NCBI GenBank assembly: GCA_025363455.1
Contig: JANYDW010000068.1
Coordinates: 1 to 64,000 of the forward strand
DNA from: Oleiharenicola sp.
GTDB lineage: Bacteria; Verrucomicrobiota; Verrucomicrobiia; Opitutales; Opitutaceae
DNA length: 64,000 nt
Direction: 5' to 3'
The translations under genes and the position numbers were made by a program. Shown here one piece after another: positions 1 to 64,000 of this stretch; the first letter of the stretch is position 1, and each line of letters starts with the position of its first letter. Under the pieces are notes generated by a model. The model saw nothing but the letters and a program-made list of their open reading frames with translations, was not told the DNA's origin and searched no databases.

Positions 1-69
1 CTTTGCGCGAGGCCCAAGTCCTGATTGTCTCGCGCAAAGGCCGCCAAGGACGCAAAGGAAACGCAGGGA

Positions 70-3000
70 CTACTTCTTCTCGAAGAGGAGCACCGGGCCT
101 TGGTTGCAGCCGACGACGATCCGCGGGCCCTTGGCGCCGGGGAGAACCGCGGCGGAGCGGGCTTCGCCGGTCACCACGATCCCGGACTGCGCGGGCAAGA
201 CCGCGGTGAAGCCGCCCTTGCCGTCGCCCTTGAGCAGCACGCCCAGGCCGCCGTCAAAGCGGCCGGTCGTCGGCTCGGGGCCGAAGTTGTTGCCGACGCA
301 CCAGAGGTCGAGTTTTCCGTCACCGTCGAGATCCGCGGCGACGATGGCGTTGACCGGCGAGATCTGCGCCTCGCGCGGGAGCGGGGTGAACTGGAACGTG
401 CCGTCCTTCTGCTGGAGGAAGACGCCGCTCGCCAGCTCGGTGGCGGAGAGTTTCGTCACGGCGGCGAGCTTGTCGGCGCCGAAGATGTCGCCGAGCGACG
501 CGGCGGCGTAGGCCTTGTAGGTCGGGAATTTCTTGCTCAGCCACGGGAAGGCGTAGGCCAGCTTGCTGCGACCGCGGAGGGGCACCAGCGCGCCATTTTC
601 GTACTGAGCCTCGATCAGTTGCGTGCGACCGGTGCCGTCGAGGTCGCCGCTATAGAGCAGCGTCGGCTCGGCGGCCGTCGCGCGATACTTGGTGTTGAGG
701 CCGATGTTGCCAGCGACGATGTCGGGCCGGCCGTCACCGTTCACGTCGGCGATGGTGAGCGCGCTCCACCAGCCGGTCACGCCAGCCAGACCGGCATGCG
801 CGGTGATGTTCTCCAGCTTTTTGCCAGTGTTGTGGAAGATCGAGACCGGACCCCACTCCGTGGCCACGATGAGATCGGGGCGCTTGTCGCCGTCGATATC
901 CGCCCAGACGGCGGCCGTGACCATGCCGATCGAGCGCAGGCCGGGCGCGACCTCGTCGGTCACGTCCACGAGTTTGCCGCCCACGTTGCGATAGAGGAAG
1001 CTGCGGGGCATCTCGGGGTATTTGCCCGGCACGACGCGGCCGCCGACGAACAGGTCGGTCCGGCCGTCGCCGTCGAAGTCCGCCGCCGCGACCGCGCCGG
1101 TGCTTTCGCCATCCGCGGGCAGCGTGCCGGCCGGCGCCAGCGCGAACTTGCCGTGGCCGTCGTTAAGGTAGAGGCGGTCGTTGAGCAGGGCGTCGCCCCG
1201 GTCCTTCTGCACGCCACCGGCGGAGATGAACAGGTCGGGCGCGCCGTCGCCGTTGACGTCGAGGAAGGTCGCGCCGACGTCGTCGGCCTCAATGGCGGCC
1301 GCCCAAGGCTGGTCGGCGGCGGACTTGAAGGTGCCATCGGCCTGGCCGAGGAACAGTTCGCCCGCCTGGCCGGCGGTGCCGGTCACGAAGACATCGGGGA
1401 GTTTGTCGCCGTTGACATCGGCCACGGCGAGGGCCGGGCCCTGGCCGTTGAGCCGGCGGGGCAGCAGCCGCTGCCGGGTGAACTCATCGAAGGGCCGGAG
1501 CTGGTTGCTGTGCTTGAGACCGCGCGCGATGGCGGCTTCGGCGTAGAGGGCATCGGGACGGGCCGGGAGCTTGAAGATCGCCGGGGCAAGCTTGGCGCCC
1601 TCAGCCAGCGCGGGCTCGCTGACCGTCAGCAACTGGTCGGCCGGGAGATTCTCGAGCACCTGCACCTCGCCACGCGGCCAGTGAATCGTAAGTTTCCTGA
1701 TCGCGGTGTCGTCGCCCAGGCCGAAGTAAACCAGCGGCGGCTCACTCGAGGCGATGCCCCGCTCAGTGAAAACCTGGCGCACCTGCACTCCGGCGGCGGT
1801 CTCGATCAGGAGCTCGGCACCGATGCCATCGCGGTTGGGCGCCCGGCCGGCGAGCTTGATGACTGCGCGGTGGCCAGTGACGGTGTCGTTGCGGATGATG
1901 GTCGGCGGGGCGTCGTAATTGGAGTAGATGAGGTCAAGATCGCCGTCGCCGTCAAGGTCAGCCAGGGCGCAGCCAAAAGCCACGGTCTTTTCGTCGAGGC
2001 CCCACTCGGCCGAGACGTCGGCGAACTTCAGACCGCCGAGGTTGCGATAGGCCAGCGTGGGTTCGCGGCGGGGCGCGGCGTTTTTCCAGACATTGGCGCG
2101 GGCGGCGAGCGTGGGGGCGACGTTCTGCTTGTCGACGAGGTCGGCGTCGATGAAGTTGCGGATCATGCCGGCGGTGATGAAGGCGTCGAGGCGCCCATCG
2201 CAATCGAGGTCGCCGAGCCGGGCCGACCAGGTCCAGCCGGTGGCATCCATGCCGGTGAGATGCGCGGCCTCGGCGAAGCGGTCGGTGCCGGTGTTGAGGT
2301 AGACGGCGTTCCACATGTACTGCGGGATCAACTCGGTCACCCGCTCCATCTCCCACAGGCCGCGACCGATCTCCTCCATGCCCGTCATGAACTCGGCGTG
2401 GTTGCGGTCGCGCATGTCGGTGATGAAAAAATCCACGAGCCCGTCGTTGTTCAGGTCGCCGGCGTCGGCACCCATCGAAAAATACGTCACGTGCGGCAGG
2501 CGCTCGTCGACGATGTCGGCGAAGGTGCCGTCGCCCTTGTTGAGGTAGAAGCGGTCGGCGGTCTCGAAGTCGTTGGCGACATAGAGGTCGGGCCAGCCGT
2601 CATGGTTGGCGTCGAACCAGAGCGCGGTGTGTCCTTGGGTGAGGCCCCAGATGCCGGCTTTGGCGGTGACGTCGGTGAAATGCCCGTTGCCGTCGTTGTG
2701 GAAAAGGTAGTCGCGACGGCCCTGCGGGGATTTCGAGAAATCGAGGATGTTGGTGACGAGGTAGCAGTCGAGGTTCCCGTCGCGATCGTAGTCGGCGAAC
2801 GTCGCGTGGACAGAGGCGTCCTTGATATCCAGGCCATATTCGTGCGCGCGCTCGGTGAAGGTGCCGTCACCGTTGTTGATGAAAAGCAGATTGGGCAGGT
2901 CGTAGCGGCTGACGTAGATGTCCATCCAGCCGTCCTGGTTGAGGTCGACCGCGGTGGCCCCGGTGTTGCTCGAGGGCGCCGTCTCGGTCGGCGTGATGGC

Positions 3001-3363
3001 CACGCCCGCCTTCCCGGCGACATCCTCGAACTTGAACGACGCGACCTGCCGGTAGAGGGCACAGGGGCCGTTCTTGGAGACGGCGAAGATCGCCGGCCGG
3101 CCGTCATGAAAGAAATCCGCCACGGCCACGCCGGTCTCAACCGCGCCGAGGGTGAGTTCGCGGAACCGCGCGCCCCACATGCGCGGATCGGCGAAGACAT
3201 TGGGCACGGTGACGCCGGTCTCGGCCGACGTGAGCCGGGTGAAGGCCTTTGCCCCGGGGGCGGGAGCCGTGCGCGGGTTCAGCGGCTGGGCCGTGTAGTC
3301 CGCAGCAAAAGCGAAAGTCGCCGCGCTGAGGAGCGCGGCGGCGGTGAGCGTGGATTTGAACAT
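70..3363 (-). CDS. Secreted FG-GAP/VCBS repeat protein with ASPIC/UnbV domain (CRTAC1-like)
   Basis: A 1097-residue exported protein. Residues 1-20 form a typical Sec signal peptide ending in FAFA. The rest is a long run of FG-GAP/VCBS repeats with calcium-binding-like signatures such as DLDGDGDLD and DVNGDGRPD, which fold as seven-bladed propellers. An ASPIC/UnbV-type segment (FGLGDD followed by IHWPRGEVQ) lies near the middle, around residue 520-580, and a second block of FG-GAP repeats follows, so the protein is a double propeller. The family is common and expanded in Verrucomicrobiota and Planctomycetota; its ligand is generally unknown. The ATG start gives the signal peptide directly. 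It reads in the same direction as the haloperoxidase-like gene upstream, separated by a short palindrome, and a second ASPIC protein lies at 8.3 kb. The family call is firm; the function is not known. Confidence 0.9.
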   Translation of the reverse strand: MFKSTLTAAALLSAATFAFAADYTAQPLNPRTAPAPGAKAFTRLTSAETGVTVPNVFADPRMWGARFRELTLGAVETGVAVADFFHDGRPAIFAVSKNGPCALYRQVASFKFEDVAGKAGVAITPTETAPSSNTGATAVDLNQDGWMDIYVSRYDLPNLLFINNGDGTFTERAHEYGLDIKDASVHATFADYDRDGNLDCYLVTNILDFSKSPQGRRDYLFHNDGNGHFTDVTAKAGIWGLTQGHTALWFDANHDGWPDLYVANDFETADRFYLNKGDGTFADIVDERLPHVTYFSMGADAGDLNNDGLVDFFITDMRDRNHAEFMTGMEEIGRGLWEMERVTELIPQYMWNAVYLNTGTDRFAEAAHLTGMDATGWTWSARLGDLDCDGRLDAFITAGMIRNFIDADLVDKQNVAPTLAARANVWKNAAPRREPTLAYRNLGGLKFADVSAEWGLDEKTVAFGCALADLDGDGDLDLIYSNYDAPPTIIRNDTVTGHRAVIKLAGRAPNRDGIGAELLIETAAGVQVRQVFTERGIASSEPPLVYFGLGDDTAIRKLTIHWPRGEVQVLENLPADQLLTVSEPALAEGAKLAPAIFKLPARPDALYAEAAIARGLKHSNQLRPFDEFTRQRLLPRRLNGQGPALAVADVNGDKLPDVFVTGTAGQAGELFLGQADGTFKSAADQPWAAAIEADDVGATFLDVNGDGAPDLFISAGGVQKDRGDALLNDRLYLNDGHGKFALAPAGTLPADGESTGAVAAADFDGDGRTDLFVGGRVVPGKYPEMPRSFLYRNVGGKLVDVTDEVAPGLRSIGMVTAAVWADIDGDKRPDLIVATEWGPVSIFHNTGKKLENITAHAGLAGVTGWWSALTIADVNGDGRPDIVAGNIGLNTKYRATAAEPTLLYSGDLDGTGRTQLIEAQYENGALVPLRGRSKLAYAFPWLSKKFPTYKAYAAASLGDIFGADKLAAVTKLSATELASGVFLQQKDGTFQFTPLPREAQISPVNAIVAADLDGDGKLDLWCVGNNFGPEPTTGRFDGGLGVLLKGDGKGGFTAVLPAQSGIVVTGEARSAAVLPGAKGPRIVVGCNQGPVLLFEKK

Positions 3364-3388
3364 GCGGGAAGTGGCGGAGGGGTGGACT

Positions 3389-3418
3389 GTAAGGCGGGGT
3401 CAGCGGCCCCGCCCTACA
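3389..3418. repeat. REP-like palindrome, TGTAGGGC family
   Basis: Short inverted repeat with arms GGCGGGG and CCCCGCC around a 7-base centre and ends close to TGTAGGGC/GCCCTACA. It sits between two minus-strand genes. Related sequences occur at 40264, 43729 and 51952. It may act as a terminator or mRNA-stabilising hairpin; no T-tract follows on the minus strand. Confidence 0.55.
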
Positions 3419-3426
3419 AAGTTCAC

Positions 3427-4692
3427 TCAAGGCTTGGCCGGCTGCAAGGCGTGTTCAACGACCCAGTCGCCAACCTTCCGGCCGGTCGCCTGGCCTTGCA
3501 CATCGTCGGCCTTGACGTGAATGCCACCGTAGAGCCGGCTCAGGCCGATCTCGTTGCGGCACTCGGAGAGTTTCTTGAACGAACGCACGGCACCGGGCAG
3601 ACCCTCGGAAGTCGTGGTGAACTCGATGTCGTCCGTGCCAAAGTAACGCTCCAGCACCCGGGAGCCGGCGGCCGAAAAGGTGCTGTGGCCCGAAACATAG
3701 GAGGGAAACGCCGGGGTCATCATCAGGGGAATGAAGTTGGGATTGGGCGTCATGTGCTGATTGAGCTGCGGGGTGAGTTCGCGGATACCGGTCTCGGGGC
3801 GCCACGTGCTGTAGAAATATTTGATATCCCAGCAGGCGATGGCGGCATCGGCCGTGGCCATGTTGAGGAGGGCAAAGAGCCGCGCGGTTTCAAGGGTGGA
3901 GAGCTTGTTGCGCCGCGCCAGGTCCTGCGCGATCACGTTCCAGTGACCGGGCGGGGTGGCCGTGCCCAGATCGTCCGCCCAAAAGGCGGTGGTCAGCGTC
4001 TGCGTCTCGGTGCGTTCGGCCCCGTCGCGAACGCCAATTTTATTGATCTGCATGAGCTCATCAGCCTGTTGCTGCGAATCGAGGGCTGGCGGGGGCGGCG
4101 CGCGGAACTGGGAGGGCGAGGTCATCACGAAGGGCGTGACCTTGCCCCAGTGCGGCAGCACCGGCGGACGGAAGCCCGGAGGTGTCTCCCGCCATTTGCC
4201 CGGCTCCGTGCTCGTATACTGGCCGGGAATGGGTTTGTCGAAACCGCTCTTGGCGCGCTCGGCGAGGACCAGTCCGGCGACGTGTTTGCCCCAGGCGAGG
4301 CCATCGGTCTTGGACTGGCCGTCCGCGATCGCCGCGAGAGTCTGATCATAAGCGACCTGGAAATTGCGGGGGTTTGCCGCCTGGCCCCACTGGGCGTTGA
4401 GCAGGGTGAAGGCGGCGCTGGTGATGGCCGCGTCCAGGTTGGCTCCGGCCGGGGCGGCCTCATTGACCAGCCAGCCATGATGCGTGTGCGTGAGGCCGTT
4501 GACCGTGTCGAAGATCGCGGCGTGGAAGGTCGCATAAAAAGCCGAGGCGATGGGCGGGGGGTTGCGGGCGAGTCGCGTGGCATTGAGCGCCTGCTCGTTC
4601 CAATAGAGCACGGCATTGTCGGCGGCGACGGCCGGAAGGCGGGTGAACCAGGCGGCGATAAACGCCAGCACTACGAGACGGGGCATTTTCAT
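3427..4692 (-). CDS. Vanadium-dependent haloperoxidase-like PAP2 family protein, secreted
   Basis: A 421-residue protein with a Sec signal peptide (about residues 1-24). The phosphate/vanadate-binding signature of the haloperoxidase-PAP2 superfamily is present in order: K and R in KYFYSTWRP, then SGHS in PSYVSGHSTF, then SRLYGGIHVKAD carrying the Arg and His ligands. Known members either oxidise halides with vanadate and peroxide or hydrolyse phosphate esters; this sequence alone does not separate the two, although its length and the all-helical N-terminal part (NAVLYWNEQAL) resemble the bacterial VCPO-like group that often sits beside CRTAC1/ASPIC genes. It lies 63 bp upstream of such a gene on the same strand and may be co-transcribed with it. 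The ATG start is the one that places the signal peptide correctly. Confidence 0.85.
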   Translation of the reverse strand: MKMPRLVVLAFIAAWFTRLPAVAADNAVLYWNEQALNATRLARNPPPIASAFYATFHAAIFDTVNGLTHTHHGWLVNEAAPAGANLDAAITSAAFTLLNAQWGQAANPRNFQVAYDQTLAAIADGQSKTDGLAWGKHVAGLVLAERAKSGFDKPIPGQYTSTEPGKWRETPPGFRPPVLPHWGKVTPFVMTSPSQFRAPPPPALDSQQQADELMQINKIGVRDGAERTETQTLTTAFWADDLGTATPPGHWNVIAQDLARRNKLSTLETARLFALLNMATADAAIACWDIKYFYSTWRPETGIRELTPQLNQHMTPNPNFIPLMMTPAFPSYVSGHSTFSAAGSRVLERYFGTDDIEFTTTSEGLPGAVRSFKKLSECRNEIGLSRLYGGIHVKADDVQGQATGRKVGDWVVEHALQPAKP

Positions 4693-4814
4693 GCGGTGGG
4701 GGTTGCTTGGACTACGGGGTTAAACCGGCGGCGGTGAGCCAGCAGTTAGGAAACAATCCGGCGGAAGTGCAAACCTTGGAGTGGCGAACCGCTGCTATTC
4801 GGGGGCGAAAATGA

Positions 4815-4851
4815 AACGACCCCGTGAGCGCCTACTCTCACCGGGGTCGTT
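4815..4851 (-). terminator. Strong hairpin, terminator-like on the minus strand
   Basis: Arms AACGACCCCG-TGAG and CTCA-CCGGGGTCGTT pair over about 14 bp with one bulge and an 8-base loop. On the minus strand the stem is followed by TTCATTTT, so it could end a leftward transcript. It lies in the spacer between two divergent genes (4692 and 5117), where no annotated gene needs a terminator. Confidence 0.45.
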
Positions 4852-4910
4852 ACACACCTTAGTTACCTGATATGAACCTGCCGCGAACATGCGCTTCCGG
4901 ACGCGGCAAG

Positions 4911-5023
4911 GAAAGCCGGGTGGGACGGAATGCCGATCATCGGGGACGAATGGCGGAACTCCCCGAAACCGCAAGAAATGCACATCGCCCCCGCCTATAG
5001 GCAATTCGTCCCATCGGGCTTTC
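4911..5023. repeat. Imperfect 113-bp palindrome in divergent spacer
   Basis: A 24-bp arm at 4911-4934 (GAAAGCCGGGTGGGAC...) pairs with 5000-5023 with about five mismatches, and internal sequences (GGGGACGAAT, CGATCATCGG) can also fold. The 4693-5116 spacer holds no convincing gene; this palindrome and the hairpin at 4815 are the only structure seen. It could be a mobile miniature element or part of a structured RNA. Confidence 0.45.
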
Positions 5024-5116
5024 CCACCCATTCTCCCTCTGGCAAAGGTCCTCTCGTCGCGGAGAAAGGTCTTCGCGAGCCACCAAGCCAAACCCCAAGC
5101 AAACCTAATAGCTCCC

Positions 5117-6169
5117 ATGTCCTCCGCACAATCCACGCGCACTCCCCTCGCCCGGCTGACGTTGTGGGCCGCCCTCACCGGCCTGCTGCTCCTCCCCGCC
5201 TCCCTGTTTGGCCAAGGCTGCGTCATCGCCCGCGGCGGCGGCGGCGCCATGCTCTCCGACAGCTCCGGTTACCTCGAGCCGGGTGAATGGCAGCTCACCA
5301 CGGCCTACCGCTATTTCAAGTCCCACCGCCATTTCGCCGGCGACGACGAGCAGACGATCCGCTCTGACCAAGGCACCGAGGTCTACAACACCTCCAACTT
5401 CATGGATGTGACCGCCAACTACGCCTGGTCGAAGCGGCTCAACCTCAGGCTCACACTGCCCTACGTCCATCACAACCGTTCCTCGATGTACGAGCACTTG
5501 GGCAATACCTCAGGCCAGCGTTTCAGCACCCAAGCCGCCGGCATCGGCGATGTGAATGTCGGCGCCACCTGGTGGGTGTTTGACCCGAACCGTGACAACC
5601 CCCGCGGTAATTTCTCCGTCGGCATGGGCCTGAAGCTTCCGACGGGCAACGCCGAGGTGCAGGACTATTTCATCAAGTCGACCGGCCCGACTCTGCGATA
5701 CGTCGATTCCTCCATCCAACCCGGTGACGGCGGCACGGGCGCCACGGTCGAAATGCAAGGTTTCCTGCGGCTCGCGCGTAATTTTTCGCTCTACGGCAAC
5801 GGCTTCTACCTCGTCAACCCCGAGGAGCGCAATGAGAAGACCGGCTTCTCCATTCCGGACGGCTACATGGTCCGCGGCGGCGTGGACTATCGCGTCGAGC
5901 AGGTGAAGGGCCTGGTCGTCAGCCTCGGCCTGCGCAACGAGGGTGTGATCGCCCACGACCTCCTCGGCGGCAGCCGCGGGAGCCGCCGTCCCGGCTTTGC
6001 GGTCGCGGCCGAGCCCGGCTTCTCCTACAGCCGGGGGAAATTCTCGGCCACCGTCGCCGTGCCGATCGCCCTGCACCGCAACCGCACGACGACCTTCGGC
6101 TCCATCAAGGCCGGTGACGCCGCGTTCGCCGACTGGACACTCAACACGAGTTTCTCCATCCGGCTCTGA
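5117..6169 (+). CDS. Outer-membrane beta-barrel protein (transporter/MetA-like)
   Basis: A 350-residue protein with an N-terminal export signal (residues about 12-36, hydrophobic run LWAALTGLLLLPASLFG) followed by a Cys-containing start of the mature chain. The rest alternates short aromatic-rich beta strands and polar turns (GEWQLTTAYRYF, LNLRLTLPYVHHN, FSVGMGLKLPTGN) and ends in a strand FSIRL, the pattern of the putative outer-membrane transporter group related to the phenol MetA-pathway proteins. The substrate cannot be told. The ATG at 5117 is chosen because it puts the signal peptide at the N-terminus; the frame is open further upstream but has no signal-like sequence. A clear terminator follows at 6196. 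It is transcribed away from the haloperoxidase-like gene. Confidence 0.78.
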   Translation: MSSAQSTRTPLARLTLWAALTGLLLLPASLFGQGCVIARGGGGAMLSDSSGYLEPGEWQLTTAYRYFKSHRHFAGDDEQTIRSDQGTEVYNTSNFMDVTANYAWSKRLNLRLTLPYVHHNRSSMYEHLGNTSGQRFSTQAAGIGDVNVGATWWVFDPNRDNPRGNFSVGMGLKLPTGNAEVQDYFIKSTGPTLRYVDSSIQPGDGGTGATVEMQGFLRLARNFSLYGNGFYLVNPEERNEKTGFSIPDGYMVRGGVDYRVEQVKGLVVSLGLRNEGVIAHDLLGGSRGSRRPGFAVAAEPGFSYSRGKFSATVAVPIALHRNRTTTFGSIKAGDAAFADWTLNTSFSIRL

Positions 6170-6195
6170 GCCAGAGCACCTGAACGTTCTTCAAG

Positions 6196-6224
6196 ACGGC
6201 GGCGATTTTCGCCGCCGTTTTTTT
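6196..6224 (+). terminator. Rho-independent terminator after the beta-barrel gene
   Basis: Nine-base-pair GC-rich stem ACGGCGGCG/CGCCGCCGT with a 5-base loop, followed by a run of seven T. It lies 26 bases after the stop codon of the gene ending at 6169. Confidence 0.9.
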
Positions 6225-6327
6225 ATGAATGGGTGGCTGGGCGCGGCAGCGCCGGTCGGGACGGACCGCCGGGCCGTCCGCGAACGTCCTTGCGGCGCGC
6301 CCAGCGGTCGCGCCCTACCCGCCAAAC

Positions 6328-7077
6328 CTACACTCCGCCACCGGAAGCGAACTTGTCCAGCTGCCCGCGCAGGCTGCGGCTGAGGGGCAGCTTGGTGCCA
6401 TCGCGCAGCACGACCGTGTAGTCCCCGTGTTGGGCGGGCTGGATTTCCCTGATCTGGTCAAGCTGGACAATGGCGGAACGGTTGATGCGGGCGAACTGCT
6501 GGGTGCCGAGGCGCGTCTCGATGGCCGCCATGGTCTCACGCAGCATCAGGCGACCGGTGGTAAGGTACAGCATCACATAATTGTCGGCCGCCTCCACCCG
6601 GATGATTTCGGCGGGCGAGAGGAAAACGAGCCGGCCGTCGGCCTTGACCGTGATGCGATCGGGCTTCGGCGCGGAAGTGGCGGGCGCGGGCAGGATCTCG
6701 ACCCCTCGGTTGCGCTGCAGTTGATCCTGCGCGCGGCGCAGGGCCTGCTGGAAACGGTCGCGGTCGAAAGGTTTTAGCAGGTAGTCAACCGCGGCCACGT
6801 CAAAGGCATCGAGCGCAAATTTCTCGTGGGCCGTCGCAAAGATGATGGCCGGACGTTTCTCCTCCGGCAGCTGGGCGATGACCTGCAGGCCGTCGCAGCC
6901 CGGCATCGACATGTCGAGGAAGACCAGGTCGGGCGTCGCGGCCTTGATCATGGCGACCGCCTCCGTGCCGCTCCCGCACTCGCCGATAACCTCAACGGCG
7001 GCCTCGGCCTTGAGGAAGCCACGCAACCGGTCGCGGGCCAGCGGTTCGTCATCGACGATGAGGGTGCGGATTTTCAT
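6328..7077 (-). CDS. LytTR-family response regulator
   Basis: A 249-residue regulator. Residues 1-120 are a receiver domain with the acidic pair in VDDEP, the phospho-acceptor Asp in LVFLDMSMPG, and the conserved Thr and Lys in FATAHE and LLKPFD. Residues about 150-249 are a LytTR DNA-binding domain (RITVKADGRLVFL, EAADNYVMLYL, FARINRSAIVQL, LPLSRSLRGQL). The partner kinase lies 109 bp upstream on the same strand, so the two form a LytS/LytR-type two-component system. Such pairs control cell-wall, polysaccharide or transport genes; the target here is not evident. The frame extends further upstream, but MKIRTLIVDDE is the normal receiver start. Confidence 0.93.
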   Translation of the reverse strand: MKIRTLIVDDEPLARDRLRGFLKAEAAVEVIGECGSGTEAVAMIKAATPDLVFLDMSMPGCDGLQVIAQLPEEKRPAIIFATAHEKFALDAFDVAAVDYLLKPFDRDRFQQALRRAQDQLQRNRGVEILPAPATSAPKPDRITVKADGRLVFLSPAEIIRVEAADNYVMLYLTTGRLMLRETMAAIETRLGTQQFARINRSAIVQLDQIREIQPAQHGDYTVVLRDGTKLPLSRSLRGQLDKFASGGGV

Positions 7078-7186
7078 TTCAGGTCCAAGCATGAGACACA
7101 AATGGCACGAATTATCACCAATAGATTCTGTCACAATCGTTCATTCGTGCGGATTCGTGGACTTCGTGTCTCCCCTCCGTTGGCCA

Positions 7187-8269
7187 TCATATCGGGATCG
7201 TCAGGCGCACTTCCAAGCCACCTCCCGCAGCATTGATCAGCTCGAAACGATGCCGGTCACCGTAAAGCTCGCGGAGGCGTTCGCGAGTGTTCGCCAGACC
7301 GATGCCCTCGCGGGTGAAGCCGCCGGCCGGCTGGCCGGCGCCATTGTCGCGGACGAAGAGCAGGAGCGTGGGTCCCTCGGACCGCGCCTCAACCACGATA
7401 TGGCCCGGCCGGGCTTGGGGCTCGATGCCGTGACGGATGGCGTTCTCCACCAGCGGCTGGAGGATCAGGCTCGGTACCTCCACCTCCAGCGTGTCGGGGG
7501 CGACCCGGAATTCCACCGTGAGCCGGTCGCGAAAACGGATGCGCTCGATCTCCAGGTATTTCTCGATGAAGGCAATCTCCTCGCCCAACCGGGTGCGCGG
7601 CTGGCCGGGGTGGTGCATGGTGAGCCGCAGCAGCTCGCTCAGGCGCACGAGCATTTTGTCGGCGGCGTGGACATCGCTGTGCATGAGCGAGGCGATGCCG
7701 TTGAGCGTGTTGAAAAGAAAGTGGGGCTGGAGTTGGCGAAGCAGTGCCTGCAGCCGCGCCTCGGTGAGATGCTTCTCCAGCTCGAGGGCGTGGACGGTGC
7801 GCTCGTGGTATTTGCGGTAGTATTCCAACGCGTGGCTGATCGTGATGATGACGGCGTAAACGAGCAGGTTGAACGGGTAGGTCTTCACCAGCAGCGGACG
7901 GAACACCTCGGCAAAGGTCACGGGCTCGTCGAGCAAGCGGCTGTGAACCACGCCCACCAGCGAGCGCAGCAGCACGTAGATGAGCGAACACACCAACGCC
8001 GCGACGAGGTGGATCGCGGCGGTGCGCCCGGGGTGCGCGCCTTCGGGCGGATAGCGCCGCGCCAGCCAGATGACCGGGATGGAAAGCAAGGCCCACACAT
8101 ACCAGTCGCCGAGGGAGTAGCCGATGGCCTGGCCCCACGTCACGGCGCGGCCAAGCAGCGTGCTGGACAGATAGAACTGGCTGGCAAAGGCCAGGCCCAC
8201 GAGGGTCCAGAAGGCGCCGATGCCCGCAAAACGGAACAGGGTGCGGCCGGGCGTGGCTGGGTCGGACAT
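7187..8269 (-). CDS. LytS-type sensor histidine kinase (His_kinase family)
   Basis: A 360-residue membrane kinase. Residues about 15-150 carry four predicted membrane segments (FAGIGAFWTLVGLAF, VWALLSIPVIWLA, AAIHLVAALVCSLIY, LLVYAVIITISHA). A coiled stretch leads to the His_kinase domain with the phospho-accepting His in LQPHFLFNTLNGI, and the ATPase motifs QPLVENAIRHGI and GIGLANTRERL follow. This is the standard architecture of kinases paired with LytTR regulators, and the regulator gene follows directly. The start MSDPATPG is taken from the spacing to the first membrane segment; the frame stays open upstream, but it would then overlap the divergent gene that starts at 8313. Confidence 0.92.
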   Translation of the reverse strand: MSDPATPGRTLFRFAGIGAFWTLVGLAFASQFYLSSTLLGRAVTWGQAIGYSLGDWYVWALLSIPVIWLARRYPPEGAHPGRTAAIHLVAALVCSLIYVLLRSLVGVVHSRLLDEPVTFAEVFRPLLVKTYPFNLLVYAVIITISHALEYYRKYHERTVHALELEKHLTEARLQALLRQLQPHFLFNTLNGIASLMHSDVHAADKMLVRLSELLRLTMHHPGQPRTRLGEEIAFIEKYLEIERIRFRDRLTVEFRVAPDTLEVEVPSLILQPLVENAIRHGIEPQARPGHIVVEARSEGPTLLLFVRDNGAGQPAGGFTREGIGLANTRERLRELYGDRHRFELINAAGGGLEVRLTIPI

Positions 8270-8312
8270 TGCGTGAATGGGGTTGCGGTCTATGTAGGAG
8301 GCAGAGCATTTC

Positions 8313-10058
8313 GTGTCCACGCTCATTCGGCTTTTTCTCGTGCCCCCGACCGCCACCCTCCCTGCCCCACCGACGCCGGCCACCCAGCCGGTGCGGTCCG
8401 TGGTGTCGCCGCTGCTGCCGGTGGTCCTGCCGCTCGTGTTGGTGGCGATCTTCCTCAGCGTTCTCTTCGCCTGGCTTTTCCCACCCGACACCGCGGCCGG
8501 CGCCCCGGCGCTGCGCTTTACCGACGTGACGGCGGAGGCGGGCCTGCGCTTCACGCACCAGCAGGGCGGCGCGGAAACGCCCACGACCCTGGCCGGCGCC
8601 GTGGTCGTGCTGGACTACAACGGCGACGGGGCCCCCGACCTGTTCTTCGTCAATGGCGCACCCTGGCCCTGGGAGGAATCGCTCGACAAGCGCGTCACGC
8701 GCAGCAGCGCGCTCTTCCGCAACGACGGCAAGGGCCACTTTACCGATGTGACCGCGTCCGCCGGACTGAACGGCGAGATGCAGGGCATGACCGCGATCGC
8801 CGGCGACTTCGACAACGACGGCCGGCCCGATCTCTTTGTCACGTGTGTCGGCCTCAACCACCTTTTCCGCAACCTCGGCAATGGTCGCTTCGAGGACGTC
8901 ACGGAATCAGCCGGCGTCGGGGGCGATGACAATACCTGGAGCACGGGCGCGGCGTGGGTTGACCTCGACGGCGACGGCCGGCTCGACCTGATCGTGCTAC
9001 ACTACGCCCGCTGGCCGCGGGAGGTAGGGCTGGCCCAGGCTTTTGTCATCGCGGACGTGGGCCGTTCCTACGGCGCCGCCATCGGGTTTATCAGCACTTT
9101 CCCGTCGGTTTACCGCAACCTCGGCGACGGCCGCTTTGTCCTACTGCCCGACTCGGCCGGTCTTCGCGACCTCGACCCCGAGACGGGGCGGCCGGTGGCT
9201 GGGCCGTTGGCGATCACACCGCTCAACGCCAACGGCGATGGCCGGTTGGATCTCCTGATCACCTACCACAACAACCCCTCGGCACTCTTCCTCGCCCGTG
9301 GCGACGGCACTTTTGAGAAGCAGTCTGCCAGCCGAGGCAGCCGGCAGGAAGGTGCCGCGGCCAGCTTTGTGTCGGCCAGCGCGCTGCCGCTGGGCTCGGC
9401 GGCCGACCCCCGCATCCTCCTGCCCACCTTCGGCCCGAGATCCACTGCCGCGAGTGACGATCAGCCGCTCGCCCTCGCGGGCAAGCTCGGCATTGCCCTG
9501 GCGGATTTCAACCTCGATGGACGCACCGAGGTGTTCTCGGGCCAGGGCGCGGCCGAGCTCCATCTCAATAAATTCGAATCCGGGCGTGAATTCGCCCGGC
9601 CGGCGGCGATCCTGTGGCGGCAGGGCAATGATTGGCGGCCGGTCACCATCGAGTCGAACGACCCTTGGGTCCGGCCGCTGACCGCGCGCGGCGTCGCCGT
9701 GGCGGATTTCGACGGAGATGGCGACCTGGACGTGGTCCTGGCGCAGAACAACGGCGCCCCCCTGCTGCTCCGCAACGACCAGCGCGCCGGCCTGCCCTGG
9801 CTGCGGCTGCAGCTCGTCGCGACCCGCAGCCAGCCCGAGGCCGGCGGCGCGCGCGTCGAGGTGCATACGCCGCGCCGGGTGTTGACCCAGACCGTCGCCC
9901 CCGCCCTCGGTTTCATGGCCCAGTCCGAATCGACCCTGACCTTCGGCCTCGGCGAGGATGCCCGCGTGCGGAAAATTGTCATCCAATGGCCCTCCGGCCA
10001 GACACAGGAGCTGCACCCCGACGCGCTGAACCGGACGCTCGTCATCCGCGAGCCGTAG
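8313..10058 (+). CDS. Membrane-anchored FG-GAP/ASPIC-UnbV repeat protein (CRTAC1-like)
   Basis: A 581-residue protein. A hydrophobic segment at about residues 30-55 (LLPVVLPLVLVAIFLSVLF) anchors or exports it. FG-GAP/VCBS repeats follow (DYNGDGAPDLFF, DFDNDGRPDLFV, DLDGDGRLDLIV, DFDGDGDLDVVL) and the C-terminal 70 residues form an ASPIC/UnbV domain (GARVEVHTPRR, LTFGLGEDARVRK, IQWPSGQTQ). It is half the size of the related protein at 70-3363, with one propeller instead of two. The only start that includes the whole hydrophobic segment without running into the divergent kinase is the GTG at 8313. Function is unknown; extracellular binding or calcium-dependent adhesion is a family-level guess. 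Confidence 0.87.
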   Translation: MSTLIRLFLVPPTATLPAPPTPATQPVRSVVSPLLPVVLPLVLVAIFLSVLFAWLFPPDTAAGAPALRFTDVTAEAGLRFTHQQGGAETPTTLAGAVVVLDYNGDGAPDLFFVNGAPWPWEESLDKRVTRSSALFRNDGKGHFTDVTASAGLNGEMQGMTAIAGDFDNDGRPDLFVTCVGLNHLFRNLGNGRFEDVTESAGVGGDDNTWSTGAAWVDLDGDGRLDLIVLHYARWPREVGLAQAFVIADVGRSYGAAIGFISTFPSVYRNLGDGRFVLLPDSAGLRDLDPETGRPVAGPLAITPLNANGDGRLDLLITYHNNPSALFLARGDGTFEKQSASRGSRQEGAAASFVSASALPLGSAADPRILLPTFGPRSTAASDDQPLALAGKLGIALADFNLDGRTEVFSGQGAAELHLNKFESGREFARPAAILWRQGNDWRPVTIESNDPWVRPLTARGVAVADFDGDGDLDVVLAQNNGAPLLLRNDQRAGLPWLRLQLVATRSQPEAGGARVEVHTPRRVLTQTVAPALGFMAQSESTLTFGLGEDARVRKIVIQWPSGQTQELHPDALNRTLVIREP

Positions 10059-10193
10059 GAGGGGGAAGTGGCAAGTGCCATGTGACTTGGCCAGGCGGCT
10101 CGATAAGACTCGGTTTCTTTGTACTCAGCCCAACCCTATGATTCTCTCCTCCGGCCTTGCTTCCATCCCTCAGCTGAATAAAATTCCGCCATC

Positions 10194-10874
10194 ATGGACC
10201 CGCGCACTTTGCCTGCATACAGTGTGACTGATGCCGCCCGTTGCATCGGGGCGCATCCGGCTACCTTGCGGGCATGGTTCAAGGGACGTTCCTATCCGAC
10301 GAAAGCCGGCCGGCGGCGCTCGCCCAACCTGTTGGTCGCCTCCGCACCCGACGCGCTCTCGTTTCAAAATCTCATCCAGGCCCACGTCGTCCAAGGCATC
10401 CGGAAACGCTACCATATTCCGATGCACCGGGTCCGCGACGCCCTCGCCTACCTGCGGGACAGCATGGGCAGCCTCGATTTGCTGGCTTCCGCCCGGTTCT
10501 CTCACGACACCGCGCACCTTCTCCTTAAGGTCGAGGACCGGCTCATTTCCCTCTCCGAACGCGGCCAGAACGTCAGTGAAACCGTCCTCCAGCAGTATCT
10601 CCACCGGATCGACTACGGGAAGGACGGCTTCGCCTCCCGGCTGCATCCCTTTCTCTACACTGCAGCGGGCCAACTCTACGAACCACGATACATCATGATC
10701 GATCCCACCGTCGCTTTCGGCAAACCCTGCCTGGAGCGCCTGGGGGTCAAGACTGAGATCATCGCCGGTCGTTTTTTTGCCGGCGAACCCATCGAGGATT
10801 TGTCGGCGGACTATGGAGCCAAGCCCGAGGAAATCCAGGAAGCCATCCGCTGGTCCGCCCGTCGGGCAGCCTGA
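10194..10874 (+). CDS. VapB45-like antitoxin: HTH plus DUF433 domain
   Basis: A 226-residue protein with an N-terminal helix-turn-helix of the MerR/VapB45 type (YSVTDAARCIGAHPATLRAW, residues about 9-28) and a C-terminal DUF433 domain (about residues 165-222: VAFGKPCLERLGVKTEII, then FAGEPIEDLSADYG and EEIQEAIRW). Proteins of this layout act as DNA-binding antitoxins for VapC45-like PIN-fold partners. The next gene overlaps its 3' end by 62 bp and encodes such a partner, which supports the call. The pair would be expected to autoregulate its own promoter through the HTH. It sits beside a restriction-modification gene, a common location for toxin-antitoxin pairs. Confidence 0.75.
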   Translation: MDPRTLPAYSVTDAARCIGAHPATLRAWFKGRSYPTKAGRRRSPNLLVASAPDALSFQNLIQAHVVQGIRKRYHIPMHRVRDALAYLRDSMGSLDLLASARFSHDTAHLLLKVEDRLISLSERGQNVSETVLQQYLHRIDYGKDGFASRLHPFLYTAAGQLYEPRYIMIDPTVAFGKPCLERLGVKTEIIAGRFFAGEPIEDLSADYGAKPEEIQEAIRWSARRAA

Positions 10875-11292
10875 GGCTCCGGTCTTCTTCATCGACCGCG
10901 ACACCGGCGGCCGGGTTTTAGCCGCGGCTTTGCGACCGCATGGCTACCAAGTCGAGTTGCATGGCGATCACTTTGACCAAGCCACCCAGGACCCATTCTG
11001 GATTCGCCGTGTGTCCCAGCGTCGGTGGGTGATACTCACCTGTGACCGGAATATCGCCCGCAAGGAACCCGAGCGCTCGCTCTTCGGCACCGCACCGACC
11101 CACACCTTCATCCTGTACGCCCTCTCGCATATCCACCGTGAGGAGCGGGTACCGTTGGTGCTGGCGGTGCTGCCCAAGCTGGTGGCCTTGGTCTCCTCCC
11201 AGGCACGGCACGGCATCTACCGCGTGCATACCAGCGGCCAGATCGAGCACGTCACGGGCATCAAACCGAAATTTCGGCTGGAGGATTTCTGA
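10813..11292 (+). CDS. VapC45-like PIN-fold toxin
   Basis: About 159 residues, encoded directly after and overlapping the HTH/DUF433 gene. The core FFIDRDTGGRVLAAALRPHG, the second acidic centre (ILTCDRNIARKEPE) and the following hydrophobic strand match the small PIN-like family in which a conserved D near the N-terminus and a later D-x-N pair bind metal for RNA cleavage. The ATG at 10813 is the first ordinary start; conserved sequence begins only at about residue 23, so the true start may be slightly later. The function as an RNase toxin is inferred from family and pairing, not from any residue proven catalytic here. Confidence 0.68.
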   Translation: MEPSPRKSRKPSAGPPVGQPEAPVFFIDRDTGGRVLAAALRPHGYQVELHGDHFDQATQDPFWIRRVSQRRWVILTCDRNIARKEPERSLFGTAPTHTFILYALSHIHREERVPLVLAVLPKLVALVSSQARHGIYRVHTSGQIEHVTGIKPKFRLEDF

Positions 11293-11529
11293 AACGGAAT
11301 TTGGCCTGAACGGCCAGTCGGACGCGAAGCACCAAGCCCGGGACCGGACCTGGCAAGCGGTCTGGCCGAGCCCCCCGATCTCGAAACTTGCTCCTTGGAA
11401 GCAATCCCTTGGCTACGCCGCCTCTTTTGACTCGTCGCTCCCGGCTCCCTGCTCCTAGCTTTCTCCTCGCTAAACCGCTTGGCAATCGACGGGCCGGCCG
11501 GCAGTTTCACCGCCACTGCACGCCCACTC

Positions 11530-14500
11530 ATGTCCCACCCCGACAAGGTCGCTCTCTTCATCGATCGCTGGTCCAAGGCCGAGGCGGCCGAACGCGCCAA
11601 CTACGGACTTTTTCTGACGGAACTGTGCGACATCCTTGAGGTGCCGCGGCCTGAGCCAGCCGGGCCTGATACCGCGCAAAACGCCTACGTCTTCGAAAGA
11701 GCCGTCACCTTCCAGCATCCCGGCGGCAAGTCCACCACCGGCTTCATTGATCTCTACAAACGCGGCAGCTTTGTCCTGGAGGCCAAACAGTATGCCGCGA
11801 AGAAAACCGAGGAAGCTGAACTGGCCCTCGCCCTGAGCGGACCGGCAGCCCGGAGCACCCGCACGGTACGTGGCTCCGAGGCGTGGGACCGCGCCATGAT
11901 CGAGGCCCACGGCCAGGCTGACCGCTACGCCCGCAGCCTGCCCGCGAACGAGGATCCGCCGCCGTTCCTGCTCGTGGTTGATGTCGGCCACGTCATCGAG
12001 CTTTACGCCGACTTCACTCAGAAGGGCAAAGCCTACCTCCCGTTCCCCGACGCCCGCGCCCACCGCATCCGGCTGGCGGACCTCGCCCGCGAGGAAGTGC
12101 GCGCCAAGCTCCGCACGCTCTGGCTCGACCCGCTCTCCCTCGACCCTGCCAAGGTCTCCGCCGCCGTCACGCGCGAGGTCGCCGGCCACCTCGCCGAGCT
12201 GGCCAAGTCCTTCGAGAAGAAACACGACCCCGGTATCGTTGCCGCCTTCCTCTCCCGGTGCCTCTTCTGCATGTTCGCCGAGGATGTCGAGCTGCTGCCC
12301 AAGGACAGCTTCTCTGCGCTGCTCGAATCGGTGAAGGGTGACCCCGGGGCCGCCGTGCCATTGCTCCAGCAGCTCTTCGCCGAGATGAACACCGGCAAGT
12401 TCTCCGTCATCCTCCGGCAGAAGATCCTCCACTTTAACGGCGGCCTCTTCGCCGAGGCCACCGCCCTGCCGCTCAACGGAACGCAACTCGGCCTGCTGAT
12501 CCGCGCGGCCCGGCTCTCGTGGCGGCACGTCGAGCCCGCCATCTTCGGCACGCTGCTGGAGCGCGCGCTCAATCCCGCCGAGCGCCACAAGCTCGGCGCC
12601 CACTACACCCCGCGCGCCTACGTCGAACGGTTGGTGCTGCCCACCGTCGTTGAGCCCCTCCGCGAGGAGTGGAGCGGCGTCAAGACCGCCGCCGTCACCC
12701 TCGCCAGTCGCGGCGACCTGAAGGGTGCGATCAAGGAGACCCGCGCCTTCCACCACCGGCTCTGCGCCGTGCGCGTGCTCGATCCCGCCTGCGGCTCCGG
12801 CAATTTCCTCTACGTCACGCTCGAGCACCTCAAGCGGCTGGAGGGCGAGGTGCTCCAGCTCATCGAGGGCTTCGGCGAGAACATGCGGCTCGACCTCGGC
12901 GGGGAGACGGTGGACCCGCACCAGTTCCTCGGCATCGAGCTCAATCCCCGCGCCGCCACCATCGCCGAGCTTGTGCTCTGGATCGGCTACCTCCAGTGGC
13001 ACCACCGCAACCGCGGCGCCACCGAATGGCCCGAGCCCGTCCTCCGCGCCTTCAAGAACATCGAGTGCCGCGACGCCGTCCTAGCATATGACGGGAAAGG
13101 CTTCGCCCAGGATGAGCACGGCAAGACGCGCTTCGTCTGGAACCGGCAGACGATGAAGACCGATCCCGTGACCGGCCGCGAAGTGCCCGACGAGAAAGCC
13201 GTCATCCCGCTCGACACGTTCGTCAACCCGCGCCCGGCCATTTGGCCGCAGGCCGACTACATCATCGGCAATCCGCCATTTCTCGGAAAGGGAAAGATGC
13301 GTGAAGATTTAGGCGACGGCTATACCGAGACACTCCGGGCCGCTTATCCCGATGTGCCAGAGAGCGCAGACTTTGTGATGTATTGGTGGCACAAAGCTGC
13401 GGAAGAGACGCTCTCCAGCAGGACCCGTCGATTCGGATTCATCACGACTAACACCATCAAACAGACTTTCAACCGGCGGGTCGTAAAGCGTGCGTTGATG
13501 GAGGGAATCTCACTTCGATTCGCGATCCCTGATCATCCGTGGGTTGACACCGTCGATGGCGCGGCGGTCCGAATCGCAATGACGGTCGGTGTGCTCGGAA
13601 ATCCAACTGAACAGCGGTGGTCTGTCGAGGAAGCACCACCGGATCCTTCGGCATTTCCGGGTGAACTCTTGTTCATACAGCACGAGGTGCCGCTGAAGGA
13701 CGGTTCGTCTGATGTGGAGTTCATCGCGCTGCACGGACGCATTGGCTCGGGATTGAACATCGGTGCCGAATTGGAGGACACTGTTGAATTGAAAGCGAAC
13801 GCTCTGATTACAAACAACGGTGTGATGCTCGGTGGCAGAGGGTTTCTTGTTTTCCCCGGCGATCTTGTTGCAGCTCCGAAATCTATACTGCGCCCGATCC
13901 TGAATGGTAACGACATTCTGCAAACAAGCCGAAACGCTCGCGTCATAGATTTTTTTGGAATGGCGACCGAAGAAGCGAGTGCGATAGCACCGAAAGCGTA
14001 TGAGCAGCTCCTTCAACGTGTGAAACCTGAGCGCGATGCCAATCGACGCGCGAGCCGGCGATTGAATTGGTGGATTTTCAGCGAGGTGATGCCGAAGATG
14101 CGAAATAGCATTTCTGCGTTGGCTCGTTATGTTGGGACCGCAGAGACCGCAAAGCATCGCGTTTTCACGTTCCTCGGCAGCGATATTGTGCCTGAGCATC
14201 CACTCATTGCCATCGCGCTCGACGATGCGTTTCAACTTGGAGTTCTGAGTAGCAGGATTCACGTCGTCTATGCCCTGGCGGCCGGCGGCACACTCGAGGA
14301 CCGCCCCCGCTACAACAAAACCCGCTGCTTCGATCCCTTCCCGTTTCCCGACTGCACCGAGAAGCAGAAGGATAAGATCCGGAAGCTGGCCGAGGAACTC
14401 GACGCCCACCGCAAGCGCGCGCAGGCGAAGCACCAGCTCGGGCTCACCGACATCTACAACGCGCTGGAGAAGGTGCGGGCGGGCGAAGCCCTCACCGCCA

Positions 14501-15006
14501 AAGACAAGGTCGTCCACGATGCCGCGCTCGTCTCCACGCTCAAGCAGCTCCACGACGACCTGGACCGCGCCGTGTCCGACGCCTACGGCTGGCCCTGGCC
14601 GCTGACCGACGCCGAGATCCTCGAGAAAGTCGTCGCCCTCAACGCCGCCCGCGCCGCCGAGGAGGCCAGGGGCCACATCCGCTGGCTCCGTCCCGATTAC
14701 CAGCAACCCCTCTTCGCCGGCGAAAAGCAATCCAGTCTCGGCCTCGATGATGACGCCAAGCCGGTGAAACCGGCCCAATCAAAAATCAAGAAGCCAAAAT
14801 CGAAAATCCCGTGGCCCAAATCCATCGCCGACCGCGCCAAGGCCGTGGAAGCCGCGCTCACCGCCGCCGAGCAACCGGTCACCGCCGCCAAGCTCGCCAA
14901 GCAATTTGCCCGCGCCAAGGACAAGGAAGTCGCCGAAATCCTGGAAACCCTCGCCGCCCTTGGCCGCGCCCACGTGGGCGACACGAAGGGAACCTACGTG
15001 CGCTGA
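11530..15006 (+). CDS. Type IIG-like restriction-methylation protein (MmeI/YeeA-type N6-adenine methyltransferase)
   Basis: A 1158-residue protein. Residues about 60-90 hold a PD-(D/E)XK-like nuclease signature (GFIDLYKRGSFVLEAKQ: Asp, then E-x-K). A helical spacer follows, then the methyltransferase domain: HYTPRAYVERLV, motif I DPACGSGNFLYVT (about residue 420), the acidic FLGIELNPRA, and catalytic motif IV IGNPPFLGKG (about residue 578). The region after that is the target-recognition part, and the C-terminus (GWPWPLTDAEILEKV, GHIRWLRPDYQ) is typical of single-chain MmeI/YeeA-type enzymes. Such proteins both cut and methylate DNA, usually on one strand of an asymmetric site. The segment from about 13280 to 14270 is clearly less GC-rich than the flanks, as expected for a swapped specificity module. 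The ATG at 11530 starts the conserved sequence. Confidence 0.85.
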   Translation: MSHPDKVALFIDRWSKAEAAERANYGLFLTELCDILEVPRPEPAGPDTAQNAYVFERAVTFQHPGGKSTTGFIDLYKRGSFVLEAKQYAAKKTEEAELALALSGPAARSTRTVRGSEAWDRAMIEAHGQADRYARSLPANEDPPPFLLVVDVGHVIELYADFTQKGKAYLPFPDARAHRIRLADLAREEVRAKLRTLWLDPLSLDPAKVSAAVTREVAGHLAELAKSFEKKHDPGIVAAFLSRCLFCMFAEDVELLPKDSFSALLESVKGDPGAAVPLLQQLFAEMNTGKFSVILRQKILHFNGGLFAEATALPLNGTQLGLLIRAARLSWRHVEPAIFGTLLERALNPAERHKLGAHYTPRAYVERLVLPTVVEPLREEWSGVKTAAVTLASRGDLKGAIKETRAFHHRLCAVRVLDPACGSGNFLYVTLEHLKRLEGEVLQLIEGFGENMRLDLGGETVDPHQFLGIELNPRAATIAELVLWIGYLQWHHRNRGATEWPEPVLRAFKNIECRDAVLAYDGKGFAQDEHGKTRFVWNRQTMKTDPVTGREVPDEKAVIPLDTFVNPRPAIWPQADYIIGNPPFLGKGKMREDLGDGYTETLRAAYPDVPESADFVMYWWHKAAEETLSSRTRRFGFITTNTIKQTFNRRVVKRALMEGISLRFAIPDHPWVDTVDGAAVRIAMTVGVLGNPTEQRWSVEEAPPDPSAFPGELLFIQHEVPLKDGSSDVEFIALHGRIGSGLNIGAELEDTVELKANALITNNGVMLGGRGFLVFPGDLVAAPKSILRPILNGNDILQTSRNARVIDFFGMATEEASAIAPKAYEQLLQRVKPERDANRRASRRLNWWIFSEVMPKMRNSISALARYVGTAETAKHRVFTFLGSDIVPEHPLIAIALDDAFQLGVLSSRIHVVYALAAGGTLEDRPRYNKTRCFDPFPFPDCTEKQKDKIRKLAEELDAHRKRAQAKHQLGLTDIYNALEKVRAGEALTAKDKVVHDAALVSTLKQLHDDLDRAVSDAYGWPWPLTDAEILEKVVALNAARAAEEARGHIRWLRPDYQQPLFAGEKQSSLGLDDDAKPVKPAQSKIKKPKSKIPWPKSIADRAKAVEAALTAAEQPVTAAKLAKQFARAKDKEVAEILETLAALGRAHVGDTKGTYVR

Positions 15007-15019
15007 CGAGACCTCGGCC

Positions 15020-15487
15020 ATGATTGTTTCCCTGCCAGCCACCGAGGCCGCGTTCCAGCAATTGATTGCGGCCCTGGACGCGGAAGTGAAGGAACTGAAT
15101 GCGATTGGCAGCAAGGTCGCCATCCACGGCGTGACGCAAAATGCCCCGCGGATAATGAAACTCGCCCGGGAACGCGCGATATTCCGCGACCACATCGTCT
15201 TTCTGCACAACCAGTGGAAACAGGATGAGCCGGCCGGGATTGCCTACCTGCAGGTCCAGCTGCCGGAACCGTTGGAACCGGTATCCAGCAAGAAGCCCGT
15301 GCTCAGCCGTAGCGTCAAAGGGCTGTCTCTCGCCGAAGCAGCAAAGAAACTCATGGTGAAACCCGCGAAGGTGAAAACCTGGTTGGAAACCGGCACACTC
15401 AAGGGCTACCGGCGCGTCAGCGGCACCTGGAAAATCACCCAGTCAGACCTCGCCGACTTTTACCGCAACCATCGTGACCTGATCTAA
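15020..15487 (+). CDS. Hypothetical protein with excisionase/MerR-type HTH
   Basis: A 155-residue protein starting 13 bp after the methyltransferase stop. The N-terminal 100 residues are helical and unrecognised. The C-terminal 50 residues form a DNA-binding fold of the excisionase type: LSLAEAAKKLMVKPAKVKTW (helix-turn-helix) and then GYRRVSGTWKITQSDLADF (wing and last helix). It could regulate the restriction gene or help position it, like controller proteins, but that is inferred from position only. Coding bias and spacing support it as a real member of the same transcription unit. Confidence 0.7.
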   Translation: MIVSLPATEAAFQQLIAALDAEVKELNAIGSKVAIHGVTQNAPRIMKLARERAIFRDHIVFLHNQWKQDEPAGIAYLQVQLPEPLEPVSSKKPVLSRSVKGLSLAEAAKKLMVKPAKVKTWLETGTLKGYRRVSGTWKITQSDLADFYRNHRDLI

Positions 15488-15504
15488 CCCGACCGGAAAA
15501 TTGC

Positions 15505-15846
15505 ATGAACCCTGATGAACCTAGCGGCGGGCGGGATGATTTTCGTGTCCTCACGCGCGTCTATCAGCAAGGCCAGGCCAGGGATATCAAATCTGTCGTA
15601 CCCTTGCACCCGAAGGTGGAGGAGTTTCTTGACCGCCGGAAAGACGCCCTGCGCTTTGAAATCTACGACGGCTTTCGCGGCCCCTTCATCGCCTACAACA
15701 CGCAGCATCTCCTAAATCGCAAAATCTACTATGTGATCTATACTGAGATCCGAAATCCCCGGATGGGAACCGGGCCTTCGACGGTGATGATTTTCGACCA
15801 GCTCAGCGGCGAATTGCTCTACGACGGCGAAGATGGCGGCGAGTAG
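15505..15846 (+). CDS. Small hypothetical protein
   Basis: A 113-residue soluble protein starting 17 bp after the HTH gene. It has a charged N-terminus and a mixed alpha/beta pattern (LRFEIYDGFRGPFIAYN, KIYYVIYTEIRNP, STVMIFDQLSGELLYDG), which looks like a small beta-sheet domain. No family is recognised. It is in the same direction as the restriction-methylation and HTH genes and probably in one operon with them, so it may be an accessory of that system or a third partner in the island. Confidence 0.6.
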   Translation: MNPDEPSGGRDDFRVLTRVYQQGQARDIKSVVPLHPKVEEFLDRRKDALRFEIYDGFRGPFIAYNTQHLLNRKIYYVIYTEIRNPRMGTGPSTVMIFDQLSGELLYDGEDGGE

Positions 15847-15927
15847 TAGCATCCGCCCACTTCGCTCTTGGCTCCAAGCTCCCTCCTCCTAGCTTCCGTC
15901 CAGCGGGCCGCCAACCTCACCCCTCCC

Positions 15928-16776
15928 ATGGACACCCGCATCGCCCTCTTCCAGAAAAAGGAAATCCGCAAAACGATCCACGAAAACGAATGGTGGTTCG
16001 TGATCGTAGATGTTGTTGCCGCCCTCACTGATTCCGCCAATCCCTCCGGCTATCTGAAGGATATGCGGCGGAGAGATGCCTGTTTAACCGATGCTCTCAA
16101 AGGGGGGGGGCAAATTGCCCCCCCCCTTTCGCTGGAGCTTCCCACCGCCGGCGGACCGCAAAAGCTCCTCTGCTGGAATACCGAGGGCACCTTCCGGCTG
16201 ATCCAGTCCATTCCCAGCCCCAAGGCCGAGCCGTTCAAGCGCTGGCTCGCCAAGGTGGGCTATGAACGCGTGCAGGAAATCGAAGACCCCGAACTCGCCA
16301 CCAAGCGCACCCGCGCCCTCTACCGGGCCAAGGGCTACTCCGACGACTGGATCGAGCGCCGGATGCGCAGCATCGCCGTTCGCGACGAGTTGACCGACGA
16401 ATGGAAGAAACGAGGCGTCAAAGAGAAACTGGAATACTCCATTCTCACCGCCGAGATCTCCAAGGCCGCCTTTGGCCTCACCCCCGCAGAATACTCCGTG
16501 CACAAGGGTCTGAAGCGTCAGAACCTGCGCGACCACATGACCGACCTCGAACTGATCTTTTCCATGCTCGGCGAGGCGGCGACCACGGAGATCACTCGCA
16601 CCAAGGATGCGCAAGGTTTGCCGGAAAACAAGATCGCCGCCAAAGCAGGCGGCGCCGTGGCCGGCAATGCCCGGCGCGAGCTGGAGAAAAAATCGGGCCG
16701 CAAGGTCGTCAGCCGCGAAAACTACCTGGACGCTCCCGAATCCGTTAAACGACTGCCGCGGGGCCGAAACCCCTGA
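15928..16776 (+). CDS. Bro-N domain protein, DinD-like
   Basis: A 282-residue protein. The N-terminal 110 residues are a Bro-N domain (IRKTIHENEWWFVIVDVVAAL, then NPSGYLKDMRRRD, CWNTEGTFRLIQSIPSPKAEPFKRWL), known from phage antirepressors and DinD. The C-terminal half (LTDEWKKRGVKEKLEYSILTA, AEYSVHKGLKRQNLRDHM, ENKIAAKAGGAVAGNAR) matches the DinD-type extension, a DNA-damage-inducible family. No other phage genes surround it, so it is more likely a chromosomal DinD-like gene in this accessory island. The start ATG 15928 puts the Bro-N domain right at the N-terminus. The spacer in front (15847-15927) carries a short low-complexity motif, CTCCTCCTAGCTTCC, similar to one at 11440-11460. Confidence 0.75.
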   Translation: MDTRIALFQKKEIRKTIHENEWWFVIVDVVAALTDSANPSGYLKDMRRRDACLTDALKGGGQIAPPLSLELPTAGGPQKLLCWNTEGTFRLIQSIPSPKAEPFKRWLAKVGYERVQEIEDPELATKRTRALYRAKGYSDDWIERRMRSIAVRDELTDEWKKRGVKEKLEYSILTAEISKAAFGLTPAEYSVHKGLKRQNLRDHMTDLELIFSMLGEAATTEITRTKDAQGLPENKIAAKAGGAVAGNARRELEKKSGRKVVSRENYLDAPESVKRLPRGRNP

Positions 16777-16839
16777 AGCCTCCCCGGCTCCTGATACTTG
16801 GTACTTGTCACTGGTCCCTTCTCATGGAGCCTCGGCGCC

Positions 16840-17331
16840 ATGAGCACCTGTCCCTGTGGTTCCGGATCCACCTATGAAGCCTGCTGCGGCCCGATTATCG
16901 CCGGCGGCCCGGCCCCGACGGCCGAGGCCCTCATGCGCTCGCGTTACACCGCCTATGTGAAACGCGACGTCGCCCACCTCGAGCGCTCGCTCAGCGCCGA
17001 CCAGCGGAAGGATTTCGCCGCCGACGAAGCAAAGAAGTGGGCCGAAAGCTCCGAGTGGCTCGGGCTGACCATCCTCCGCACCGAGCAGGGTGGCCCGGAC
17101 GACAAGTTCGGCGCCGTCGAGTTTTCCGCCAAGTTTCGCTCGGAGGGACAGGACCGCGAGCACGTTGAGGCCGCGCGGTTTGGCCGGGAGGACGGCCGCT
17201 GGGTCTACACCGGCCAGGTGAACGAGCCGGGCAAAACCGTGCGTCGCGAGACCCCGAAGGTCGGCCGCAACGACCCCTGCCCTTGCGGCAGTGGGAAGAA
17301 ATACAAGAAGTGCTGCGGCGTGGCGGCGTGA
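16840..17331 (+). CDS. YchJ-like protein with two SEC-C metal-binding motifs
   Basis: A 163-residue protein bracketed by two SEC-C zinc motifs: [15 protein letters not shown] at the N-terminus and [16 protein letters not shown] at the C-terminus. Between them is the NTF2-like YchJ domain ([23 protein letters not shown], then WLGLTIL and GRWVYTGQ). The family (UPF0225/YchJ) is widespread; its role is unknown, although the SEC-C motif binds SecB in SecA. The gene appears monocistronic and is followed by two different palindromic repeat elements. Confidence 0.9.
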
Positions 17332-17345
17332 GGCAACTGGCCGAC

Positions 17346-17404
17346 TGTAGCGGCGCTCTATGAGCGCCGGACCTGAACGTCGGCGGTCATAGATCGCCGC
17401 TACA
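17346..17404. repeat. Palindromic element, TGTAGCGGCG ends
   Basis: Arms of 23 bases (TGTAGCGGCGCTCTATGAGC... and its partner ending CGCCGCTACA) pair with two mismatches around a 13-base loop. It lies directly after the YchJ-like gene and could act as a bidirectional hairpin. Confidence 0.65.
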
Positions 17405-17407
17405 CCA

Positions 17408-17508
17408 CACACCCCGGCCTGCGCGCCACCCCTCTTCATAGAGGGGAATCAAACCCACGCAGCCGAAATCCCCTCTATGAAGAGGGGTGCCCGACAGGGC
17501 GGGGTGTG
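17408..17508. repeat. Dispersed palindromic repeat, family A (CACACCCC...GGGGTGTG)
   Basis: A 101-bp nearly full palindrome. Its ends are CACACCCC and GGGGTGTG, and its inner parts CCCCTCTTCATAGAGGGG and CCCCTCTATGAAGAGGGG are exact reverse complements. Related copies lie at 41331-41464, 52020-52154 and 54251-54355. Confidence 0.8.
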
Positions 17509-17602
17509 GGATGGGTTGCGGCGACCGGAAGGTGATTCTGGCAGAGAAACCTTGCCTCGCCGTCGCCCGCTGCTTTCCTCACGCTCACGGTCACTTCCAC
17601 GC

Positions 17603-19021
17603 GTGCTATTCAATTCGCTTACCTTTGTTGTTTTTTTCGCCCTGGTGATGGGCGGGTATTGGTCCCTCCGCTCTTGGGATGCGCGTAAGAATCTGCTGCT
17701 GGTCGCCAGCTACATCTTCTACGGCGCTTGGAATCCGCCGTTCGCCCTGCTGCTCTTCGCCACGACCACGCTCGACTACTGGCTCGGCGCACGCATCGCG
17801 GCGGCCCCCGCCGGTGCCCGCAAAGGCTGGCTGGTGGCCAGCGTCACCGCCAATCTGAGCATGCTGGGTTTTTTCAAGTACGGGAACTTCCTGCTCGAGA
17901 ACACCCAGTGGCTGCTCGCCCGCGCCGGCATCGCCTATCATCCGCCGCACCTCGACCTGTTCCTGCCCATTGGCATCTCGTTCTACACCTTTCATTCGCT
18001 GTCTTATACGCTCGACGTCTACCGCGGGGCGACCACACCGACCCGGTCACTGCGTGATTTCCTGCTCGCCGTTTCCTTCTTCCCGCAGTTGGTGGCCGGG
18101 CCGATTGTACGGGCCGCGGACTTCCTGCCGCAATGCGCGACCCCGCCCAACCCGCTCAAGCACCGGCTCCAGTGGGGCCTGTTCCTGATGTCGCTGGGTA
18201 TGTTTCAGAAGATCGTACTAGCGGACACGCTCCTCGCCCCGGTGGCCGACAGCATCTTCGGCCATCCCGGCCCGGTGCTGCCCCTCGACGCGTGGACCGG
18301 GGTCATCGCCTTTTCCGGACAGATCTTCTTCGACTTCTCGGGCTACTCGACCTGCGCCATCGGCGCGGCGCTGTGCCTCGGGTTTCACCTGAAGGACAAT
18401 TTCCTGTTTCCCTTCGCCGCGGTGGGTTTCTCTGATTTCTGGCGACGCTGGCACATCTCGCTGTCCACTTTTCTGCGCGACTACCTCTACTTTCCGCTCG
18501 GCGGCAACCGGGTCGGCGCCGTCCGGGCCGCAGTGAACCTCATCATCGTGATGTTCCTCGGTGGACTCTGGCATGGCGCGAAGTGGACGTTCGTGGTGTG
18601 GGGCCTGATCCACGGCCTCTGCCTCGTGGTCGAGCATGCGTTCCGCACGCTGACCAAGGACGGCGCGTGGAAGGAAACCTTGCCGGCCAAGCTCCTGCTG
18701 TGCCTGGTGACCTATTTCTTCGTCTGCATCTCGTGGGTGTTTTTCCGTGCGCCGGACTTTTCTGGCGCTGGCCTGCTGCTCGGCGCCATGGCGGGACAAA
18801 TTCCCGTGGGCGAAGCCATTCTTACCACCCGGGAAATTCTGCAGGTCGGGCTCGTGATCTTCGGCCTCTGGCTGGTGCAGTGGCGCCTGCGCGACACTTC
18901 CCTCGAGGCGGCCATCGGGCGCAAACCGGCCTGGCTCATCGCCGCCGTCTGGACCCTCATGCTCGGCGGCATCATCCTTACCCAAGGCAGCGGCAATGCA
19001 TTCATCTACTTCCAATTTTGA
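17603..19021 (+). CDS. MBOAT-family membrane O-acyltransferase (AlgI/DltB-like)
   Basis: A 472-residue polytopic membrane protein. The start LFNSLTFVVFF, the core FFPQLVAGPIVRAADFLPQ, SGYSTCAIGAAL, FWRRWHISLSTFLRDYLYFPLGG and the catalytic-His segment GGLWHGAKWTFVVWG are all signatures of the MBOAT family that acylates secreted polysaccharides or teichoic acids. About ten hydrophobic segments are visible. The GTG at 17603 is preferred because family members begin with this exact hydrophobic stretch; the frame is open upstream only through a palindromic repeat. The next gene overlaps by 26 bp and encodes an SGNH-like partner, a pairing typical of exopolysaccharide acetylation systems. The polymer modified is not known. 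Confidence 0.9.
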   Translation: MLFNSLTFVVFFALVMGGYWSLRSWDARKNLLLVASYIFYGAWNPPFALLLFATTTLDYWLGARIAAAPAGARKGWLVASVTANLSMLGFFKYGNFLLENTQWLLARAGIAYHPPHLDLFLPIGISFYTFHSLSYTLDVYRGATTPTRSLRDFLLAVSFFPQLVAGPIVRAADFLPQCATPPNPLKHRLQWGLFLMSLGMFQKIVLADTLLAPVADSIFGHPGPVLPLDAWTGVIAFSGQIFFDFSGYSTCAIGAALCLGFHLKDNFLFPFAAVGFSDFWRRWHISLSTFLRDYLYFPLGGNRVGAVRAAVNLIIVMFLGGLWHGAKWTFVVWGLIHGLCLVVEHAFRTLTKDGAWKETLPAKLLLCLVTYFFVCISWVFFRAPDFSGAGLLLGAMAGQIPVGEAILTTREILQVGLVIFGLWLVQWRLRDTSLEAAIGRKPAWLIAAVWTLMLGGIILTQGSGNAFIYFQF

Positions 19022-20072
19022 TTTCCAGCGCCCGATCCCGGTCCTGCCGTGGCGCGGAATGCTGCTGGCAACGCTGCTGCTGACGGCGCTCGGCACGGTC
19101 GCTTGGGAGATCCGCGCGCGCGCCCTGGGTTACGCCCCCTGCCTCAACGACACCTCCGACCTCTGGGCTGACCAGCGCGAGAAGGTTGCGCCTGACTCGG
19201 TGGTCATCATCGGTGATTCGCGCGCGTTGTTCGACATGGATCTCGACGCCCTGCAACAGGGCCTCGGCTCCCGGCCCCTCCAACTCGCCCTCGTCGGCAG
19301 CTGTGCCTACCCGATCCTGGATAATCTCGCGAATGACGAAACTTTCCACGGCACGATCATCTGCAGCATCATCCCGGCCATCTGGCTGGCCCCGCCGGAG
19401 GCCCCGCCTTATAAAAACTCCCTCACGGCGCTCAACCGCCTCCGCACCCGGACCGTAGCCCAGAAGGCGAGCCACCACCTCGGGATGCTGCTCGAGGAAC
19501 AGATCGCCTTCATGAAACAGGATGATCTGGTTTTGAGTCAGTTGGTGGCGAAGATCCCGGTGCCCAACCGCGCCGCCTATATGGCGCCTCCGGCGCTGCC
19601 GCCCTTTTTTGCGACGATCGCCCGCGACCGGCGCACCCGGATGACGGAATCCTGCGTACTGCCTGGCGCCCTGCAGGAGCGCGTCAAGCAAGGTTGGATC
19701 CCGCTTTTCTCGCCACCAAAGTTTCCCGACTTCATGCCGAAGGAGGTCCTGGCCGGCATGGCAGCGTCCAGCGAGGCCCGCTTCGGCCAGACCGTGGTCG
19801 CCGTGAACAAGATCCGCGCGCGCGGCGGCAAGGTGGTCTTCATCCGCTTCCCGCACAGCGGGGAACTAAAGAAATTTGAGGACGCCGGCCTCCCGCGCGA
19901 AGGCCCGTGGACCCGCTTGATGAACGAAACCGGCGTGCCCAACATCTATTACTCGGATTATCCCGAGCTGGTCTATGAGTGCCCCGAATGGTCACACCTG
20001 TCGGGCCCCCAGTCGGTCGAATTTACGCAACGGCTCGTACCCCACCTGCAAGCTGCGCTGGCAAAAAAATAG
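18996..20072 (+). CDS. SGNH-hydrolase-like membrane-anchored protein, MBOAT partner
   Basis: A 358-residue protein overlapping the MBOAT gene by 26 bp. One membrane segment (about residues 22-40, GMLLATLLLTALGTVAW) anchors a periplasmic domain. VVIIGDSRALFDMD fits block I of SGNH enzymes (catalytic Ser of GDS), and WSHLSGPQS near the C-terminus fits the closing Asp/Glu-x-x-His block. Such proteins work next to MBOAT acyltransferases as the periplasmic acetyl-transfer step (AlgJ/AlgX, PatB type). The overlap suggests translational coupling. The enzymatic role is inferred from motif and partner. Confidence 0.75.
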   Translation: MHSSTSNFDFQRPIPVLPWRGMLLATLLLTALGTVAWEIRARALGYAPCLNDTSDLWADQREKVAPDSVVIIGDSRALFDMDLDALQQGLGSRPLQLALVGSCAYPILDNLANDETFHGTIICSIIPAIWLAPPEAPPYKNSLTALNRLRTRTVAQKASHHLGMLLEEQIAFMKQDDLVLSQLVAKIPVPNRAAYMAPPALPPFFATIARDRRTRMTESCVLPGALQERVKQGWIPLFSPPKFPDFMPKEVLAGMAASSEARFGQTVVAVNKIRARGGKVVFIRFPHSGELKKFEDAGLPREGPWTRLMNETGVPNIYYSDYPELVYECPEWSHLSGPQSVEFTQRLVPHLQAALAKK

Positions 20073-20094
20073 GTTCCGGCCAAAACCGGCCAGT

Positions 20095-20502
20095 CTATAT
20101 GCCCGCCTCGAGAAAGCGTGCCTCCACGCAGGCGATGAATTCCGGGATCGAGAACGGCTTGGCCAGATAGCTGTCGGCTTCGAGCTCAATGCTGGATTTC
20201 TTTGAGGCACCGACCCAGTCTCCGGTCATCAGGACGAACTGGCAGTAGCGCGTCGCTTCATTTTCGCGCAGCTCCCGCAACACCTTGCGCCCGTCGCCAC
20301 TACCCAAGTGCACGTCGGAGACCACCAGCGTGGGCTTGAACTTCAGAGCCAGGGCCACCCCCTCCTCGGCGGTCGCGCACGATTGAACCTGGCATCCCAT
20401 GGCCTCTAGCGTGGCCAACAGCGTGTCCCGAAACATGTCGTCATCTTCGATGATCAATACTGACCGGGGCTTGGCGAATGAGGGCGGGTTGGGGCCATCC
20501 AT
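20095..20502 (-). CDS. Stand-alone receiver-domain protein
   Basis: A 135-residue CheY-like protein with a receiver domain only: acidic pair in LIIEDDDMF, phospho-acceptor Asp in VVSDVHLGSGDG, Thr in VLMTGD and Lys in YLAKPFS. No output domain is present, so it likely relays phosphate to a partner or acts by protein contact. The nearest kinase on this strand is the hybrid kinase at 22429-26640, but adjacency is weak evidence of pairing. The short N-terminal extension (MDGPNPPSFAKPR) is not conserved-looking and the real start may be a little later. Confidence 0.88.
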   Translation of the reverse strand: MDGPNPPSFAKPRSVLIIEDDDMFRDTLLATLEAMGCQVQSCATAEEGVALALKFKPTLVVSDVHLGSGDGRKVLRELRENEATRYCQFVLMTGDWVGASKKSSIELEADSYLAKPFSIPEFIACVEARFLEAGI

Positions 20503-20684
20503 GGCCTGAAGAGTAGGCCGACCGGTCGCCCTGGCAATGGCGTTCCGCGGCTCCGGCCAACCCGTTTTCTCCCGGAAGCCGAACTTCGGTCGATAACCCG
20601 GGAACGGGCCATTGACGATTTATGCAATCCGGGCTGGGATTTGCGGGGAACCAGCCGGGCCGAGGTGTTATGCCGGCTTAACCC

Positions 20685-21149
20685 ATGACCTCCCCTTCCC
20701 CGCATGCTGCGCTCCGAGCCATCCTCTGGGGCGGTCTGCTCGCCGCGGCCGGTGATTATTTTTTCGCGCACATCTTTTATGCCTGGCGGCTGGGCGTGTT
20801 CCAAAATGTCGCCGGCGGGCTCATTGGGCGCGATGTGGCCCGGGCCGGCGGCGTGCCCACATATGTGCTGGGAGTGGGCCTGCATTTCCTGATCGGGATC
20901 ATTTGGGCGGCGATCTTCTGGGGCCTGAGCCGGCGGATTCCCGCCCTGCTAAAATACGCCGTGCCCGCCGGCTTGATCTACGGCCTCGTCGTGTACCTCG
21001 GCATGAATTGCGTGGTGGTGCCGCTCTCGGCGCTGCATGCGCCCCTCAAGCTCCCGCCCCTCTTGTCGTGGCCCGCCGCCGCGCACCTGGTCCTCGTCGG
21101 CCTGCCGATCGCGCTGGCGGCGCGGAGATATGCGCCGGCCAACTTATGA
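20685..21149 (+). CDS. Four-helix integral membrane protein, unknown
   Basis: A 154-residue membrane protein with four hydrophobic segments (about residues 10-33, 58-80, 88-113 and 125-146). The Asp in AAGDYFFAHIF at the first helix and a His between segments 3 and 4 are the only charged positions in or next to the helices. No family is assigned. It is divergent from the receiver gene and appears to be a single-gene unit; the sequence after it carries a perfect 25-bp inverted repeat. Confidence 0.65.
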   Translation: MTSPSPHAALRAILWGGLLAAAGDYFFAHIFYAWRLGVFQNVAGGLIGRDVARAGGVPTYVLGVGLHFLIGIIWAAIFWGLSRRIPALLKYAVPAGLIYGLVVYLGMNCVVVPLSALHAPLKLPPLLSWPAAAHLVLVGLPIALAARRYAPANL

Positions 21150-21275
21150 TTTACGATTCATGATAAATGATTGGACGAAGCGCCGAACCGGCCGGTCCTG
21201 AAAATACCATCAATACCCCGAAGCTTCGGCCGTCGCCAGGCCTATGGCCGACAGGTGCTTCGGCCTGGTCGGGAG

Positions 21276-21352
21276 GTAGGAGCCTGCTTGCAGGCGATTC
21301 TGCAGTCGGTCCGGTGGCGGGAGTTCCGAATCGCCTGCAAGCAGGCTCCTAC
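21276..21352. repeat. Perfect 25-bp inverted repeat, palindromic element
   Basis: Arms 21276-21300 (GTAGGAGCCTGCTTGCAGGC...) and 21328-21352 are exact reverse complements around a 27-base loop. The 21150-21428 spacer holds no gene. The motif resembles the mobile palindromic elements seen at other spacers here, but it is a different sequence family. Confidence 0.85.
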
Positions 21353-21428
21353 AAAAACGGCCAAAAACGGCGGCCAGGCGGATCTGATCAATGCCTCGGG
21401 GCTGGCCCCGAGGATCTTTATCTTCTCC

Positions 21429-22298
21429 TCACGGTTTCCAGCGGTAGGCGCGGAGCAAATTCTCGTTCATCGACGGCATGATGAGCAGACCCTGCTCGAC
21501 GAGATACGTGTGGTCGGCGGTCCCGCGTACCAGCTTCATGAGCGGCGTCGATTTGCCGTCGGCGGTAACATGGAGAACGTCGCCGGTCAGCCAGTCGGTC
21601 ACCGTGTAGCCGCCGCGACCGTCAGGCTCGAGACCGTCGATGTGGCAGACCGGCTGATCACCGAGGCGGCCCAGCTGCTGGTCCGCATAGGCCACCGTCG
21701 AGATGTGCCCGAGCTGCTCCTTGCCGTCGGCCCCGCGGATTGACCAGCCGCCGAGCAGCAGACGGTCCTTCTCCGCCTTCAGACCGTTGAGGCTGCCGGT
21801 CTTCGCCTTGTCGAGTTTGTACCACGGCGCAAATTTGCCGGCGCTCAGGCGAAACACCGTGCCGAGCCGGCCGTTGCACACGTAGACATTGCCGGCCGCA
21901 TCGGCGGTGCAGTCATTGAAATTGCCGATGCCATCCGCCGGGGCATACCGGGCCACAATCTTGCCGGCCGCGATGTCGATCTCCGCCATATCGGGTTCGT
22001 CGCCGACATACAGGCGGCCGTTGGCCAGGGCCAGGCCCTTGGGATCCTCCAGGCCGGTCACCCATTTCAGCTGGAGGATCTTGCCCTCGGCGCTGACCCG
22101 GCTGATGAAACCGTCGCCTGGCACCGCGCCTTTGTCGTGGGTGCCCATGTTCGAAACGTAGAATTCGTTGCGGCCGGCGTCGAACACGACGGACTCGGGT
22201 CCGATGAAACCGGGGGTTTCCCAAAGCAAGACAGGGGTCTGCGCAGGGGCGCAGACGGTGGTGACAACAAGAGCCAGACAAGCAGACAGGTATTTCAT
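21429..22298 (-). CDS. Secreted six-bladed propeller (SMP-30/gluconolactonase-like)
   Basis: A 289-residue exported protein with a signal peptide (residues 1-19, YLSACLALVVTTVCAPAQ). The repeated strands (ESVVFDAGRNEFYVSNM, DPKGLALANGRLYVGD, IGNFNDCTADAAGNVYVCN, SLNGLKAEKDRLLLGGWS, IDGLEPDGRGGYTVTDWL) match the SMP-30/gluconolactonase propeller pattern, including the N-D pair that helps bind metal in the family. A hydrolase role on sugar lactones is possible, but secreted members are often uncharacterised. The ATG at 22298 gives the signal peptide; a longer in-frame start adds 15 unconvincing residues. Confidence 0.78.
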   Translation of the reverse strand: MKYLSACLALVVTTVCAPAQTPVLLWETPGFIGPESVVFDAGRNEFYVSNMGTHDKGAVPGDGFISRVSAEGKILQLKWVTGLEDPKGLALANGRLYVGDEPDMAEIDIAAGKIVARYAPADGIGNFNDCTADAAGNVYVCNGRLGTVFRLSAGKFAPWYKLDKAKTGSLNGLKAEKDRLLLGGWSIRGADGKEQLGHISTVAYADQQLGRLGDQPVCHIDGLEPDGRGGYTVTDWLTGDVLHVTADGKSTPLMKLVRGTADHTYLVEQGLLIMPSMNENLLRAYRWKP

Positions 22299-22428
22299 GA
22301 TGGGGAGGGGTGCCGCCACCCTAGCCAAGAAAGCGGTCCGCACAAATGGAGCGTGGCCGTATGACCCGGACGCTCAGGCGCCCGCCCGGCAACCCAAGGC
22401 TTCGAAGGCCCGGCCAGGCCGGTCGCAC

Positions 22429-25400
22429 TCAGCGGACTGCCGGCCCCGTGGTGCGCCACCGCTCCAAGACCAGCTGGAGTTCCTTCAGGCGGACGGGCTT
22501 GCTCAGGTAATCGTCCATCCCGGAAGCCAGGCACTTCTCCCGGTCGCCTTGCATGGCATTAGCGGTAAGGGCAACGATTCGTATCGGCGCTTTCCACGGG
22601 CAGGCTACACCGGTGGCGCGCTCACGCTCGCGGATCAGCCGCGTCGCTTCGAAACCGTCCATCTCCGGCATCTGGCAATCCATGAAAATCAGATCGTAGG
22701 AGACCCGGTCCAACACCTCAAGGACCTCGATGCCGTTCGCGACGGCGTCGGCGGAAAAACCGAACTTCCGCAGCCAGCCCAGCGCAACTTTCTGGTTCAC
22801 CGCATTGTCCTCCGCCAGCAAGATGCGCACGCTAGCGACGGGCGGCGCCTCGCCCCCGGCCGCCGGCGGCGGCGGACCATCGGCTGGCGGCGCCTTGGGC
22901 AGGTCGACCATCCCCGCCTTACCGATAACCGTCACCAAGCAATCGAACAGGCGGGATTGCTTGGCCGGTTTGCTGAGAGACGCATCGATTCCGACCGCCT
23001 GCATTTTCTCTTCCGAAAGGGCCTCGCCGAGTTTGGTAAGGACGATCAGCTTCGTTCCCGCAATGGCCGGTTCGGCCTTGATCGCCCGCGCCAGGGTCAG
23101 GCCATCCATTTCCGGCATGTCGACATCCAGCAGGGCGATGTCGTAGGGCCGCCCCTCTGACGCGGCCTCGCGCAACGCACGCAGAGCCTCGTGCCCGCCC
23201 GCCGCACTGCCTTTCTGGAGCTTCCAAGCGAAGATCTGGTGGCGCAGGATCTGCCGGCTCGTCGCATTGTCATCGACGACGAGCACGCGGAGGTTCGACC
23301 AGCCGTCCCGTTCCCCTGCGAGCGGCGGCTGGTCAGTCGGGCGTTCAAACCGCGCCGTGAACCAGAAGGTCGAGCCCTTGCCCTCCTCGCTCTTCACGCC
23401 AATCTCACCTCCCATCATGGTCACCAGCTGCTTGGAGATGGCGAGACCGAGACCGGTGCCGCCGTAGCGGCGCGTGGTGGAATTGTCCGCCTGCGAGAAA
23501 GCCTGGAAGAGGCGCGTCTGAGCCTCAGGCGGGATGCCCACCCCGGTGTCCCGCACCTCGAAGCGCAGGATCACATGCTCGCTGGTCTCGGACTGCGGCA
23601 CCGCCCGCACCAGCACCTCGCCCCCGGTGGTGAACTTGAGGGCATTGCCCACCAGGTTCACGAGCACTTGCCGCAGGCGGCCGGGATCCCCGCGCAGGAG
23701 CCGGGGCAGTTCCGGCGTCAGGTCCATGACGAGTTCGGTCTGCTTCGCGAGGGCCCGCTGGGCCAGCATGTCGATGGTGGTCTCAACCGTCTCCGTGAGG
23801 TCAAAGTCCAGGATCTCGAAGGTCAGTTTGCCGGCCTCCATCTTGGAAAAATCGAGCACGTCGTTGATCACGGTGAGCAGCGTGTCGGCGCTGGTGCGGA
23901 TGGTCTCCGCGTATTCGCGCTGCAGCGGATCAAGGTCCAGGTCCAGCAGCAGGCCGGTCATGCCGATCACGCCATTCATCGGCGTGCGGATCTCATGACT
24001 CATGTTGGCGAGGAACTCGCTCTTGACGCGGCTCGCCACCTCGGCGGCCTCTTTGGCGACGAGCAGCTCGGCGGTGCGCGTCTGCACCCGCTGCTCCAGA
24101 TCGGCGTTGAGCAGGCGATAGCGCTCCTCGCTCAAAGACAAGGCCGTTGATTTTTCCAAAGTCTCCTCAATCTGGCGGCCCAGCCGGGCGTTGGTGGCGT
24201 TGAGCTCGCTGGTCCGTTCGGTCACCACCCGCTCCAATCGTTCGTTCTCCCGCCGCTGGAGATAGGACGAAAACCAAAGGATCAGAGCCAGCAGTCCAAG
24301 GGCCGACGCGCCGTACAATACCCACGCCAGGGTGGTGCGATACCAGGGCGGGCGCACGGTGAACGCCAGCCGGGCCTCTCCGCCGGGCCCGAGGCCGGCC
24401 GTCACGGGGCGGACGCGAAACACATAATTTCCTTCCTTCAAGCGGTTGTACGTCACCGAGCCCACCGCACCGGTCGAGACCCACGGGGTGCCCGCTCCCT
24501 CCAGCTGTACCTCGAAGGTGAGGGGGGTCGCAAACGGATTGGCCGGAGCGGCAAAGCGGAAGACCAGGGAATTGTCGCTGTAGTCGAGCGCGGGCAGGGA
24601 ACCCGCCGGCCCGAAAGTCTGGCGGCTGCTGGCGGGGAATTCCACGGAGGTGATCAGCGCCTGCGGTGCCCGCACCTCCACCTGCGGCAGGCGCAGATCC
24701 ATCCGGGCCAACCGACGTTGTTCAAACATCCAGATCACCCCGTCGTCCTCCGCCGTGTAACTGGTGGGGGCGAAACCGACGCGGCCGATTTTGACGGGCC
24801 GATTGCCTCCCGCCGCCGTCCGGTCGATCACTTCGGTGGCGCCGTTGGCGGTGTACCACAAGCGGCCGAAGCTGTCGGTGACGGGTCGCCCGCCGGCCAG
24901 AGCCAGCTGGGGCAGGCGGGCGAGGATTTCGCGATCTTCCACAATCTTCCGGGTCGCTTCATCGAAACGATAGAGGTGGGTCGCCACATGAAAGCGGGCG
25001 ATCCCATCCAGCTCGTAGATTTCCGCCCAGCCTTCGCCCAGACCGTCCTTGGCCGTAAAAATCTCCAGCTTCGGCGCGGCGCCAGCAGGATCCACCCGAC
25101 CGATCCGGCCGTTCCCCAGCTCCACCCAGCCGACGCCCGAGGCCTCCACGGTTGCACCGTAACTGTCGCTCAGCTCGGGAGCCATGATCCGGTGGGCCGT
25201 GAAACCCTCCGCGGTGGACTTGATCGTGCCATATTCGCCCCGCGCCACATAGGAGATGCCCTGCGGGCCGGACCGGGCTACCCCGACCCGCGCATTGACG
25301 ACGCCGGGCAGGACCAGTTTCCAGCGGTCGTTCTCCAGGACAAAGATCCCCTCGTCGTTCGACCCGAATAATTGTCCATCTACATCTTCCAGCGTGAACA

Positions 25401-26640
25401 GATAACGCCCCGGAGGCGAGTCCTCCTCAAACCCTTCCAGGCGGCCGCCGGGCTCATAGCGGCCGCGGATGGCCACGCCGTCAGCGAGGAGCCAGAGGCG
25501 GCCGGCATGGCGCAGCGGCCGCGCGAAATTGAGGCCGCGCGCCAGGAACGGTTCATAGTGCGAAATAGGCGAGGGATATTCGACCCGCGCCACCCCATCG
25601 ATCAACAGGGCCCAGAGGATGCCATCTTGCGTGTAATGCAGCTGCTGCACCCGGGCGAGCCGGTGATCAAGGGAACGGTCCAGCACCTGGGTGATCTTTC
25701 CCGTGCGGTCGAAGAAAACAATGCCCACCGTGTCGATCGCAGCGGCGAAGTGACCTGCCCCGACCGCGCATAGATCGGTGATCCGGTGTCCGGCATTGAG
25801 CAAACCGGGCCCGCCAAAATCCTTGAATTCCTCCCCGTTGAAGAGTTTCAGGCCGGCGGCCGCCGTGCCCACCAGCAGTTCGCCCGGCTGGAATGGAATG
25901 GTGGCCGACACGCTTTCGCTCACTAACATCTCCGCCGCATGCACCTGTTCCATCCCCCCGCCCGTTTTCAGCCGGAACAGCCCGCCGGATGATTGATTGC
26001 TCACGTACACATCGGACTTCAGCGGGAAGATCCGGTCGATGCCCCCGAGATTGCCGACCAAGCTGGGGGTCTCGCCGGGCCGCCACGATACAATCGCCCC
26101 GGAGCCGCCATACCAGAACCAGCGGTCCGGATGCATGGCGACCGAGACCAGCCTGGTTTTTTGCGCCGCCACTTCGGGCGGAAGGTCGGCGACCGGCGAC
26201 AATCGCCAGCGCGCCCCTTCGAGCAGTTCAATCCGCCCGATGGCGTTCTCCACGCCGGTGTAGATCCGGCCTTCCGGGTCAACCGCCACGGAGCCGACCG
26301 CCGGCGGGTCATCCGCGGCGCGAAAGGTTTCCCAACGGACGCCATCACCGAAGGCGAGTTCTTGCTGCGACACCACGAGGATGCGACCGTCGCGCAGCAA
26401 ATGCATGTCCCTGGGGGCCGAGCTCAGTCCGAGCGCCTCTGGCCCGAAAACAACAAAGGAGGGAGCCCCCGTTTCAGACAGCCCTGCCGGCGCAGCGGAC
26501 ATTCCCTTGAGGGATGCTCCACTCCCACCAAGAAAAATTGCCGTTAAGATCCCTGCCAGGCACCCTCCCCAGGCTCGCCGCCTAGGGAACGGTCGGTTCG
26601 GGGGATTGGCCCGGGGTGGATGAAGAGCGTTCGTATACAT
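22429..26640 (-). CDS. Hybrid two-component sensor kinase with Reg_prop propeller, Y_Y_Y and two receivers
   Basis: About 1403 residues. Order of parts: an N-terminal hydrophobic export/anchor segment; a large periplasmic region of Reg_prop-like propeller blades (for example [28 protein letters not shown]); a Y_Y_Y-like immunoglobulin domain ([32 protein letters not shown]); one membrane segment ([19 protein letters not shown]); a coiled coil; HisKA with the phospho-His in [13 protein letters not shown]; HATPase ([23 protein letters not shown]); receiver 1 ([16 protein letters not shown]); receiver 2 ([26 protein letters not shown]). This is the architecture of polysaccharide-sensing hybrid systems, but here no DNA-binding domain is attached, so output must go through another regulator. 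The start is uncertain: ATG 26640 is used, and 26691 is also open. Confidence 0.9.
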
Positions 26641-26994
26641 GATCTCACAGCCTGTTGCCTGGCTGCATGGCCCTGCGGTCGGGTTGGCCATGGGCCTCTA
26701 ACGTTTTCAAGACGCTGTGACCGAAGTGCCGCGTTATCAAGCGTCGGAACGAGAAAGAATTATTCCACCGTCCCACCTCCCGGGCTTCGGAATCCCGGCC
26801 ACAATGGTGGTACCCGACGCGGGTGAAACGACCTGGCCACAGCGCGTGTTTTCAAACCACTCTGTCATCATGATCCCGCGAATAACTTGATGAATTCGTC
26901 ACCTGGAGGTCGGGGTTTATCCGCGAGACGATGTCCGATGTCGGGCATAAAGCCCGACCTACAAATGACGGTTACGTAGGGAAGACCACACCTG
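26641..26994. other. Intergenic stretch without a gene
   Basis: No gene supported in these 354 bases. The only structure is an inverted repeat at about 26908-26960 (AGGTCGGGGTTTATC... pairing with GGGCATAAAGCCCGACCT), which is related to the palindrome at 52295-52372. Promoter sequences for the leftward hybrid kinase must lie near 26640-26760. Confidence 0.5.
26908..26960. repeat. Palindrome, GGGCATAAAGCCC family (copy 1)
   Basis: Imperfect inverted repeat AGGTCGGGGTTTAT.../...CATAAAGCCCGACCT with an inner hairpin GTCGGGC-ATAAA-GCCCGAC. A similar arm pair occurs at 52295-52372. Confidence 0.6.
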
Positions 26995-27744
26995 TCAGGG
27001 CACGGACTTGAGCGAACGGCTGGGATCAACCGTGCTGAGCTCATCGAACCGGGCACCCTGGCGCGGATAATTCCAGCACGGGCCGGTGATGAGGCCGTTT
27101 TCGTAGTTCGCCTCGCCCCACGGTTTGCCGTCTGGATAAAAGGCCTTGAACGGTCCGTGCGGGACCCCGCTACGATAAGTGGTCTCGAACCGGCTTCCGT
27201 CCGGAAATTGTTTCACCTGCGGCCCGTCGCGCTTCTCCCGGCCCAGGAGTTGCCGGTAGGCCGTGATCTCCTCGGAGCCACCGGTCATTTCCCCCTTGGC
27301 GCGCACGGTGACGACGCCCTGCTGAAGCTTGCCGTCGGCATCATCATACATGAACCAGATCACTCTCCGGCCATCGACCGTTTTCACCGCCAGCTCGGCA
27401 TGATCCCGTCGGATGGGGAACAAGGCCACGTAGTCCTCCCCCGCCTCGGGCCCAAAGGCCTGCTGCAGGAGCCGGCCGGGGCCGACCATCTCGTCGTGGC
27501 GGACAAAAAGCCGATCCGCATGCTCGAGGAAGAACTGGTCGGCACCCGTGAGAAATTTAAACACGTGGTCCACAATCATCTTTTCCTGTCTCGCCCGCTT
27601 CATCTCCAGATACCGTGGCACGAGAAACCACCCCAGGAGCGCGATCACGACGATCAGGGCCGCGCCGGCTTCCCATGGGAATCGCCGGCGCCGCTTGTCC
27701 GCCGAGAACTCCCGGATCGGGGCCCATGAATGATCGGTACTCAT
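26995..27744 (-). CDS. Membrane-anchored protein with MORN-like repeats, unknown
   Basis: A 249-residue protein. A single membrane segment near the N-terminus (WEAGAALIVVIALLGWFLVP, residues about 24-43) is followed by a charged helix that resembles pilin-like N-terminal parts. The C-terminal 60 residues hold two MORN/YwqK-type repeats (GSRFETTYRSGVPHGPFKAF and PDGKPWGEANYENG). Such repeats occur in antitoxin-like and lipid-facing proteins, but nothing specific follows. It is a single gene with an upstream hybrid kinase on the same strand, 354 bp away from its end. Confidence 0.65.
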   Translation of the reverse strand: MSTDHSWAPIREFSADKRRRRFPWEAGAALIVVIALLGWFLVPRYLEMKRARQEKMIVDHVFKFLTGADQFFLEHADRLFVRHDEMVGPGRLLQQAFGPEAGEDYVALFPIRRDHAELAVKTVDGRRVIWFMYDDADGKLQQGVVTVRAKGEMTGGSEEITAYRQLLGREKRDGPQVKQFPDGSRFETTYRSGVPHGPFKAFYPDGKPWGEANYENGLITGPCWNYPRQGARFDELSTVDPSRSLKSVP

Positions 27745-28035
27745 GCTGCGGGGATGTATGCCGGCCCGGCCGCGGAATTCAAGCCGGCGAATCGCGGCCC
27801 GGACCTTTCGGCGGCGCCAGGCTTACTTGTGGAGATGCCGCTGGGTTTCGCCTTCGGACGCCTTTCAAGGCTTACCGTTGCGCGAGCCCTTCCGTCACCA
27901 GGCGCCCCCCGTACCAACCAACGGCAGGTAGGTCACTCCCTCCCCAATAGCGGTTTCGAAACTGAATCATTACCCAACTATTTCCGCCCTTGACCGGACC
28001 ACATCGGGACACACGCTGCCCCTTCCCTACTTCAC
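27745..28035. other. Intergenic stretch before tRNA-Gln, no gene seen
   Basis: About 290 bases without a supported gene. It separates the divergent minus-strand MORN-like gene from the tRNA. TTGACC at about 27990 could be part of a weak tRNA promoter, but no good -10 box is visible. Confidence 0.4.
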
Positions 28036-28109
28036 TGCCTGATGGTGTAATGGTAGCACAGGCGACTTTGACTCGCCTAGTCATGGTTCGAATCCATGTC
28101 GGGCAGCCA
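28036..28109 (+). tRNA. tRNA-Gln (anticodon TTG)
   Basis: Acceptor arms TGCCTGA and TCGGGCA pair with one G-U. The D arm is GGTGTAATGGTAGCAC-like, the anticodon stem GGCGA/TCGCC closes a 7-base loop CTTTGAC with anticodon TTG, and the T arm has GGTTCGAATCC. Discriminator G and an encoded CCA end the gene. Its 3' end (CGGGCAGCCATTCGACGC) is repeated at 28588-28605. Confidence 0.95.
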
Positions 28110-28117
28110 TTCGACGC
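28100..28117 (+). repeat. Direct repeat at the tRNA-Gln 3' end (att-like copy 1)
   Basis: 18 bases CGGGCAGCCATTCGACGC spanning the acceptor 3' strand, CCA and 8 downstream bases. An identical copy lies at 28588-28605, 488 bp away, and the two flank the GIY-YIG gene. Confidence 0.8.
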
Positions 28118-28168
28118 GCCGCCCAAGCGCGGCTTGCTCATGGCCTGCGGCCGGCAGACACGAATGAC

Positions 28169-28528
28169 ATGAACGTGTTGATCGCCGAAGCGCGGCGAAT
28201 GGCCCTGAGCAAGGGCCAACGGCCCGCGTCGAAGGGCACGTGCGTAGTCTATTTTCTCCGCCTGCGTTCTGACGCGCTCTACATTGGTGCGACTAAGGAT
28301 CTTGAGCAGCGCCTCGAGGACCATTTTTCGGGCCAAGCGTGTCGGACTACGGAGCTGGATCCGCCGATCATATTCCTACGTTTTGAGGTCTTCGGAAGCT
28401 TGACCGAAGCCCGGACTCGCGAAGCTCAACTCAAACGGTGGACGCGAGCGAAGAAGGAAGCGTTGGTAAAGGACGACTTGGAGAGCCTTCACATGCTCAG
28501 CAAGTCTCGCGAATCGCGAAACTGCTAA
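28169..28528 (+). CDS. GIY-YIG nuclease-domain protein
   Basis: A 119-residue protein with a GIY-YIG domain: VYFLRLRSDALYIGATKDLEQRL (the GIY strand reads VYF, the YIG reads YIG), a conserved Arg in QRLEDHFSGQ, and the metal-binding Glu in EARTREAQLKRWTR. The small YhbQ/UvrC-like version is typical of free-standing members. It lies between two copies of the tRNA-Gln 3' end and is less GC-rich than its neighbours, which suggests a small mobile or duplicating unit. The N-terminal 20 residues lie before the domain; ATG at residue 11 is another possible start. Confidence 0.88.
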   Translation: MNVLIAEARRMALSKGQRPASKGTCVVYFLRLRSDALYIGATKDLEQRLEDHFSGQACRTTELDPPIIFLRFEVFGSLTEARTREAQLKRWTRAKKEALVKDDLESLHMLSKSRESRNC

Positions 28529-28587
28529 ACCCGCAGAATTCAAAACGCGGACATTAGCCTCACGAAAGTTCGCATTTCCATCCGGAC

Positions 28588-28605
28588 CGGGCAGCCATTC
28601 GACGC
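28588..28605 (+). repeat. Direct repeat of the tRNA-Gln 3' end (att-like copy 2)
   Basis: Identical to 28100-28117. The bases in front (TTCGCATTTCCATCC) look like a decayed T arm, so this may be the remnant of a duplicated tRNA end rather than just a short att core. Confidence 0.75.
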
Positions 28606-28698
28606 ACCTTGGTGACCATCGGTCGGGTCTACACCAAAGTTCGGGCGGGCCGTCGCTGCTGGATTGAACTGTCCGCTGCCTTACGCTTGGGTGGTGGC

Positions 28699-29478
28699 AT
28701 GTCCCCTGCCCCCAGTGTGCTCGATCTGGCCAAAATGATCGACCACTCGCTGCTGCACCCGACGATGACCGACGCCCAGCTGCGTGACGGTCTCGACGTA
28801 GCCCGGCGCTGCGCCTGCGCCACCGCCTGCGTGAAACCCTACGCGGTGCCGATGGCTACCGCCGCCCTAGCCGGGACCGGCGTCGGGGTGTGCGCCGTCG
28901 TCGGTTTCCCCCATGGCAACAGCCATCCCGGCCTGATCGCGGCCGAGGCCATCCGCGCCATCGCGGACGGCGCCACCGAAATCGACATGGTGGCCAACGC
29001 CGGCAAGGTGCTGGGCGGCGACTGGATCTGGGTCTTGGACCAGATCCAGATGGTCAACAATGCCTGCGTTTCCCGCGGCGCGCTGCTCAAGGTGATTTTC
29101 GAAAACGACTACCTGCAGGACGCGCACATCATCCGGCTCTGTGAAATCTGCACCGACCTCGGGGTGGCCTTCGTCAAGACCTCCACCGGCTATGGATTCG
29201 TGAAGCAGACCAACGGTGACTACAACTACCGCGGCGCCACCGAGCCTCACCTCCGGCTCATGCGCCAGCACAGCGGACCCAAGGTGCAGCTCAAGGCCGC
29301 GGGCGGCGTCCGCACCCTCGCCGACCTGCTGAAGGTCCGCGCACTCGGGGTCACCCGCATTGGTGCGACCGCCACCGAGGCGATTCTCACCGAGGCCATC
29401 CGCCGCGGCTTGCCCGGGCCCGCGCCCGCGGGCCTGGATCCGGCTCAAACGGGCCGCTCCAGTCCGGCCGGTTACTGA
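28699..29478 (+). CDS. deoC: Deoxyribose-phosphate aldolase
   Basis: A 259-residue class I aldolase that splits 2-deoxyribose 5-phosphate to glyceraldehyde 3-phosphate and acetaldehyde. Family landmarks are all visible: MIDHSLLHPTMTD at the start, VCAVVGFPHGN, the Schiff-base Lys in FVKTSTGYG, and the second Lys in QLKAAGGVRT. ATEIDMVAN is the usual active-site Asp segment. The ATG at 28699 is used because the family starts here; the frame is open further upstream through the tRNA-derived repeat. It precedes two glycosidase genes on the same strand, spaced 38 bp from the first, and may be co-transcribed with them. Confidence 0.95.
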   Translation: MSPAPSVLDLAKMIDHSLLHPTMTDAQLRDGLDVARRCACATACVKPYAVPMATAALAGTGVGVCAVVGFPHGNSHPGLIAAEAIRAIADGATEIDMVANAGKVLGGDWIWVLDQIQMVNNACVSRGALLKVIFENDYLQDAHIIRLCEICTDLGVAFVKTSTGYGFVKQTNGDYNYRGATEPHLRLMRQHSGPKVQLKAAGGVRTLADLLKVRALGVTRIGATATEAILTEAIRRGLPGPAPAGLDPAQTGRSSPAGY

Positions 29479-29516
29479 TCAATTTTCTCTGCCGCCCCAT
29501 TTCCCTCCCGTCCTTT

Positions 29517-31481
29517 ATGAAATATCCATCCTCCCTGCTGGCCCTGTTGCTGCCGGTGTCGCTGCTGGCGGCACCCGCCCACCACCTCAAGTCCCCCGAT
29601 GGCCGCATCGAGGTAACGGTCGAGTTGTCGTCGAAGATCTACTATGCGGTGAACTTTGGCGCGATCCCCCTGCTCAAGCCGAGCCCGCTCTCCCTCGAGC
29701 TTGGGGACGGGACCATTCTCGGCGCCAAGCCGGTGCTCAAGGGCGCGCAACCGCGGGAACAACGCGGCGAGATCAGCCTGCCGTGGGGCAACAGCAAGGT
29801 CCTGCCCGAGCTCTACAATGAAATGGAGCTCAGTTTCGCGGGCGATTTCTCCGTCGTGTTCCGCGCCTACAACGACGGCGTCGCGTACCGGTTCCGTACC
29901 GCCCGGCCCGGCGACCTGATCGTGCGCGCCGAGGAACTGCAGTGGAATCTCAGCGCGGGCGGCCAGGTCTGGGGCACGGACTACAACACCATGGCCAGCT
30001 CCTTCGAGGGCCTCTACGCGAAAACATCCTTCGCCGACTGGAAGGCCGGCAACTACGCCTACTCGCCCATCCTGATCGAGCACCCCGCCGGCCCGCGCCT
30101 GCTGCTCTGTGACGCCGACCTGAGCGACTACCCCGGCCTCTACCTGCAAAAACGCGGGGAGACCAACCGCCAGGAAGTCCGCGGGCTGTTTCCGAAATAC
30201 CCGAAAGCCAGCCAGCCCGGCGGGTGGTGCCATTTCAACAACGTGGTGACCGCGACCGAGGACTACCTTGCGAAAACCAAGGGCACGCGGGATTTCCCGT
30301 GGCGCGTCACCGTCATTGCCGCGTCCGATCGCGAGCTGCTCGACAGCACGCTGGTCATGAAACTCGGGCGACCCTCCCAAATAACCGACACCGCCTGGCT
30401 GCAACCGGGCAAGGCATCCTGGGAGTGGTGGAACGACTGGAATCTTACCGGGGTGAATTTCAAGACCGGCATCAACACCGAGACCTACCGCCACTACGTC
30501 GATTTCGCCGCCGAAAACAAGCTGGCCTATCTCGTCGTCGATGAAGGCTGGTCGGACGCCTACGACATGGCCCTGGCCAACCCGGAACTCGATATCAAGG
30601 CCGTCGCCGACTACGCCCGCACCAAGGGCGTGAAGCTCATCCTCTGGTGCACGTGGCGCACCTTGACGGAACAGTGGGACTCCGCCTTCGCGCGCTTTAG
30701 CGAGCTGGGCGTCGCCGGCATCAAGGTCGACTTTTTCGACCGCGACGACCAAGTGGCCGTCGCCAGCATGGAGGCGATCGCCCGCGAGGCGGCCACGCGG
30801 CACCTCGTCGTGGATTTTCACGGCGCGCGTCCTCTCCCCGGCCTCGCGCGCACCTGGCCGAACATCTTCAACTTCGAGGGCGTCCGCGGCAACGAATACA
30901 ACAAGTTCAGCAAGGAGCCCCCGCATCCCGCCTACAACGCCACCCTGCCCTTCACGCGCGGGCTGGTGGCGACGATGGACTTCACGCCCGGCGCCATGCG
31001 CAACGTCGCGGCCTCGGACTATGTCCAGAGCAATTCCCTGCCCATGACCATCGGTACCCGCTGCCACCAGCTGGCCATGTTTGTGGTCTACAGCGCCCCG
31101 CTCCAGATGCTCTGCGATTCCCCCAGCGCCTACCGCTCGGCCCCGGATTACCTGCAATTTCTCAGCACCATCCCGGCAACCTGGGATGAAAGCCGCGCCC
31201 TGGAGTCCCGCGTCGGCGAACAGGCTGTCATCGCCCGCCGCAGCGGGACCACCTGGTACGTCGGCGCGCTGGGCGGCGCCGGCGCGCGGAATCTCAGCCT
31301 CGATCTCGGTTTCCTCGGCGCCGGGCCCCATCGCGCCACCCTCGTGAGTGACGCCGTGAACGCGGACAAGCTGCCGACGGACTATCGCATCCAGACCCTG
31401 AACATCGAAGCCGGCAAGCCGCTCGAGGTGAGTCTCGCGCCCGGTGGCGGCGCGGTGCTGAAAATCGAGCCAGCCCGTTAA
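29517..31481 (+). CDS. Glycoside hydrolase family 97, secreted (alpha-galactosidase/alpha-glucosidase)
   Basis: A 654-residue exported enzyme with a signal peptide (residues 1-18). It follows the GH97 layout: N-terminal beta-sandwich (SPDGRIEVTVEL, FSVVFRAYNDGVAYRF), a catalytic TIM barrel and a C-terminal beta domain. In the barrel, ASWEWWNDWN, LAYLVVDEGWSD, GVKLILWCTWR and GIKVDFFDRDDQ are the conserved strands; the Asp of KVDFF is in the position of the nucleophile used by the retaining branch, so an alpha-galactosidase-type enzyme is more likely than the inverting SusB type. EGVRGNEYN follows. It would cut alpha-linked sugars from plant or bacterial polymers outside the cytoplasm. Confidence 0.92.
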   Translation: MKYPSSLLALLLPVSLLAAPAHHLKSPDGRIEVTVELSSKIYYAVNFGAIPLLKPSPLSLELGDGTILGAKPVLKGAQPREQRGEISLPWGNSKVLPELYNEMELSFAGDFSVVFRAYNDGVAYRFRTARPGDLIVRAEELQWNLSAGGQVWGTDYNTMASSFEGLYAKTSFADWKAGNYAYSPILIEHPAGPRLLLCDADLSDYPGLYLQKRGETNRQEVRGLFPKYPKASQPGGWCHFNNVVTATEDYLAKTKGTRDFPWRVTVIAASDRELLDSTLVMKLGRPSQITDTAWLQPGKASWEWWNDWNLTGVNFKTGINTETYRHYVDFAAENKLAYLVVDEGWSDAYDMALANPELDIKAVADYARTKGVKLILWCTWRTLTEQWDSAFARFSELGVAGIKVDFFDRDDQVAVASMEAIAREAATRHLVVDFHGARPLPGLARTWPNIFNFEGVRGNEYNKFSKEPPHPAYNATLPFTRGLVATMDFTPGAMRNVAASDYVQSNSLPMTIGTRCHQLAMFVVYSAPLQMLCDSPSAYRSAPDYLQFLSTIPATWDESRALESRVGEQAVIARRSGTTWYVGALGGAGARNLSLDLGFLGAGPHRATLVSDAVNADKLPTDYRIQTLNIEAGKPLEVSLAPGGGAVLKIEPAR

Positions 31482-31502
31482 CCCCTAGATCCTGTGACGA
31501 CC

Positions 31503-32981
31503 ATGAAAACTTATCCCCTCCTCTGCGTGAGTCTCGGACTGCTGGGTCTGGCCCCGGCCGTCGCCCCGGCCAACCCACCCTACGCGCCCAACTGGGAATC
31601 CCTCGACCGGCGGCCCATGCCGACGTGGTATCTCGACGCCAAGTTCGGCGTGTTCATCCACTGGGGCGTGTATTCCGTGCCGGCTTGGGGCCAGGTGGGC
31701 GAATACGCTGAATGGTACTGGAACCGGCTGGCCACGAAGGACGCGAAGTGGGCGGCCTCACGGGAGTTTCACGCCAGGAACTACGGCGCCAACTTCGACT
31801 ACATGGACTTCGCGCCGAAATTCACCGCGGAATTGTTCGATGCGAACCGCTGGGCCGATCTCTTCGCCCGCGCCGGCATCAAGTATGTCGTCCCCACCTC
31901 CAAACACCACGAGGGTTTCGCTCTCTGGCCCAGCGCCGAGGCCAGCCGCACCTGGGGCCGGCCATGGAACGCCGCCGAAATCGGCCCGAAGCGCGACCTC
32001 ATGCGCGAACTCGCGGATGCCACCCGGGCGGCGGGCTTGAAATTCGGTTTCTATTATTCCCTGTACGAATGGTACAATCCGCTCTGGCTGAAGGACCGCC
32101 CCAGCTACGTCGCCGAACACATGTTCCCGCAGTTCAAGGACGTCGTCACCCGCTACCAACCCGCCATTATATTCAGCGACGGCGAATGGGAGATGTCGTC
32201 CAAAGACTGGCGCAGCGAAGAGCTGCTGGCGTGGCTCTTCAATGATTCGCCCGCGAAAAACGAGGTCGTCGTCAACGACCGTTGGGGGAAGGACACCCGC
32301 CACAAGCACGGCGGCTACTACACCACGGAGTACGCCGCGGGCATGCAGGACGACTCCCATGCGTGGGAGGAAAGCCGTGGGATGGCCTTTTCGTACGGCT
32401 ATAACCGGGCCGAGCGCGTGGATGACTACAAGACCGGCCGGGAATTCATTCTGGTGCTCATCGACCTCGTCAGCCGCGGCGGCAACCTCCTCCTCGACAT
32501 CGGGCCGGCCGCCGACGGCACGATCCCGCCGCTCATGGAACTGCGCCTCCTCGAGATCGGCGACTGGCTCAAGGTCAATGGCGAGGCCATCTATGGCACG
32601 CGCTTCGCCGGCCGCTCGTGCCAGTGGACCGAGGGCGAGCAACCGAAGCAGGAGTACGGCGAATTCATGGTGAAATATAGGCTGCTCGACCAGGTTGGGC
32701 AGAAGCCGAAGGACGGACGCGCCGTGAAACAGGTCTTCTTCACCCGGAAGCCCGACGCGCTCTACGCCATCACGGCCGGCTGGCCGGGCAAGGAGCTCGT
32801 CCTGCGCGGCGTCCAAGTCCCCGCCGGTGCCGCCGTCACGCTGCTGGGAGTGCCCGGCGCGCTGAAAACTTCCGCCCGCGGCGACACCTTGACGATCACC
32901 ATGCCGGAACTTGGCCCGGAAGATGCGCCTTGCCGCCACGCGTTCGCCTTCAAGATCACCGGCGGCTCGGTGCTGCCCTGA
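31503..32981 (+). CDS. Alpha-L-fucosidase, glycoside hydrolase family 29, secreted
   Basis: A 492-residue exported enzyme with a signal peptide (MKTYPLLCVSLGLLGLAPAVAPA). GH29 signatures: WYLDAKFGVFIHWGVYSVPAWG near the mature N-terminus, YVVPTSKHHEGFALWPS, LKFGFYYSLYEWYNP and the nucleophile Asp in IIFSDGEWEM. A C-terminal beta-sandwich ends the chain. It releases fucose from glycans in the periplasm or outside. It follows the GH97 gene by 21 bp and probably shares its transcript. A GTG three codons upstream is also in frame; the ATG at 31503 starts the signal peptide properly. Confidence 0.93.
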   Translation: MKTYPLLCVSLGLLGLAPAVAPANPPYAPNWESLDRRPMPTWYLDAKFGVFIHWGVYSVPAWGQVGEYAEWYWNRLATKDAKWAASREFHARNYGANFDYMDFAPKFTAELFDANRWADLFARAGIKYVVPTSKHHEGFALWPSAEASRTWGRPWNAAEIGPKRDLMRELADATRAAGLKFGFYYSLYEWYNPLWLKDRPSYVAEHMFPQFKDVVTRYQPAIIFSDGEWEMSSKDWRSEELLAWLFNDSPAKNEVVVNDRWGKDTRHKHGGYYTTEYAAGMQDDSHAWEESRGMAFSYGYNRAERVDDYKTGREFILVLIDLVSRGGNLLLDIGPAADGTIPPLMELRLLEIGDWLKVNGEAIYGTRFAGRSCQWTEGEQPKQEYGEFMVKYRLLDQVGQKPKDGRAVKQVFFTRKPDALYAITAGWPGKELVLRGVQVPAGAAVTLLGVPGALKTSARGDTLTITMPELGPEDAPCRHAFAFKITGGSVLP

Positions 32982-33138
32982 TTTTAGCCGGGGGAAACCG
33001 CGTCCCTTTTCTCCGGCGGCTCGCCTCCGCCGGCCCGAGGCGGGACTTTCAATTCCCTTTGCTCCCCGCGCGCAGAATCAATTTCCCTTAGGCCATGACC
33101 CCATGGCAACGGCCTGCCGTCAGGAGTAAGGTTGTCGC

Positions 33139-33609
33139 ATGACAAACAAAACTCTCCTGCGCGCCGGCCTCCTGGCCGGTTCCGTCCTTCTGACCACTCT
33201 CGGCGGTTGCATGACCGCCGGTTCCGGTCGGAGCGCCCATTATCCCACCCGGCCCGCGGTGCAGGCCTCGTTGATGGTCGAGGACGACTACGATTACTAC
33301 CCGCGCTACGAGATCTACTACAGCCGCCACCGGAACGAATATATCTATCGCGACGCCAGCGCCTGGGTCCGGCGCTCCGACCTGCAGGGCATCACGCTGG
33401 CCATGCTGGAGTCCGGCCCGGTCGTGCGCATGGATTTTCATGACTCGCCGGAGTTTCATCACAGCGGCATCGTCCAGCGTTTTCCCCGGAATTGGGAACA
33501 ACCGGGCCGGAACCACAACGACAAGAACCGCCACCGGGACGACGAGCGGGACGAGAAGAGAGGCAAGCAAAAGGACGACGACAAGAGGTCCGACCAGCGG
33601 TCGAACTGA
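33139..33609 (+). CDS. Small lipoprotein with charged C-terminus
   Basis: A 156-residue lipoprotein: residues 1-23 end in a lipobox (TTLGGC). The middle is Tyr-rich (DDYDYYPRYEIYYSRHRNEYIYRD), and the last 40 residues are almost all charged (NDKNRHRDDERDEKRGKQKDDDK), so the C-terminus is likely disordered. AGGAGTAAGG is a good ribosome-binding site upstream of the ATG. The Tyr-rich section resembles small periplasmic stress proteins of this phylum. The function is unknown. A motif ACCCCATGG lies about 35 bases upstream, similar to motifs in other leaders of this region. Confidence 0.78.
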   Translation: MTNKTLLRAGLLAGSVLLTTLGGCMTAGSGRSAHYPTRPAVQASLMVEDDYDYYPRYEIYYSRHRNEYIYRDASAWVRRSDLQGITLAMLESGPVVRMDFHDSPEFHHSGIVQRFPRNWEQPGRNHNDKNRHRDDERDEKRGKQKDDDKRSDQRSN

Positions 33610-33771
33610 CTGATACGCGCCCGGCGACGCTACGTCGGATCGGTTGGACTTTCCCTGAATTCTCTCGCCGAGTTCCTCCCTGTATTTGGAGCCGCCATGG
33701 GGTGAACACCGTAACCGTCTGTCTCGTTATACCCCATACCGGTCTGGCCCCGCGGCGACTATGTTAGCAGG

Positions 33772-34077
33772 ATGACCCGCCATGACCCAGACCCGCTGCC
33801 CTCGCGCTTGAAGCACCTCATTGCCGCGCAGTTCCGGCTCGATCGGCCGGAGCTGGATAAAATCCCAGACCACGCACCACTCATCGGCGGCTCCCTCGGT
33901 CTCGACTCCCTCGACGCACTGGAACTCGCCATCTGCGTGGAGGAGCAATTCGGCATCACGATCCAGAGCCAGGCGGAATCGCTCCACGCTTTCGCGAGCA
34001 TCGACTCTCTCACCCACTTTGTCGGGGCCCGCCTGGCGGCCAAGGCGGAATGTGCTTCCGGTCAGTCAGCCGCCTGA
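33772..34077 (+). CDS. Acyl carrier protein, stand-alone
   Basis: A 101-residue ACP with the phosphopantetheine site LGLDSLDALEL (Ser46) and the usual helical bundle. It is similar to the ACP at 38171-38437 (both have LGLDSLDALEL and a following VEEQFGI/IEREFGV), so it could serve the same polyketide locus, although three unrelated genes lie between. It stands alone with dodecin 100 bp downstream. The C-terminal tail AECASGQSAA is unusual. Confidence 0.9.
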   Translation: MTRHDPDPLPSRLKHLIAAQFRLDRPELDKIPDHAPLIGGSLGLDSLDALELAICVEEQFGITIQSQAESLHAFASIDSLTHFVGARLAAKAECASGQSAA

Positions 34078-34176
34078 TCCGCGGCGGGGCCGGAGGCGCG
34101 CAACCCCTTCGCCTGCCATCCCGACGCGAATAAAAAAAAGAATCAGAACCACCCCTCATGACCACACTCGTAAACC

Positions 34177-34386
34177 ATGAAAAACCATATTTATAAACTC
34201 ATCGAAATCACCGGCACCTCGACCATCTCCAGCGAGGATGCCGTGGTGCGGGCCCTCAAGCGCGCGCATAAATCCATCCGGAATCTGGCCTGGTTCGAGG
34301 TCAAGGAAACCCGCGGCAGCATCGCCAAGGGGAAAGTCCTCCACTGGCAGGTAACCCTCAAAGTGGGCTTCACCCTGGAAGGCTGA
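34177..34386 (+). CDS. Dodecin (flavin-binding)
   Basis: A 69-residue dodecin: MKNHIYKLIEITGTSTISSE, then AVVRALKRAHKSIRNLAWFEV, with the flavin-stacking Trp in LAWFEV and the closing strand WQVTLKVGFTLEG. Dodecamers store or buffer flavins and suppress flavin photo- and redox-damage. It precedes a ferritin-like gene by 64 bp; the two could form a stress-protective unit. Confidence 0.95.
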   Translation: MKNHIYKLIEITGTSTISSEDAVVRALKRAHKSIRNLAWFEVKETRGSIAKGKVLHWQVTLKVGFTLEG

Positions 34387-34450
34387 ACCCCTTTCCGGCA
34401 GAAGAACCGCCGAAAGCGGCAGCCGGCACGACCCATTCACCAAATTCTTT

Positions 34451-34939
34451 ATGTCAAAAAACGACCAGACCACCGGAATGAATATCTCCCGCGCCCGCAT
34501 GATCCAACTCCTGAACGAGGATCTCGCGGGGGAGTACCAGGCCATCATTGCCTACACCGTCTACAGCCAGGTCATCAAGGGGGCGCAATACACCGGCATC
34601 GCGAAGGAACTGGAGCAGCATGCGGCCGAGGAATTGGAACACGCCATCAAGATTGCCAAGCAGATCGATTATCTGGGGGGCATGCCCGGCGTGACGCCCA
34701 AGCCGGTCAAAACTTCCCCCGACGCTGTCACCATGCTGCGCGCGGACCTGGAGAACGAACGAGCCACCGTCGGCCGTTATCGCGAGCGCATCCTCCAGGC
34801 GGAAGCGATGGGTGAGTTTGCTTTGAGCGAGGTCTTGCGCGGCATCATCGTGCAGGAGCAGGACCACGAAATTGATCGCAGTGCGGCTTTGGGCATCGAT
34901 GTACCGCTTCCCATCCCGCCAGCGGGGCGAGCCTCGTAA
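34451..34939 (+). CDS. Ferritin-like/bacterioferritin-type protein
   Basis: A 162-residue four-helix bundle. The metal ligands appear in the right order: Glu in LAGEYQAIIAYTVYSQ, Glu and His in LEQHAAEELEHAIKIAK, Glu in LENERATVGRY, and Glu/His in IVQEQDHEIDR. This is the bacterioferritin/Dps-like branch used for iron oxidation and storage. No heme Met is obvious. It follows dodecin, giving an iron/flavin redox-protection pair. Confidence 0.88.
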   Translation: MSKNDQTTGMNISRARMIQLLNEDLAGEYQAIIAYTVYSQVIKGAQYTGIAKELEQHAAEELEHAIKIAKQIDYLGGMPGVTPKPVKTSPDAVTMLRADLENERATVGRYRERILQAEAMGEFALSEVLRGIIVQEQDHEIDRSAALGIDVPLPIPPAGRAS

Positions 34940-35057
34940 ACGCCCCGACCCGTGCTTGGGTTATTGACCGGCCCGTCAGTCGGGTAAGGCCCCATGGCCC
35001 GGCGCCACCAATTATATATAGTAGAGCCAACGTAAACCCGCCGTCCCCATCCTTCCC

Positions 35058-35562
35058 ATGAAATCCAACCACTTCGCCCTCCTCTTCGCCGCCTGCAGTC
35101 TGCTGCCTTTTTTCCACCGCCGGATGTGCGGAGAAGGCCAAGGTCACGGAGACCTCCCTGCCGGTGGGAAAACCGGTGGCCGTCACCCCCGCCCTCCCCG
35201 ATGCGCCGGTCGCCGAGAGTCCCGATGTCGCGACGGCCAGCTGGTCCGACCTCAAGGGTTACACCTATGATCAGCGCGACCTGTTTCTATCCAGTCTCAA
35301 GGGGCTCGAAGCCCGGGTCGATACCCAGATCTCCGAACTCGCGGCCAAACGCGCCGCCCTGGATGCCAGCAACACCAGCACCAAGGACTGGGATCTGACG
35401 ATGAAGGATATGAGCGAGGCGCGGACCAGCCTCAAGTCCACGAGTGACGATATGGCCAAGGCGAGCCGCGAAAATTGGGATCAGCTCAAGGAAAAAGTCG
35501 GCGTCTCATGGACCCGGACGCAGGACGCCTACGCCAAGGTCAAGGCCAGCACGACGAACTGA
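35058..35562 (+). CDS. Small lipoprotein gene with an apparent one-base frameshift
   Basis: The start MKSNHFALLFAACSLLPF at 35058 looks like a lipoprotein signal, but this frame soon leaves coding-like sequence. One base fewer in the six-T run at 35108-35113 would join it to the frame ending at 35562, giving a lipobox STAGC and a helical protein (DLKGYTYDQRDLFLSSLKG, VDTQISELAAKRAALDAS, MKDMSEARTSLKSTSDDMAK). That chain of about 165 residues resembles small stress lipoproteins of coiled-coil type. Either the gene is frameshifted, the run is a sequencing error, or a GTG start at 35164 is used without a signal. Confidence 0.6.
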
Positions 35563-35767
35563 GGGAGCTGACCGAGTAAGCCAGGCCCCCCCCCGGGGGC
35601 CGTCTTTCAGGCAACGCCATCCGGCGTACACCGGATCGTTGGGACGGGTTTTACCCCATGCCCGAGTAATGGTTTTTATTGGTAAACTCGGGTCATGAGA
35701 TACCAAAACTGCCGGCAAGCACGGCTTGCCGTGCCGGCCCGTGGGTGGTAAGCAACTCCTTGTCCCC

Positions 35768-36508
35768 ATGCTGCCCCATCCCACCCTGGCCACCCGCTAT
35801 GCCACCCCGGAGGCGAAACCTGAATTCGTCAACCGGCTGTTCGACGGTGGCGCCAAGCATTACGACGCCATCGTGGACTGGGGCTTCCTTCGCAGCGGGA
35901 CCTCCTACCGTCACTGGGTGCTGAAGCGGCACGGGTTGCTTCCCGGGGATCATCTTCTCGACGTCGCCTGCGGCACCGGCCTCGTGGCGGTCGAAGCGGC
36001 CAAGATCCTCGGCACCGCCCAAGCCATCACCTGCCTCGATCCCAGCGCCGGCATGCTGGCCGTCGCGCGGACCAAACTGCCGGCGCACTTCGTGCAGGCG
36101 CGGGCCGAAAAAATCCCGCTGGCGGACAACTCCTTTAATTTTCTCACCATGGGTTATGCCCTGCGGCATGTGACGAGCCTCACGGAGACCTTTCAGGAAT
36201 TTCACCGGGTCCTTAAGCCCGGCGGCAAATTGCTCATCCTCGAGGTCACCAAGCCCACCGGTCCCGCGGCCGGATTTCTCTTCCGGCTCTACTTCGGCCG
36301 GCTCTATCCGTTTCTCACCCGGCTTTTCACCCGCAGCAACGAGGCGCAGGACATGATGCGCTACTACTGGGAGACGATGGACACCTGCGTCCCGCCATCC
36401 GCGGTGCTCGGCGCGCTCGCGGCCGCGGGTTTCACCGCCGTGAAACGCGATGCCGCTCTCGGCCTGTTTAGCGAATACTCGGCCGTAAAATCTAATCCTC
36501 TCCCATGA
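35768..36508 (+). CDS. UbiE-like SAM-dependent methyltransferase
   Basis: A 246-residue class I methyltransferase: DHLLDVACGTGLVAVEAAKI (SAM motif I), AITCLDPSAGMLAVARTKL (motif II), then AEKIPLADNSFNFLTMGYALRHVTS and LKPGGKLLILEVTKP, the usual UbiE/COQ5 features. It opens the polyketide locus and overlaps the next ACP gene by an ATGA stop/start, which argues that it acts on the product of that locus, as the head-group methyltransferase in aryl polyene clusters does. The ATG at 35768 is preferred, since the frame upstream lacks conserved sequence. Confidence 0.88.
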   Translation: MLPHPTLATRYATPEAKPEFVNRLFDGGAKHYDAIVDWGFLRSGTSYRHWVLKRHGLLPGDHLLDVACGTGLVAVEAAKILGTAQAITCLDPSAGMLAVARTKLPAHFVQARAEKIPLADNSFNFLTMGYALRHVTSLTETFQEFHRVLKPGGKLLILEVTKPTGPAAGFLFRLYFGRLYPFLTRLFTRSNEAQDMMRYYWETMDTCVPPSAVLGALAAAGFTAVKRDAALGLFSEYSAVKSNPLP

Positions 36509-36879
36509 AAACATCCGCTCCCTCCCCCACCGCTTCCACCGAGCACGAGCAAAGCATCCGGCACCTGCCCGCCCCGGCCCGCGCGGCCTTCGAACAATTC
36601 CAGGCCGGTGGCGACCCGGCCACGCTCGATCCGGTCGTGCTCGCCATCCTGGCGGATTTCTCCCCCCGTGCTTCCGAGATCCCGCTGGCCGACCTGCCCG
36701 GCGACACCATGCTGATCGATGATCTCGGCTTTGATTCCCTCGCCATCACCGAGGTGGTGTTCGCTGCCGAGGATCTTTTCCGCATCAACATCACCAACGA
36801 GGAAATTGTCCAAGTGCGCACCCTGGACCACCTCCGCGGCTTCATTCGCGCCAAGGTGGCCGGTCGATCGGCGCGCTGA
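36505..36879 (+). CDS. Acyl carrier protein with N-terminal extension
   Basis: A 124-residue protein whose last 75 residues are an ACP: DDLGFDSLAITEVVFAAEDLF carries the pantetheine Ser (Ser78), followed by IVQVRTLDHLRGF. The first 45 residues are a linker-like extension. Its ATG overlaps the methyltransferase stop (ATGA) and the ketosynthase starts 18 bp after it. A second ACP follows, so the locus has two distinct carriers, as in aryl polyene clusters. Confidence 0.88.
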   Translation: MKTSAPSPTASTEHEQSIRHLPAPARAAFEQFQAGGDPATLDPVVLAILADFSPRASEIPLADLPGDTMLIDDLGFDSLAITEVVFAAEDLFRINITNEEIVQVRTLDHLRGFIRAKVAGRSAR

Positions 36880-36897
36880 GCCCGGTCCCCGTCCCGT

Positions 36898-38163
36898 ATG
36901 CCCCCGCTCCCTGTCATCACCGGCCTGGGTTTCATCACCAGCATTGGCCAAGACCGTGCCACGGTGGGACGGAGCCTGCGCGAACTGCAGCACGGCTTCG
37001 AGCGCGTGGAGTTCTTCGGCAACCCCAACCTGCCCGTCAAGGTCGCGGGCACCATCAAGGGCTTTGATTTTCCCACGCCCTCCTGGCGCGACTGGCGCTG
37101 GCCGGATCGTTTCACCGTCGACCGTGAGCTGCTCCGCGGCCTTGCCCCGCACGGCGTTTATGCGCTCTGCGCCCTGCAGCAGGCGCTCACCGAGGCCGGG
37201 CTCGAGCCGGGGGAACTGGGCGACGGCACGACCGGATTGTTCTGCGCGTCCGCCGGCTCCCCGTTCATGCTCGGCAGCTTTCTCGGACAGATGCGCGAGA
37301 CGCGCGGCGAACGCGGCAACCCGATGGGCGTCGTCTCCTCGATCGCCGGCACCCTGAATTTCAACCTCGCCACCCACTACCGGATCACCGGCGCGGTCTG
37401 CGGCTTTGTCTCCGCCTGCGCCTCCTCCAGCCACGCGCTCGGCTACGCCATGGACGAGATCCGCCTCGGCCGGCAGCAGCGGATGCTGGTCGTCGGGGCA
37501 GAGGACATGACGGACGAGAGCATCATGGCCTTCTCCAGCCTGCGCGCCCTGTCCAACAACCCGGACCCGGCCACGGCCTCCCGGCCCTTCGACCGCCGGC
37601 GCGACGGCTTCGTCGGCACGGGTGGTGCCGTGGCCCTCATCGTCGAGGATGCCGCGCTGGCCCGGCGGCGCGGTGCACATATCATCGCCGAGTTGATCGG
37701 TTGGGGCCAGGCCGGCGACGGTCACAGCGTCACCGCCTCGCACCCGGAGGGCGCGGGCCTCCGCGAAGCCATGCGCCGCTCGCTCGCCGATGCCCGCGTC
37801 AACGCCCGCGATGTTGGCTACGTGAACGCCCATGCCACCTCCACGGTCGCGGGCGACCGCTCCGAGGCGCTCGCCTTGCACGCCACTTTCACCAGCCAGG
37901 GGGCCAGGCCCCGGGTCAGCAGCACCAAGGCGCTCACCGGACACGGGCTGTCTCTCGCCGGTGTCATGGAGGCGGCCTTCTGCGCCCTGGCCATTGATGA
38001 GGGCTTTATCCCCGGTGCGGCGCATCTCGAGGAACCCGATCCGGTTTGCACTGGCCTGGATTTGCCCCGAACCTCCCTCGCCGAGGCTCCCGGCCTCGTG
38101 CTTAACAACAGCAGCGGTTTTGGTGGCAGCAATGTCTGCCACCTCCTCCGCCGCCCCGCCTGA
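36898..38163 (+). CDS. Beta-ketoacyl-ACP synthase (FabF-like), full length
   Basis: A 421-residue condensing enzyme with the full catalytic triad: Cys in GFVSACASSSHALG, His in NAHATSTVAGD, and His in SSTKALTGHGLSLAG. TLNFNLATHYRITGAVCG and FDRRRDGFVGTGGAVALIVED are typical thiolase-fold parts. Aryl polyene systems use a FabF-type ketosynthase paired with a chain-length factor; this enzyme is the likely main elongating synthase. It lies between two ACP genes. Confidence 0.92.
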   Translation: MPPLPVITGLGFITSIGQDRATVGRSLRELQHGFERVEFFGNPNLPVKVAGTIKGFDFPTPSWRDWRWPDRFTVDRELLRGLAPHGVYALCALQQALTEAGLEPGELGDGTTGLFCASAGSPFMLGSFLGQMRETRGERGNPMGVVSSIAGTLNFNLATHYRITGAVCGFVSACASSSHALGYAMDEIRLGRQQRMLVVGAEDMTDESIMAFSSLRALSNNPDPATASRPFDRRRDGFVGTGGAVALIVEDAALARRRGAHIIAELIGWGQAGDGHSVTASHPEGAGLREAMRRSLADARVNARDVGYVNAHATSTVAGDRSEALALHATFTSQGARPRVSSTKALTGHGLSLAGVMEAAFCALAIDEGFIPGAAHLEEPDPVCTGLDLPRTSLAEAPGLVLNNSSGFGGSNVCHLLRRPA

Positions 38164-38170
38164 ATTTCCC

Positions 38171-38437
38171 ATGACCGACGCCCTCACCCTCCGCCTAAAA
38201 ACCTTGATTTGTACCACCCTCAAGCTCGAGGAGGTGCGCCCCGAAGACATCCCCGGCGACGAACCGTTGATCGGTTCCACCCGCCTCGGCCTCGATTCGC
38301 TCGACGCGCTGGAACTCGTACTCGCGATCGAGCGGGAGTTTGGCGTCAAGATCGGCAGCAGCGAGGAATCACGCCAGGCGCTCGCCAGCGTCGACACCCT
38401 CGTCACCTACCTCCGCTCCCGCCAGGTCGCCGCCTGA
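38171..38437 (+). CDS. Acyl carrier protein
   Basis: An 88-residue ACP with the site STRLGLDSLDALELV (Ser43) and typical spacing of the following helices (IEREFGVKIGSSEESRQALA). It starts 7 bp after the first ketosynthase and ends 11 bp before the second. It is closely similar to the lone ACP at 33772. Confidence 0.92.
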   Translation: MTDALTLRLKTLICTTLKLEEVRPEDIPGDEPLIGSTRLGLDSLDALELVLAIEREFGVKIGSSEESRQALASVDTLVTYLRSRQVAA

Positions 38438-38448
38438 CCCTCTTTCCC

Positions 38449-39564
38449 ATGCATGCCCCGGCTGACCAGCTTCCCGTGGGTCTTGCCGCATGCGACTGCC
38501 TGACCCCCTTCGGCGACGCCTCGGCCACCGCCGCCGCCCTGCTCGCAGGCCGGAGCGCCCTGGCCTTGACGCCGGTGCTCGGCCGCGACGGCGGCGACCT
38601 CGTACCGCTTGCGCTGTTCGGGCCCATGGACGAAACCCTTCCGCCGCGCTGGCTGCCTGTGCTGCACCGGTTGGCTGCCGGCATCCCGCCGGCAGCGTGG
38701 GGCTCCGCCCGCTGCCCGGTGATTGTCACGAGCAGCAACTTCGGGGTCGGCAGCCTGTACGCCTTCACCCGGGACCAGGACGTGCGCCACCTCGCGCACG
38801 GTGCGCCCTTTGCCAGCGTCGAGCTGCTCCGTCGGGAATTCGACTGGGGCGGGCACATCCAGGTTTTTTCGCACGCCTGTGTCACCGCGCATCTCGGGCT
38901 CGCCCACGCCGCGCGGCTGTTGCACGCCGGGCTCGCCGACCGCGTGCTGGTGTTCTCGTTTGATTTTGTCAGCCCGTTTGTCGCGGGGGGCTTTCACAGC
39001 CTCAAGATCCTCAACGGCGGCCTGCCCGCACCCTACGCGGCGCGCCCGACAGGCTCGATCGGCCTCGGGGATGGCGCGGCGTTCGCGGTGCTCACGCGCG
39101 ACCCCGCGTCGTTCCAAGTCGCGGCCCACGCCCTGCACAACGAGATGTTTCATTTCACGGGCAACCGGACGGACGGCGCGGGCTTTGCCGATTGCGCCGC
39201 GGCCATCGCCGCGACCGTCGGTGGGCGGCGGGTCTGGCTCAAGGGCCACGGCACCGGCACGCTGGAGGGCGGCCGGATGGAGGCTGAGGTGCTGGCCCGG
39301 CAGTTTCCCGGCGCGCCGCTCACGGGTTGGAAGGGCGGCCTGGGCCATACCCTCGGCAGCTGCGGCCTCGTCGAGCTGGCCGTCGCGCTCGCCGCGCTGC
39401 GCACTCCGGGCGGAAAAATCCCCGGCGCGGTGGGCAGCCTGGCACCGGTATTCACCGACACGGTGGCGCTGGCGGCCTTCGCCGCCACCGATTTCGACGG
39501 GGCCGTTCTCACCAGCAACGCGTTCGGTGGCGCCCACGCCGCCATGCTCCTCACGCATGATTGA
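38449..39564 (+). CDS. Beta-ketoacyl synthase, short form with intact triad
   Basis: A 371-residue thiolase-fold protein, shorter than FabF. The triad positions are still present: Cys in FSHACVTAHLGLAH, His in KGHGTGTLEGG, and His in GGLGHTLGSCG. VIVTSSNFGVGSLYAF and LVFSFDFVSPFVAGGFHS replace the usual FabF core motifs, placing it in the group that accompanies aryl polyene and ladderane-type loci. The intact triad suggests it condenses or transfers acyl units rather than acting only as a chain-length factor. Its 3' end overlaps the next gene by 8 bp. Confidence 0.85.
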   Translation: MHAPADQLPVGLAACDCLTPFGDASATAAALLAGRSALALTPVLGRDGGDLVPLALFGPMDETLPPRWLPVLHRLAAGIPPAAWGSARCPVIVTSSNFGVGSLYAFTRDQDVRHLAHGAPFASVELLRREFDWGGHIQVFSHACVTAHLGLAHAARLLHAGLADRVLVFSFDFVSPFVAGGFHSLKILNGGLPAPYAARPTGSIGLGDGAAFAVLTRDPASFQVAAHALHNEMFHFTGNRTDGAGFADCAAAIAATVGGRRVWLKGHGTGTLEGGRMEAEVLARQFPGAPLTGWKGGLGHTLGSCGLVELAVALAALRTPGGKIPGAVGSLAPVFTDTVALAAFAATDFDGAVLTSNAFGGAHAAMLLTHD

Positions 39565-40216
39565 GCGTTTCATTCACCAGGTTAAGGTTGAGCTGCCACC
39601 CGGAATCGAGACCGTGGCCGACGCACGGGCGCGGCTGGCCGCCAAGTTCCCGCGCGCGGCCCTGCGGCGGATGACCCATCTTGGCCTGCTCCTGGGTTCG
39701 GCGCTCGAGGACATCCCGCTGGGCCCGGAGGATGCGGTGGTCTATGCGTCCACGTTTGCCGAGACCCGTTCCCTGGAGGATTTTCTGCTCAGTTTTCCCG
39801 CGGCGAGCCCGTTGCTGTTCCAATCGTCGATTCATCCCGGCGGCATCCAACAGGTACTGATCGGCCGGCAGCAGCCCATCGCGCGACTCTGGCCCTTGGC
39901 CGGGCGGACCCGGCTCGTCGAGCAGGCCCTGCTGACTGCCTTGCTGGAACCGGCCCCGCGCGTGGTGCTGGCTGGCGGCGAGGAAACCGGCACGTGGATG
40001 CTGGAACACAACCTGGCCTCGGCGCGCTCATTTGCCTTCGCCATGATTCTGACCCGAGCGCCCGCCGGGGCCTTGGGGCGGGTGGCCTTCGCCCGGGGCA
40101 CCTCAACCGACGACCCCTGTCCGACATTGGAAAATTTCACCCAGGCCCTGACGGGCCGGCACGCCCTGCAATGGTCGGGGGCGGGCGGAACCTGGACGCT
40201 CGACTGGCTCCCATGA
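39557..40216 (+). CDS. Ketoacyl-synthase N-terminal-like protein (chain-length-factor type, Ketoacyl-synt_2)
   Basis: A 219-residue protein. The part around residues 45-115 (MTHLGLLLGSALEDIPLG, VVYASTFAETRSLEDFLLSF, PASPLLFQSSIHPGGIQQ-like) matches the truncated ketosynthase family found beside aryl polyene ketosynthases. There is no catalytic Cys and no His motif, so it cannot condense by itself; a role as a partner of the preceding synthase is likely. It overlaps the synthase gene by 8 bp and the next gene by ATGA, indicating tight coupling. Confidence 0.8.
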   Translation: MIERFIHQVKVELPPGIETVADARARLAAKFPRAALRRMTHLGLLLGSALEDIPLGPEDAVVYASTFAETRSLEDFLLSFPAASPLLFQSSIHPGGIQQVLIGRQQPIARLWPLAGRTRLVEQALLTALLEPAPRVVLAGGEETGTWMLEHNLASARSFAFAMILTRAPAGALGRVAFARGTSTDDPCPTLENFTQALTGRHALQWSGAGGTWTLDWLP

Positions 40217-41295
40217 AGGCAGTGCAAACCAGTGACGCCGATCGGCAGGAAAACCCGATTGATGGTAGGGCGGGATCGCTGATCCCGCCTTCGCCGGTTC
40301 AACGAAGGGATCAGCCGTTGCAACAAGCTCCGAGCCCCGAGCCCGGGTCGCCTTCGGCGCCACCGCCGGCGGGTAAACCTGTCGCGGGGCGATCCCCCCC
40401 TGCAGCTCTCCGAAACCCCGGCCCCAGTTGGGGCTACGGTTTCATGCTGGGACTGGAGAGGCATGCCCCGTCGTGGTTTTTCCGGGCCCTACTGATGGCG
40501 GGAACCTGGGTCGGGCTCGCCTTCATGCCGGCCCAGCGCGCGCATTCCCGCGCCTACCTCGCGGTGGTGCTCGGCCGGCCCGCGACGCTGGTCGAGGTGT
40601 GGCGTCATTTCTTTTCCTTTGCCGAATACCTGATGCTCAAACTCCGTGCCAGCCGCGGTGTAACGGTCACCTGTGTGCTGGACCCGGCCCACCAAGCCGA
40701 CCTCGCCAGGCTGACGGCGTCCGGTCAGCCGGCTTTTTTTGGTTCGTTTCATTTCGGTGGCTCCGACCTGCTCGGCTATTTGTTGAGTGAGCTCGGCCGG
40801 CGGGTCACCATCCTGCGAACGCGGGTGGGCAATTCCGCCGACACCCGGATGCTGGCCGAACGGTTTGGCGGGCAGGTCTCGGTCCTGTGGGTCAACGATC
40901 CCGCCACTCTCCTGTTCGACCTGAAGGCGGCCATCGAGGCCGGGGAGTCGCTCGCCCTGAAATGCGATCGGCTGGAACACAGCACGAAGACTGCGCCGTT
41001 TCAATTCCTCGGCGCGACGCGTTTGTTCCCTTTCACCATCTACCAACTCGCGATCATGTTCAACAAGCCGGTCGTGTTCTGCACCGCCGTGCCGTCCGGC
41101 CGGCCGGATTCGCTGCGCGTTCATGCCTCGCCGGTGTTCACGCCCGACCCGGCCGCCGGCCGCGCGGCCAACACCGAGGCGGCGCACCGGCATTTCCAAG
41201 GGGTGCTGTCCCAATTGGAAGGGCTGATCCACCAATATCCCTTCCAGTGGTTCAACTTCCTGCCGCTCAACCCGGAGGCGCCCGCGGTCCATTAG
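40213..41295 (+). CDS. LpxL/HtrB-like lysophospholipid-type acyltransferase
   Basis: A protein of up to 360 residues. From about residue 78 on it follows the lauroyl/myristoyl transferase family: LERHAPSWFFRALLMAG, a membrane segment, then FGSFHFGGSDLLGYLL (the acceptor-side His segment; the usual HxxxxD appears as HFGGSD), RVTILRTRVGN and ESLALKCDRLEHS. The first 75 residues are Pro/Arg-rich and contain a copy of the TGTAGGGC-type palindrome in coding frame, so they may be spurious; the ATG at 40444 is a reasonable alternative start. The 40213 ATG overlaps the preceding stop as ATGA. In aryl polyene clusters such enzymes attach acyl chains to the lipid product. Confidence 0.78.
   Translation: MKAVQTSDADRQENPIDGRAGSLIPPSPVQRRDQPLQQAPSPEPGSPSAPPPAGKPVAGRSPPAALRNPGPSWGYGFMLGLERHAPSWFFRALLMAGTWVGLAFMPAQRAHSRAYLAVVLGRPATLVEVWRHFFSFAEYLMLKLRASRGVTVTCVLDPAHQADLARLTASGQPAFFGSFHFGGSDLLGYLLSELGRRVTILRTRVGNSADTRMLAERFGGQVSVLWVNDPATLLFDLKAAIEAGESLALKCDRLEHSTKTAPFQFLGATRLFPFTIYQLAIMFNKPVVFCTAVPSGRPDSLRVHASPVFTPDPAAGRAANTEAAHRHFQGVLSQLEGLIHQYPFQWFNFLPLNPEAPAVH
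40258..40290. repeat. REP-like palindrome inside a coding frame
   Basis: Sequence GATGGTAGGGCGGGATCGCT with its partner GATCCCGCC forms a hairpin. The left part TTGATGGTAGGGCGGGATCG is identical to 51948-51967, next to the PAP2 gene start. It falls within the long N-terminal frame of the acyltransferase. Confidence 0.6.
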
Positions 41296-41330
41296 GCCGA
41301 ATGTATCGCCCCCACTCCATGACCGCCCGA

Positions 41331-41464
41331 CACACCCCGGCGCTCCGCCCGCCTTCGCTTAGCTTCGGCGAGGCAAGCGCCACCCCTCTTCATAGAGGGG
41401 ATTCTAAAATTCACGCAGCCGCAGTCCCCTCTAAGAAGAGGGGTGCCCGACAGGGCGGGGTGTG
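41331..41464. repeat. Dispersed palindromic repeat, family A (long form)
   Basis: 134 bp from CACACCCC to GGGGTGTG with the same inner palindrome as 17408-17508 plus an extra segment CCGCCTTCGCTTAGCTTCGG. The sequence just after it (GTGAAATATCCGGGCTAG) also has a near match on the other strand at 51988-52006. The 41296-41516 spacer between the two acyltransferase genes contains only this element. Confidence 0.8.
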
Positions 41465-41516
41465 TCGGGAACGTTCCAGAGGGTGAAATATCCGGGCTAG
41501 GCCGCGCCGCATCGCC

Positions 41517-42287
41517 ATGTTTTTCCACACCCTCTACTTCATCCCGATTTATTTCGGCACACTGCTGCTCTTTGCCGCCGGCGGGTTTGAACTGTGCGTG
41601 CTCGGCCTGCTGGCCGGCGTGCTGCCGGCGTCGGAACGGATGGAGCGGTTATTCCAGCGACTGATCCAGCGGCACCTCGCGTTCTTTCATTGGTGGTGCG
41701 ACCTGACCCGGCTCGTCCATGTGCGCTATCACGGTTTTGAAACGAACCCGGCGGGCGGTCGCGTGCTGGTGGCCAACCATCCCGCCATGATCGACATCAC
41801 GTGCCTGCTGGCGCGGTTGCCCGGGGCGCTCTGCATCTTCAAGCCGGCCATCCGGCGCAATCCCGTGCTGGGCGCGGCCGCCCGGTGCGCGGGCTATCTC
41901 GGCAGCGACGGCGGACACGACCTCGTGCGAAACGCGGCGGAGAAAACCGCGGCCGGCCATACGCTGGTCATCTTTCCGGAGGGCACGCGCACGCCACCGG
42001 GCGAGGACCTGCTCCCCTTCAAGCCGGGCTTCGTCCTCATCGCTCGCCGCGCTCGCGTGCCGATCCAGCTCGTGCGGATCACGACCGACTCTGATCTCCT
42101 CGCCAAGGGCGCCGCCTGGTGGCGGCTGCCACGCCTGCCCGCCCGGGTCGAGGTGACGGCCGGTCCACTGATCCCCACCGATACGGCCGCGAGCACCACC
42201 GAGCTGGTCCAGGACATCGAGGCGTGGTTTCGCGCCCCGGCGCCGGGCGCGGCTTTCCGGCGGGCCCTGGGTCGCCACCAGTCATGA
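41517..42287 (+). CDS. PlsC-like 1-acylglycerol-3-phosphate-type acyltransferase
   Basis: A 256-residue membrane-associated enzyme. Two N-terminal hydrophobic stretches precede the conserved acyltransferase motifs: NHPAMID (HxxxxD), IFPEGTR and ADDLLPFKPG-like segment. Its place between the LpxL-like enzyme and the glycosyltransferase, with an ATGA overlap to the latter, links it to building the lipid part of the aryl polyene product. Typical PlsC enzymes esterify lysophosphatidic acid; here the acceptor is probably the polyene or its lipid anchor. Confidence 0.88.
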   Translation: MFFHTLYFIPIYFGTLLLFAAGGFELCVLGLLAGVLPASERMERLFQRLIQRHLAFFHWWCDLTRLVHVRYHGFETNPAGGRVLVANHPAMIDITCLLARLPGALCIFKPAIRRNPVLGAAARCAGYLGSDGGHDLVRNAAEKTAAGHTLVIFPEGTRTPPGEDLLPFKPGFVLIARRARVPIQLVRITTDSDLLAKGAAWWRLPRLPARVEVTAGPLIPTDTAASTTELVQDIEAWFRAPAPGAAFRRALGRHQS

Positions 42288-43684
42288 TCCCCTCCCCCAC
42301 CCACCTGGTTCTGCTGCCGACCTATAACACCGGCCCGCGCCTCCGCGAGGTCGTGGCCGAGGTGCTGCGCCACTGGTCGCCCGTCCTGGTCGTGGTGGAC
42401 GGCAGCACCGATGGCAGCGAACGGCCCCTGCTTGCGCTGGCCGCGACCGAGCCCGCACTCACCGTTCAGGTGCTGCCGCGGAACGCAGGCAAAGGCGCGG
42501 CCGTGCTGGCCGGTGCGCAATTCGCGCGGGCGCGCGGCTTCACGCATGCGCTCGTGATGGACGCGGACGGGCAGCATCCCGCGGCCAGCATCGGGGAGTT
42601 CATGGCGGTCTCGCTGCGGCAGCCGGCCACCTTCGTCCTCGGGCGGCCGATCTTTCCGGCTAACATCCCCGCCGAGCGGCGGCATGGCCGCAAACTCAGC
42701 GTCGGCCTCGTGCACCTCGAGCTGATGGGGGCGGCGACCGTGGACCCTTTGTTCGGCTTCCGTGTTTATCCGCTCGCCCCGCTGCTCGCGACACTCGGGT
42801 CGCGGGCGGGCGGACGGCGCTATGATTTCGACACCGAGGCTGTGGTCCGGCTCGGCTGGGCGGGCGTGCCGCTGCTCAACCTCGCCGCGCCGGTCCGTTA
42901 TTTCTCCCGCGCGGAAGGCGGCGTGTCCCACTTTCACTACCTGCGCGACAACCTCCTGCTGGTGTGGATGCACACGCGGCTCCTCGCCGAACTGCTGGTC
43001 TGGCGCTGGCCCGCCATGCTGCGCCACCGGCGCGAGTGGCGGACCGCCGGGGCGGCCCTGGTCTTGCTGTGCGCCGGCGTCCTGTCGGGCCCAGCCGCGA
43101 CCGAGCCGCCAGTCCTCCCCGAGCACCCGCTCGATTTCAACGCCCCGGAGTGGCGCCTGGTGGCCGCCGCCTTTGCCCGGCAGCCGGATGTCACCGCGGA
43201 TTTCACCGAACGGCGGCAATTTCCGTTCAAGACGGAAGCCGTCCGACTCTCGGGCGTCGTCCGCGTCTCCCCCACGCGTGGCCTGAGCCTGCAATACACC
43301 ATCCCCGAGGCGCGCATCGTCATCCTGGATGATCGGGGCGTGCTGGTGCGCGCCCCTGCCGGCGAACGTTCGCAGCCCAGCGACCCGCGCGCCGCCGCCG
43401 TGAATGACGCGCTGCGGCGCATCCTGCGCTTCGACCTCGCGGGACTGGCCCACGACTTCGAGCCTTACGGGCAGATTGACGGCGAAGCCTGGACTTTGGT
43501 GCTGGTGCCGCGCACGGAGACGCTGCGCCGCGGCACCGGCCGGATCACCGTCGCCGGCGAGGCGGCCACGATCCGCCGCATTGAGATCCGCCACTCGGCC
43601 AAGCAGGTCATCGAGATAACCATCGAGCCCCCGCGGCCTGCAACGGCATTCACCGCGGAGGAGGTGAAGAAGTATTTCCGCTGA
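42284..43684 (+). CDS. Fusion: family 2 glycosyltransferase plus LolA-like domain
   Basis: A 466-residue protein with two parts. Residues 1-240 are a GT2 glycosyltransferase: VLLPTYNTGPRLREV, VVDGSTDGS, ALVMDADGQHP (DxD-type metal site) and LVHLELMGAATVDPLFGFR. A hydrophobic stretch (RTAGAALVLLCAGVLSGPAA, about 253-275) follows, and residues about 280-466 match the LolA outer-membrane lipoprotein carrier family (FARQPDVTADFTERRQF, RVSPTRGLSLQYTIP, ETLRRGTGRITV). Separate GT and LolA genes are usual in aryl polyene loci; a single chain joining a cytoplasmic GT to a periplasmic LolA-like domain through one membrane pass is unusual. ATGA overlap with the PlsC-like gene. Confidence 0.85.
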   Translation: MIPSPTHLVLLPTYNTGPRLREVVAEVLRHWSPVLVVVDGSTDGSERPLLALAATEPALTVQVLPRNAGKGAAVLAGAQFARARGFTHALVMDADGQHPAASIGEFMAVSLRQPATFVLGRPIFPANIPAERRHGRKLSVGLVHLELMGAATVDPLFGFRVYPLAPLLATLGSRAGGRRYDFDTEAVVRLGWAGVPLLNLAAPVRYFSRAEGGVSHFHYLRDNLLLVWMHTRLLAELLVWRWPAMLRHRREWRTAGAALVLLCAGVLSGPAATEPPVLPEHPLDFNAPEWRLVAAAFARQPDVTADFTERRQFPFKTEAVRLSGVVRVSPTRGLSLQYTIPEARIVILDDRGVLVRAPAGERSQPSDPRAAAVNDALRRILRFDLAGLAHDFEPYGQIDGEAWTLVLVPRTETLRRGTGRITVAGEAATIRRIEIRHSAKQVIEITIEPPRPATAFTAEEVKKYFR

Positions 43685-43728
43685 GACGGACGCGAACAGA
43701 TGAGACCCTATTTTGTTCGTTTCATTTT

Positions 43729-43800
43729 TGTAGGGCTGCCGCTGGTCGGCAGGCCAGGCCGCGTCCGCCGGCCGGCCCGGCGACAAGCGCCGGCCCTACA
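43729..43800. repeat. Palindromic element, TGTAGGGC ends
   Basis: 72 bp beginning TGTAGGGC and ending GCCCTACA with GC-rich inner pairing. It occupies the spacer before the exporter gene and shares its ends with the repeat at 3389-3418. Confidence 0.6.
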
Positions 43801-43824
43801 TTCCATCCTGGCTGGAATCGGCCC

Positions 43825-46167
43825 ATGACCTTCCGCCGCCGCCAATTCCTCGGCTGGAGTGTCCTCGCCATCGCGGCCCTGCTCGGTGGGGCGTGGCTGC
43901 TGCAGCTCGACTATCCGCGAAAAATTTCCAGCGATGTGCTCGACCTGATCCCGGTGGATGAGCAGGCGCCGGAGCTAACCCTCGTCCGTTCGCTCGCCAG
44001 CCAGGCGGAGGCCCGCACCATGTTTTTCGAACTGACCGCCGCGGAGGGACGGCCCGCGTCCGCCGAGGCGGCGGGACGATTCGCCCTGACCCTGGGCCGC
44101 GAGCCGGCTTTTGCCGAGGTGCTGGTCATGGGCGATAGCGTCGCGCAGGATGCGCTCGGCCGTGAATTGTTCGAGCAGCGCTTCGCCCTGCTGTTTCCGC
44201 TGTGGCTGGAGGAGCGCACCGCGGCCCATGCCGCCACCGGCGGGGCACCCGCCGGGTTTTCCGCCTGGCTGGCGCAAGACACGGCCGCGGCTCTTGGCCG
44301 GTTTCTGGCCGCGCCCGAGGCTCTGGCCTTCGCGGACCTGATACCCGCCGACCCGCTGCTGCTCCTGCCCGGAGCCGTGGACCGGTTAAAGGACGGCCTG
44401 CTGCAATCCGCGGCGCCGCGCAGCCCGGCGCCCACCCTCGTGTGGGCCCGGCTCGCGGCCTCGCCCCTGAGTGAGGCGGGCCAGGCGCCGGCGTTCGCCG
44501 CCATCGAGCGCGCCACCGCGACGGTGCGCGCGGACTTCCCAGGTTTCACCGTGGCCTACACGGGCGTGAACCGCTTCGCCGCCGCCAGCCGCGCGCGCAT
44601 CGAGCACGAGGTCACCTGGCTCAACGCGCTTTCCCTCGCCGCCGTGATGGCCGTGGCCTTCATGTTCATCCGCCGGGTGTATCGCGGCCTGCATCTCGTA
44701 CCCGTCGTGGGACTCTCCGTCCTCGGCGCCTGGGTCGCCGCCACGCTGGTGTTCGACCGGTTGCACATCATGGTGTTTGTGGTCGGCTCACTGCTGACCG
44801 GCGTGGCCATCGACTATGGCTTTTATCTTTTCATGCAGCCACCGCTCGGGCCCACCGAGGACTACTGGGCCAAGGTAAGGCGGCTGGCCAAGCCCCTGCT
44901 CGCGAGCTGCCTCACCACCGTCGCCGGGTTCGCGCTGCTGCTGTTCTCCGAGCTGCCTTTCATCCGCCAGCTCGGCGTGTTCGTCGGGGCCGGGCTGGTC
45001 TGCGCACTGGCCGCGGCCGTCGTCTATTTTTCCACCGTCCGGCAGCCCTTTCTGGAGACCCGGGCGTTTCGCGGCGCGGCGGGACTGCCGGCTGGGCTTC
45101 GCCGGGGAGTCCGCGGCGGGCTCATCGTCGTGTGGCTGCTCGCGCTGCCCGGCCTCGCCCGGCTGCACTGGAAGGACGATATCCGCGAACTGCAGATTCC
45201 CTCCCCGGAGCTCACGCGCGAGGACGAGCGGATCAAAGCCGGCTTCGGCGAACAGGACGGCCGGACCGTTTACCTCACCTATGGCAACAACCTCACCGAG
45301 GCCCGGACATCGCTGGAGCAGTTCGAGACGTGGCTCGGCACGGTGGAGGGCGCCCCTGCCCGGACTGTCGGACTGGGCACGGTGGTACCGACCGCCGCGG
45401 CGTATGGCCGGGCGGTCCGATTCGCGCACGAACATCCGGAGTTTCCCGAGCAGTTGCGCGCCGCCCTCGTCGCGGCCGGTTTCACGGCTACGGAATTCGA
45501 TCCCTTCTTCGCCGCCTATGCCCGGTATGCCGCCGGGGCGAAAGCGGCCGACTGGAACGCCGCCCTCAATGGCCTCCAACAGAAACTCACCGGTCCGCTT
45601 GGGTTGCTGCTGCATGCGGGCCAGCCGCTCAGTTGGTTCGTCACGATTGTCCGCTCCGCCCCGGCCACCGCGCCGCCGGCCGCCCTGCGCACGGTGAGCG
45701 CTTCCCAGCTCCAATCTCTCAACCAACTGTTCAGCCGCTATCGGCAGTCCGCCCTGTGGCTGAGCCTGACCGGCCTCGCGTTGGTCGGGGCCGGCGTGTT
45801 GCTTTCCTATGGCTGGCGCGACGGCGTGCGGATTTTCGCCATCCCCTGCGGCGCCTGCCTCGGGCTCTTCGGGGTGTTCGGCTGGCTCGGCCATCCGCTC
45901 AACCTGTTTCACCTGCTCGGCGCCTTCCTCGGCGTGTGCCTGACGCATAACTACTCGATCTTCTCCGCCACCTCGGCCTATCGGCGCGAGCCGCCCCCGG
46001 TATCGGTGCGGCTGTCGGCCTTGACGGCCGCCGCGTCGTTTGGCGTGCTGGCCTTGAGCGGGATTCCCGTGGTCAGCGCCCTTGGCTCGACCGTGGCCCT
46101 GATGGTGATCGCCGCCCTGGTGACCATCGAGTTCGAGCACCTCGCCGGGCTCGGGAAAATGCCATGA
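43825..46167 (+). CDS. MMPL/RND-family exporter
   Basis: A 780-residue transporter made of two similar halves, each with one membrane segment, a large periplasmic loop and five more segments (for example LSLAAVMAVAFMFIRRVY, MVFVVGSLLTGVAIDYGFYLF, then in the second half LTGLALVGAGVLLSYGW, LFHLLGAFLGVCLTHNYSIF). The Asp in VAIDYGFYLF corresponds to the proton-relay region of the family. Loci making xanthomonadin and aryl polyenes contain just such an exporter (xanthomonadin/ApeK type). Its stop overlaps the next start as ATGA. Confidence 0.9.
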   Translation: MTFRRRQFLGWSVLAIAALLGGAWLLQLDYPRKISSDVLDLIPVDEQAPELTLVRSLASQAEARTMFFELTAAEGRPASAEAAGRFALTLGREPAFAEVLVMGDSVAQDALGRELFEQRFALLFPLWLEERTAAHAATGGAPAGFSAWLAQDTAAALGRFLAAPEALAFADLIPADPLLLLPGAVDRLKDGLLQSAAPRSPAPTLVWARLAASPLSEAGQAPAFAAIERATATVRADFPGFTVAYTGVNRFAAASRARIEHEVTWLNALSLAAVMAVAFMFIRRVYRGLHLVPVVGLSVLGAWVAATLVFDRLHIMVFVVGSLLTGVAIDYGFYLFMQPPLGPTEDYWAKVRRLAKPLLASCLTTVAGFALLLFSELPFIRQLGVFVGAGLVCALAAAVVYFSTVRQPFLETRAFRGAAGLPAGLRRGVRGGLIVVWLLALPGLARLHWKDDIRELQIPSPELTREDERIKAGFGEQDGRTVYLTYGNNLTEARTSLEQFETWLGTVEGAPARTVGLGTVVPTAAAYGRAVRFAHEHPEFPEQLRAALVAAGFTATEFDPFFAAYARYAAGAKAADWNAALNGLQQKLTGPLGLLLHAGQPLSWFVTIVRSAPATAPPAALRTVSASQLQSLNQLFSRYRQSALWLSLTGLALVGAGVLLSYGWRDGVRIFAIPCGACLGLFGVFGWLGHPLNLFHLLGAFLGVCLTHNYSIFSATSAYRREPPPVSVRLSALTAAASFGVLALSGIPVVSALGSTVALMVIAALVTIEFEHLAGLGKMP

Positions 46168-47510
46168 GCCACGCGCTGCTCCAAGCCTGGGCCAAGACAC
46201 TCCGCCGCCATGGCGGCGACCGCGCGGTCATTCAGGCCGGAAACGAAACGCTCGTGACCTTTCGCGAGCTCGACGCGCGCGCGGAGGCCTGGGTGGAAAA
46301 TCATGTCCCGGAACCCACGTCCGTGCGCGGCCGCGCCGTCGTCTTCGCCGTGGCAAACGGCTTGGGCTGGCTGGAAATGTTCCTCGGCCTGCTCAAGGCC
46401 GGCGCGGTCGTGGTGCCGCTCGATGCGGCCGAACCGGCGATGGCCCTGCTCCGGCTCGCGGACTCACTTCGCGCCGGATACTGGTGGACCGGCCTGAAAC
46501 TCGAACCGCTGGCGGGGGCGAAGCGCTATCGCGACCCGGCGATCTGCCTGCTCAAGGTGACCTCCGGCACCACCGGCCGGCCCCGGGCGCTGGCGTTTAC
46601 CGCGGGCCAGCTGCTGGCCGACGCCCGGCAGGTGACGGCCACCATGGGCATCAGCCGCCGCGACTTGAATTACGCGTTGATTCCGTTCGGGCACGCCTAC
46701 GGTCTCGGCAACCTGACGATTCCCTTGTTCGCGCAGGGCGTACCACTGGTCTGCGGAACCGCCCCATTGCCTCACGCCATCGCGACAGACTTTGCCCGGT
46801 GGCGACCGACGGTTTTTCCCGGCGTGCCCACGATCTGGCGGGCGCTGGCCGCATCCGATCTCACGCTGCCGGGCCTGCGCCTGGCGATCACCGCCGGCGC
46901 GCCGCTGCCGACGGAAGTGGCGAAAGATTTTTCCGCCCGGTTCGACCAGCGGTTGCACAGCCTGTATGGCTCCAGCGAAACCGGGGCCGTGGCCTATGAC
47001 CGGACGGGCGCGGCTACCCTGGCCGGCGCGGTCGGTCACGCGATGCGCGGCGTGGAAATGACTGCGCTCAGCGGTGCGCGGCTGCGGGTCAGCAGCGCCG
47101 CGGTGCTGACGCACGGCAACCGCCGGCGAACCGGCCGGCAGGGAGCGTGGGTCATGCCGGATCGCGTGGTGTTGGACGCGCGCGGCGGCGTGACCCTGCT
47201 CGGCCGGCGCGGCCTGACGGTGAAGATCGCCGGCCGCCGGGTGAATCTCGCCGAAGTGTCCGCGCGGTTGCGGCAGCTTCCGGACGTGCGGGAGGCCTGG
47301 GTCGGCCTCAGTCCGGGCCCCGACCCGGTGCTGGCAGCCGTCGTGGCCGCGTCAGGCCCGGCCGCTGATTTGCGTGCCGCGCTGCGCGCCGACACCGCCG
47401 CGTGGAAGATCCCGAAGAAACTCATCGTGGTCGCCGCGTTGCCCGTGACCGCACGGGGCAAACCCGATATGCGCGCGTTGCAGGCCATGATCTCCGTGGC
47501 AAAAGAATGA
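46164..47510 (+). CDS. AMP-forming acyl/aryl-CoA or aryl-ACP ligase
   Basis: A 448-residue adenylating enzyme: LLKVTSGTTGRPRAL (phosphate-binding loop), YGSSETGAVAYDR, GRRGLTVKIAGRRVNL (hinge, normally D-x-K) and the catalytic Lys in TARGKPDMRAL near the end. Compared with typical ligases it is short. With a hydroxybenzoate-type chorismatase next door, the likely substrate is 3- or 4-hydroxybenzoate, loaded onto an ACP as the aryl polyene starter, like XanA2/ApeH. The last gene of the rightward operon; ATGA overlap with the exporter. Confidence 0.88.
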   Translation: MSHALLQAWAKTLRRHGGDRAVIQAGNETLVTFRELDARAEAWVENHVPEPTSVRGRAVVFAVANGLGWLEMFLGLLKAGAVVVPLDAAEPAMALLRLADSLRAGYWWTGLKLEPLAGAKRYRDPAICLLKVTSGTTGRPRALAFTAGQLLADARQVTATMGISRRDLNYALIPFGHAYGLGNLTIPLFAQGVPLVCGTAPLPHAIATDFARWRPTVFPGVPTIWRALAASDLTLPGLRLAITAGAPLPTEVAKDFSARFDQRLHSLYGSSETGAVAYDRTGAATLAGAVGHAMRGVEMTALSGARLRVSSAAVLTHGNRRRTGRQGAWVMPDRVVLDARGGVTLLGRRGLTVKIAGRRVNLAEVSARLRQLPDVREAWVGLSPGPDPVLAAVVAASGPAADLRAALRADTAAWKIPKKLIVVAALPVTARGKPDMRALQAMISVAKE

Positions 47511-47541
47511 GCGCGTGCCGGATCGCCAGAAGCGGTACGGC

Positions 47542-47790
47542 TTAACCCGTTTCCCCGGCCGGGGCCGGCGTGACCGGCAGTAACAGGTTGATCGCAGCCG
47601 TAAGCTGGTCGTTGGAAAATGGCTTGGCCAGCACCTGGTCCGCGCCCAGCTGCAGGGCCAGCTGGAGATGGTTCGCCGCCGCCCCCCGCATCCCGCCCGT
47701 GATCACAATGACCCTCACGCCCGGCCGGGTTCTTTTCAATTCCACCAGCACCTCAAATCTCTCAATTCCGGGCATGACGAGGTCGGCCGG
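47542..47790 (-). pseudogene. Remnant of a response-regulator receiver domain
   Basis: The frame encodes only the C-terminal half of a receiver: DLVMPGIERFEVLVELK (the phospho-acceptor Asp and loop), VIVITGGMRGAA, and LGADQVLAKPFSNDQL with the conserved Lys. The N-terminal half with the acidic pair is missing, and an in-frame stop lies just upstream at about 47791. This looks like a decayed regulator gene downstream of the chorismatase gene on the same strand. An intact protein from ATG 47775 would lack the Asp. Confidence 0.6.
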
Positions 47791-47818
47791 TCATCGGCAT
47801 GACGGGCAGTCCGTGAAA

Positions 47819-48742
47819 TCAGGGGAGTCCCCTCACGCCAAAAAACGAAGCCTCGACCTCGACGCGCAGTTCGGAGCGGCAGAGGTCGGCTTGCAGGTAG
47901 GATACCCGGTCTCCGGGGGCGAACAGCTTCTTCTCCAGCACGGCGGCGACCAGCGGCAGGTCCGCTGCGTAGCGGAGATAAACCTTGAAGTGGCGGGTGG
48001 AGCCATCGCCTGTAGCGAGCCGGGAGCCAAGCCCGCAAGCGGTGGAGAGGGCTTCCAGATTTTCCAGGGTGCAGGCCAGCTGCAGGGGCGTGCTCCCCGA
48101 AGCGACTGTCGCGTGCCCGCGGATGGCTGCGGTGCCGGAGATAAAGACCGTGGCGGAATCCACGCCGGGCACCACGGTCGCCCGGGCAAAACTTGGAGCG
48201 CGCGGGCCGTAGGCACCGGGATAATCGTAGGCGGCCACCTGCAGCGGATTCTCCACGTGGCGCGGACGCCCGGAGCACGCAGCGAAAACCACCGTCAGCG
48301 CGGCCGAGTGGGTCCCGACCGCGGATGCCGAGGGCAGCAGCGGCTTGAATCCGCTCCCGTGGTGCTGCTCGAAGGCCAGGGACCGGCCCTTGCAGAAACC
48401 GCGATAATTTTCCAGCCCGGCGGGCCCGGCCGCGTTAAGGGCCGGGACATAATTCCAGATCCGGGCGAGCTGCTGGCCCCGCGTCGCCTCAAATATATTC
48501 CGGTAGAGCTGGCGCGAGGTTTCCTCCAACTCCGTGGTCGGGCGCAAGGTGGCGGCGCCGAGCAGCCAGTCTCCCGCCTGAAAGAGCGCGACCTCACCCA
48601 TCCGGCCGGCGGGCCGGGCGGAACCAAAGAGGATTTCCACCGCGTCACCGGCGAGCACGGGCACACCCGCGTCAAAAACCCCGCCCTCCTCCGGGCCCAG
48701 GGTGATTTTCAGGGAAGGTGATTCGGTGAGTACAGGGGTCAT
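47819..48742 (-). CDS. Chorismatase, FkbO/Hyg5/XanB2-like (hydroxybenzoate-forming)
   Basis: A 307-residue enzyme of the chorismatase family. The segment RQLYRNIFEATRGQQLARIW, then NYVPALN and GLENYRGFCKGRSLAFEQH, is the conserved core shared by FkbO, Hyg5 and XanB2, followed by AVGTHSAALTVVFAA and the trimer-type barrel typical of the YjgF-like fold. XanB2 makes 3- and 4-hydroxybenzoate from chorismate and supplies the xanthomonadin starter; a similar role for the neighbouring polyene locus is strongly suggested. Which subfamily (hydrolysis or 1,4-elimination product) it belongs to needs active-site comparison. Its start overlaps the stop of a 54-residue ORF as ATGA. Confidence 0.85.
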   Translation of the reverse strand: MTPVLTESPSLKITLGPEEGGVFDAGVPVLAGDAVEILFGSARPAGRMGEVALFQAGDWLLGAATLRPTTELEETSRQLYRNIFEATRGQQLARIWNYVPALNAAGPAGLENYRGFCKGRSLAFEQHHGSGFKPLLPSASAVGTHSAALTVVFAACSGRPRHVENPLQVAAYDYPGAYGPRAPSFARATVVPGVDSATVFISGTAAIRGHATVASGSTPLQLACTLENLEALSTACGLGSRLATGDGSTRHFKVYLRYAADLPLVAAVLEKKLFAPGDRVSYLQADLCRSELRVEVEASFFGVRGLP

Positions 48743-48903
48743 GCGATAAATCTTCCGGTCTCCCGGTCCGACAGGGCTGCGTCGAGTACCCCGGACTTCA
48801 CCGCGAAGGGAGCCAACGCCGCGAGCGCGGCCGCCAGCCCGACGGCCAGCCATACCCGCTTGTTCTTCCAGCGAGGTTTAAGCGGGTGGGTGAGAGCTTT
48901 CAT
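48739..48903 (-). CDS. Small single-pass membrane protein, 54 aa, coupled to chorismatase
   Basis: A 54-residue ORF: MKALTHPLKPRWKNKRVWLA begins a basic head, LAVGLAAALAALAPFAV is one membrane segment, and a short tail ends KSGVLDAALSDRETGRFIA. A ribosome-binding site AGGAAAG sits 8 bases before the ATG, and its stop shares ATGA with the chorismatase start, so translation of the enzyme is probably coupled to it. It is too short for common gene-finding cutoffs and has no recognised family. Confidence 0.7.
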   Translation of the reverse strand: MKALTHPLKPRWKNKRVWLAVGLAAALAALAPFAVKSGVLDAALSDRETGRFIA

Positions 48904-49057
48904 ACGAGTTCTTTCCTATCATTTGACTGGCTTGACGTCAAAGGATGCCATCGTCGGTGTAAATCCCATTGTTTGGTAGTGGGCAACCCACGATAGATGA
49001 GTTGGTATCCCATGGCCGGCAAACCTTGTCGTGGGCAAACGTCGCTCTCCTTCTCTC

Positions 49058-49654
49058 ATGCACCTCGCTTTCAAACTTGCCCTGCTGGGCACTGTCCTAC
49101 GCGGCTTCACTTACGCCGCCGATCTGGCGCCGGCCCCGGACCGCCCCTGGGCCTCGAGTGATCTGACCCTCGAAACCGGGGTGCTCTGGGAAGTCGGCAG
49201 GCTCACTCCGCTCCCCTACCGGCTGGTGCCCACCCAGCTCTCGTGGCGGTCGGCCGAAATTTTCGGCTGGACCTACGAGAATGGAACGCGGCTGGTCGTC
49301 CGCCACCGGCTCTCCCTGATCGGCACCTGGATCCAAAGCGGGCCGGAGTCCTATTACCTCGGGGTCTCGGGCTCACCGTCCATCGAACTGTGGAATCCCG
49401 CCGGCACCCGTTCACTCTACTTTGGTTCCGGCGGCGGTCTCGGGTTAACCGACTCCCGGAACGTCCCGGGCGGCCTGGGCCAGGATTTCACCTTCAACTG
49501 GTTCATCCGGGGCGGAGTCGAGATTGTCACGGCCAAGCATGCCCACCTGAGCGCGGGCCTCCTGTACCAGCACTTGTCGAACGGCGGACAGACCGACCCC
49601 AATCCGGGCATCGACGCGCTGGGCTTCAGCCTCGGCTACGGCTGGGCGTTCTGA
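49058..49654 (+). CDS. PagL-like lipid A 3-O-deacylase
   Basis: A 198-residue outer-membrane barrel with a signal peptide (residues 1-21). The C-terminus contains the PagL catalytic motif: HLSNGGQTDPNPGIDALG, where His and Ser match the active His-x-Ser pair, followed by the terminal strand FSLGYGWAF. PagL removes the 3-O-acyl chain of lipid A in the outer membrane. The start ATG 49058 puts the signal peptide first. It is divergent from the chorismatase unit and next to a carbohydrate deacetylase gene. Confidence 0.82.
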   Translation: MHLAFKLALLGTVLRGFTYAADLAPAPDRPWASSDLTLETGVLWEVGRLTPLPYRLVPTQLSWRSAEIFGWTYENGTRLVVRHRLSLIGTWIQSGPESYYLGVSGSPSIELWNPAGTRSLYFGSGGGLGLTDSRNVPGGLGQDFTFNWFIRGGVEIVTAKHAHLSAGLLYQHLSNGGQTDPNPGIDALGFSLGYGWAF

Positions 49655-49870
49655 GGGAGCTCGCCGCCGTGAGCGCCCTCCTTCCAGGAATTTTAGCCAC
49701 AAAAAGGCACGAAAAGGCATCCATCCTGCAGGCCGCAAATCTCCGGCGCGCCTATAGGCGCCTTGAGAGCAACGTGTGCCGCCGTATTTTTTGTGCCTTT
49801 TTGTGGCAATACTCTGTCTCCATGCCCGTCAGGAATAATCTCTCCGGCCTTCATTGTGGCTGATCGCGCC

Positions 49871-50629
49871 ATGTGGCTCCTCCTCCTCGTAAACCTGGCC
49901 AGCAAGGTCGCGGCGATCCTCGTCGTCGGGGCGGCACCCGGCGCCGCCCTCGGGCTCTGGCTCCTGGGCGACGCGTTGGTGGCCTACCATGTGTTCGTCC
50001 CCCGGGCCCAGGGCCTGGCCCGCATGCACCGGCGCTTCACCACGGCCCGACGTGAAGTATGGCTGACCATTGACGACGGGCCCGACCCGCAGGACACGCC
50101 CCAAATTCTCGCACTGCTCGCGGCGCATGGTGCGCACGCGACTTTTTTTGTCATCGGGGAAAATGCCGGCCGTCATCCCGCACTCATCCGCGCGATTACC
50201 GCGGCCGGCCATGAGGTGGCGCATCACACGCATACCCATCCGCTCGTCTGGTTTTGGTGCGCCACGCCGGGCCGCGTCACCCGGGAACTCGACACCGCGC
50301 TGGCCACGTTGCGCGCGACCGGGGTGACCCCGACTCGATTCCGACCACCCGCCGGCATCAAGAACCTCTGGCTCGCCTCCGCCCTCCGGGCGCGCGGGCT
50401 CACCGGCATCGGCTGGAGCGCGCGCGGACTGGAACGCTGGCCGGGCGATGCCAGCGTGGTCGCAACCCGCGTGCTGCGCGGCCTGTCCCCGGGAGCGATC
50501 TTGCTTCTCCATGAAGGCCCGGCGGTGCCGGCGGGCATCCGGGTCGAGGCCATCCGCCTCGTGCTCGAGCGGCTGGATGAACAGGGTTATCACTGCGTCG
50601 TGCCCGGAGCGGAGCAGCTGGAAGATTAG
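49871..50629 (+). CDS. Polysaccharide deacetylase (NodB domain)
   Basis: A 252-residue protein with an N-terminal membrane anchor (WLLLLVNLASKVAAILVVGA) and a NodB deacetylase domain: TIDDGPDPQDTPQIL (catalytic Asp), HHTHTHPLVWFW (metal-binding H-x3-H), FRPPAGIKN and ILLLHEG. It removes acetyl groups from N-acetylated sugars such as peptidoglycan or a surface polymer. The ATG at 49871 begins the anchor; the upstream frame includes the tail of the spacer and lacks conserved sequence. Confidence 0.9.
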   Translation: MWLLLLVNLASKVAAILVVGAAPGAALGLWLLGDALVAYHVFVPRAQGLARMHRRFTTARREVWLTIDDGPDPQDTPQILALLAAHGAHATFFVIGENAGRHPALIRAITAAGHEVAHHTHTHPLVWFWCATPGRVTRELDTALATLRATGVTPTRFRPPAGIKNLWLASALRARGLTGIGWSARGLERWPGDASVVATRVLRGLSPGAILLLHEGPAVPAGIRVEAIRLVLERLDEQGYHCVVPGAEQLED

Positions 50630-50708
50630 CGTGCGTCTGCAAGACTTCGCGCGGTTGCCCCAAAGCCGGCTTGGCCCGATGGATCCAAACCAAAGTTGCC
50701 ACTAATGG

Positions 50709-50729
50709 AATTTCGCCAACGGCGAAATT
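50709..50729. repeat. Perfect short hairpin
   Basis: Arms AATTTCGCC and GGCGAAATT around the loop AAC. It lies 80 bases after the deacetylase stop; no T-tract follows, so it is probably not a classical terminator. Confidence 0.6.
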
Positions 50730-50974
50730 TTGAGCCAGCGGCTCCGGCTGATCGCCTCCGCGATTGGTTCCGGGGGCCCGCAAATCGCGGGCAGAGAAAG
50801 TCCGCGATCTCGGCCGCAGCGCAGGCTGCGCGACTGATCCCGGGCTGCCAGCAGGCAGCAACAGGAATCATACCCAACACCTCCCGGCGCAGGCGATCAT
50901 CCGGAGGGGTAACCGGACAATTTATCCTGGAATACTCAGACTAGGTCTTCAAACCTCCCGATCGGGAGAGGAAT

Positions 50975-51186
50975 AACCACGAATGCTTTCGCCTAACGGC
51001 TCCGCTTTAGAGTCCCCTCCGCCTAATCGGCTCCGGTTTTCGATTCGGGGAGCGGCTGATCGCCGCAGAGCGAAGGAGGGAAGCCCGGTTGTCCGTCGGC
51101 GATTAGCCGACCCCCGGAACCCACCGCGGAGCCGATCAGGCGGAGCACTCAAGGTAGCAAAGCCGTTAGGCGATGCATTCGTGGTT
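50975..51186. repeat. 212-bp palindromic element
   Basis: The left end AACCACGAATGCTTTCGCC and right end GGCGATGCATTCGTGGTT pair nearly perfectly; inner parts CCGCCTAATCGGCTCCG and CGGAGCCGATCAGGCGG also pair. Such full-length palindromy with no ORF suggests a miniature mobile element or large REP cluster. Confidence 0.7.
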
Positions 51187-51231
51187 AAAACCGGATCGGT
51201 GGTTCTCTGCCGCGGGGTTCGAAATCTAGAT

Positions 51232-51942
51232 CTATAGCCGATAACCTGAATCAGCTGATCGGGCCGCCGTCCTCAGCCAGCGCAAATGCACCGCGGCGAC
51301 CAACGCGCCCAGCGCCATGCCGGCGAGCACATCGAGGAAGACATGCTGGCCCGTGGCCATGGTGGAATATAAAATGCCGAGGCCCCACAGCCAGTTGAGC
51401 GCGCGCACCCCGCGACCGGCGCCCAGCTCGCGCAATGAACGCCCCAGCCAAACGGCGGTGAAGACGGCGAACGCCACGTGCAAGGAGGGACAGGCATTGC
51501 CGGCCGCATCGACCGACTTGAGAAAGGTGAAGTGCGGATATTGCGTCCAATCCACCCCGCCTTGCCCCACCGCCGTCGGCCAGCAGAGGAAGATGCCCAG
51601 TCCGATGACGCTAAGCGCGACCCAAGCGAGACCGCCGGAGGCGAGCTCGCGGCGGTTGACGACCAGCGCGGGCGCCAGGATCACATAAAGCCACAAGGAC
51701 AAATATAGCGGCAGGGCGGCCGGCTGGAATCCGATCCACCGGTCGACCGCGGTCAACGGCATGATCGTCACGGGGGCCAGCGGGTGCTGGAGCACCCAGA
51801 AATAGACCGAAAAGAAAAGCGCCATGCCGAACGCCGTGCCGGCCAGCTTGACTGGCCACCAGGTGAGCAGACGGACGCCGGCGGGGCGAAGCCAGCCGCT
51901 GTGGAGCGGAAATAAGAGCGGCGTTTCTCTGGTGTTGCGCAC
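51232..51942 (-). CDS. PAP2-family membrane phosphatase / inositolphosphotransferase-like
   Basis: A 236-residue membrane protein with about six membrane segments. The PAP2 motif 2 is NACPSLHVAFAVF (PSxHV) and motif 3 is GQHVFLDVLAG (HxxxD). The KxxxxxxRP motif 1 is not obvious, as in the inositolphosphotransferase-type branch of the family. It probably acts on lipid-linked phosphates at the membrane. The GTG at 51942 is chosen because the frame upstream runs into a repeat (GATGGTAGGGCGGGATCG), which makes the longer start unlikely. Confidence 0.8.
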   Translation of the reverse strand: MRNTRETPLLFPLHSGWLRPAGVRLLTWWPVKLAGTAFGMALFFSVYFWVLQHPLAPVTIMPLTAVDRWIGFQPAALPLYLSLWLYVILAPALVVNRRELASGGLAWVALSVIGLGIFLCWPTAVGQGGVDWTQYPHFTFLKSVDAAGNACPSLHVAFAVFTAVWLGRSLRELGAGRGVRALNWLWGLGILYSTMATGQHVFLDVLAGMALGALVAAVHLRWLRTAARSADSGYRL

Positions 51943-52019
51943 TGGGTTGATGGTAGGGCGGGATCGCCCCGCGACAAGCTCGGGGACTAGCCCGAATATT
52001 TCACATCCGAAACCGAGCC

Positions 52020-52154
52020 AACACACCTCGCTCTGGTGGGCAGCCCTCTTAAGAGACGGGACTTCAGTTGCGCGGCTTTATATTCCCCTCTAGGAAGAGG
52101 GGTGGCGCTTGCCTCGCCGAAGCTAAGCGAAGGCGGGCGCAGCGCCGGGGTGTG
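52020..52154. repeat. Dispersed palindromic repeat, family A (inverted copy)
   Basis: 135 bp; its right half GGGGTGGCGCTTGCCTCGCC and following bases are the reverse complement of the left half of 41331-41464, ending CGGGGTGTG. The left half is more diverged. Confidence 0.75.
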
Positions 52155-52294
52155 TGGGTGGGCGGTAACTTGGACCCTGCCGGGCCCAGCTGGTACCGCC
52201 TGCGCCGGTTTTAATAGGATAAGACCTAGCCACCGGCCAGCCGGTCCGGTTTTGCCTTATCGCTGTTGTGATCCCTCCTGCCGGCTGTTTCTGG

Positions 52295-52372
52295 AATGTG
52301 GGCGGGGCTTTACGCCCGACTCGATCCAAGCTGCGGTTGGGGCAACGTCGGGGCATAAAGCCCTCCCACATT
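52295..52372. repeat. Palindrome, GGGCATAAAGCCC family (copy 2)
   Basis: Ends AATGTGGG and CCCACATT; inner arms GCGGGGCTTTACGCCCGAC and GTCGGGGCATAAAGCCC pair with few mismatches over 26 bp. Related to 26908-26960. Confidence 0.7.
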
Positions 52373-52432
52373 ATGATCCGCGTCTCGTGGACGATTCATG
52401 CCATACGTCTCTCCCTACACCCGGTAGGTAAA

Positions 52433-52455
52433 CACCCCATAGGGTCACGCCCCAT
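52433..52455 (+). promoter_or_regulatory. CACCCCATAGGGT / ACGCCCCAT leader motif
   Basis: Two blocks, CACCCCATAGGGT and ACGCCCCAT. Closely related blocks lie before the genes at 55547 (minus), 58099 and 61190. ACCC-CATA-GGGT is itself palindromic, as expected for an operator. The position is 113 bases before the TTG start of the KaiB-like gene. Confidence 0.35.
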
Positions 52456-52567
52456 TGCTCGTGCATACCGGCCGTGATAAATAAAGACTGCTGCGGATGA
52501 GAACCTGCCACGGCGAGTCCGCCTCCCCAGCGACCCTTGACGGCGTCCAAATGGCTGGAGGAAATCA

Positions 52568-52972
52568 TTGGCGACGGCCTGCCCCCAGACGCCCTTCTTT
52601 CACTTAACCGAGACCCTTATCCTGAAAACCAAGAAACCCAGCCGGGCCAAGCGGGCGTTTCCCCAGCCGCCGCCGCCCAAACACCCGCACAAATATATCC
52701 TGCGCCTCTACGTGGCTGGAGCCACCACCCGGTCACGCCAGGCTGTCCTGCGCGTCCGCGAAATGTGCGCCGGGCTGAATCCCAATTGCGACCTCAAGGT
52801 GATCGACATCTATCAACAGCCCGGGCTGGCGCGCGCCCGCCAAATTGTCGCGACCCCGACGCTGGTCGTCGAATTTCCCCGGCCCGTGCGCCGGTTCATC
52901 GGCAACCTCGCCAATACCCGCAGCCTGATCGTCAGGCTGGACGTCAGCCCCAGGGGCAGCGTCGCCCTGTGA
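52568..52972 (+). CDS. KaiB-like protein
   Basis: A 134-residue protein whose last 90 residues match the KaiB thioredoxin-like fold: KYILRLYVAGATTRSRQAVL, DLKVIDIYQQPGLARARQIV, ATPTLVVEFPRPVRRFIGNL. KaiB works with KaiC in cyanobacterial timing; relatives in other bacteria act in stress response. Here no KaiC gene is near, but a sensor kinase follows by 27 bp, a layout like the KaiB-related domain of SasA. The TTG start is supported by GGAGG six bases before it; no ATG is available in the frame. The N-terminal 40 residues are Pro/Lys-rich and not conserved-looking. Confidence 0.85.
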   Translation: MATACPQTPFFHLTETLILKTKKPSRAKRAFPQPPPPKHPHKYILRLYVAGATTRSRQAVLRVREMCAGLNPNCDLKVIDIYQQPGLARARQIVATPTLVVEFPRPVRRFIGNLANTRSLIVRLDVSPRGSVAL

Positions 52973-52999
52973 AACTTTGGGATATCAAACCCACCGCGA

Positions 53000-54208
53000 A
53001 TGAAAGCTACCCGCCCCGGTAAACCCGCCCATCCCGCGCCTGTCTTGGATTTAACCCGGCTCCGGGCGCGGCTGGCGGTGGCTGAGTCCACCTTGCGCGC
53101 CATCCACCGCGGCGAGGTGGACACCGTGCTGGTCACGGGCCGGCAGGGGCCCCGGGTGTTCACGCTCCAGGGCGCCGGGCATGCCTACCGCGTCCTGGTC
53201 GAGGCCATGAACGAAGGGGCGCTCATGCTGACGAAGGGCAAGACCATCCTTTACGCCAACCAGCGTTTCGCCCGCATGGTTAAATGTCCACTCGAACAGG
53301 TCACAGGCAGTTCCCTTCATCGCTTTCTCTCCCCCGCCGACCGGGCCGCGCTCGAGCTATTACTGCAGCGGACCAGCAGGTCCGGCACCCAGATCCAGGT
53401 GAGGCTCGAGGCCGGTGATGGGGTGCAGGTCCCGGCGCAGATTTCCCTCCGCCGGTTGGCGAAGGAAGGTTTCAATCAGGCGCTTTTCGCCTTGGTGGTG
53501 ACTGATATGTCGGAGGCCCGGCGCGCCGAGGGCCAGCTGCGATCTTTGGCGCAACGCATCGTGCAGGTGCAGGAGACCGAGCGCGAGCGCGTGGCCTTCG
53601 AGCTGCACAACCACGTCACCCAGATGCTGATCGCGGTCCTCTTCCGTAGCCAGGCGTTGGTGGACAGCCTGGCGGCGGGCACCGGGCCCGCGAAAAAGGA
53701 AGCCATCAAGCTCCGCGAGATTATCGGCCAGACAGTCACGAAAGTGGAGCGCATCTCCCGCGACCTGCGACCCAGCATCCTCGACCAGCTGGGCTTGGAA
53801 GCCGTCTTCCGCGTCACCAGCATCGAGTTCTTCGAACGAACCGGCGTGTCGGTCGATCTGGCTGGCCTGGCTCTCTTCACCCGGCTGCCCGCGGACATCG
53901 AGCTGGCCCTCTACCGCATCTTTCAGGACTCCCTGAAATATGTGGAGCAGCATGCCCGCGCCCGCCAGGTGACCGTGACTTTGGCGGACCGCGACGGCTT
54001 CGTGGTACTGGGCATCAAGGACGACGGGGTCGGTTTCGACGCCGGGCATCAAGCCGCCCGGCGCAGCGGCCGGGGTATTTTGGGTTTGGTCGGGATGCGT
54101 GAGCGCGCCAGTGCGATGGGCGGCACGCTCACCGTGAAATCCGGTCCACGCGCCGGCACAGAGATCGGGGTATGCATTCCCCTGCCGCCGGGCGAAGCCG
54201 CGGCCTGA
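53000..54208 (+). CDS. PAS-domain sensor histidine kinase (HisKA_3 type)
   Basis: A 402-residue soluble kinase. Residues about 55-175 are a PAS domain (YRVLVEAMNEGALMLTKGKT, ILYANQRFARMVKCPLEQV). A coiled segment leads to the HisKA_3 box with the phospho-His in ERVAFELHNHVTQML, and the NarL-type ATPase follows (ALYRIFQDSLKYVEQHA, DDGVGFDAG, GLVGMRERASAMGG). The N-box is altered (Asp-Ser rather than Glu-Ala/Asn in the usual place), so activity could be modified. It lies just behind a KaiB-like gene. No regulator is adjacent; the LuxR-type regulator at 57185 is a candidate partner. Confidence 0.88.
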   Translation: MKATRPGKPAHPAPVLDLTRLRARLAVAESTLRAIHRGEVDTVLVTGRQGPRVFTLQGAGHAYRVLVEAMNEGALMLTKGKTILYANQRFARMVKCPLEQVTGSSLHRFLSPADRAALELLLQRTSRSGTQIQVRLEAGDGVQVPAQISLRRLAKEGFNQALFALVVTDMSEARRAEGQLRSLAQRIVQVQETERERVAFELHNHVTQMLIAVLFRSQALVDSLAAGTGPAKKEAIKLREIIGQTVTKVERISRDLRPSILDQLGLEAVFRVTSIEFFERTGVSVDLAGLALFTRLPADIELALYRIFQDSLKYVEQHARARQVTVTLADRDGFVVLGIKDDGVGFDAGHQAARRSGRGILGLVGMRERASAMGGTLTVKSGPRAGTEIGVCIPLPPGEAAA

Positions 54209-54250
54209 GCGGATGGTTCCGGCTGGCACTGCTTCGATCGGTTCATCAAC

Positions 54251-54355
54251 GCACCCCGGCGCTGCGCCCGCCTTCGGTTAACTTCGGCGAGGCAAGCGCC
54301 ACCCCTCTCCAAGAGGGAATCACAATCCGGCGGGTACTGTCCTGAATCCCCTCTG
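54251..54355. repeat. Dispersed palindromic repeat, family A (diverged/partial)
   Basis: Starts GCACCCCGGCGCTGCGCCCG and shows ACCCCTCTCCAAGAGGG, but the right end lacks the GGGGTGTG. It lies directly after the sensor-kinase gene. The 54209-54596 spacer holds only this and the next repeat. Confidence 0.65.
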
Positions 54356-54401
54356 GAGCCGGAAGCATTCAGTTAAGGCGTGTTATCATTCGCGGGAGTC
54401 C

Positions 54402-54493
54402 GGACTGAATGGTGGAACCCGGCCTCCGGACGGGTTCGCAGGATCCACGGAGGAGAAAACGCGTCCAGAGGCCGCGTTCCACCCAATTCGATC
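54402..54493. repeat. Palindromic element with GGTGGAAC/GTTCCACC arms
   Basis: Arms TGAATGGTGGAACCCGGCC... and GCCGCGTTCCACCCAATTCG pair imperfectly. The right arm, GAAAACGCGTCCAGAGGCC, is nearly the reverse complement of 57886-57920. Confidence 0.6.
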
Positions 54494-54596
54494 GCATGAT
54501 TCCGGCTTAAGAGGGGCTTGGCGGGCCGTAGCGCTTGGGGAAGGCTGCTGCCCGTCAGGGCGGGTGGGTCGGACCCGCGCATGTAACGAACTGGCC

Positions 54597-55547
54597 CTAC
54601 CGCGTCCCTGCCACCGGCCGGGAATGGAACCGGTACTTCAGGTCACGGCTGTAGCGCAGTTTGAACGACGCGCCCACGCTGTTGCCACCCGGGCCGTAGG
54701 TGTCGTTCAGGGAGACGCCGATCAGCCAGGGACTCAGGAGCTGGGGGTCGTGCCGCGAAGGAATTTCCCACATCACGCCGGGCCGGATGCTGTAGATATC
54801 CTCTTCGGTGCGGCTCAACCAGCGGGTGCTGTCGTACGAGGCCTCGAAGGTGTAGTGCAGGTTACCGCGATCAAGCACCCAGCCCCCGGTGATGCCGGCC
54901 GCGCTTTGCCGGAAGGCATTTTTTCCGAATTCACCCGGCAACGAGGTCTTCGTCACTGCGTCGAGCCGGAAGCCGACGAAGACCCGCACCATCGGGTGCG
55001 CCTCGAGCCGGTGCGAGAAGGTGACGTAGGACCGGAGGTGACGCAGGCCATCGGTCACCTCCGCCGGCGGCTCGCCGATCGGAAGTTCATAATCGACGCC
55101 GGCGCCTGTCTCCCACCCTTTGAGCAGGATCTGCCCCAGGTCGAACTTCACCCCGAAGCGCAAATTGGCGGCGCCATACTCTTCGAAGGCCGGAACGTCG
55201 CCGTGCCCGTGGCTGAAATACAGGTCGCTGCTCGCGTTGATCTCGCAGTGGTCCGTGAGCCCGTAGCGCAGGCCCGTGGTCACGCGCATGCGATCCTTGT
55301 TCTGCCAATCGCCCAGGTGGGGATGCACCGAAAGACGAAAGCTGTATTTCCTCAACGTCGCGGGCAAATGGCTCTGGAAACCCTCTTCGATAACCAGATC
55401 ATCGTCGCCGTACAGGTTGGCGTAGTTGGGCCCGGGCTCGCTTTCCTGCAGCATCGTGGCCGACGCCTGTCCCGCCCACAAAAGGAAGAAGGCTAGGACG
55501 GCTAGCACCGCAGGAGCACACCGGCGAGGGCGGGACGGGAAGTTCAT
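54597..55547 (-). CDS. Outer-membrane beta-barrel protein
   Basis: A 316-residue protein with a signal peptide (residues about 10-31, APAVLAVLAFFLLWAGQASA). The mature chain alternates strands with aromatic girdles (YSFRLSVHPHLGDW, MRVTTGLRYGLTDHCEIN, ANLRFGVKFDLGQILLK, VRVFVGFRLDAVTKTS) and ends KYRFHSRPVAGTR. It resembles porin-like or transporter barrels of unknown substrate. Upstream on the minus strand lies the AACACCCCATAGGG motif, 30 bases before the ATG. It is a single-gene unit. Confidence 0.75.
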   Translation of the reverse strand: MNFPSRPRRCAPAVLAVLAFFLLWAGQASATMLQESEPGPNYANLYGDDDLVIEEGFQSHLPATLRKYSFRLSVHPHLGDWQNKDRMRVTTGLRYGLTDHCEINASSDLYFSHGHGDVPAFEEYGAANLRFGVKFDLGQILLKGWETGAGVDYELPIGEPPAEVTDGLRHLRSYVTFSHRLEAHPMVRVFVGFRLDAVTKTSLPGEFGKNAFRQSAAGITGGWVLDRGNLHYTFEASYDSTRWLSRTEEDIYSIRPGVMWEIPSRHDPQLLSPWLIGVSLNDTYGPGGNSVGASFKLRYSRDLKYRFHSRPVAGTR

Positions 55548-55576
55548 GGGGTACGGTAACCTTTACCCGGCGATTT

Positions 55577-55588
55577 CCCTATGGGGTG
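55577..55588 (-). promoter_or_regulatory. CACCCCATAGGG leader motif
   Basis: Reads CACCCCATAGGG on the minus strand, preceded by GTGAA and followed by AAATCGCCGGGT. It starts 30 bases upstream of the barrel gene at 55547, matching the arrangement at 58055 and 61122. Confidence 0.4.
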
Positions 55589-55630
55589 TTCACGGGATTT
55601 CCCGGAAACGATCAACCCCGTGGACACAAA

Positions 55631-55654
55631 GAAGGCCGTCGGTAAACGGCCTTC
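55631..55654. terminator. Hairpin, possible terminator
   Basis: Perfect 9-bp stem GAAGGCCGT/ACGGCCTTC with loop CGGTAA, placed downstream of the small basic-protein ORF on the minus strand. There is no T-run, so termination is uncertain. Confidence 0.4.
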
Positions 55655-55681
55655 ACTTGGCGTGATCACCGGTACCTGCTC

Positions 55682-55801
55682 TCAGGTCTTCATGATCCGC
55701 CGGCCAGCGGGGCGATTCTTGATGAGGCCCTTGCCTCCGGCGGATTTCTTAGCGCGGTTCTTGGCGGCGGTCATTCGGCCGCCTCTGCTTTTCTTAGCCA
55801 T
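55682..55801 (-). CDS. Small Lys/Arg-rich basic protein, 39 aa
   Basis: A complete ORF of 39 residues beginning MAKKSRGGRMTAAKNRAKKS and ending PAGRRIMKT. Nearly half the residues are Lys, Arg or Gly, like ribosome- or nucleic-acid-binding peptides. The ribosome-binding site is weak, and no family is recognised. A hairpin (55631) follows in the correct position. The ORF lies in the spacer between the outer-membrane gene and the second kinase gene. Confidence 0.5.
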   Translation of the reverse strand: MAKKSRGGRMTAAKNRAKKSAGGKGLIKNRPAGRRIMKT

Positions 55802-56054
55802 GATGGTACGGGGGGTTGGATGATTTGTTTTATGTTTGACTGCAAGCGACAGCATAACCGCCCGGAGAGGACCCCGCTATAGGGCATAGGACTGCCCCAG
55901 TGCGCCGCACGGAGAATTGGCGGGCCGCGGAATTTACCGGTCGCTATGCCGGAGCAAGCCGCCTCCCGGGCTGTCACAGACAGGCTCCCCACACCTTGCC
56001 TGCCACCTTTTGTCCGACGACCGCGGAACCGATCCGCGCAAAAACGAAATCTTT

Positions 56055-57188
56055 ATGAACGTACGAGCCCCCGAACTTTCCCAGCGCTACCTCGAGGCCT
56101 TGCGCGCCCACCTGGGAATCCAGCGGGTGCGAGGTACGGCCGTGGCGCGAAGCTTGGGGCGCGACGTGATCAAGGGAGGTTTCACCACCGTCGACCTGGC
56201 GCGGATGCATGAACAGTCGGTGGCCGCGCTGGCCTTGTCCCACGACTTTGCCAACGCCCGCAACGGCCTGATCCGGCGGGCAGGCAAATTCCTCGCCGCG
56301 GCCCTCGTGCCCGTGGAGCAATTCCATCGCGCCACCCGCGCCTCCTTCGAACAACTGCAACAACGTACGGAAATCCTGCGGCTGCACCGGGCTGCCCTGG
56401 CCAAGGGCAACCGCCGGCTGGAGCGCGAAATCAAGCACCGCCGGGCGGGGGAAGCGGCGGTGAAGAAAGGCCGGAAGCATTACCACCAGCTCTTCCTGCA
56501 ATCGCAGTTGATGGAGAAAAAATTGCGCCGCCTGGCGCGGCAGATCCTCTCGGCCCAGGCGGCGGAGCGCCGGGCAATCAGCCGGGAATTGCACGACCAT
56601 GTCGTGCAGACCCTCGTGGGGACTAACGTCGAACTGGAGGCCCTGGGCAGTGAGGGGGCGATCGACCCCCGGACTCTCCGGTCGGGAATCGCCTTCACCC
56701 AGCGGCTGGTGAGAAAATCCGTGAGCGCCGTGCATCGGTTTGCCCGGGAATTGCGGCCCGCGGTCTTGGATGACCTGGGCCTCATCCCGGCCCTCCAGAC
56801 CTACATGGAAAGCCTTGCGGAACGCAAAAACCTAAAGATTAACCTGACCGCTTTTGCCGGGGTGGATGCCTTGGACAACGCCAAGTGCACCGTCCTCTAC
56901 CGCGTGGCGCAGGAAGCCCTGACCAATGTCGCCCGCCACGCCCGGGCCCCCTCGGTCGATGTGAGCCTCACCGCCCTCCCCGGGGCCGTCCGCCTGGAGG
57001 TGCATGACGATGGGAAATCGTTCCGGGTGCTGCAAACACTCTCCTCCCGCACGAACAAGCGGTTGGGGTTGCTGGGCCAGAGGGTACGCGTGGAGATGGT
57101 GGGCGGCAGGCTGAACCTCGAGTCAACCGAGGGCCACGGCACGACGGTGCGCGCGGAAATTCCTTTCGCGTCGGAATGGACGGCATGA
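56055..57188 (+). CDS. Soluble sensor histidine kinase, HisKA_3 type, with RsbU_N-like front
   Basis: A 377-residue kinase with no membrane segment. The first 75 residues (LSQRYLEALRAHLG, LGRDVIKGGFTTVDLARMHE) resemble the N-terminal dimer domain of RsbU-type regulators. A coiled coil follows, then HisKA_3 with the phospho-His in AISRELHDHVVQTL and the ATPase parts VLYRVAQEALTNVARHA and LGLLGQRVRVEMVGG. The partner regulator begins within its stop codon (ATGA), so the two form one NarX/NarL-like two-component system. The start ATG 56055 begins the conserved part. Confidence 0.9.
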   Translation: MNVRAPELSQRYLEALRAHLGIQRVRGTAVARSLGRDVIKGGFTTVDLARMHEQSVAALALSHDFANARNGLIRRAGKFLAAALVPVEQFHRATRASFEQLQQRTEILRLHRAALAKGNRRLEREIKHRRAGEAAVKKGRKHYHQLFLQSQLMEKKLRRLARQILSAQAAERRAISRELHDHVVQTLVGTNVELEALGSEGAIDPRTLRSGIAFTQRLVRKSVSAVHRFARELRPAVLDDLGLIPALQTYMESLAERKNLKINLTAFAGVDALDNAKCTVLYRVAQEALTNVARHARAPSVDVSLTALPGAVRLEVHDDGKSFRVLQTLSSRTNKRLGLLGQRVRVEMVGGRLNLESTEGHGTTVRAEIPFASEWTA

Positions 57189-57871
57189 ACGCCGGGGGAA
57201 AAATCTCCGTGGTGCTGGCGGAAGACCACATCGTTGTGCGCCAGAGCCTGTGCCGGTTATTGGGAAAAGAGGGCCATTGCACCGTGGTCGGACAGGCGCA
57301 GAATGGCCGAGAAGCGGTGGCACTGGCCGCCACCCTGCGGCCCGACGTCATCCTGATGGACATGGCCATGCCGTTGCTCAATGGCTTGGGTGCAACCCGG
57401 CAGATTCTCACGGCCAACCCCGCGGCCCGGGTGCTCATTCTCTCGGCGCACAGTGAGAATATCTATGTAGAACGCATGCTCGCGGCGGGCGCGCTGGGGT
57501 TTCTGGAGAAGCAGAGCTCCGTGGCGATCCTCATCCAGGCGATTCACGAGGTGGCCGCCGGAAAAACCTTTCTTAGTCCGGACATCGCCAAGCGCCTGAC
57601 GGTGGCCAGGAACCTGGCGCTCGACCGTGACGGTTTGCCCAAGACCGAGGCGGCGCGTCTGACCCCCCGCGAGACCGAGGTGTTGCAGCTCGTGGCCGAG
57701 GGGCAGAGCAACAAGCAGGCCGCGGCGACTCTTCGCATCAGCATCAAAACCGTCGCCAAGCACCGGCAGCAGTTGATGGACAAGCTCAACATCCATGACA
57801 CCGCGGGCCTCACCCGCTATGCCATGGTCCATGGCATCATTGAGAGCCGGGTGAACGTGACGATACTCTGA
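57185..57871 (+). CDS. LuxR/NarL-type response regulator
   Basis: A 228-residue regulator: receiver (SVVLAEDHIVVRQSL, VILMDMAMPLLNG, LILSAHSEN, GFLEKQSS) and a LuxR helix-turn-helix (LTPRETEVLQLVAEGQSNKQAAATLRIS, KTVAKHRQQLMDKL). It is coupled to the kinase by ATGA; an earlier ATG at 57176 is also in frame. The receiver and HTH are both intact, so it should act on promoters, possibly the stress genes that follow. Confidence 0.93.
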   Translation: MNAGGKISVVLAEDHIVVRQSLCRLLGKEGHCTVVGQAQNGREAVALAATLRPDVILMDMAMPLLNGLGATRQILTANPAARVLILSAHSENIYVERMLAAGALGFLEKQSSVAILIQAIHEVAAGKTFLSPDIAKRLTVARNLALDRDGLPKTEAARLTPRETEVLQLVAEGQSNKQAAATLRISIKTVAKHRQQLMDKLNIHDTAGLTRYAMVHGIIESRVNVTIL

Positions 57872-57885
57872 GCCGGAAGTAGTCG

Positions 57886-57921
57886 ATTGAATGGGTGGAA
57901 CGCGGACTCTGGACGCGTTTT
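57886..57921. repeat. Half-copy of the GGTGGAAC palindromic element
   Basis: TGAATGGGTGGAACGCGGACT and the following CTGGACGCGTTTTT are nearly the reverse complement of 54454-54490. Only one arm is present here. Confidence 0.55.
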
Positions 57922-58054
57922 TCTTCTCGCCCATCATGCGAACCCGTCCGGCCTCCTTCGCCCAGCCTACGGAACCCACGCCAAGACCAATCTGCCCGCC
58001 ATAGGCTCGGCGACGGCGGGTGGCCGGGTCCACCGCATGCACGGGGTAGTCTTT

Positions 58055-58064
58055 CACCCTATAG
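58055..58064 (+). promoter_or_regulatory. CACCCTATAG leader motif
   Basis: CACCCTATAG followed by TCGCCGGGT, 35-44 bases before the autotransporter start; TCGCCGGGT also follows the motif before 55547. A CTATGGGATAATC sequence lies between this site and the ATG. Confidence 0.35.
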
Positions 58065-58098
58065 TCGCCGGGTCCTCTATGGGATAATCTTCCCCTTT

Positions 58099-61050
58099 AT
58101 GACCTTAATGATGACCCCCAAACGTCTACTTACTTTGATTCCTTCGGTGGCGCTCCTCGCGCTGCTCATTGCCCCGGTTTCCGGGTCCGCCCAGGTCCTG
58201 CTCACGGCCGCCAACTACGCGCTGCTCGGCAGCACGGCCATCACCGTGGGCGGCCCGGGCCCCAACCCGATCGTCAACGGCAACGTCGGGCTCTCAACGG
58301 CCGCCACCTCCAACATCACCGGCTTTCCTCCCGCGGTGGTCTCGGGCACCACGGTCAGCGGCGCGCCCGCAGGCATCATCACCACGGGTGGCGCCACCGG
58401 CCAGGCCGGACTCGATCTCATCACCGCCCGGACCGCCCTGTTCGCCCTGCCGCATGTCCCGGCCAACGACCTGAGCAACCTCAATTTCGGCACGCTCCCC
58501 GCGCTGCGACCCGGCGTGTATTTTTCCACCAGCGCGGTGAACCAGACCGGGGCGATCGTCCTCGATGCCAACTTCCAGAATGGCGTGGCCTGGGTTTTCG
58601 ATCTTTCCCTCAGCCTGACCACCGCCGCAAATTCGACGGTCACCTTCATCAATCTCGGCACCAACGGTGGATCGGACAACGGGCTCTACTGGAACGCCGC
58701 TACCGCGATTAACATTGGCGATAATAACACGGTCCTCGGCAATTACCTGGCCGGCACCAGCATCTCTTTCACCGGCATCACCAACACCCTGGCCACGGGC
58801 GGCGTGCGCGCCCTCGCCGGCGCGGCGGTCTCCTTTGCCGGCCCCGCTCCCGCCGGGTTCAATGCCACGGGTGGTCCCAATGGCGGCGACTTTGATGGTG
58901 GCTTGATGTATGTCGGCGGCCTGCTGGTGCCGATCCCGCCCTCCGGGACCACGACCGGGTCTTCGGGCACTGGCAACGTTCTCCTGAGCGGAACCGGCCT
59001 CTTTACCGCGGGCGCTTCCGGAGTGATTCTGGTCCCCGGCACGAACTACCCCACCTCGACGCTGACGCTGGATGGCAATTCCTCGAATGGATCCGCCGCG
59101 GCCTCCGTGACGGTCAACTCGGCCACCGTGACCCTGACCGGCACGAACACCTACACGGGCGGCACCATCGTGAACAACGGTGCGCTCATCGCCAGCAGCC
59201 AGACTCTGCCCGTGAACGGGCCGATCACGCTCAACACTTCCATCCTGAGCTTCAACCAGCCGTTGACCGGCAGCTTCGGTGGAGTGATCTCCGGCAACGG
59301 CACCGTCAACAAGCAGGGCGTCGGCACGACCACCCTCACCGGGGCTAACACCTACACCGGCGGCACCAACGTGATCGCCGGCACCTTGATTGCCAGCACC
59401 GCTTCCTTGCCGGCGAACGGGCCGGTCTCGGTTCTCCCCGTCAGCACCCTGGTCTTCAACCAGACCGCCGATGGCAGCTTCGGCGGAGTGATTTCCGGAG
59501 GCGGCAAGGTTCAGAAAACCGGCTCCGCCGCACTGACCCTGACCAATGCGACCACTTCACCGGTTGATGTCCAGGCCGGTTCCTTCTTTTTCAGCAACGG
59601 CATCGGCGCGACCACTGTCTCCTCCGGCGCCCTCCTCGGCGGCACTGGCACGGTCATCGGCCTGCTGGCCAATAACGGCACGGTCAGCCCGGGCAACTCG
59701 CCCGGCACGATCAACGTGACGGGCAACTACACGCAGTCCTCAACCGGCAAGCTCCTCATCGAGATCGCCTCGGCCTCGTCGTTCGATCACCTGGCTGTCA
59801 CGGGCACCGCGTCCCTCGCCGGCGCCCTGCAGGTCAATACCCTCGCCGGCTACAATCCGGTCGGCCAGACCTTCACGTTCCTCAACGCCGCTGGCGGCGT
59901 GAACGGCACGTTTGACACCTTCAGCACCAGCCTCACGGGCAACGCGGCCATCAAGGCCCTCGTCACCTATGCCCCGACGAGCGCGTCGGTCGCCTTCAGC
60001 CAGCTGCCCTTTGCGGGTTTTGCGAGCACGCCCAACCAGATTGCGGTCGGCAACGCCGTGCAGGCCAGCCCCGCGCTCACCGCCGCCCTCGACGCCGTGC
60101 CAACAGCCGGCCAATTCCCGGCCGCGCTCAACGCCCTTTCCCCGCAGGACTACCAGATCTGGTCCGACCTCGCCTTCGCCTCCGCGACGGCCCTGTCCGA
60201 CCACCTCCTCCGGTCTGGTCGCTTGCCCACGGGTTCCGATGACTACTACTTCGAGGGCGGCCAGCGCCGCGGCCGCTCTCGCAGCGACCTGGACCTCGGT
60301 TCCAGCAAGTACACCGCCAGCACCGGCTTGGTCGGCGGCAACCGCGCCGTGGACGCCAGCACCACCGTCGGCGCCTACTTCGGCTACGGCAAGACGATCG
60401 CCACCCTCGGCTCGGGCGGCGGCAGCTCGACGACGGTGAAGAACAAGACCCTCGGGGTCCGCGCCGCCTGGACCAGCGGCCCGATGTTCGCCGAGGCCAT
60501 GCTCGCCTACGGCATGGATACCTACGATTCCACCCGCGCGATCAACCTCCCCGGCACGTCCACCGTCGCCTCCTCCTTCACCCGCGGCCACCAATGGACC
60601 ACGGGGATGACGGTCGGCCAGGAAATGAAATACTCCAACCTGTCCGTCTCACCCTTCGCGGGGCTGCTCTTGAGCCGCTGGCAGGCCAACAGCTTCACCG
60701 AAACCGGTGCCGGCGCCTTCAATGCCACGCTGGGCAATGAGAGCGCGCACTCCCTGCGCTCCCAGCTCGGCGTCGAGGCCCGCTATTCTCTCGGTCAACT
60801 GCAGCCGCACATGCGCGCCGCCTGGCTCCATGAGTTCGCCGACCATTCGCGCTCGATGCCTGGCTCCTTCGGCTCCAGCAATTTCGCCCTCTCCACCCGC
60901 TCGGCGCCACGCAACACCCTGGTGTACAGCGCCGGCGTGGATATGCTCATCGGGCCCCATGCCTTGATCTACTCCGAGGTCACCGCCCAGAGCGGCGGCT
61001 CCACCAAAGTGCTCAGCGAGTGGCGCCTTGGTCTCTCCGCCAGTTTCTAA
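58099..61050 (+). CDS. Autotransporter with N-terminal ice-binding-like (DUF3494) domain
   Basis: A 983-residue secreted protein. A signal peptide (residues about 8-33) is followed by a DUF3494 ice-binding-like domain (LGSTAITVGGPGPNPIVNG, FPPAVVSG, NLNFGTLPALRPGVY, NGVAWVFDLSLSLTTAA, NTVLGNYLAGTSISF; residues about 35-260), then PATR-type beta-helix repeats with repeated NTYTGG and SFGGVISG, and a 260-residue C-terminal autotransporter barrel ending LSASF. DUF3494 domains bind ice or act in adhesion; fused to an autotransporter barrel it would be displayed on the outer membrane. A terminator follows. ATG 58108 or 58111 may be the true start. Confidence 0.9.
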   Translation: MTLMMTPKRLLTLIPSVALLALLIAPVSGSAQVLLTAANYALLGSTAITVGGPGPNPIVNGNVGLSTAATSNITGFPPAVVSGTTVSGAPAGIITTGGATGQAGLDLITARTALFALPHVPANDLSNLNFGTLPALRPGVYFSTSAVNQTGAIVLDANFQNGVAWVFDLSLSLTTAANSTVTFINLGTNGGSDNGLYWNAATAINIGDNNTVLGNYLAGTSISFTGITNTLATGGVRALAGAAVSFAGPAPAGFNATGGPNGGDFDGGLMYVGGLLVPIPPSGTTTGSSGTGNVLLSGTGLFTAGASGVILVPGTNYPTSTLTLDGNSSNGSAAASVTVNSATVTLTGTNTYTGGTIVNNGALIASSQTLPVNGPITLNTSILSFNQPLTGSFGGVISGNGTVNKQGVGTTTLTGANTYTGGTNVIAGTLIASTASLPANGPVSVLPVSTLVFNQTADGSFGGVISGGGKVQKTGSAALTLTNATTSPVDVQAGSFFFSNGIGATTVSSGALLGGTGTVIGLLANNGTVSPGNSPGTINVTGNYTQSSTGKLLIEIASASSFDHLAVTGTASLAGALQVNTLAGYNPVGQTFTFLNAAGGVNGTFDTFSTSLTGNAAIKALVTYAPTSASVAFSQLPFAGFASTPNQIAVGNAVQASPALTAALDAVPTAGQFPAALNALSPQDYQIWSDLAFASATALSDHLLRSGRLPTGSDDYYFEGGQRRGRSRSDLDLGSSKYTASTGLVGGNRAVDASTTVGAYFGYGKTIATLGSGGGSSTTVKNKTLGVRAAWTSGPMFAEAMLAYGMDTYDSTRAINLPGTSTVASSFTRGHQWTTGMTVGQEMKYSNLSVSPFAGLLLSRWQANSFTETGAGAFNATLGNESAHSLRSQLGVEARYSLGQLQPHMRAAWLHEFADHSRSMPGSFGSSNFALSTRSAPRNTLVYSAGVDMLIGPHALIYSEVTAQSGGSTKVLSEWRLGLSASF

Positions 61051-61073
61051 ACTTCCTCGCGTCCGATGGTGCC

Positions 61074-61103
61074 AAAACCCCGCCCTTCCCGGCGGGGTTT
61101 TTT
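61074..61103 (+). terminator. Rho-independent terminator after the autotransporter
   Basis: Stem AAAACCCCGCC/GGCGGGGTTTT with loop CTTCCC and a T-run, 24 bases after the stop codon at 61050. Confidence 0.92.
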
Positions 61104-61121
61104 GTCCATCGGGGCAGTTCC

Positions 61122-61151
61122 CACCCCGCAGGGTAGGGCAACGCCCCATAG
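61122..61151 (+). promoter_or_regulatory. CACCCC-GC-AGGGT / ACGCCCCATAG leader motif
   Basis: CACCCCGCAGGGT at 61122-61134 and ACGCCCCATAG at 61141-61151, in the same order as at 52433. It ends 38 bases before the BON protein start, inside the spacer after the terminator, so it is placed to control that gene. Confidence 0.4.
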
Positions 61152-61189
61152 AGATCGTGAGGTCGAGCGAGTAACATCGTGCCTCAATC

Positions 61190-61948
61190 ATGAAAATTAA
61201 ATACCTGCCCCTCCTGTCCGTCTTCCTCGCCGGCGCCATCGCCCTGCACGCCTCTTCGGCCACCGATCGCAAGATCGAGGACGCCGCCAAGGCTTCCTAC
61301 AACTACCGGACTGTCCTCGAGGATCATGTGAAGGTGAAGGCCAACGATGGCGTGGTCACGCTGACCGGCACCGTGCAGGACAATGACGAAAAGGCCCTCG
61401 CCGCCGATACCGTCGAAAACCTTCCCGGCGTTACGAGCGTGCGCAACGAAATCACCGTCAAGTCCAACTACCCCGAGAAGTCCGATGGCTGGATCGCCCT
61501 CAAGATCCGCAGCCGCCTTCTCACGAAGGGCAATGTCAGCGCCACGAGCACCAAGGTCGCGTCGCAAAACGGGGTCGTCACGCTGAGCGGCACGGCCGAC
61601 ACCCAGGCGCAGAAGGATCTGACCGAGGCCTACGCCAAGGATATCGATGGCGTGAAGTCCGTGCAAAACGACATCGTCGTGCAGGACAAGATGGCGGCCG
61701 ACAGCAACCGCAAGGATTCGATGGGCGACAAAATTGACGACGCGTCCATCACCAGCCAGGTGAAGTACGCGCTCCTCACCCACAAGTCCACCAGCGCCCT
61801 CAAGACCAAGGTCACCACCAACGATGGCGTGATCATGATCACCGGGGTGGCCGCCAATGACGCCGAGAAATCCCTCGTCACGAAGCTTGCCAGCGACGTC
61901 CGCGGCGTGCGGTCCGTAAACAACAACATGACGGTCAGCAAGAGCTGA
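61190..61948 (+). CDS. Triple BON-domain periplasmic protein (OsmY-like)
   Basis: A 252-residue exported protein: signal peptide (residues 1-22) and three BON domains, each with the pattern KVKANDGVVTLTGTV ... DTVENLPGVTSVRNEI, at about residues 27-92, 100-162 and 180-250. BON proteins such as OsmY bind lipid surfaces and are induced by osmotic or envelope stress. Its upstream leader contains the shared CACCCC-type motif. The DUF3185 and DUF883 stress genes that follow point in the same direction. Confidence 0.92.
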   Translation: MKIKYLPLLSVFLAGAIALHASSATDRKIEDAAKASYNYRTVLEDHVKVKANDGVVTLTGTVQDNDEKALAADTVENLPGVTSVRNEITVKSNYPEKSDGWIALKIRSRLLTKGNVSATSTKVASQNGVVTLSGTADTQAQKDLTEAYAKDIDGVKSVQNDIVVQDKMAADSNRKDSMGDKIDDASITSQVKYALLTHKSTSALKTKVTTNDGVIMITGVAANDAEKSLVTKLASDVRGVRSVNNNMTVSKS

Positions 61949-62040
61949 CCTGTTCCATCCTGATACAACAGCGCGGCTGCCTCCAGGCCGTCGCGCTTCA
62001 TTTTCGCCTCTCTTTCTTTCGCACGATTCCCCAGCCAGTC

Positions 62041-62220
62041 ATGCGACCCGCCGGCAAACTCCCCGCGCTCCGTCCGCCCGTCGCTCCGGCCGCGGCGGAG
62101 CCGGCCGACGCCGGGTCCGACCCGATCGCCGACTTTCTCATCCGCTTGGAGGAGCGATTCGAAAAGTACGCCGCGATGCTCTGCTCCGAGCTGGAGTGCA
62201 AATCCCAGAACGCCTCGTAA
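62041..62220 (+). CDS. Small hypothetical protein, 59 aa
   Basis: A complete 59-residue ORF starting MRPAGKLPALRPPVAPAAAE and ending LECKSQNAS, with an acidic helical centre (IADFLIRLEERFEKYAAMLC). It lies between the BON gene and the DUF3185 gene with spacings of 92 and 22 bp on the same strand. No family is recognised; it is below common ORF cutoffs, and its alternating Pro-rich then helical make-up is plausible for a small structural protein. Confidence 0.55.
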   Translation: MRPAGKLPALRPPVAPAAAEPADAGSDPIADFLIRLEERFEKYAAMLCSELECKSQNAS

Positions 62221-62242
62221 CCCTCCCCACCTCAATCATTCC

Positions 62243-62449
62243 ATGAACAAAATCCTCTCTCTCGCCCTGCTCATTGGTGGCATTGCCCTCATCATTTTCG
62301 GCCTCAAGGCCTCTGATTCTGTCAGCTCCGATGTCTCCCGCGTCTTCACCGGCAACCCGACGGACAAGACCATGTGGCTGCTCATCGGCGGCGCAATTGC
62401 CACCGCCGTCGGCGGCATCGGCCTGATGCGCGGAACAAAATCCAGCTAA
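62243..62449 (+). CDS. DUF3185 family membrane protein
   Basis: A 68-residue protein with two membrane segments. The family pattern is clear: LIIFGLKASDSVSSDVSRVF, then TGNPTDKTMWLLIGGAIATA. DUF3185 proteins are small inner-membrane proteins of unknown role, often near stress genes. It lies in a run of same-direction small membrane-protein genes. Confidence 0.92.
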   Translation: MNKILSLALLIGGIALIIFGLKASDSVSSDVSRVFTGNPTDKTMWLLIGGAIATAVGGIGLMRGTKSS

Positions 62450-62532
62450 GGCGTTCCGTGTTATGCCGCGTGCGCCGAACCTGATCGACGGGCGCGTCAC
62501 CCTCTCCCCTCCAACCATCAATCAATACTATC

Positions 62533-62850
62533 ATGAAAAATAACAAAGCTACCGCCCAGACCCCCCAGGATCTCCTCAACGAACTCCGCACCCTCGTCTC
62601 CGAGGCCGAGAAGATGCTGGGTGAGTCCATCTCGGAGAAAACCGACGAGGCTGTCGGCGCCCTCCGCCATCGTTACGAAGACGTCCAGGAGCGCATGAGC
62701 GAACTCTACGAAGGCGCCCGCAAAAAGGTTGTCGCCGGCGCGAAGAAGACCGACGAGGCCATTCGCGACAATCCCTACCAGTCCCTGGCCATCGCCGCCG
62801 GGGTTGCCCTGGTCGTCGGAATCCTGCTGGGTCGCAACAGCAAGCAGTAA
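62533..62850 (+). CDS. DUF883 (ElaB/YqjD-like) membrane-anchored protein
   Basis: A 105-residue protein: a long amphipathic helix (ELRTLVSEAEKMLGESISEK, EDVQERMSELYEGARKK) followed by the C-terminal anchor YQSLAIAAGVALVVGILLG and the RNSKQ tail. This is the ElaB/YqjD family, which binds ribosomes at the inner membrane in stationary phase in E. coli. The YqjE- and YqjK-like genes follow, giving the order D-E-K of the E. coli operon. Confidence 0.92.
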   Translation: MKNNKATAQTPQDLLNELRTLVSEAEKMLGESISEKTDEAVGALRHRYEDVQERMSELYEGARKKVVAGAKKTDEAIRDNPYQSLAIAAGVALVVGILLGRNSKQ

Positions 62851-62863
62851 TCGCCGCCCCGCG

Positions 62864-63253
62864 ATGGAACAGCCCCCGCCTGCCCCTGCCGGGTTTATCG
62901 CCTCGCTGCACACGCTCGGCGACAGCCTCATGGCCAGCGTGCAGAACCGGCTGGAGCTGTTTTCCGTCGAGTTGCAGGAGGAAAAATTCCGCCTGATCCA
63001 GACCTTTTTCTGGATCAGCGCGGCCCTCTTCACCGGCTTGATGACCGTCATGTTCGCCAGCCTGACGGTGGTTTATCTCTTCTGGGAGAGCGCGCGACTC
63101 GCCGCCCTCGGCGGGCTGACCCTCCTGTATGCCGTGGCGCTGGGGACCATCGTCCTCTTGTTCCGGCGCTTCCTCGCGCGCCAGCCCAAGCCTTTCGCCG
63201 CCACCCTCGAAGAGATCGGGGAGGATCGGGCATGTATCCGAACCGGGAGCTGA
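62864..63253 (+). CDS. YqjE-like phage-holin-family membrane protein
   Basis: A 129-residue protein with two long membrane segments (TFFWISAALFTGLMTVMFASL, LGGLTLLYAVALGTIVLLF) and a conserved leader NRLELFSVELQEEKFRL, the YqjE/holin_3_6 pattern. Its 3' end overlaps the next gene by 22 bp. It is co-directional with DUF883 and probably in one stress operon. Confidence 0.9.
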   Translation: MEQPPPAPAGFIASLHTLGDSLMASVQNRLELFSVELQEEKFRLIQTFFWISAALFTGLMTVMFASLTVVYLFWESARLAALGGLTLLYAVALGTIVLLFRRFLARQPKPFAATLEEIGEDRACIRTGS

Positions 63254-63474
63254 CCCGGCTCGCCGCCCATAAGGGCACGGTCCGCCGGAATATCGCCGTC
63301 CACCGCCGCCAGGTCGTCACGGCGGCGGCCCGCGTGGCGCAACCCCTCGTTTGGGTGGACAAGCTGCTGGTCCTGTGGCGCAAGTTCGCCCCCTTCGCCG
63401 CCGTGGCGGCCGTGCCGCTGGGCTTGCTGCTGAAACGCTCCGTTGCCCGGCGCCCGCCGCCGCTGAGCCGGTAG
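63232..63474 (+). CDS. YqjK-like small protein
   Basis: An 80-residue protein with a basic head and one membrane segment (FAPFAAVAAVPLGLLLKRSV). It follows the YqjE-like gene with a 22-bp overlap, and the order DUF883-YqjE-YqjK matches the well-known yqjDEK set, which supports the name even though sequence similarity is weak. Confidence 0.75.
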   Translation: MYPNRELTRLAAHKGTVRRNIAVHRRQVVTAAARVAQPLVWVDKLLVLWRKFAPFAAVAAVPLGLLLKRSVARRPPPLSR

Positions 63475-63525
63475 CATTAGACCCCATTCCTTCCCCCGGG
63501 CTTACCGGCTAGTCTCTTCGCTGTC

Positions 63526-64000
63526 ATGGTCGCTCACTTTACTCCCGTCCCGCGCGCTTCCTCCTCCGCTGCCAGCACCGCCCGCAGCGCCTTGGCCCGT
63601 CAGGAGGCCTTGTACGACGTGGGCCTCGTGCAACGGTTCAAGGCCGGCGACGAGACGGCCTTTGTCGAGATCGTCACCCGCTATCGGACCCGGCTGGTCC
63701 ATGTCGCGCTGGGCCTGCTGCGGATCCACGCCGACGCCGAAGAAATCGCCCAGGACACCTTCATCCGCGCGCACCGGAGCTTGAATTCCTTTCGCGGTGA
63801 GTCCTCCCTCGCCGCCTGGTTGCACTGCATCACCCTCAACCTCGCGCGCAACCGTTACTGGTATTTCTTCCGCCGCCGGCGGCATGTGACGCAATCCCTG
63901 GACAGCACGGTGAGCGCGGACACACAGACAACCTATGCGGACCTGATCGCCAGTCCCGCCCCCGGTCCCGCGCGGGAGGCCGCCAGCCAGGAATTTTCTG
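63526..64000 (+). CDS. ECF-type RNA polymerase sigma factor, cut by window end
   Basis: The first 158 residues of a sigma-70-type factor: region 2 is clear (FKAGDETAFVEIVTRYRTRL, LLRIHADAEEIAQDTFIRAH, RSLNSFRGESSLAAWL, then CITLNLARNRYWYFFRRRR). Region 4 lies beyond the window. An N-terminal extension of about 35 residues precedes region 2. It follows the envelope-stress genes by 51 bp from YqjK, and it could control them or itself, but an anti-sigma gene would have to be looked for downstream. Confidence 0.92.
   Translation, partial: MVAHFTPVPRASSSAASTARSALARQEALYDVGLVQRFKAGDETAFVEIVTRYRTRLVHVALGLLRIHADAEEIAQDTFIRAHRSLNSFRGESSLAAWLHCITLNLARNRYWYFFRRRRHVTQSLDSTVSADTQTTYADLIASPAPGPAREAASQEFS

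Follow-up and report, generated by a model that had tools for sequence, protein, structure and literature searches.

The aryl-polyene (APE) cluster of E. coli CFT073 (apeA-R) is one of the described systems closest to the locus analyzed here, which contains counterparts of ApeO, ApeC, ApeE, ApeD, ApeJ, ApeL, ApeM, and ApeH. Unlike the E. coli cluster, the locus lacks ApeI, ApeP, ApeQ, ApeK, ApeB, and an ApeR-type ketosynthase (ApeA, ApeG, and ApeN were outside the comparison), but it encodes its own chorismatase, a UbiE-like methyltransferase, and an additional FabB-like ketosynthase (KS), and its LolA part is joined to the glycosyltransferase (GT), leaving the acyltransferase separate. A comparison of gene lists indicates that the xanthomonadin (Xanthomonas) and arcuflavin (Azoarcus) loci have in common with it a XanB2/ArcB-type chorismatase, ligase, acyl carrier protein (ACP), KS, acyltransferases, GT, LolA, exporter, and methyltransferase. 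The Azoarcus arc locus also includes a polysaccharide deacetylase, arcN (PMC3949708). By contrast, the reductase arcH and the dehydratases arcI and arcS listed for arc loci (PMC3949708) have no equivalents here. In Azoarcus, one polyene requires two unlinked loci.

The same cluster type is covered by the antiSMASH “arylpolyene” region 4 of Congregicoccus parvus ASA1, which differs in carrying halogenase-like FAD enzymes; a UbiE-like methyltransferase is not in view there. Colonies of this strain are whitish-yellow. Its presumed genome (G033) is classified in the family of the genome studied here, while the paper describing it assigns it to the Alterococcaceae. Overall, we read the locus as an aryl-polyene-type pigment locus of Opitutaceae, with a probability of roughly 0.68; it resembles a gene set for a yellow pigment of the membrane whose starting ring is supplied by the cluster itself.

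Gene organization and condensation enzymes

In the window (the whole 64,000-nucleotide stretch of DNA analyzed), 11 genes on the forward strand span positions 35768-47510 and are faced by a chorismatase gene on the reverse strand. All of the genes named in an earlier sequence-only reading were recovered in this arrangement using Pfam/NCBIfam and family profiles, and the “several ATGA overlaps” it described amount to four exact ones among the 10 junctions of the run, the others being one 8-base overlap and five gaps of 7-221 bases. Pfam/NCBIfam matches comprise a UbiE-like methyltransferase, two PP-binding carriers, a full KS, a C-terminal KS domain, a PlsC-type acyltransferase, a GT2, an MMPL protein, an AMP-binding ligase, and a FkbO/Hyg5 chorismatase, and a profile search matched 8 of the 11 run genes to parts of the E. 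coli APE system. The Verrucomicrobiota host proposed earlier can be narrowed to an Opitutaceae-type one, since the nearest named relatives point there.

Beyond the interval covered by that reading (35768-48903), the window encodes a PagL-like outer-membrane protein (49031-49654, +; PF09411) and a polysaccharide deacetylase (49763-50629, +; PF01522), and this pair (49031-50629) also comes after the chorismatase in several near relatives. An isolated carrier (33772-34077) and a ferritin gene found no match in the loci of 17 relatives, several of which end short of that position. A promoter scan returned 0 sites, a result that carries no information.

The condensation enzymes are of two kinds. 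KS2 (38449-39564, +) is an ApeO-type ketosynthase (profile scores of 99.4 bits for ApeO and 62.1 for FabF; best PDB matches 7f28_B and 6qsp_A). It had been described as “short,” but it is a 371-residue enzyme with a complete Cys-His-His triad, and Cys144, His267, and His300 are invariant in an alignment of 18 sequences. In the ketosynthase tree, KS2 and ApeO sit on long branches and are separated (93/88) from the remaining 34 rows. The neighboring chain-length factor (39557-40216, +) has no Pfam match, and ApeC is the only profile exceeding the threshold. The top fold matches of its AlphaFold model (pLDDT 94.3) are 6qsp_B, 7f28_A, and 7f28_C, all solved ApeC chains, which bears out its earlier description as chain-length-factor-like.

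KS1 (36898-38163, +), a FabB/FabF-type ketosynthase by Pfam/NCBIfam and tree placement, has its best scores against FabB-type enzymes and groups at 100/97 with FabB and the C20-type ketosynthases, the type encoded in an operon on a separate contig (C20) discussed later. Its identity with ApeR is ruled out, as KS1 joins FabB in the tree and ApeR joins a KS of another genome (G025). When the two carriers are compared with ApeE and ApeF, ACP2 (38171-38437, +) corresponds to ApeE (84.7 bits vs. 36.4 for AcpP), whereas ACP1 (36505-36879, +; PF00550), the acyl carrier beside KS1, scores AcpP (30.0 bits) over ApeF (18.6 bits). The sequence-only reading had regarded a grouping of the ketosynthases and ACPs with fatty-acid enzymes as evidence against an APE locus, and the outcome is divided: KS2 and ACP2 match APE proteins best, but KS1 matches FabB-type fatty-acid enzymes.

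Starter supply, tailoring, and export

The FkbO/Hyg5-family chorismatase (47819-48742, −; PDB 5ag3, E 5e-44; the gene may be longer and start at 48853) scores 198.8 bits against TIGR04444, under the cut-off of 325, and chorismatase genes are found in 48 of the 53 loci showing the ligase. All 46 aligned chorismatases keep the Cys of the hydroxybenzoate type, the catalytic Glu, and a Gly (equivalents of Cys327, Glu334, and Gly240), so the loss of chorismate-binding residues that would have told against the earlier reading is not seen at these positions; at the third glycine position of CH-II, 39 of the 46 have Ala. The enzyme is presumed to be the source of the hydroxybenzoate starter. A literature search combining “aryl polyene” and “chorismatase” gave no match.

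In the pathway that we infer, from its individual chemical steps to its polyene product and its supply in trans, the chorismatase would provide 3- (or 3- and 4-) hydroxybenzoate, and the AMP-forming, ApeH-like ligase (46164-47510, +; PF00501; ApeH 68.5 bits), a presumed hydroxybenzoate:ACP ligase, would place it onto ACP2. KS2 and the chain-length factor would then elongate it with malonyl units, with KS1 perhaps starting or helping, and the reduction and dehydration of each round would be carried out by a ketoreductase (KR) and a dehydratase (DH) encoded outside the cluster. The UbiE-like methyltransferase (35768-36508, +; PF01209, E 2e-31), present in 24 of 81 loci, would modify the ring; it is likely a tailoring enzyme that differs from ApeB, whose profile it matches at only 7.9 bits.

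The acyltransferases, the GT-LolA protein, and the MMPL protein would attach the product and move it to the outer membrane, and the counterparts of ApeH, ApeD, ApeJ, ApeL, and ApeM, covering ligation and envelope attachment, were all matched in the profile search. The two acyltransferases named earlier are both supported: the LpxL-like one (40213-41295, +; weak PF03279) corresponds to the acyltransferase half of ApeJ (62.5 bits), and the PlsC-type one (41517-42287, +; PF01553) is ApeD-like (150.3 bits). The LpxL-like gene may have its true start further downstream, at a guess around 40444. The predicted GT-LolA fusion (42284-43684, +) indeed combines the glycosyltransferase half of ApeJ (GT2; 186.1 bits) and ApeL (36.1 bits) in one frame, an arrangement found in 18 of the 64 loci having both parts; like the LpxL-like part, LolA scores under the Pfam cut-off and was recognized by the family profile. 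The exporter is an ApeM-like MMPL/RND protein (43825-46167, +; PF03176; ApeM 211.5 bits). A response-regulator fragment sits between the ligase and the chorismatase.

The membrane-bound aryl polyene-like pigment proposed from sequence is thus partly upheld, by the APE/xanthomonadin-like machinery, the starter chorismatase, and the attachment and export genes. The absence from the cluster of a KR and both dehydratases, and a KS1 that is not ApeR, stand against it.

Missing ketoreductase and dehydratases

What sets the locus apart most is that it has no ketoreductase and neither of the two dehydratases, which went unnoticed in the sequence-only reading. The cluster has no counterpart of the ApeQ ketoreductase, and no KR was seen in the cores of the 81 loci. 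Counterparts of ApeI and ApeP are missing from all junctions visible in the clade of the window (0/55 and 0/37), while in sister families of the order the same cluster retains ApeI-like and ApeP-like dehydratases in place (8/10 and 6/7). Fewer than 100 bases separate the domain matches at 49 of the 55 and 30 of the 37 clade junctions. Between PLSC and GT, the gap is 12-204 bases in 53 of 55 loci; the longer ones measure 513 bases (L089, with a second PLSC piece) and 619 bases (L136). Between MMPL and ligase, it is 20-245 bases in 32 of 37; among the longer gaps, four contain a radical-SAM gene and one a disrupted MMPL frame. No hidden dehydratase emerged from the window or the near group when stop-to-stop frames were searched with ApeI, ApeP, sister-clade dehydratases, and two hotdog proteins of the same genome. 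No strong ApeI or ApeP match was found elsewhere in this genome or in any of the 16 searched family genomes carrying the cluster.

The missing dehydratase genes, along with the response-regulator fragment, might indicate a decayed, non-functional APE locus. This is very improbable, as the residues of KS2, the chain-length factor, and the chorismatase are conserved across the clade, the frames are open with translational overlaps, and the gene order is much alike in dozens of loci. With three usual enzymes missing from the cluster, either part of the work must be supplied by other regions of the genome or a different product is made.

A different product would mean changed chemistry in the Opitutaceae clade: KS2 and the chain-length factor would make an aryl poly-beta-ketide, unreduced or reduced only in part, that cyclizes (to a pyrone, resorcinol, or similar) and becomes attached to a membrane lipid. 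The empty, mostly short clade junctions and the KR-less locus cores are consistent with this, as is the report, for one tested species, that FabG is no simple substitute for ApeQ (PMC8041823). However, KR is also absent from sister loci that retain both dehydratases; these would be useless without a KR, and therefore in those loci one has to be supplied in trans. In addition, no cyclase-like family appears among the Pfam matches of the cluster. Genes for dialkylresorcinol formation (DarA and DarB) are present in 2 of 80 named loci, both dehydratase-less, which suits a polyene acid; altogether we regard such changed chemistry as improbable.

The dar block lies beside the cluster in one locus (L075, the same locus as L121) and inside it in the other (L137), where it comes with BtrH-like and ABC genes, like the Azoarcus dar block (PMC3949708). 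Because dar blocks accompany these dehydratase-less clusters, as in flexirubin-type polyene-dialkylresorcinol and arcuflavin loci, a polyene acid appears the likeliest product. The genome of the window is not among the two: DarA has no match in it and, among 57 genomes, matches strongly in one (G036) and weakly in one (G014). A literature search combining “dialkylresorcinol” and “Opitutus” gave no match.

Candidate enzymes acting in trans

Under the aryl-polyene reading, beta-keto processing would fall to enzymes encoded elsewhere. The simplest form of it would have ordinary fatty-acid enzymes act in trans, and both kinds are present in the genome: a FabG-like SDR beside a FabF-like gene (C7) and, within a frame of 499 residues, a FabZ-like domain (C51). 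In this form nothing would be dedicated, and the C20 operon would have no role. It fits the lack of a KR gene already in the sister loci. On the other hand, sister clades retain dedicated dehydratases, and, according to an in vitro assay, the fatty-acid synthesis FabG of A. baumannii was unable to substitute for ApeQ (PMC8041823), so that supply in trans cannot be assumed. We consider this form possible, with somewhat less than even chances.

The preferred, though unproven, candidate for reduction and dehydration in trans is the operon on contig C20 of the same genome, which encodes an ACP-dehydratase fusion, an SDR, and a FabB-like ketosynthase related to KS1. One-piece ACP-dehydratases of this type (>285 bits) occur in 44 of 57 genomes, including all 16 family genomes with the cluster; among four sister-family carriers, the protein is in one piece in G039 and G056, in two in G055, and a weak match in G044. 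It is also found in 19 of 21 family genomes lacking the cluster, and the operon is therefore rejected as a dedicated partner. A tentative, rather doubtful elaboration is a two-locus hybrid in Opitutaceae, in which the cluster would keep starter supply, condensation, and export, the widespread lipid operon would do all beta-keto processing, and KS1 and ACP1 would connect the two, since KS1 (and perhaps also ACP1) would share stock with the ketosynthase and carrier of that operon.

No KR or DH was found next to KS1-type genes at eight loci where these stand apart from KS2, and the C67 locus showed no tie to the cluster. The C22 unit was set aside as a partner, its ketosynthase type occurring also in cluster-less genomes (G009, G014).

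The APE loci compared here encode their own reductase and dehydratases, whereas the visible clusters of the Opitutaceae clade do not. If a whole family does work without these in-cluster enzymes, it would illustrate how a pathway of this kind comes to be divided, and carrier-protein specificity between pigment and fatty-acid synthesis could be tested in a natural setting; alternatively, the clusters may lead to membrane-bound aryl polyketides of another class. Chorismatase-fed polyene-type loci, and their combinations with dialkylresorcinol genes, are now extended to the Opitutaceae.

Gene layout and counterparts of the E. coli Ape proteins

The host genome (G000; 4.23 Mb in 83 contigs, with the window at C71:1-64000) encodes on the forward strand a UbiE-like methyltransferase (MT, 35768-36508), an acyl carrier protein (ACP1, 36505-36879), a FabB-like larger ketosynthase (KS1, 36898-38163), a second carrier (ACP2, 38171-38437), an ApeO-type ketosynthase (KS2, 38449-39564), a chain-length factor (CLF, 39557-40216), an LpxL-like protein (40213-41295), PlsC (41517-42287), a GT2-LolA protein (42284-43684), an MMPL protein (43825-46167), and a ligase (46164-47510), with a chorismatase on the reverse strand (47819-48742). 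The ten junctions of the cluster comprise four ATGA overlaps, one 8-base overlap, and five gaps of 7-221 bases. The ligase and the chorismatase are separated by the C-terminal part (profile positions 52-111) of a response-regulator receiver domain (47542-47775, reverse strand), which looks like a gene remnant and had no match in the loci of 17 relatives. A lone acyl carrier protein (33772-34077, forward) adjoining a ferritin-like gene (34451-34939) also had no match in the loci of 17 relatives, several of which end short of that position. Further downstream, a KaiB-domain protein (52568-52972, forward) lies immediately 5' of a PAS histidine kinase (53000-54208).

Profiles made from the window and its relatives were run against 19 E. 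coli proteins, i.e., 15 Ape proteins of CFT073 (named after the available text of PMC8253772) and FabF, FabG, AcpP, and FabB of K-12. Within this set, the best matches were ApeE for ACP2 (84.7 bits vs. 36.4 for AcpP), ApeO for KS2 (99.4 vs. 62.1 for FabF), ApeJ for the LpxL-like protein (62.5), ApeD for PlsC (150.3), ApeJ and ApeL for GT-LolA (186.1 and 36.1), ApeM for MMPL (211.5), and ApeH for the ligase (68.5), and ApeC was the sole match of CLF (25.8). KS1 scored 262.2 bits with FabB and 261.2 with FabF and no more than 195.2 with ApeR, ACP1 scored 30.0 with AcpP vs. 18.6 with ApeF, and MT had no match to ApeB (7.9 bits); these three scores count against a simple aryl polyene (APE) reading. 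The expectation from the sequence-only reading that the ketosynthases and carriers would be of APE type holds for KS2 and ACP2 but not for KS1.

The best solved structures for KS2 were 6qsp_A, annotated as ApeO with ApeC, and 7f28_B, from what we take to be the A. baumannii pair. Cys144, His267, and His300 of KS2 show no variation across an 18-sequence alignment that includes E. coli ApeO. CLF matched nothing in Pfam or NCBIfam and nothing credible by sequence in the PDB; the first three Foldseek matches of its AlphaFold model (pLDDT 94.3, 43 sequences) were 6qsp_B (ApeC), 7f28_A, and 7f28_C.

Distribution of the cluster and the type of its chorismatase

Of 57 related genomes, with the window's own counted, 20 have KS2-type enzymes (E <1e-100), among them 16 of the 37 from the window's own family. 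The CLF profile (E <= 0.001) matched 26 of 387 genomes of the phylum, with 21 strong carriers (>190 bits), all within the window's order. A strong chorismatase lies on the same contig and at most 17 kb away in 17 of these 21 genomes and on a different contig in two (G090 and G103); it was not seen in G022 or in G027, the latter perhaps outside the chorismatase-search sample. Our scan of named genomes kept the best 80 of 106 relatives, and the sample is therefore biased to close kin, including Lacunisphaera, Opitutus, Didemnitutus, Rariglobus, Ereboglobus, and Opitutaceae bacterium, with Pelagicoccus and Cerasicoccus more distant. Among the 81 loci formed by the window and these best 80, a UbiE-like methyltransferase occurs in 24, a B12-binding radical-SAM protein in 10, and a tryptophan-halogenase-like FAD enzyme in 25; four loci have more than one tailoring enzyme and 26 have none in view. 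GT and LolA form a single frame in 18 of 64 loci from the same set, chiefly in the window's nearest kin. Four loci (L072, L115, L120, and L165) hold a smaller variant block of KS2, CLF, and LolA-like genes in which MMPL, the ligase, and the chorismatase are not visible. L072, L115, and L165 have a PLSC-type gene 2.4 kb upstream, and L165 stops inside KS2.

The chorismatase scored 198.8 bits with TIGR04444, below the curated cut-off of 325, which was reached in none of 273 genomes of the window's order, and it matched PDB 5ag3, presumably Hyg5, at E 5.5e-44. According to the available text of PMC7170507, Glu-334 is the active-site acid of Hyg5, and the subfamily that forms 3-HBA is distinguished by Gly-164, Gly-231, and Cys-318 (Nat-Hyg5 numbering). 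In the 5ag3 alignment these three positions become 173, 240, and 327 of Hyg5, the offset of nine being our own. A chorismatase is present in 48 loci, counting the window, of which 46 gave a piece >600 bases without a stop and were aligned. All 46 sequences keep the Cys, the 240-type Gly, and the Glu, in line with the earlier expectation that key residues would be retained; at the 173-type position 39 have Ala, six have Gly, and one has Cys. Because these residues are conserved, and FkbO has Ala at the position of the 240-type Gly, the enzyme is predicted to be of the hydroxybenzoate kind (3-HBA alone or also 4-HBA) rather than FkbO.

Ketoreductase and dehydratases

The window and the best 80 of 106 named loci, many clipped by contig ends, were annotated with the same profiles and split at 55.5% KS2 identity to the window, a cut picked after the data were seen, into a near group of 67 Opitutaceae-type loci (window included) and a far group of 14 from sister families. 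In the near group, an ApeI-like dehydratase between PLSC and GT was found in none of the 55 loci showing both genes, and an ApeP-like dehydratase between MMPL and ligase in none of 37. The corresponding far-group counts are 8/10 and 6/7, the exceptions being L151, L156, and L159, at 55.1-55.5% identity. The far-group dehydratases were identified from loci L078-L081; that of L078 matches PF22817 (ApeP-like), and the ApeI-like enzyme has only weak FabA and PKS_DH_N matches with the GHF..P motif retained. A short-chain dehydrogenase/reductase (SDR) lies inside the core in none of the 81 loci and outside it in four.

Only four of 57 genomes (G039, G044, G055, and G056) have strong matches to the ApeP-like (199-208 bits) and ApeI-like (115-147 bits) dehydratase models; all four are outside the window's family and contributed to those models. 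G025, a family member without the cluster, scored 76 and 49 bits, respectively, and the remaining matches listed (20-51 bits) are FabZ-like. The G025 matches lie near a separate ApeR-type ketosynthase, and the region (L178, G025:C1:2525000-2541000) resembles a distinct APE locus of more canonical type. From these counts, in every locus seen the reductase is not part of the cluster, and dehydratases are absent from near-group clusters.

Candidate partners and product

Elsewhere in the genome, a FabG-like SDR adjoins a FabF-like gene on C7, and a 499-residue frame on C51, at a guess an LpxC fusion, includes a FabZ-like domain. A. baumannii FabG is reported to be unable to replace ApeQ in vitro (PMC8041823), which argues against simple housekeeping rescue. 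An operon on C20 (L063:7260-11749) encodes an ACP-dehydratase fusion, a FabB-like ketosynthase, and an SDR, followed by a GT28-type glycosyltransferase gene; its ACP-dehydratase type (>285 bits) occurs in 44 of 57 related genomes, both with and without the cluster, and is adjoined by ketosynthase and SDR matches in many. C22 (L064:9513-13287) encodes, alongside a carrier and thioester-reductase-like and cupin-like proteins, a second KS1-like ketosynthase (65%); ketosynthases of this type are found also in genomes lacking the pigment cluster. On one strand of C67 (L062:1331-10281), KS, ACP, DH, SDR, KAS III, two CrtI/carotenoid-isomerase-like FAD enzymes, and an alpha/beta-hydrolase-like frame form a possible second lipid or polyene locus. 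In a 40-sequence ketosynthase tree, KS1 groups with the C20- and C22-type enzymes (100/100) and is joined by FabB (100/97), ApeR pairs with the G025 ketosynthase (100/100), and KS2 and ApeO separate from the remaining 34 rows (93/88); some branches within the KS1/C20 group lack resolution, and those leading to KS2, ApeO, and the C67 enzyme are long.

Dialkylresorcinol (dar) genes accompany the cluster in two of the best 80 of 106 named loci, both without dehydratases. In L075 (= L121), the cluster adjoins a DarB (583.8 bits with the StlD/DarB family, above cut-off; 480.7 with a narrower DarB model, cut-off 550) and a protein with weak flavodoxin/FMN-reductase matches only in NCBIfam and Pfam, which we take to be DarA-like from its position. 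In L137 (3314-9661), DarA-like and DarB-like genes lie inside the cluster, between KS1 and ACP2; their neighbors there, genes for a BtrH-like protein and for an ABC transporter pair, are those of the Azoarcus dar block in the available text of PMC3949708. The window's own genome had no match to DarA. For Congregicoccus parvus ASA1 (matched here to G033), the available texts of PMC10927696 and PMC12193912 give an antiSMASH "arylpolyene" region (5,402,678-5,443,805) and describe whitish-yellow colonies becoming slightly yellow, a color that by itself is no proof of a polyene. The KS2 of G033, at 5,422,714, falls within that region. On balance, a polyene still appears the likeliest product.

The locus is predicted to work like an APE/xanthomonadin locus, as the sequence-only reading proposed, with counterparts of ApeO, C, E, D, J, L, M, and H, but it is not assignable as a complete one because the reductase and dehydratases were looked for in the cluster and not found. 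This missing half is the point of main interest in what is a lineage-specific derivative of the APE/xanthomonadin type.
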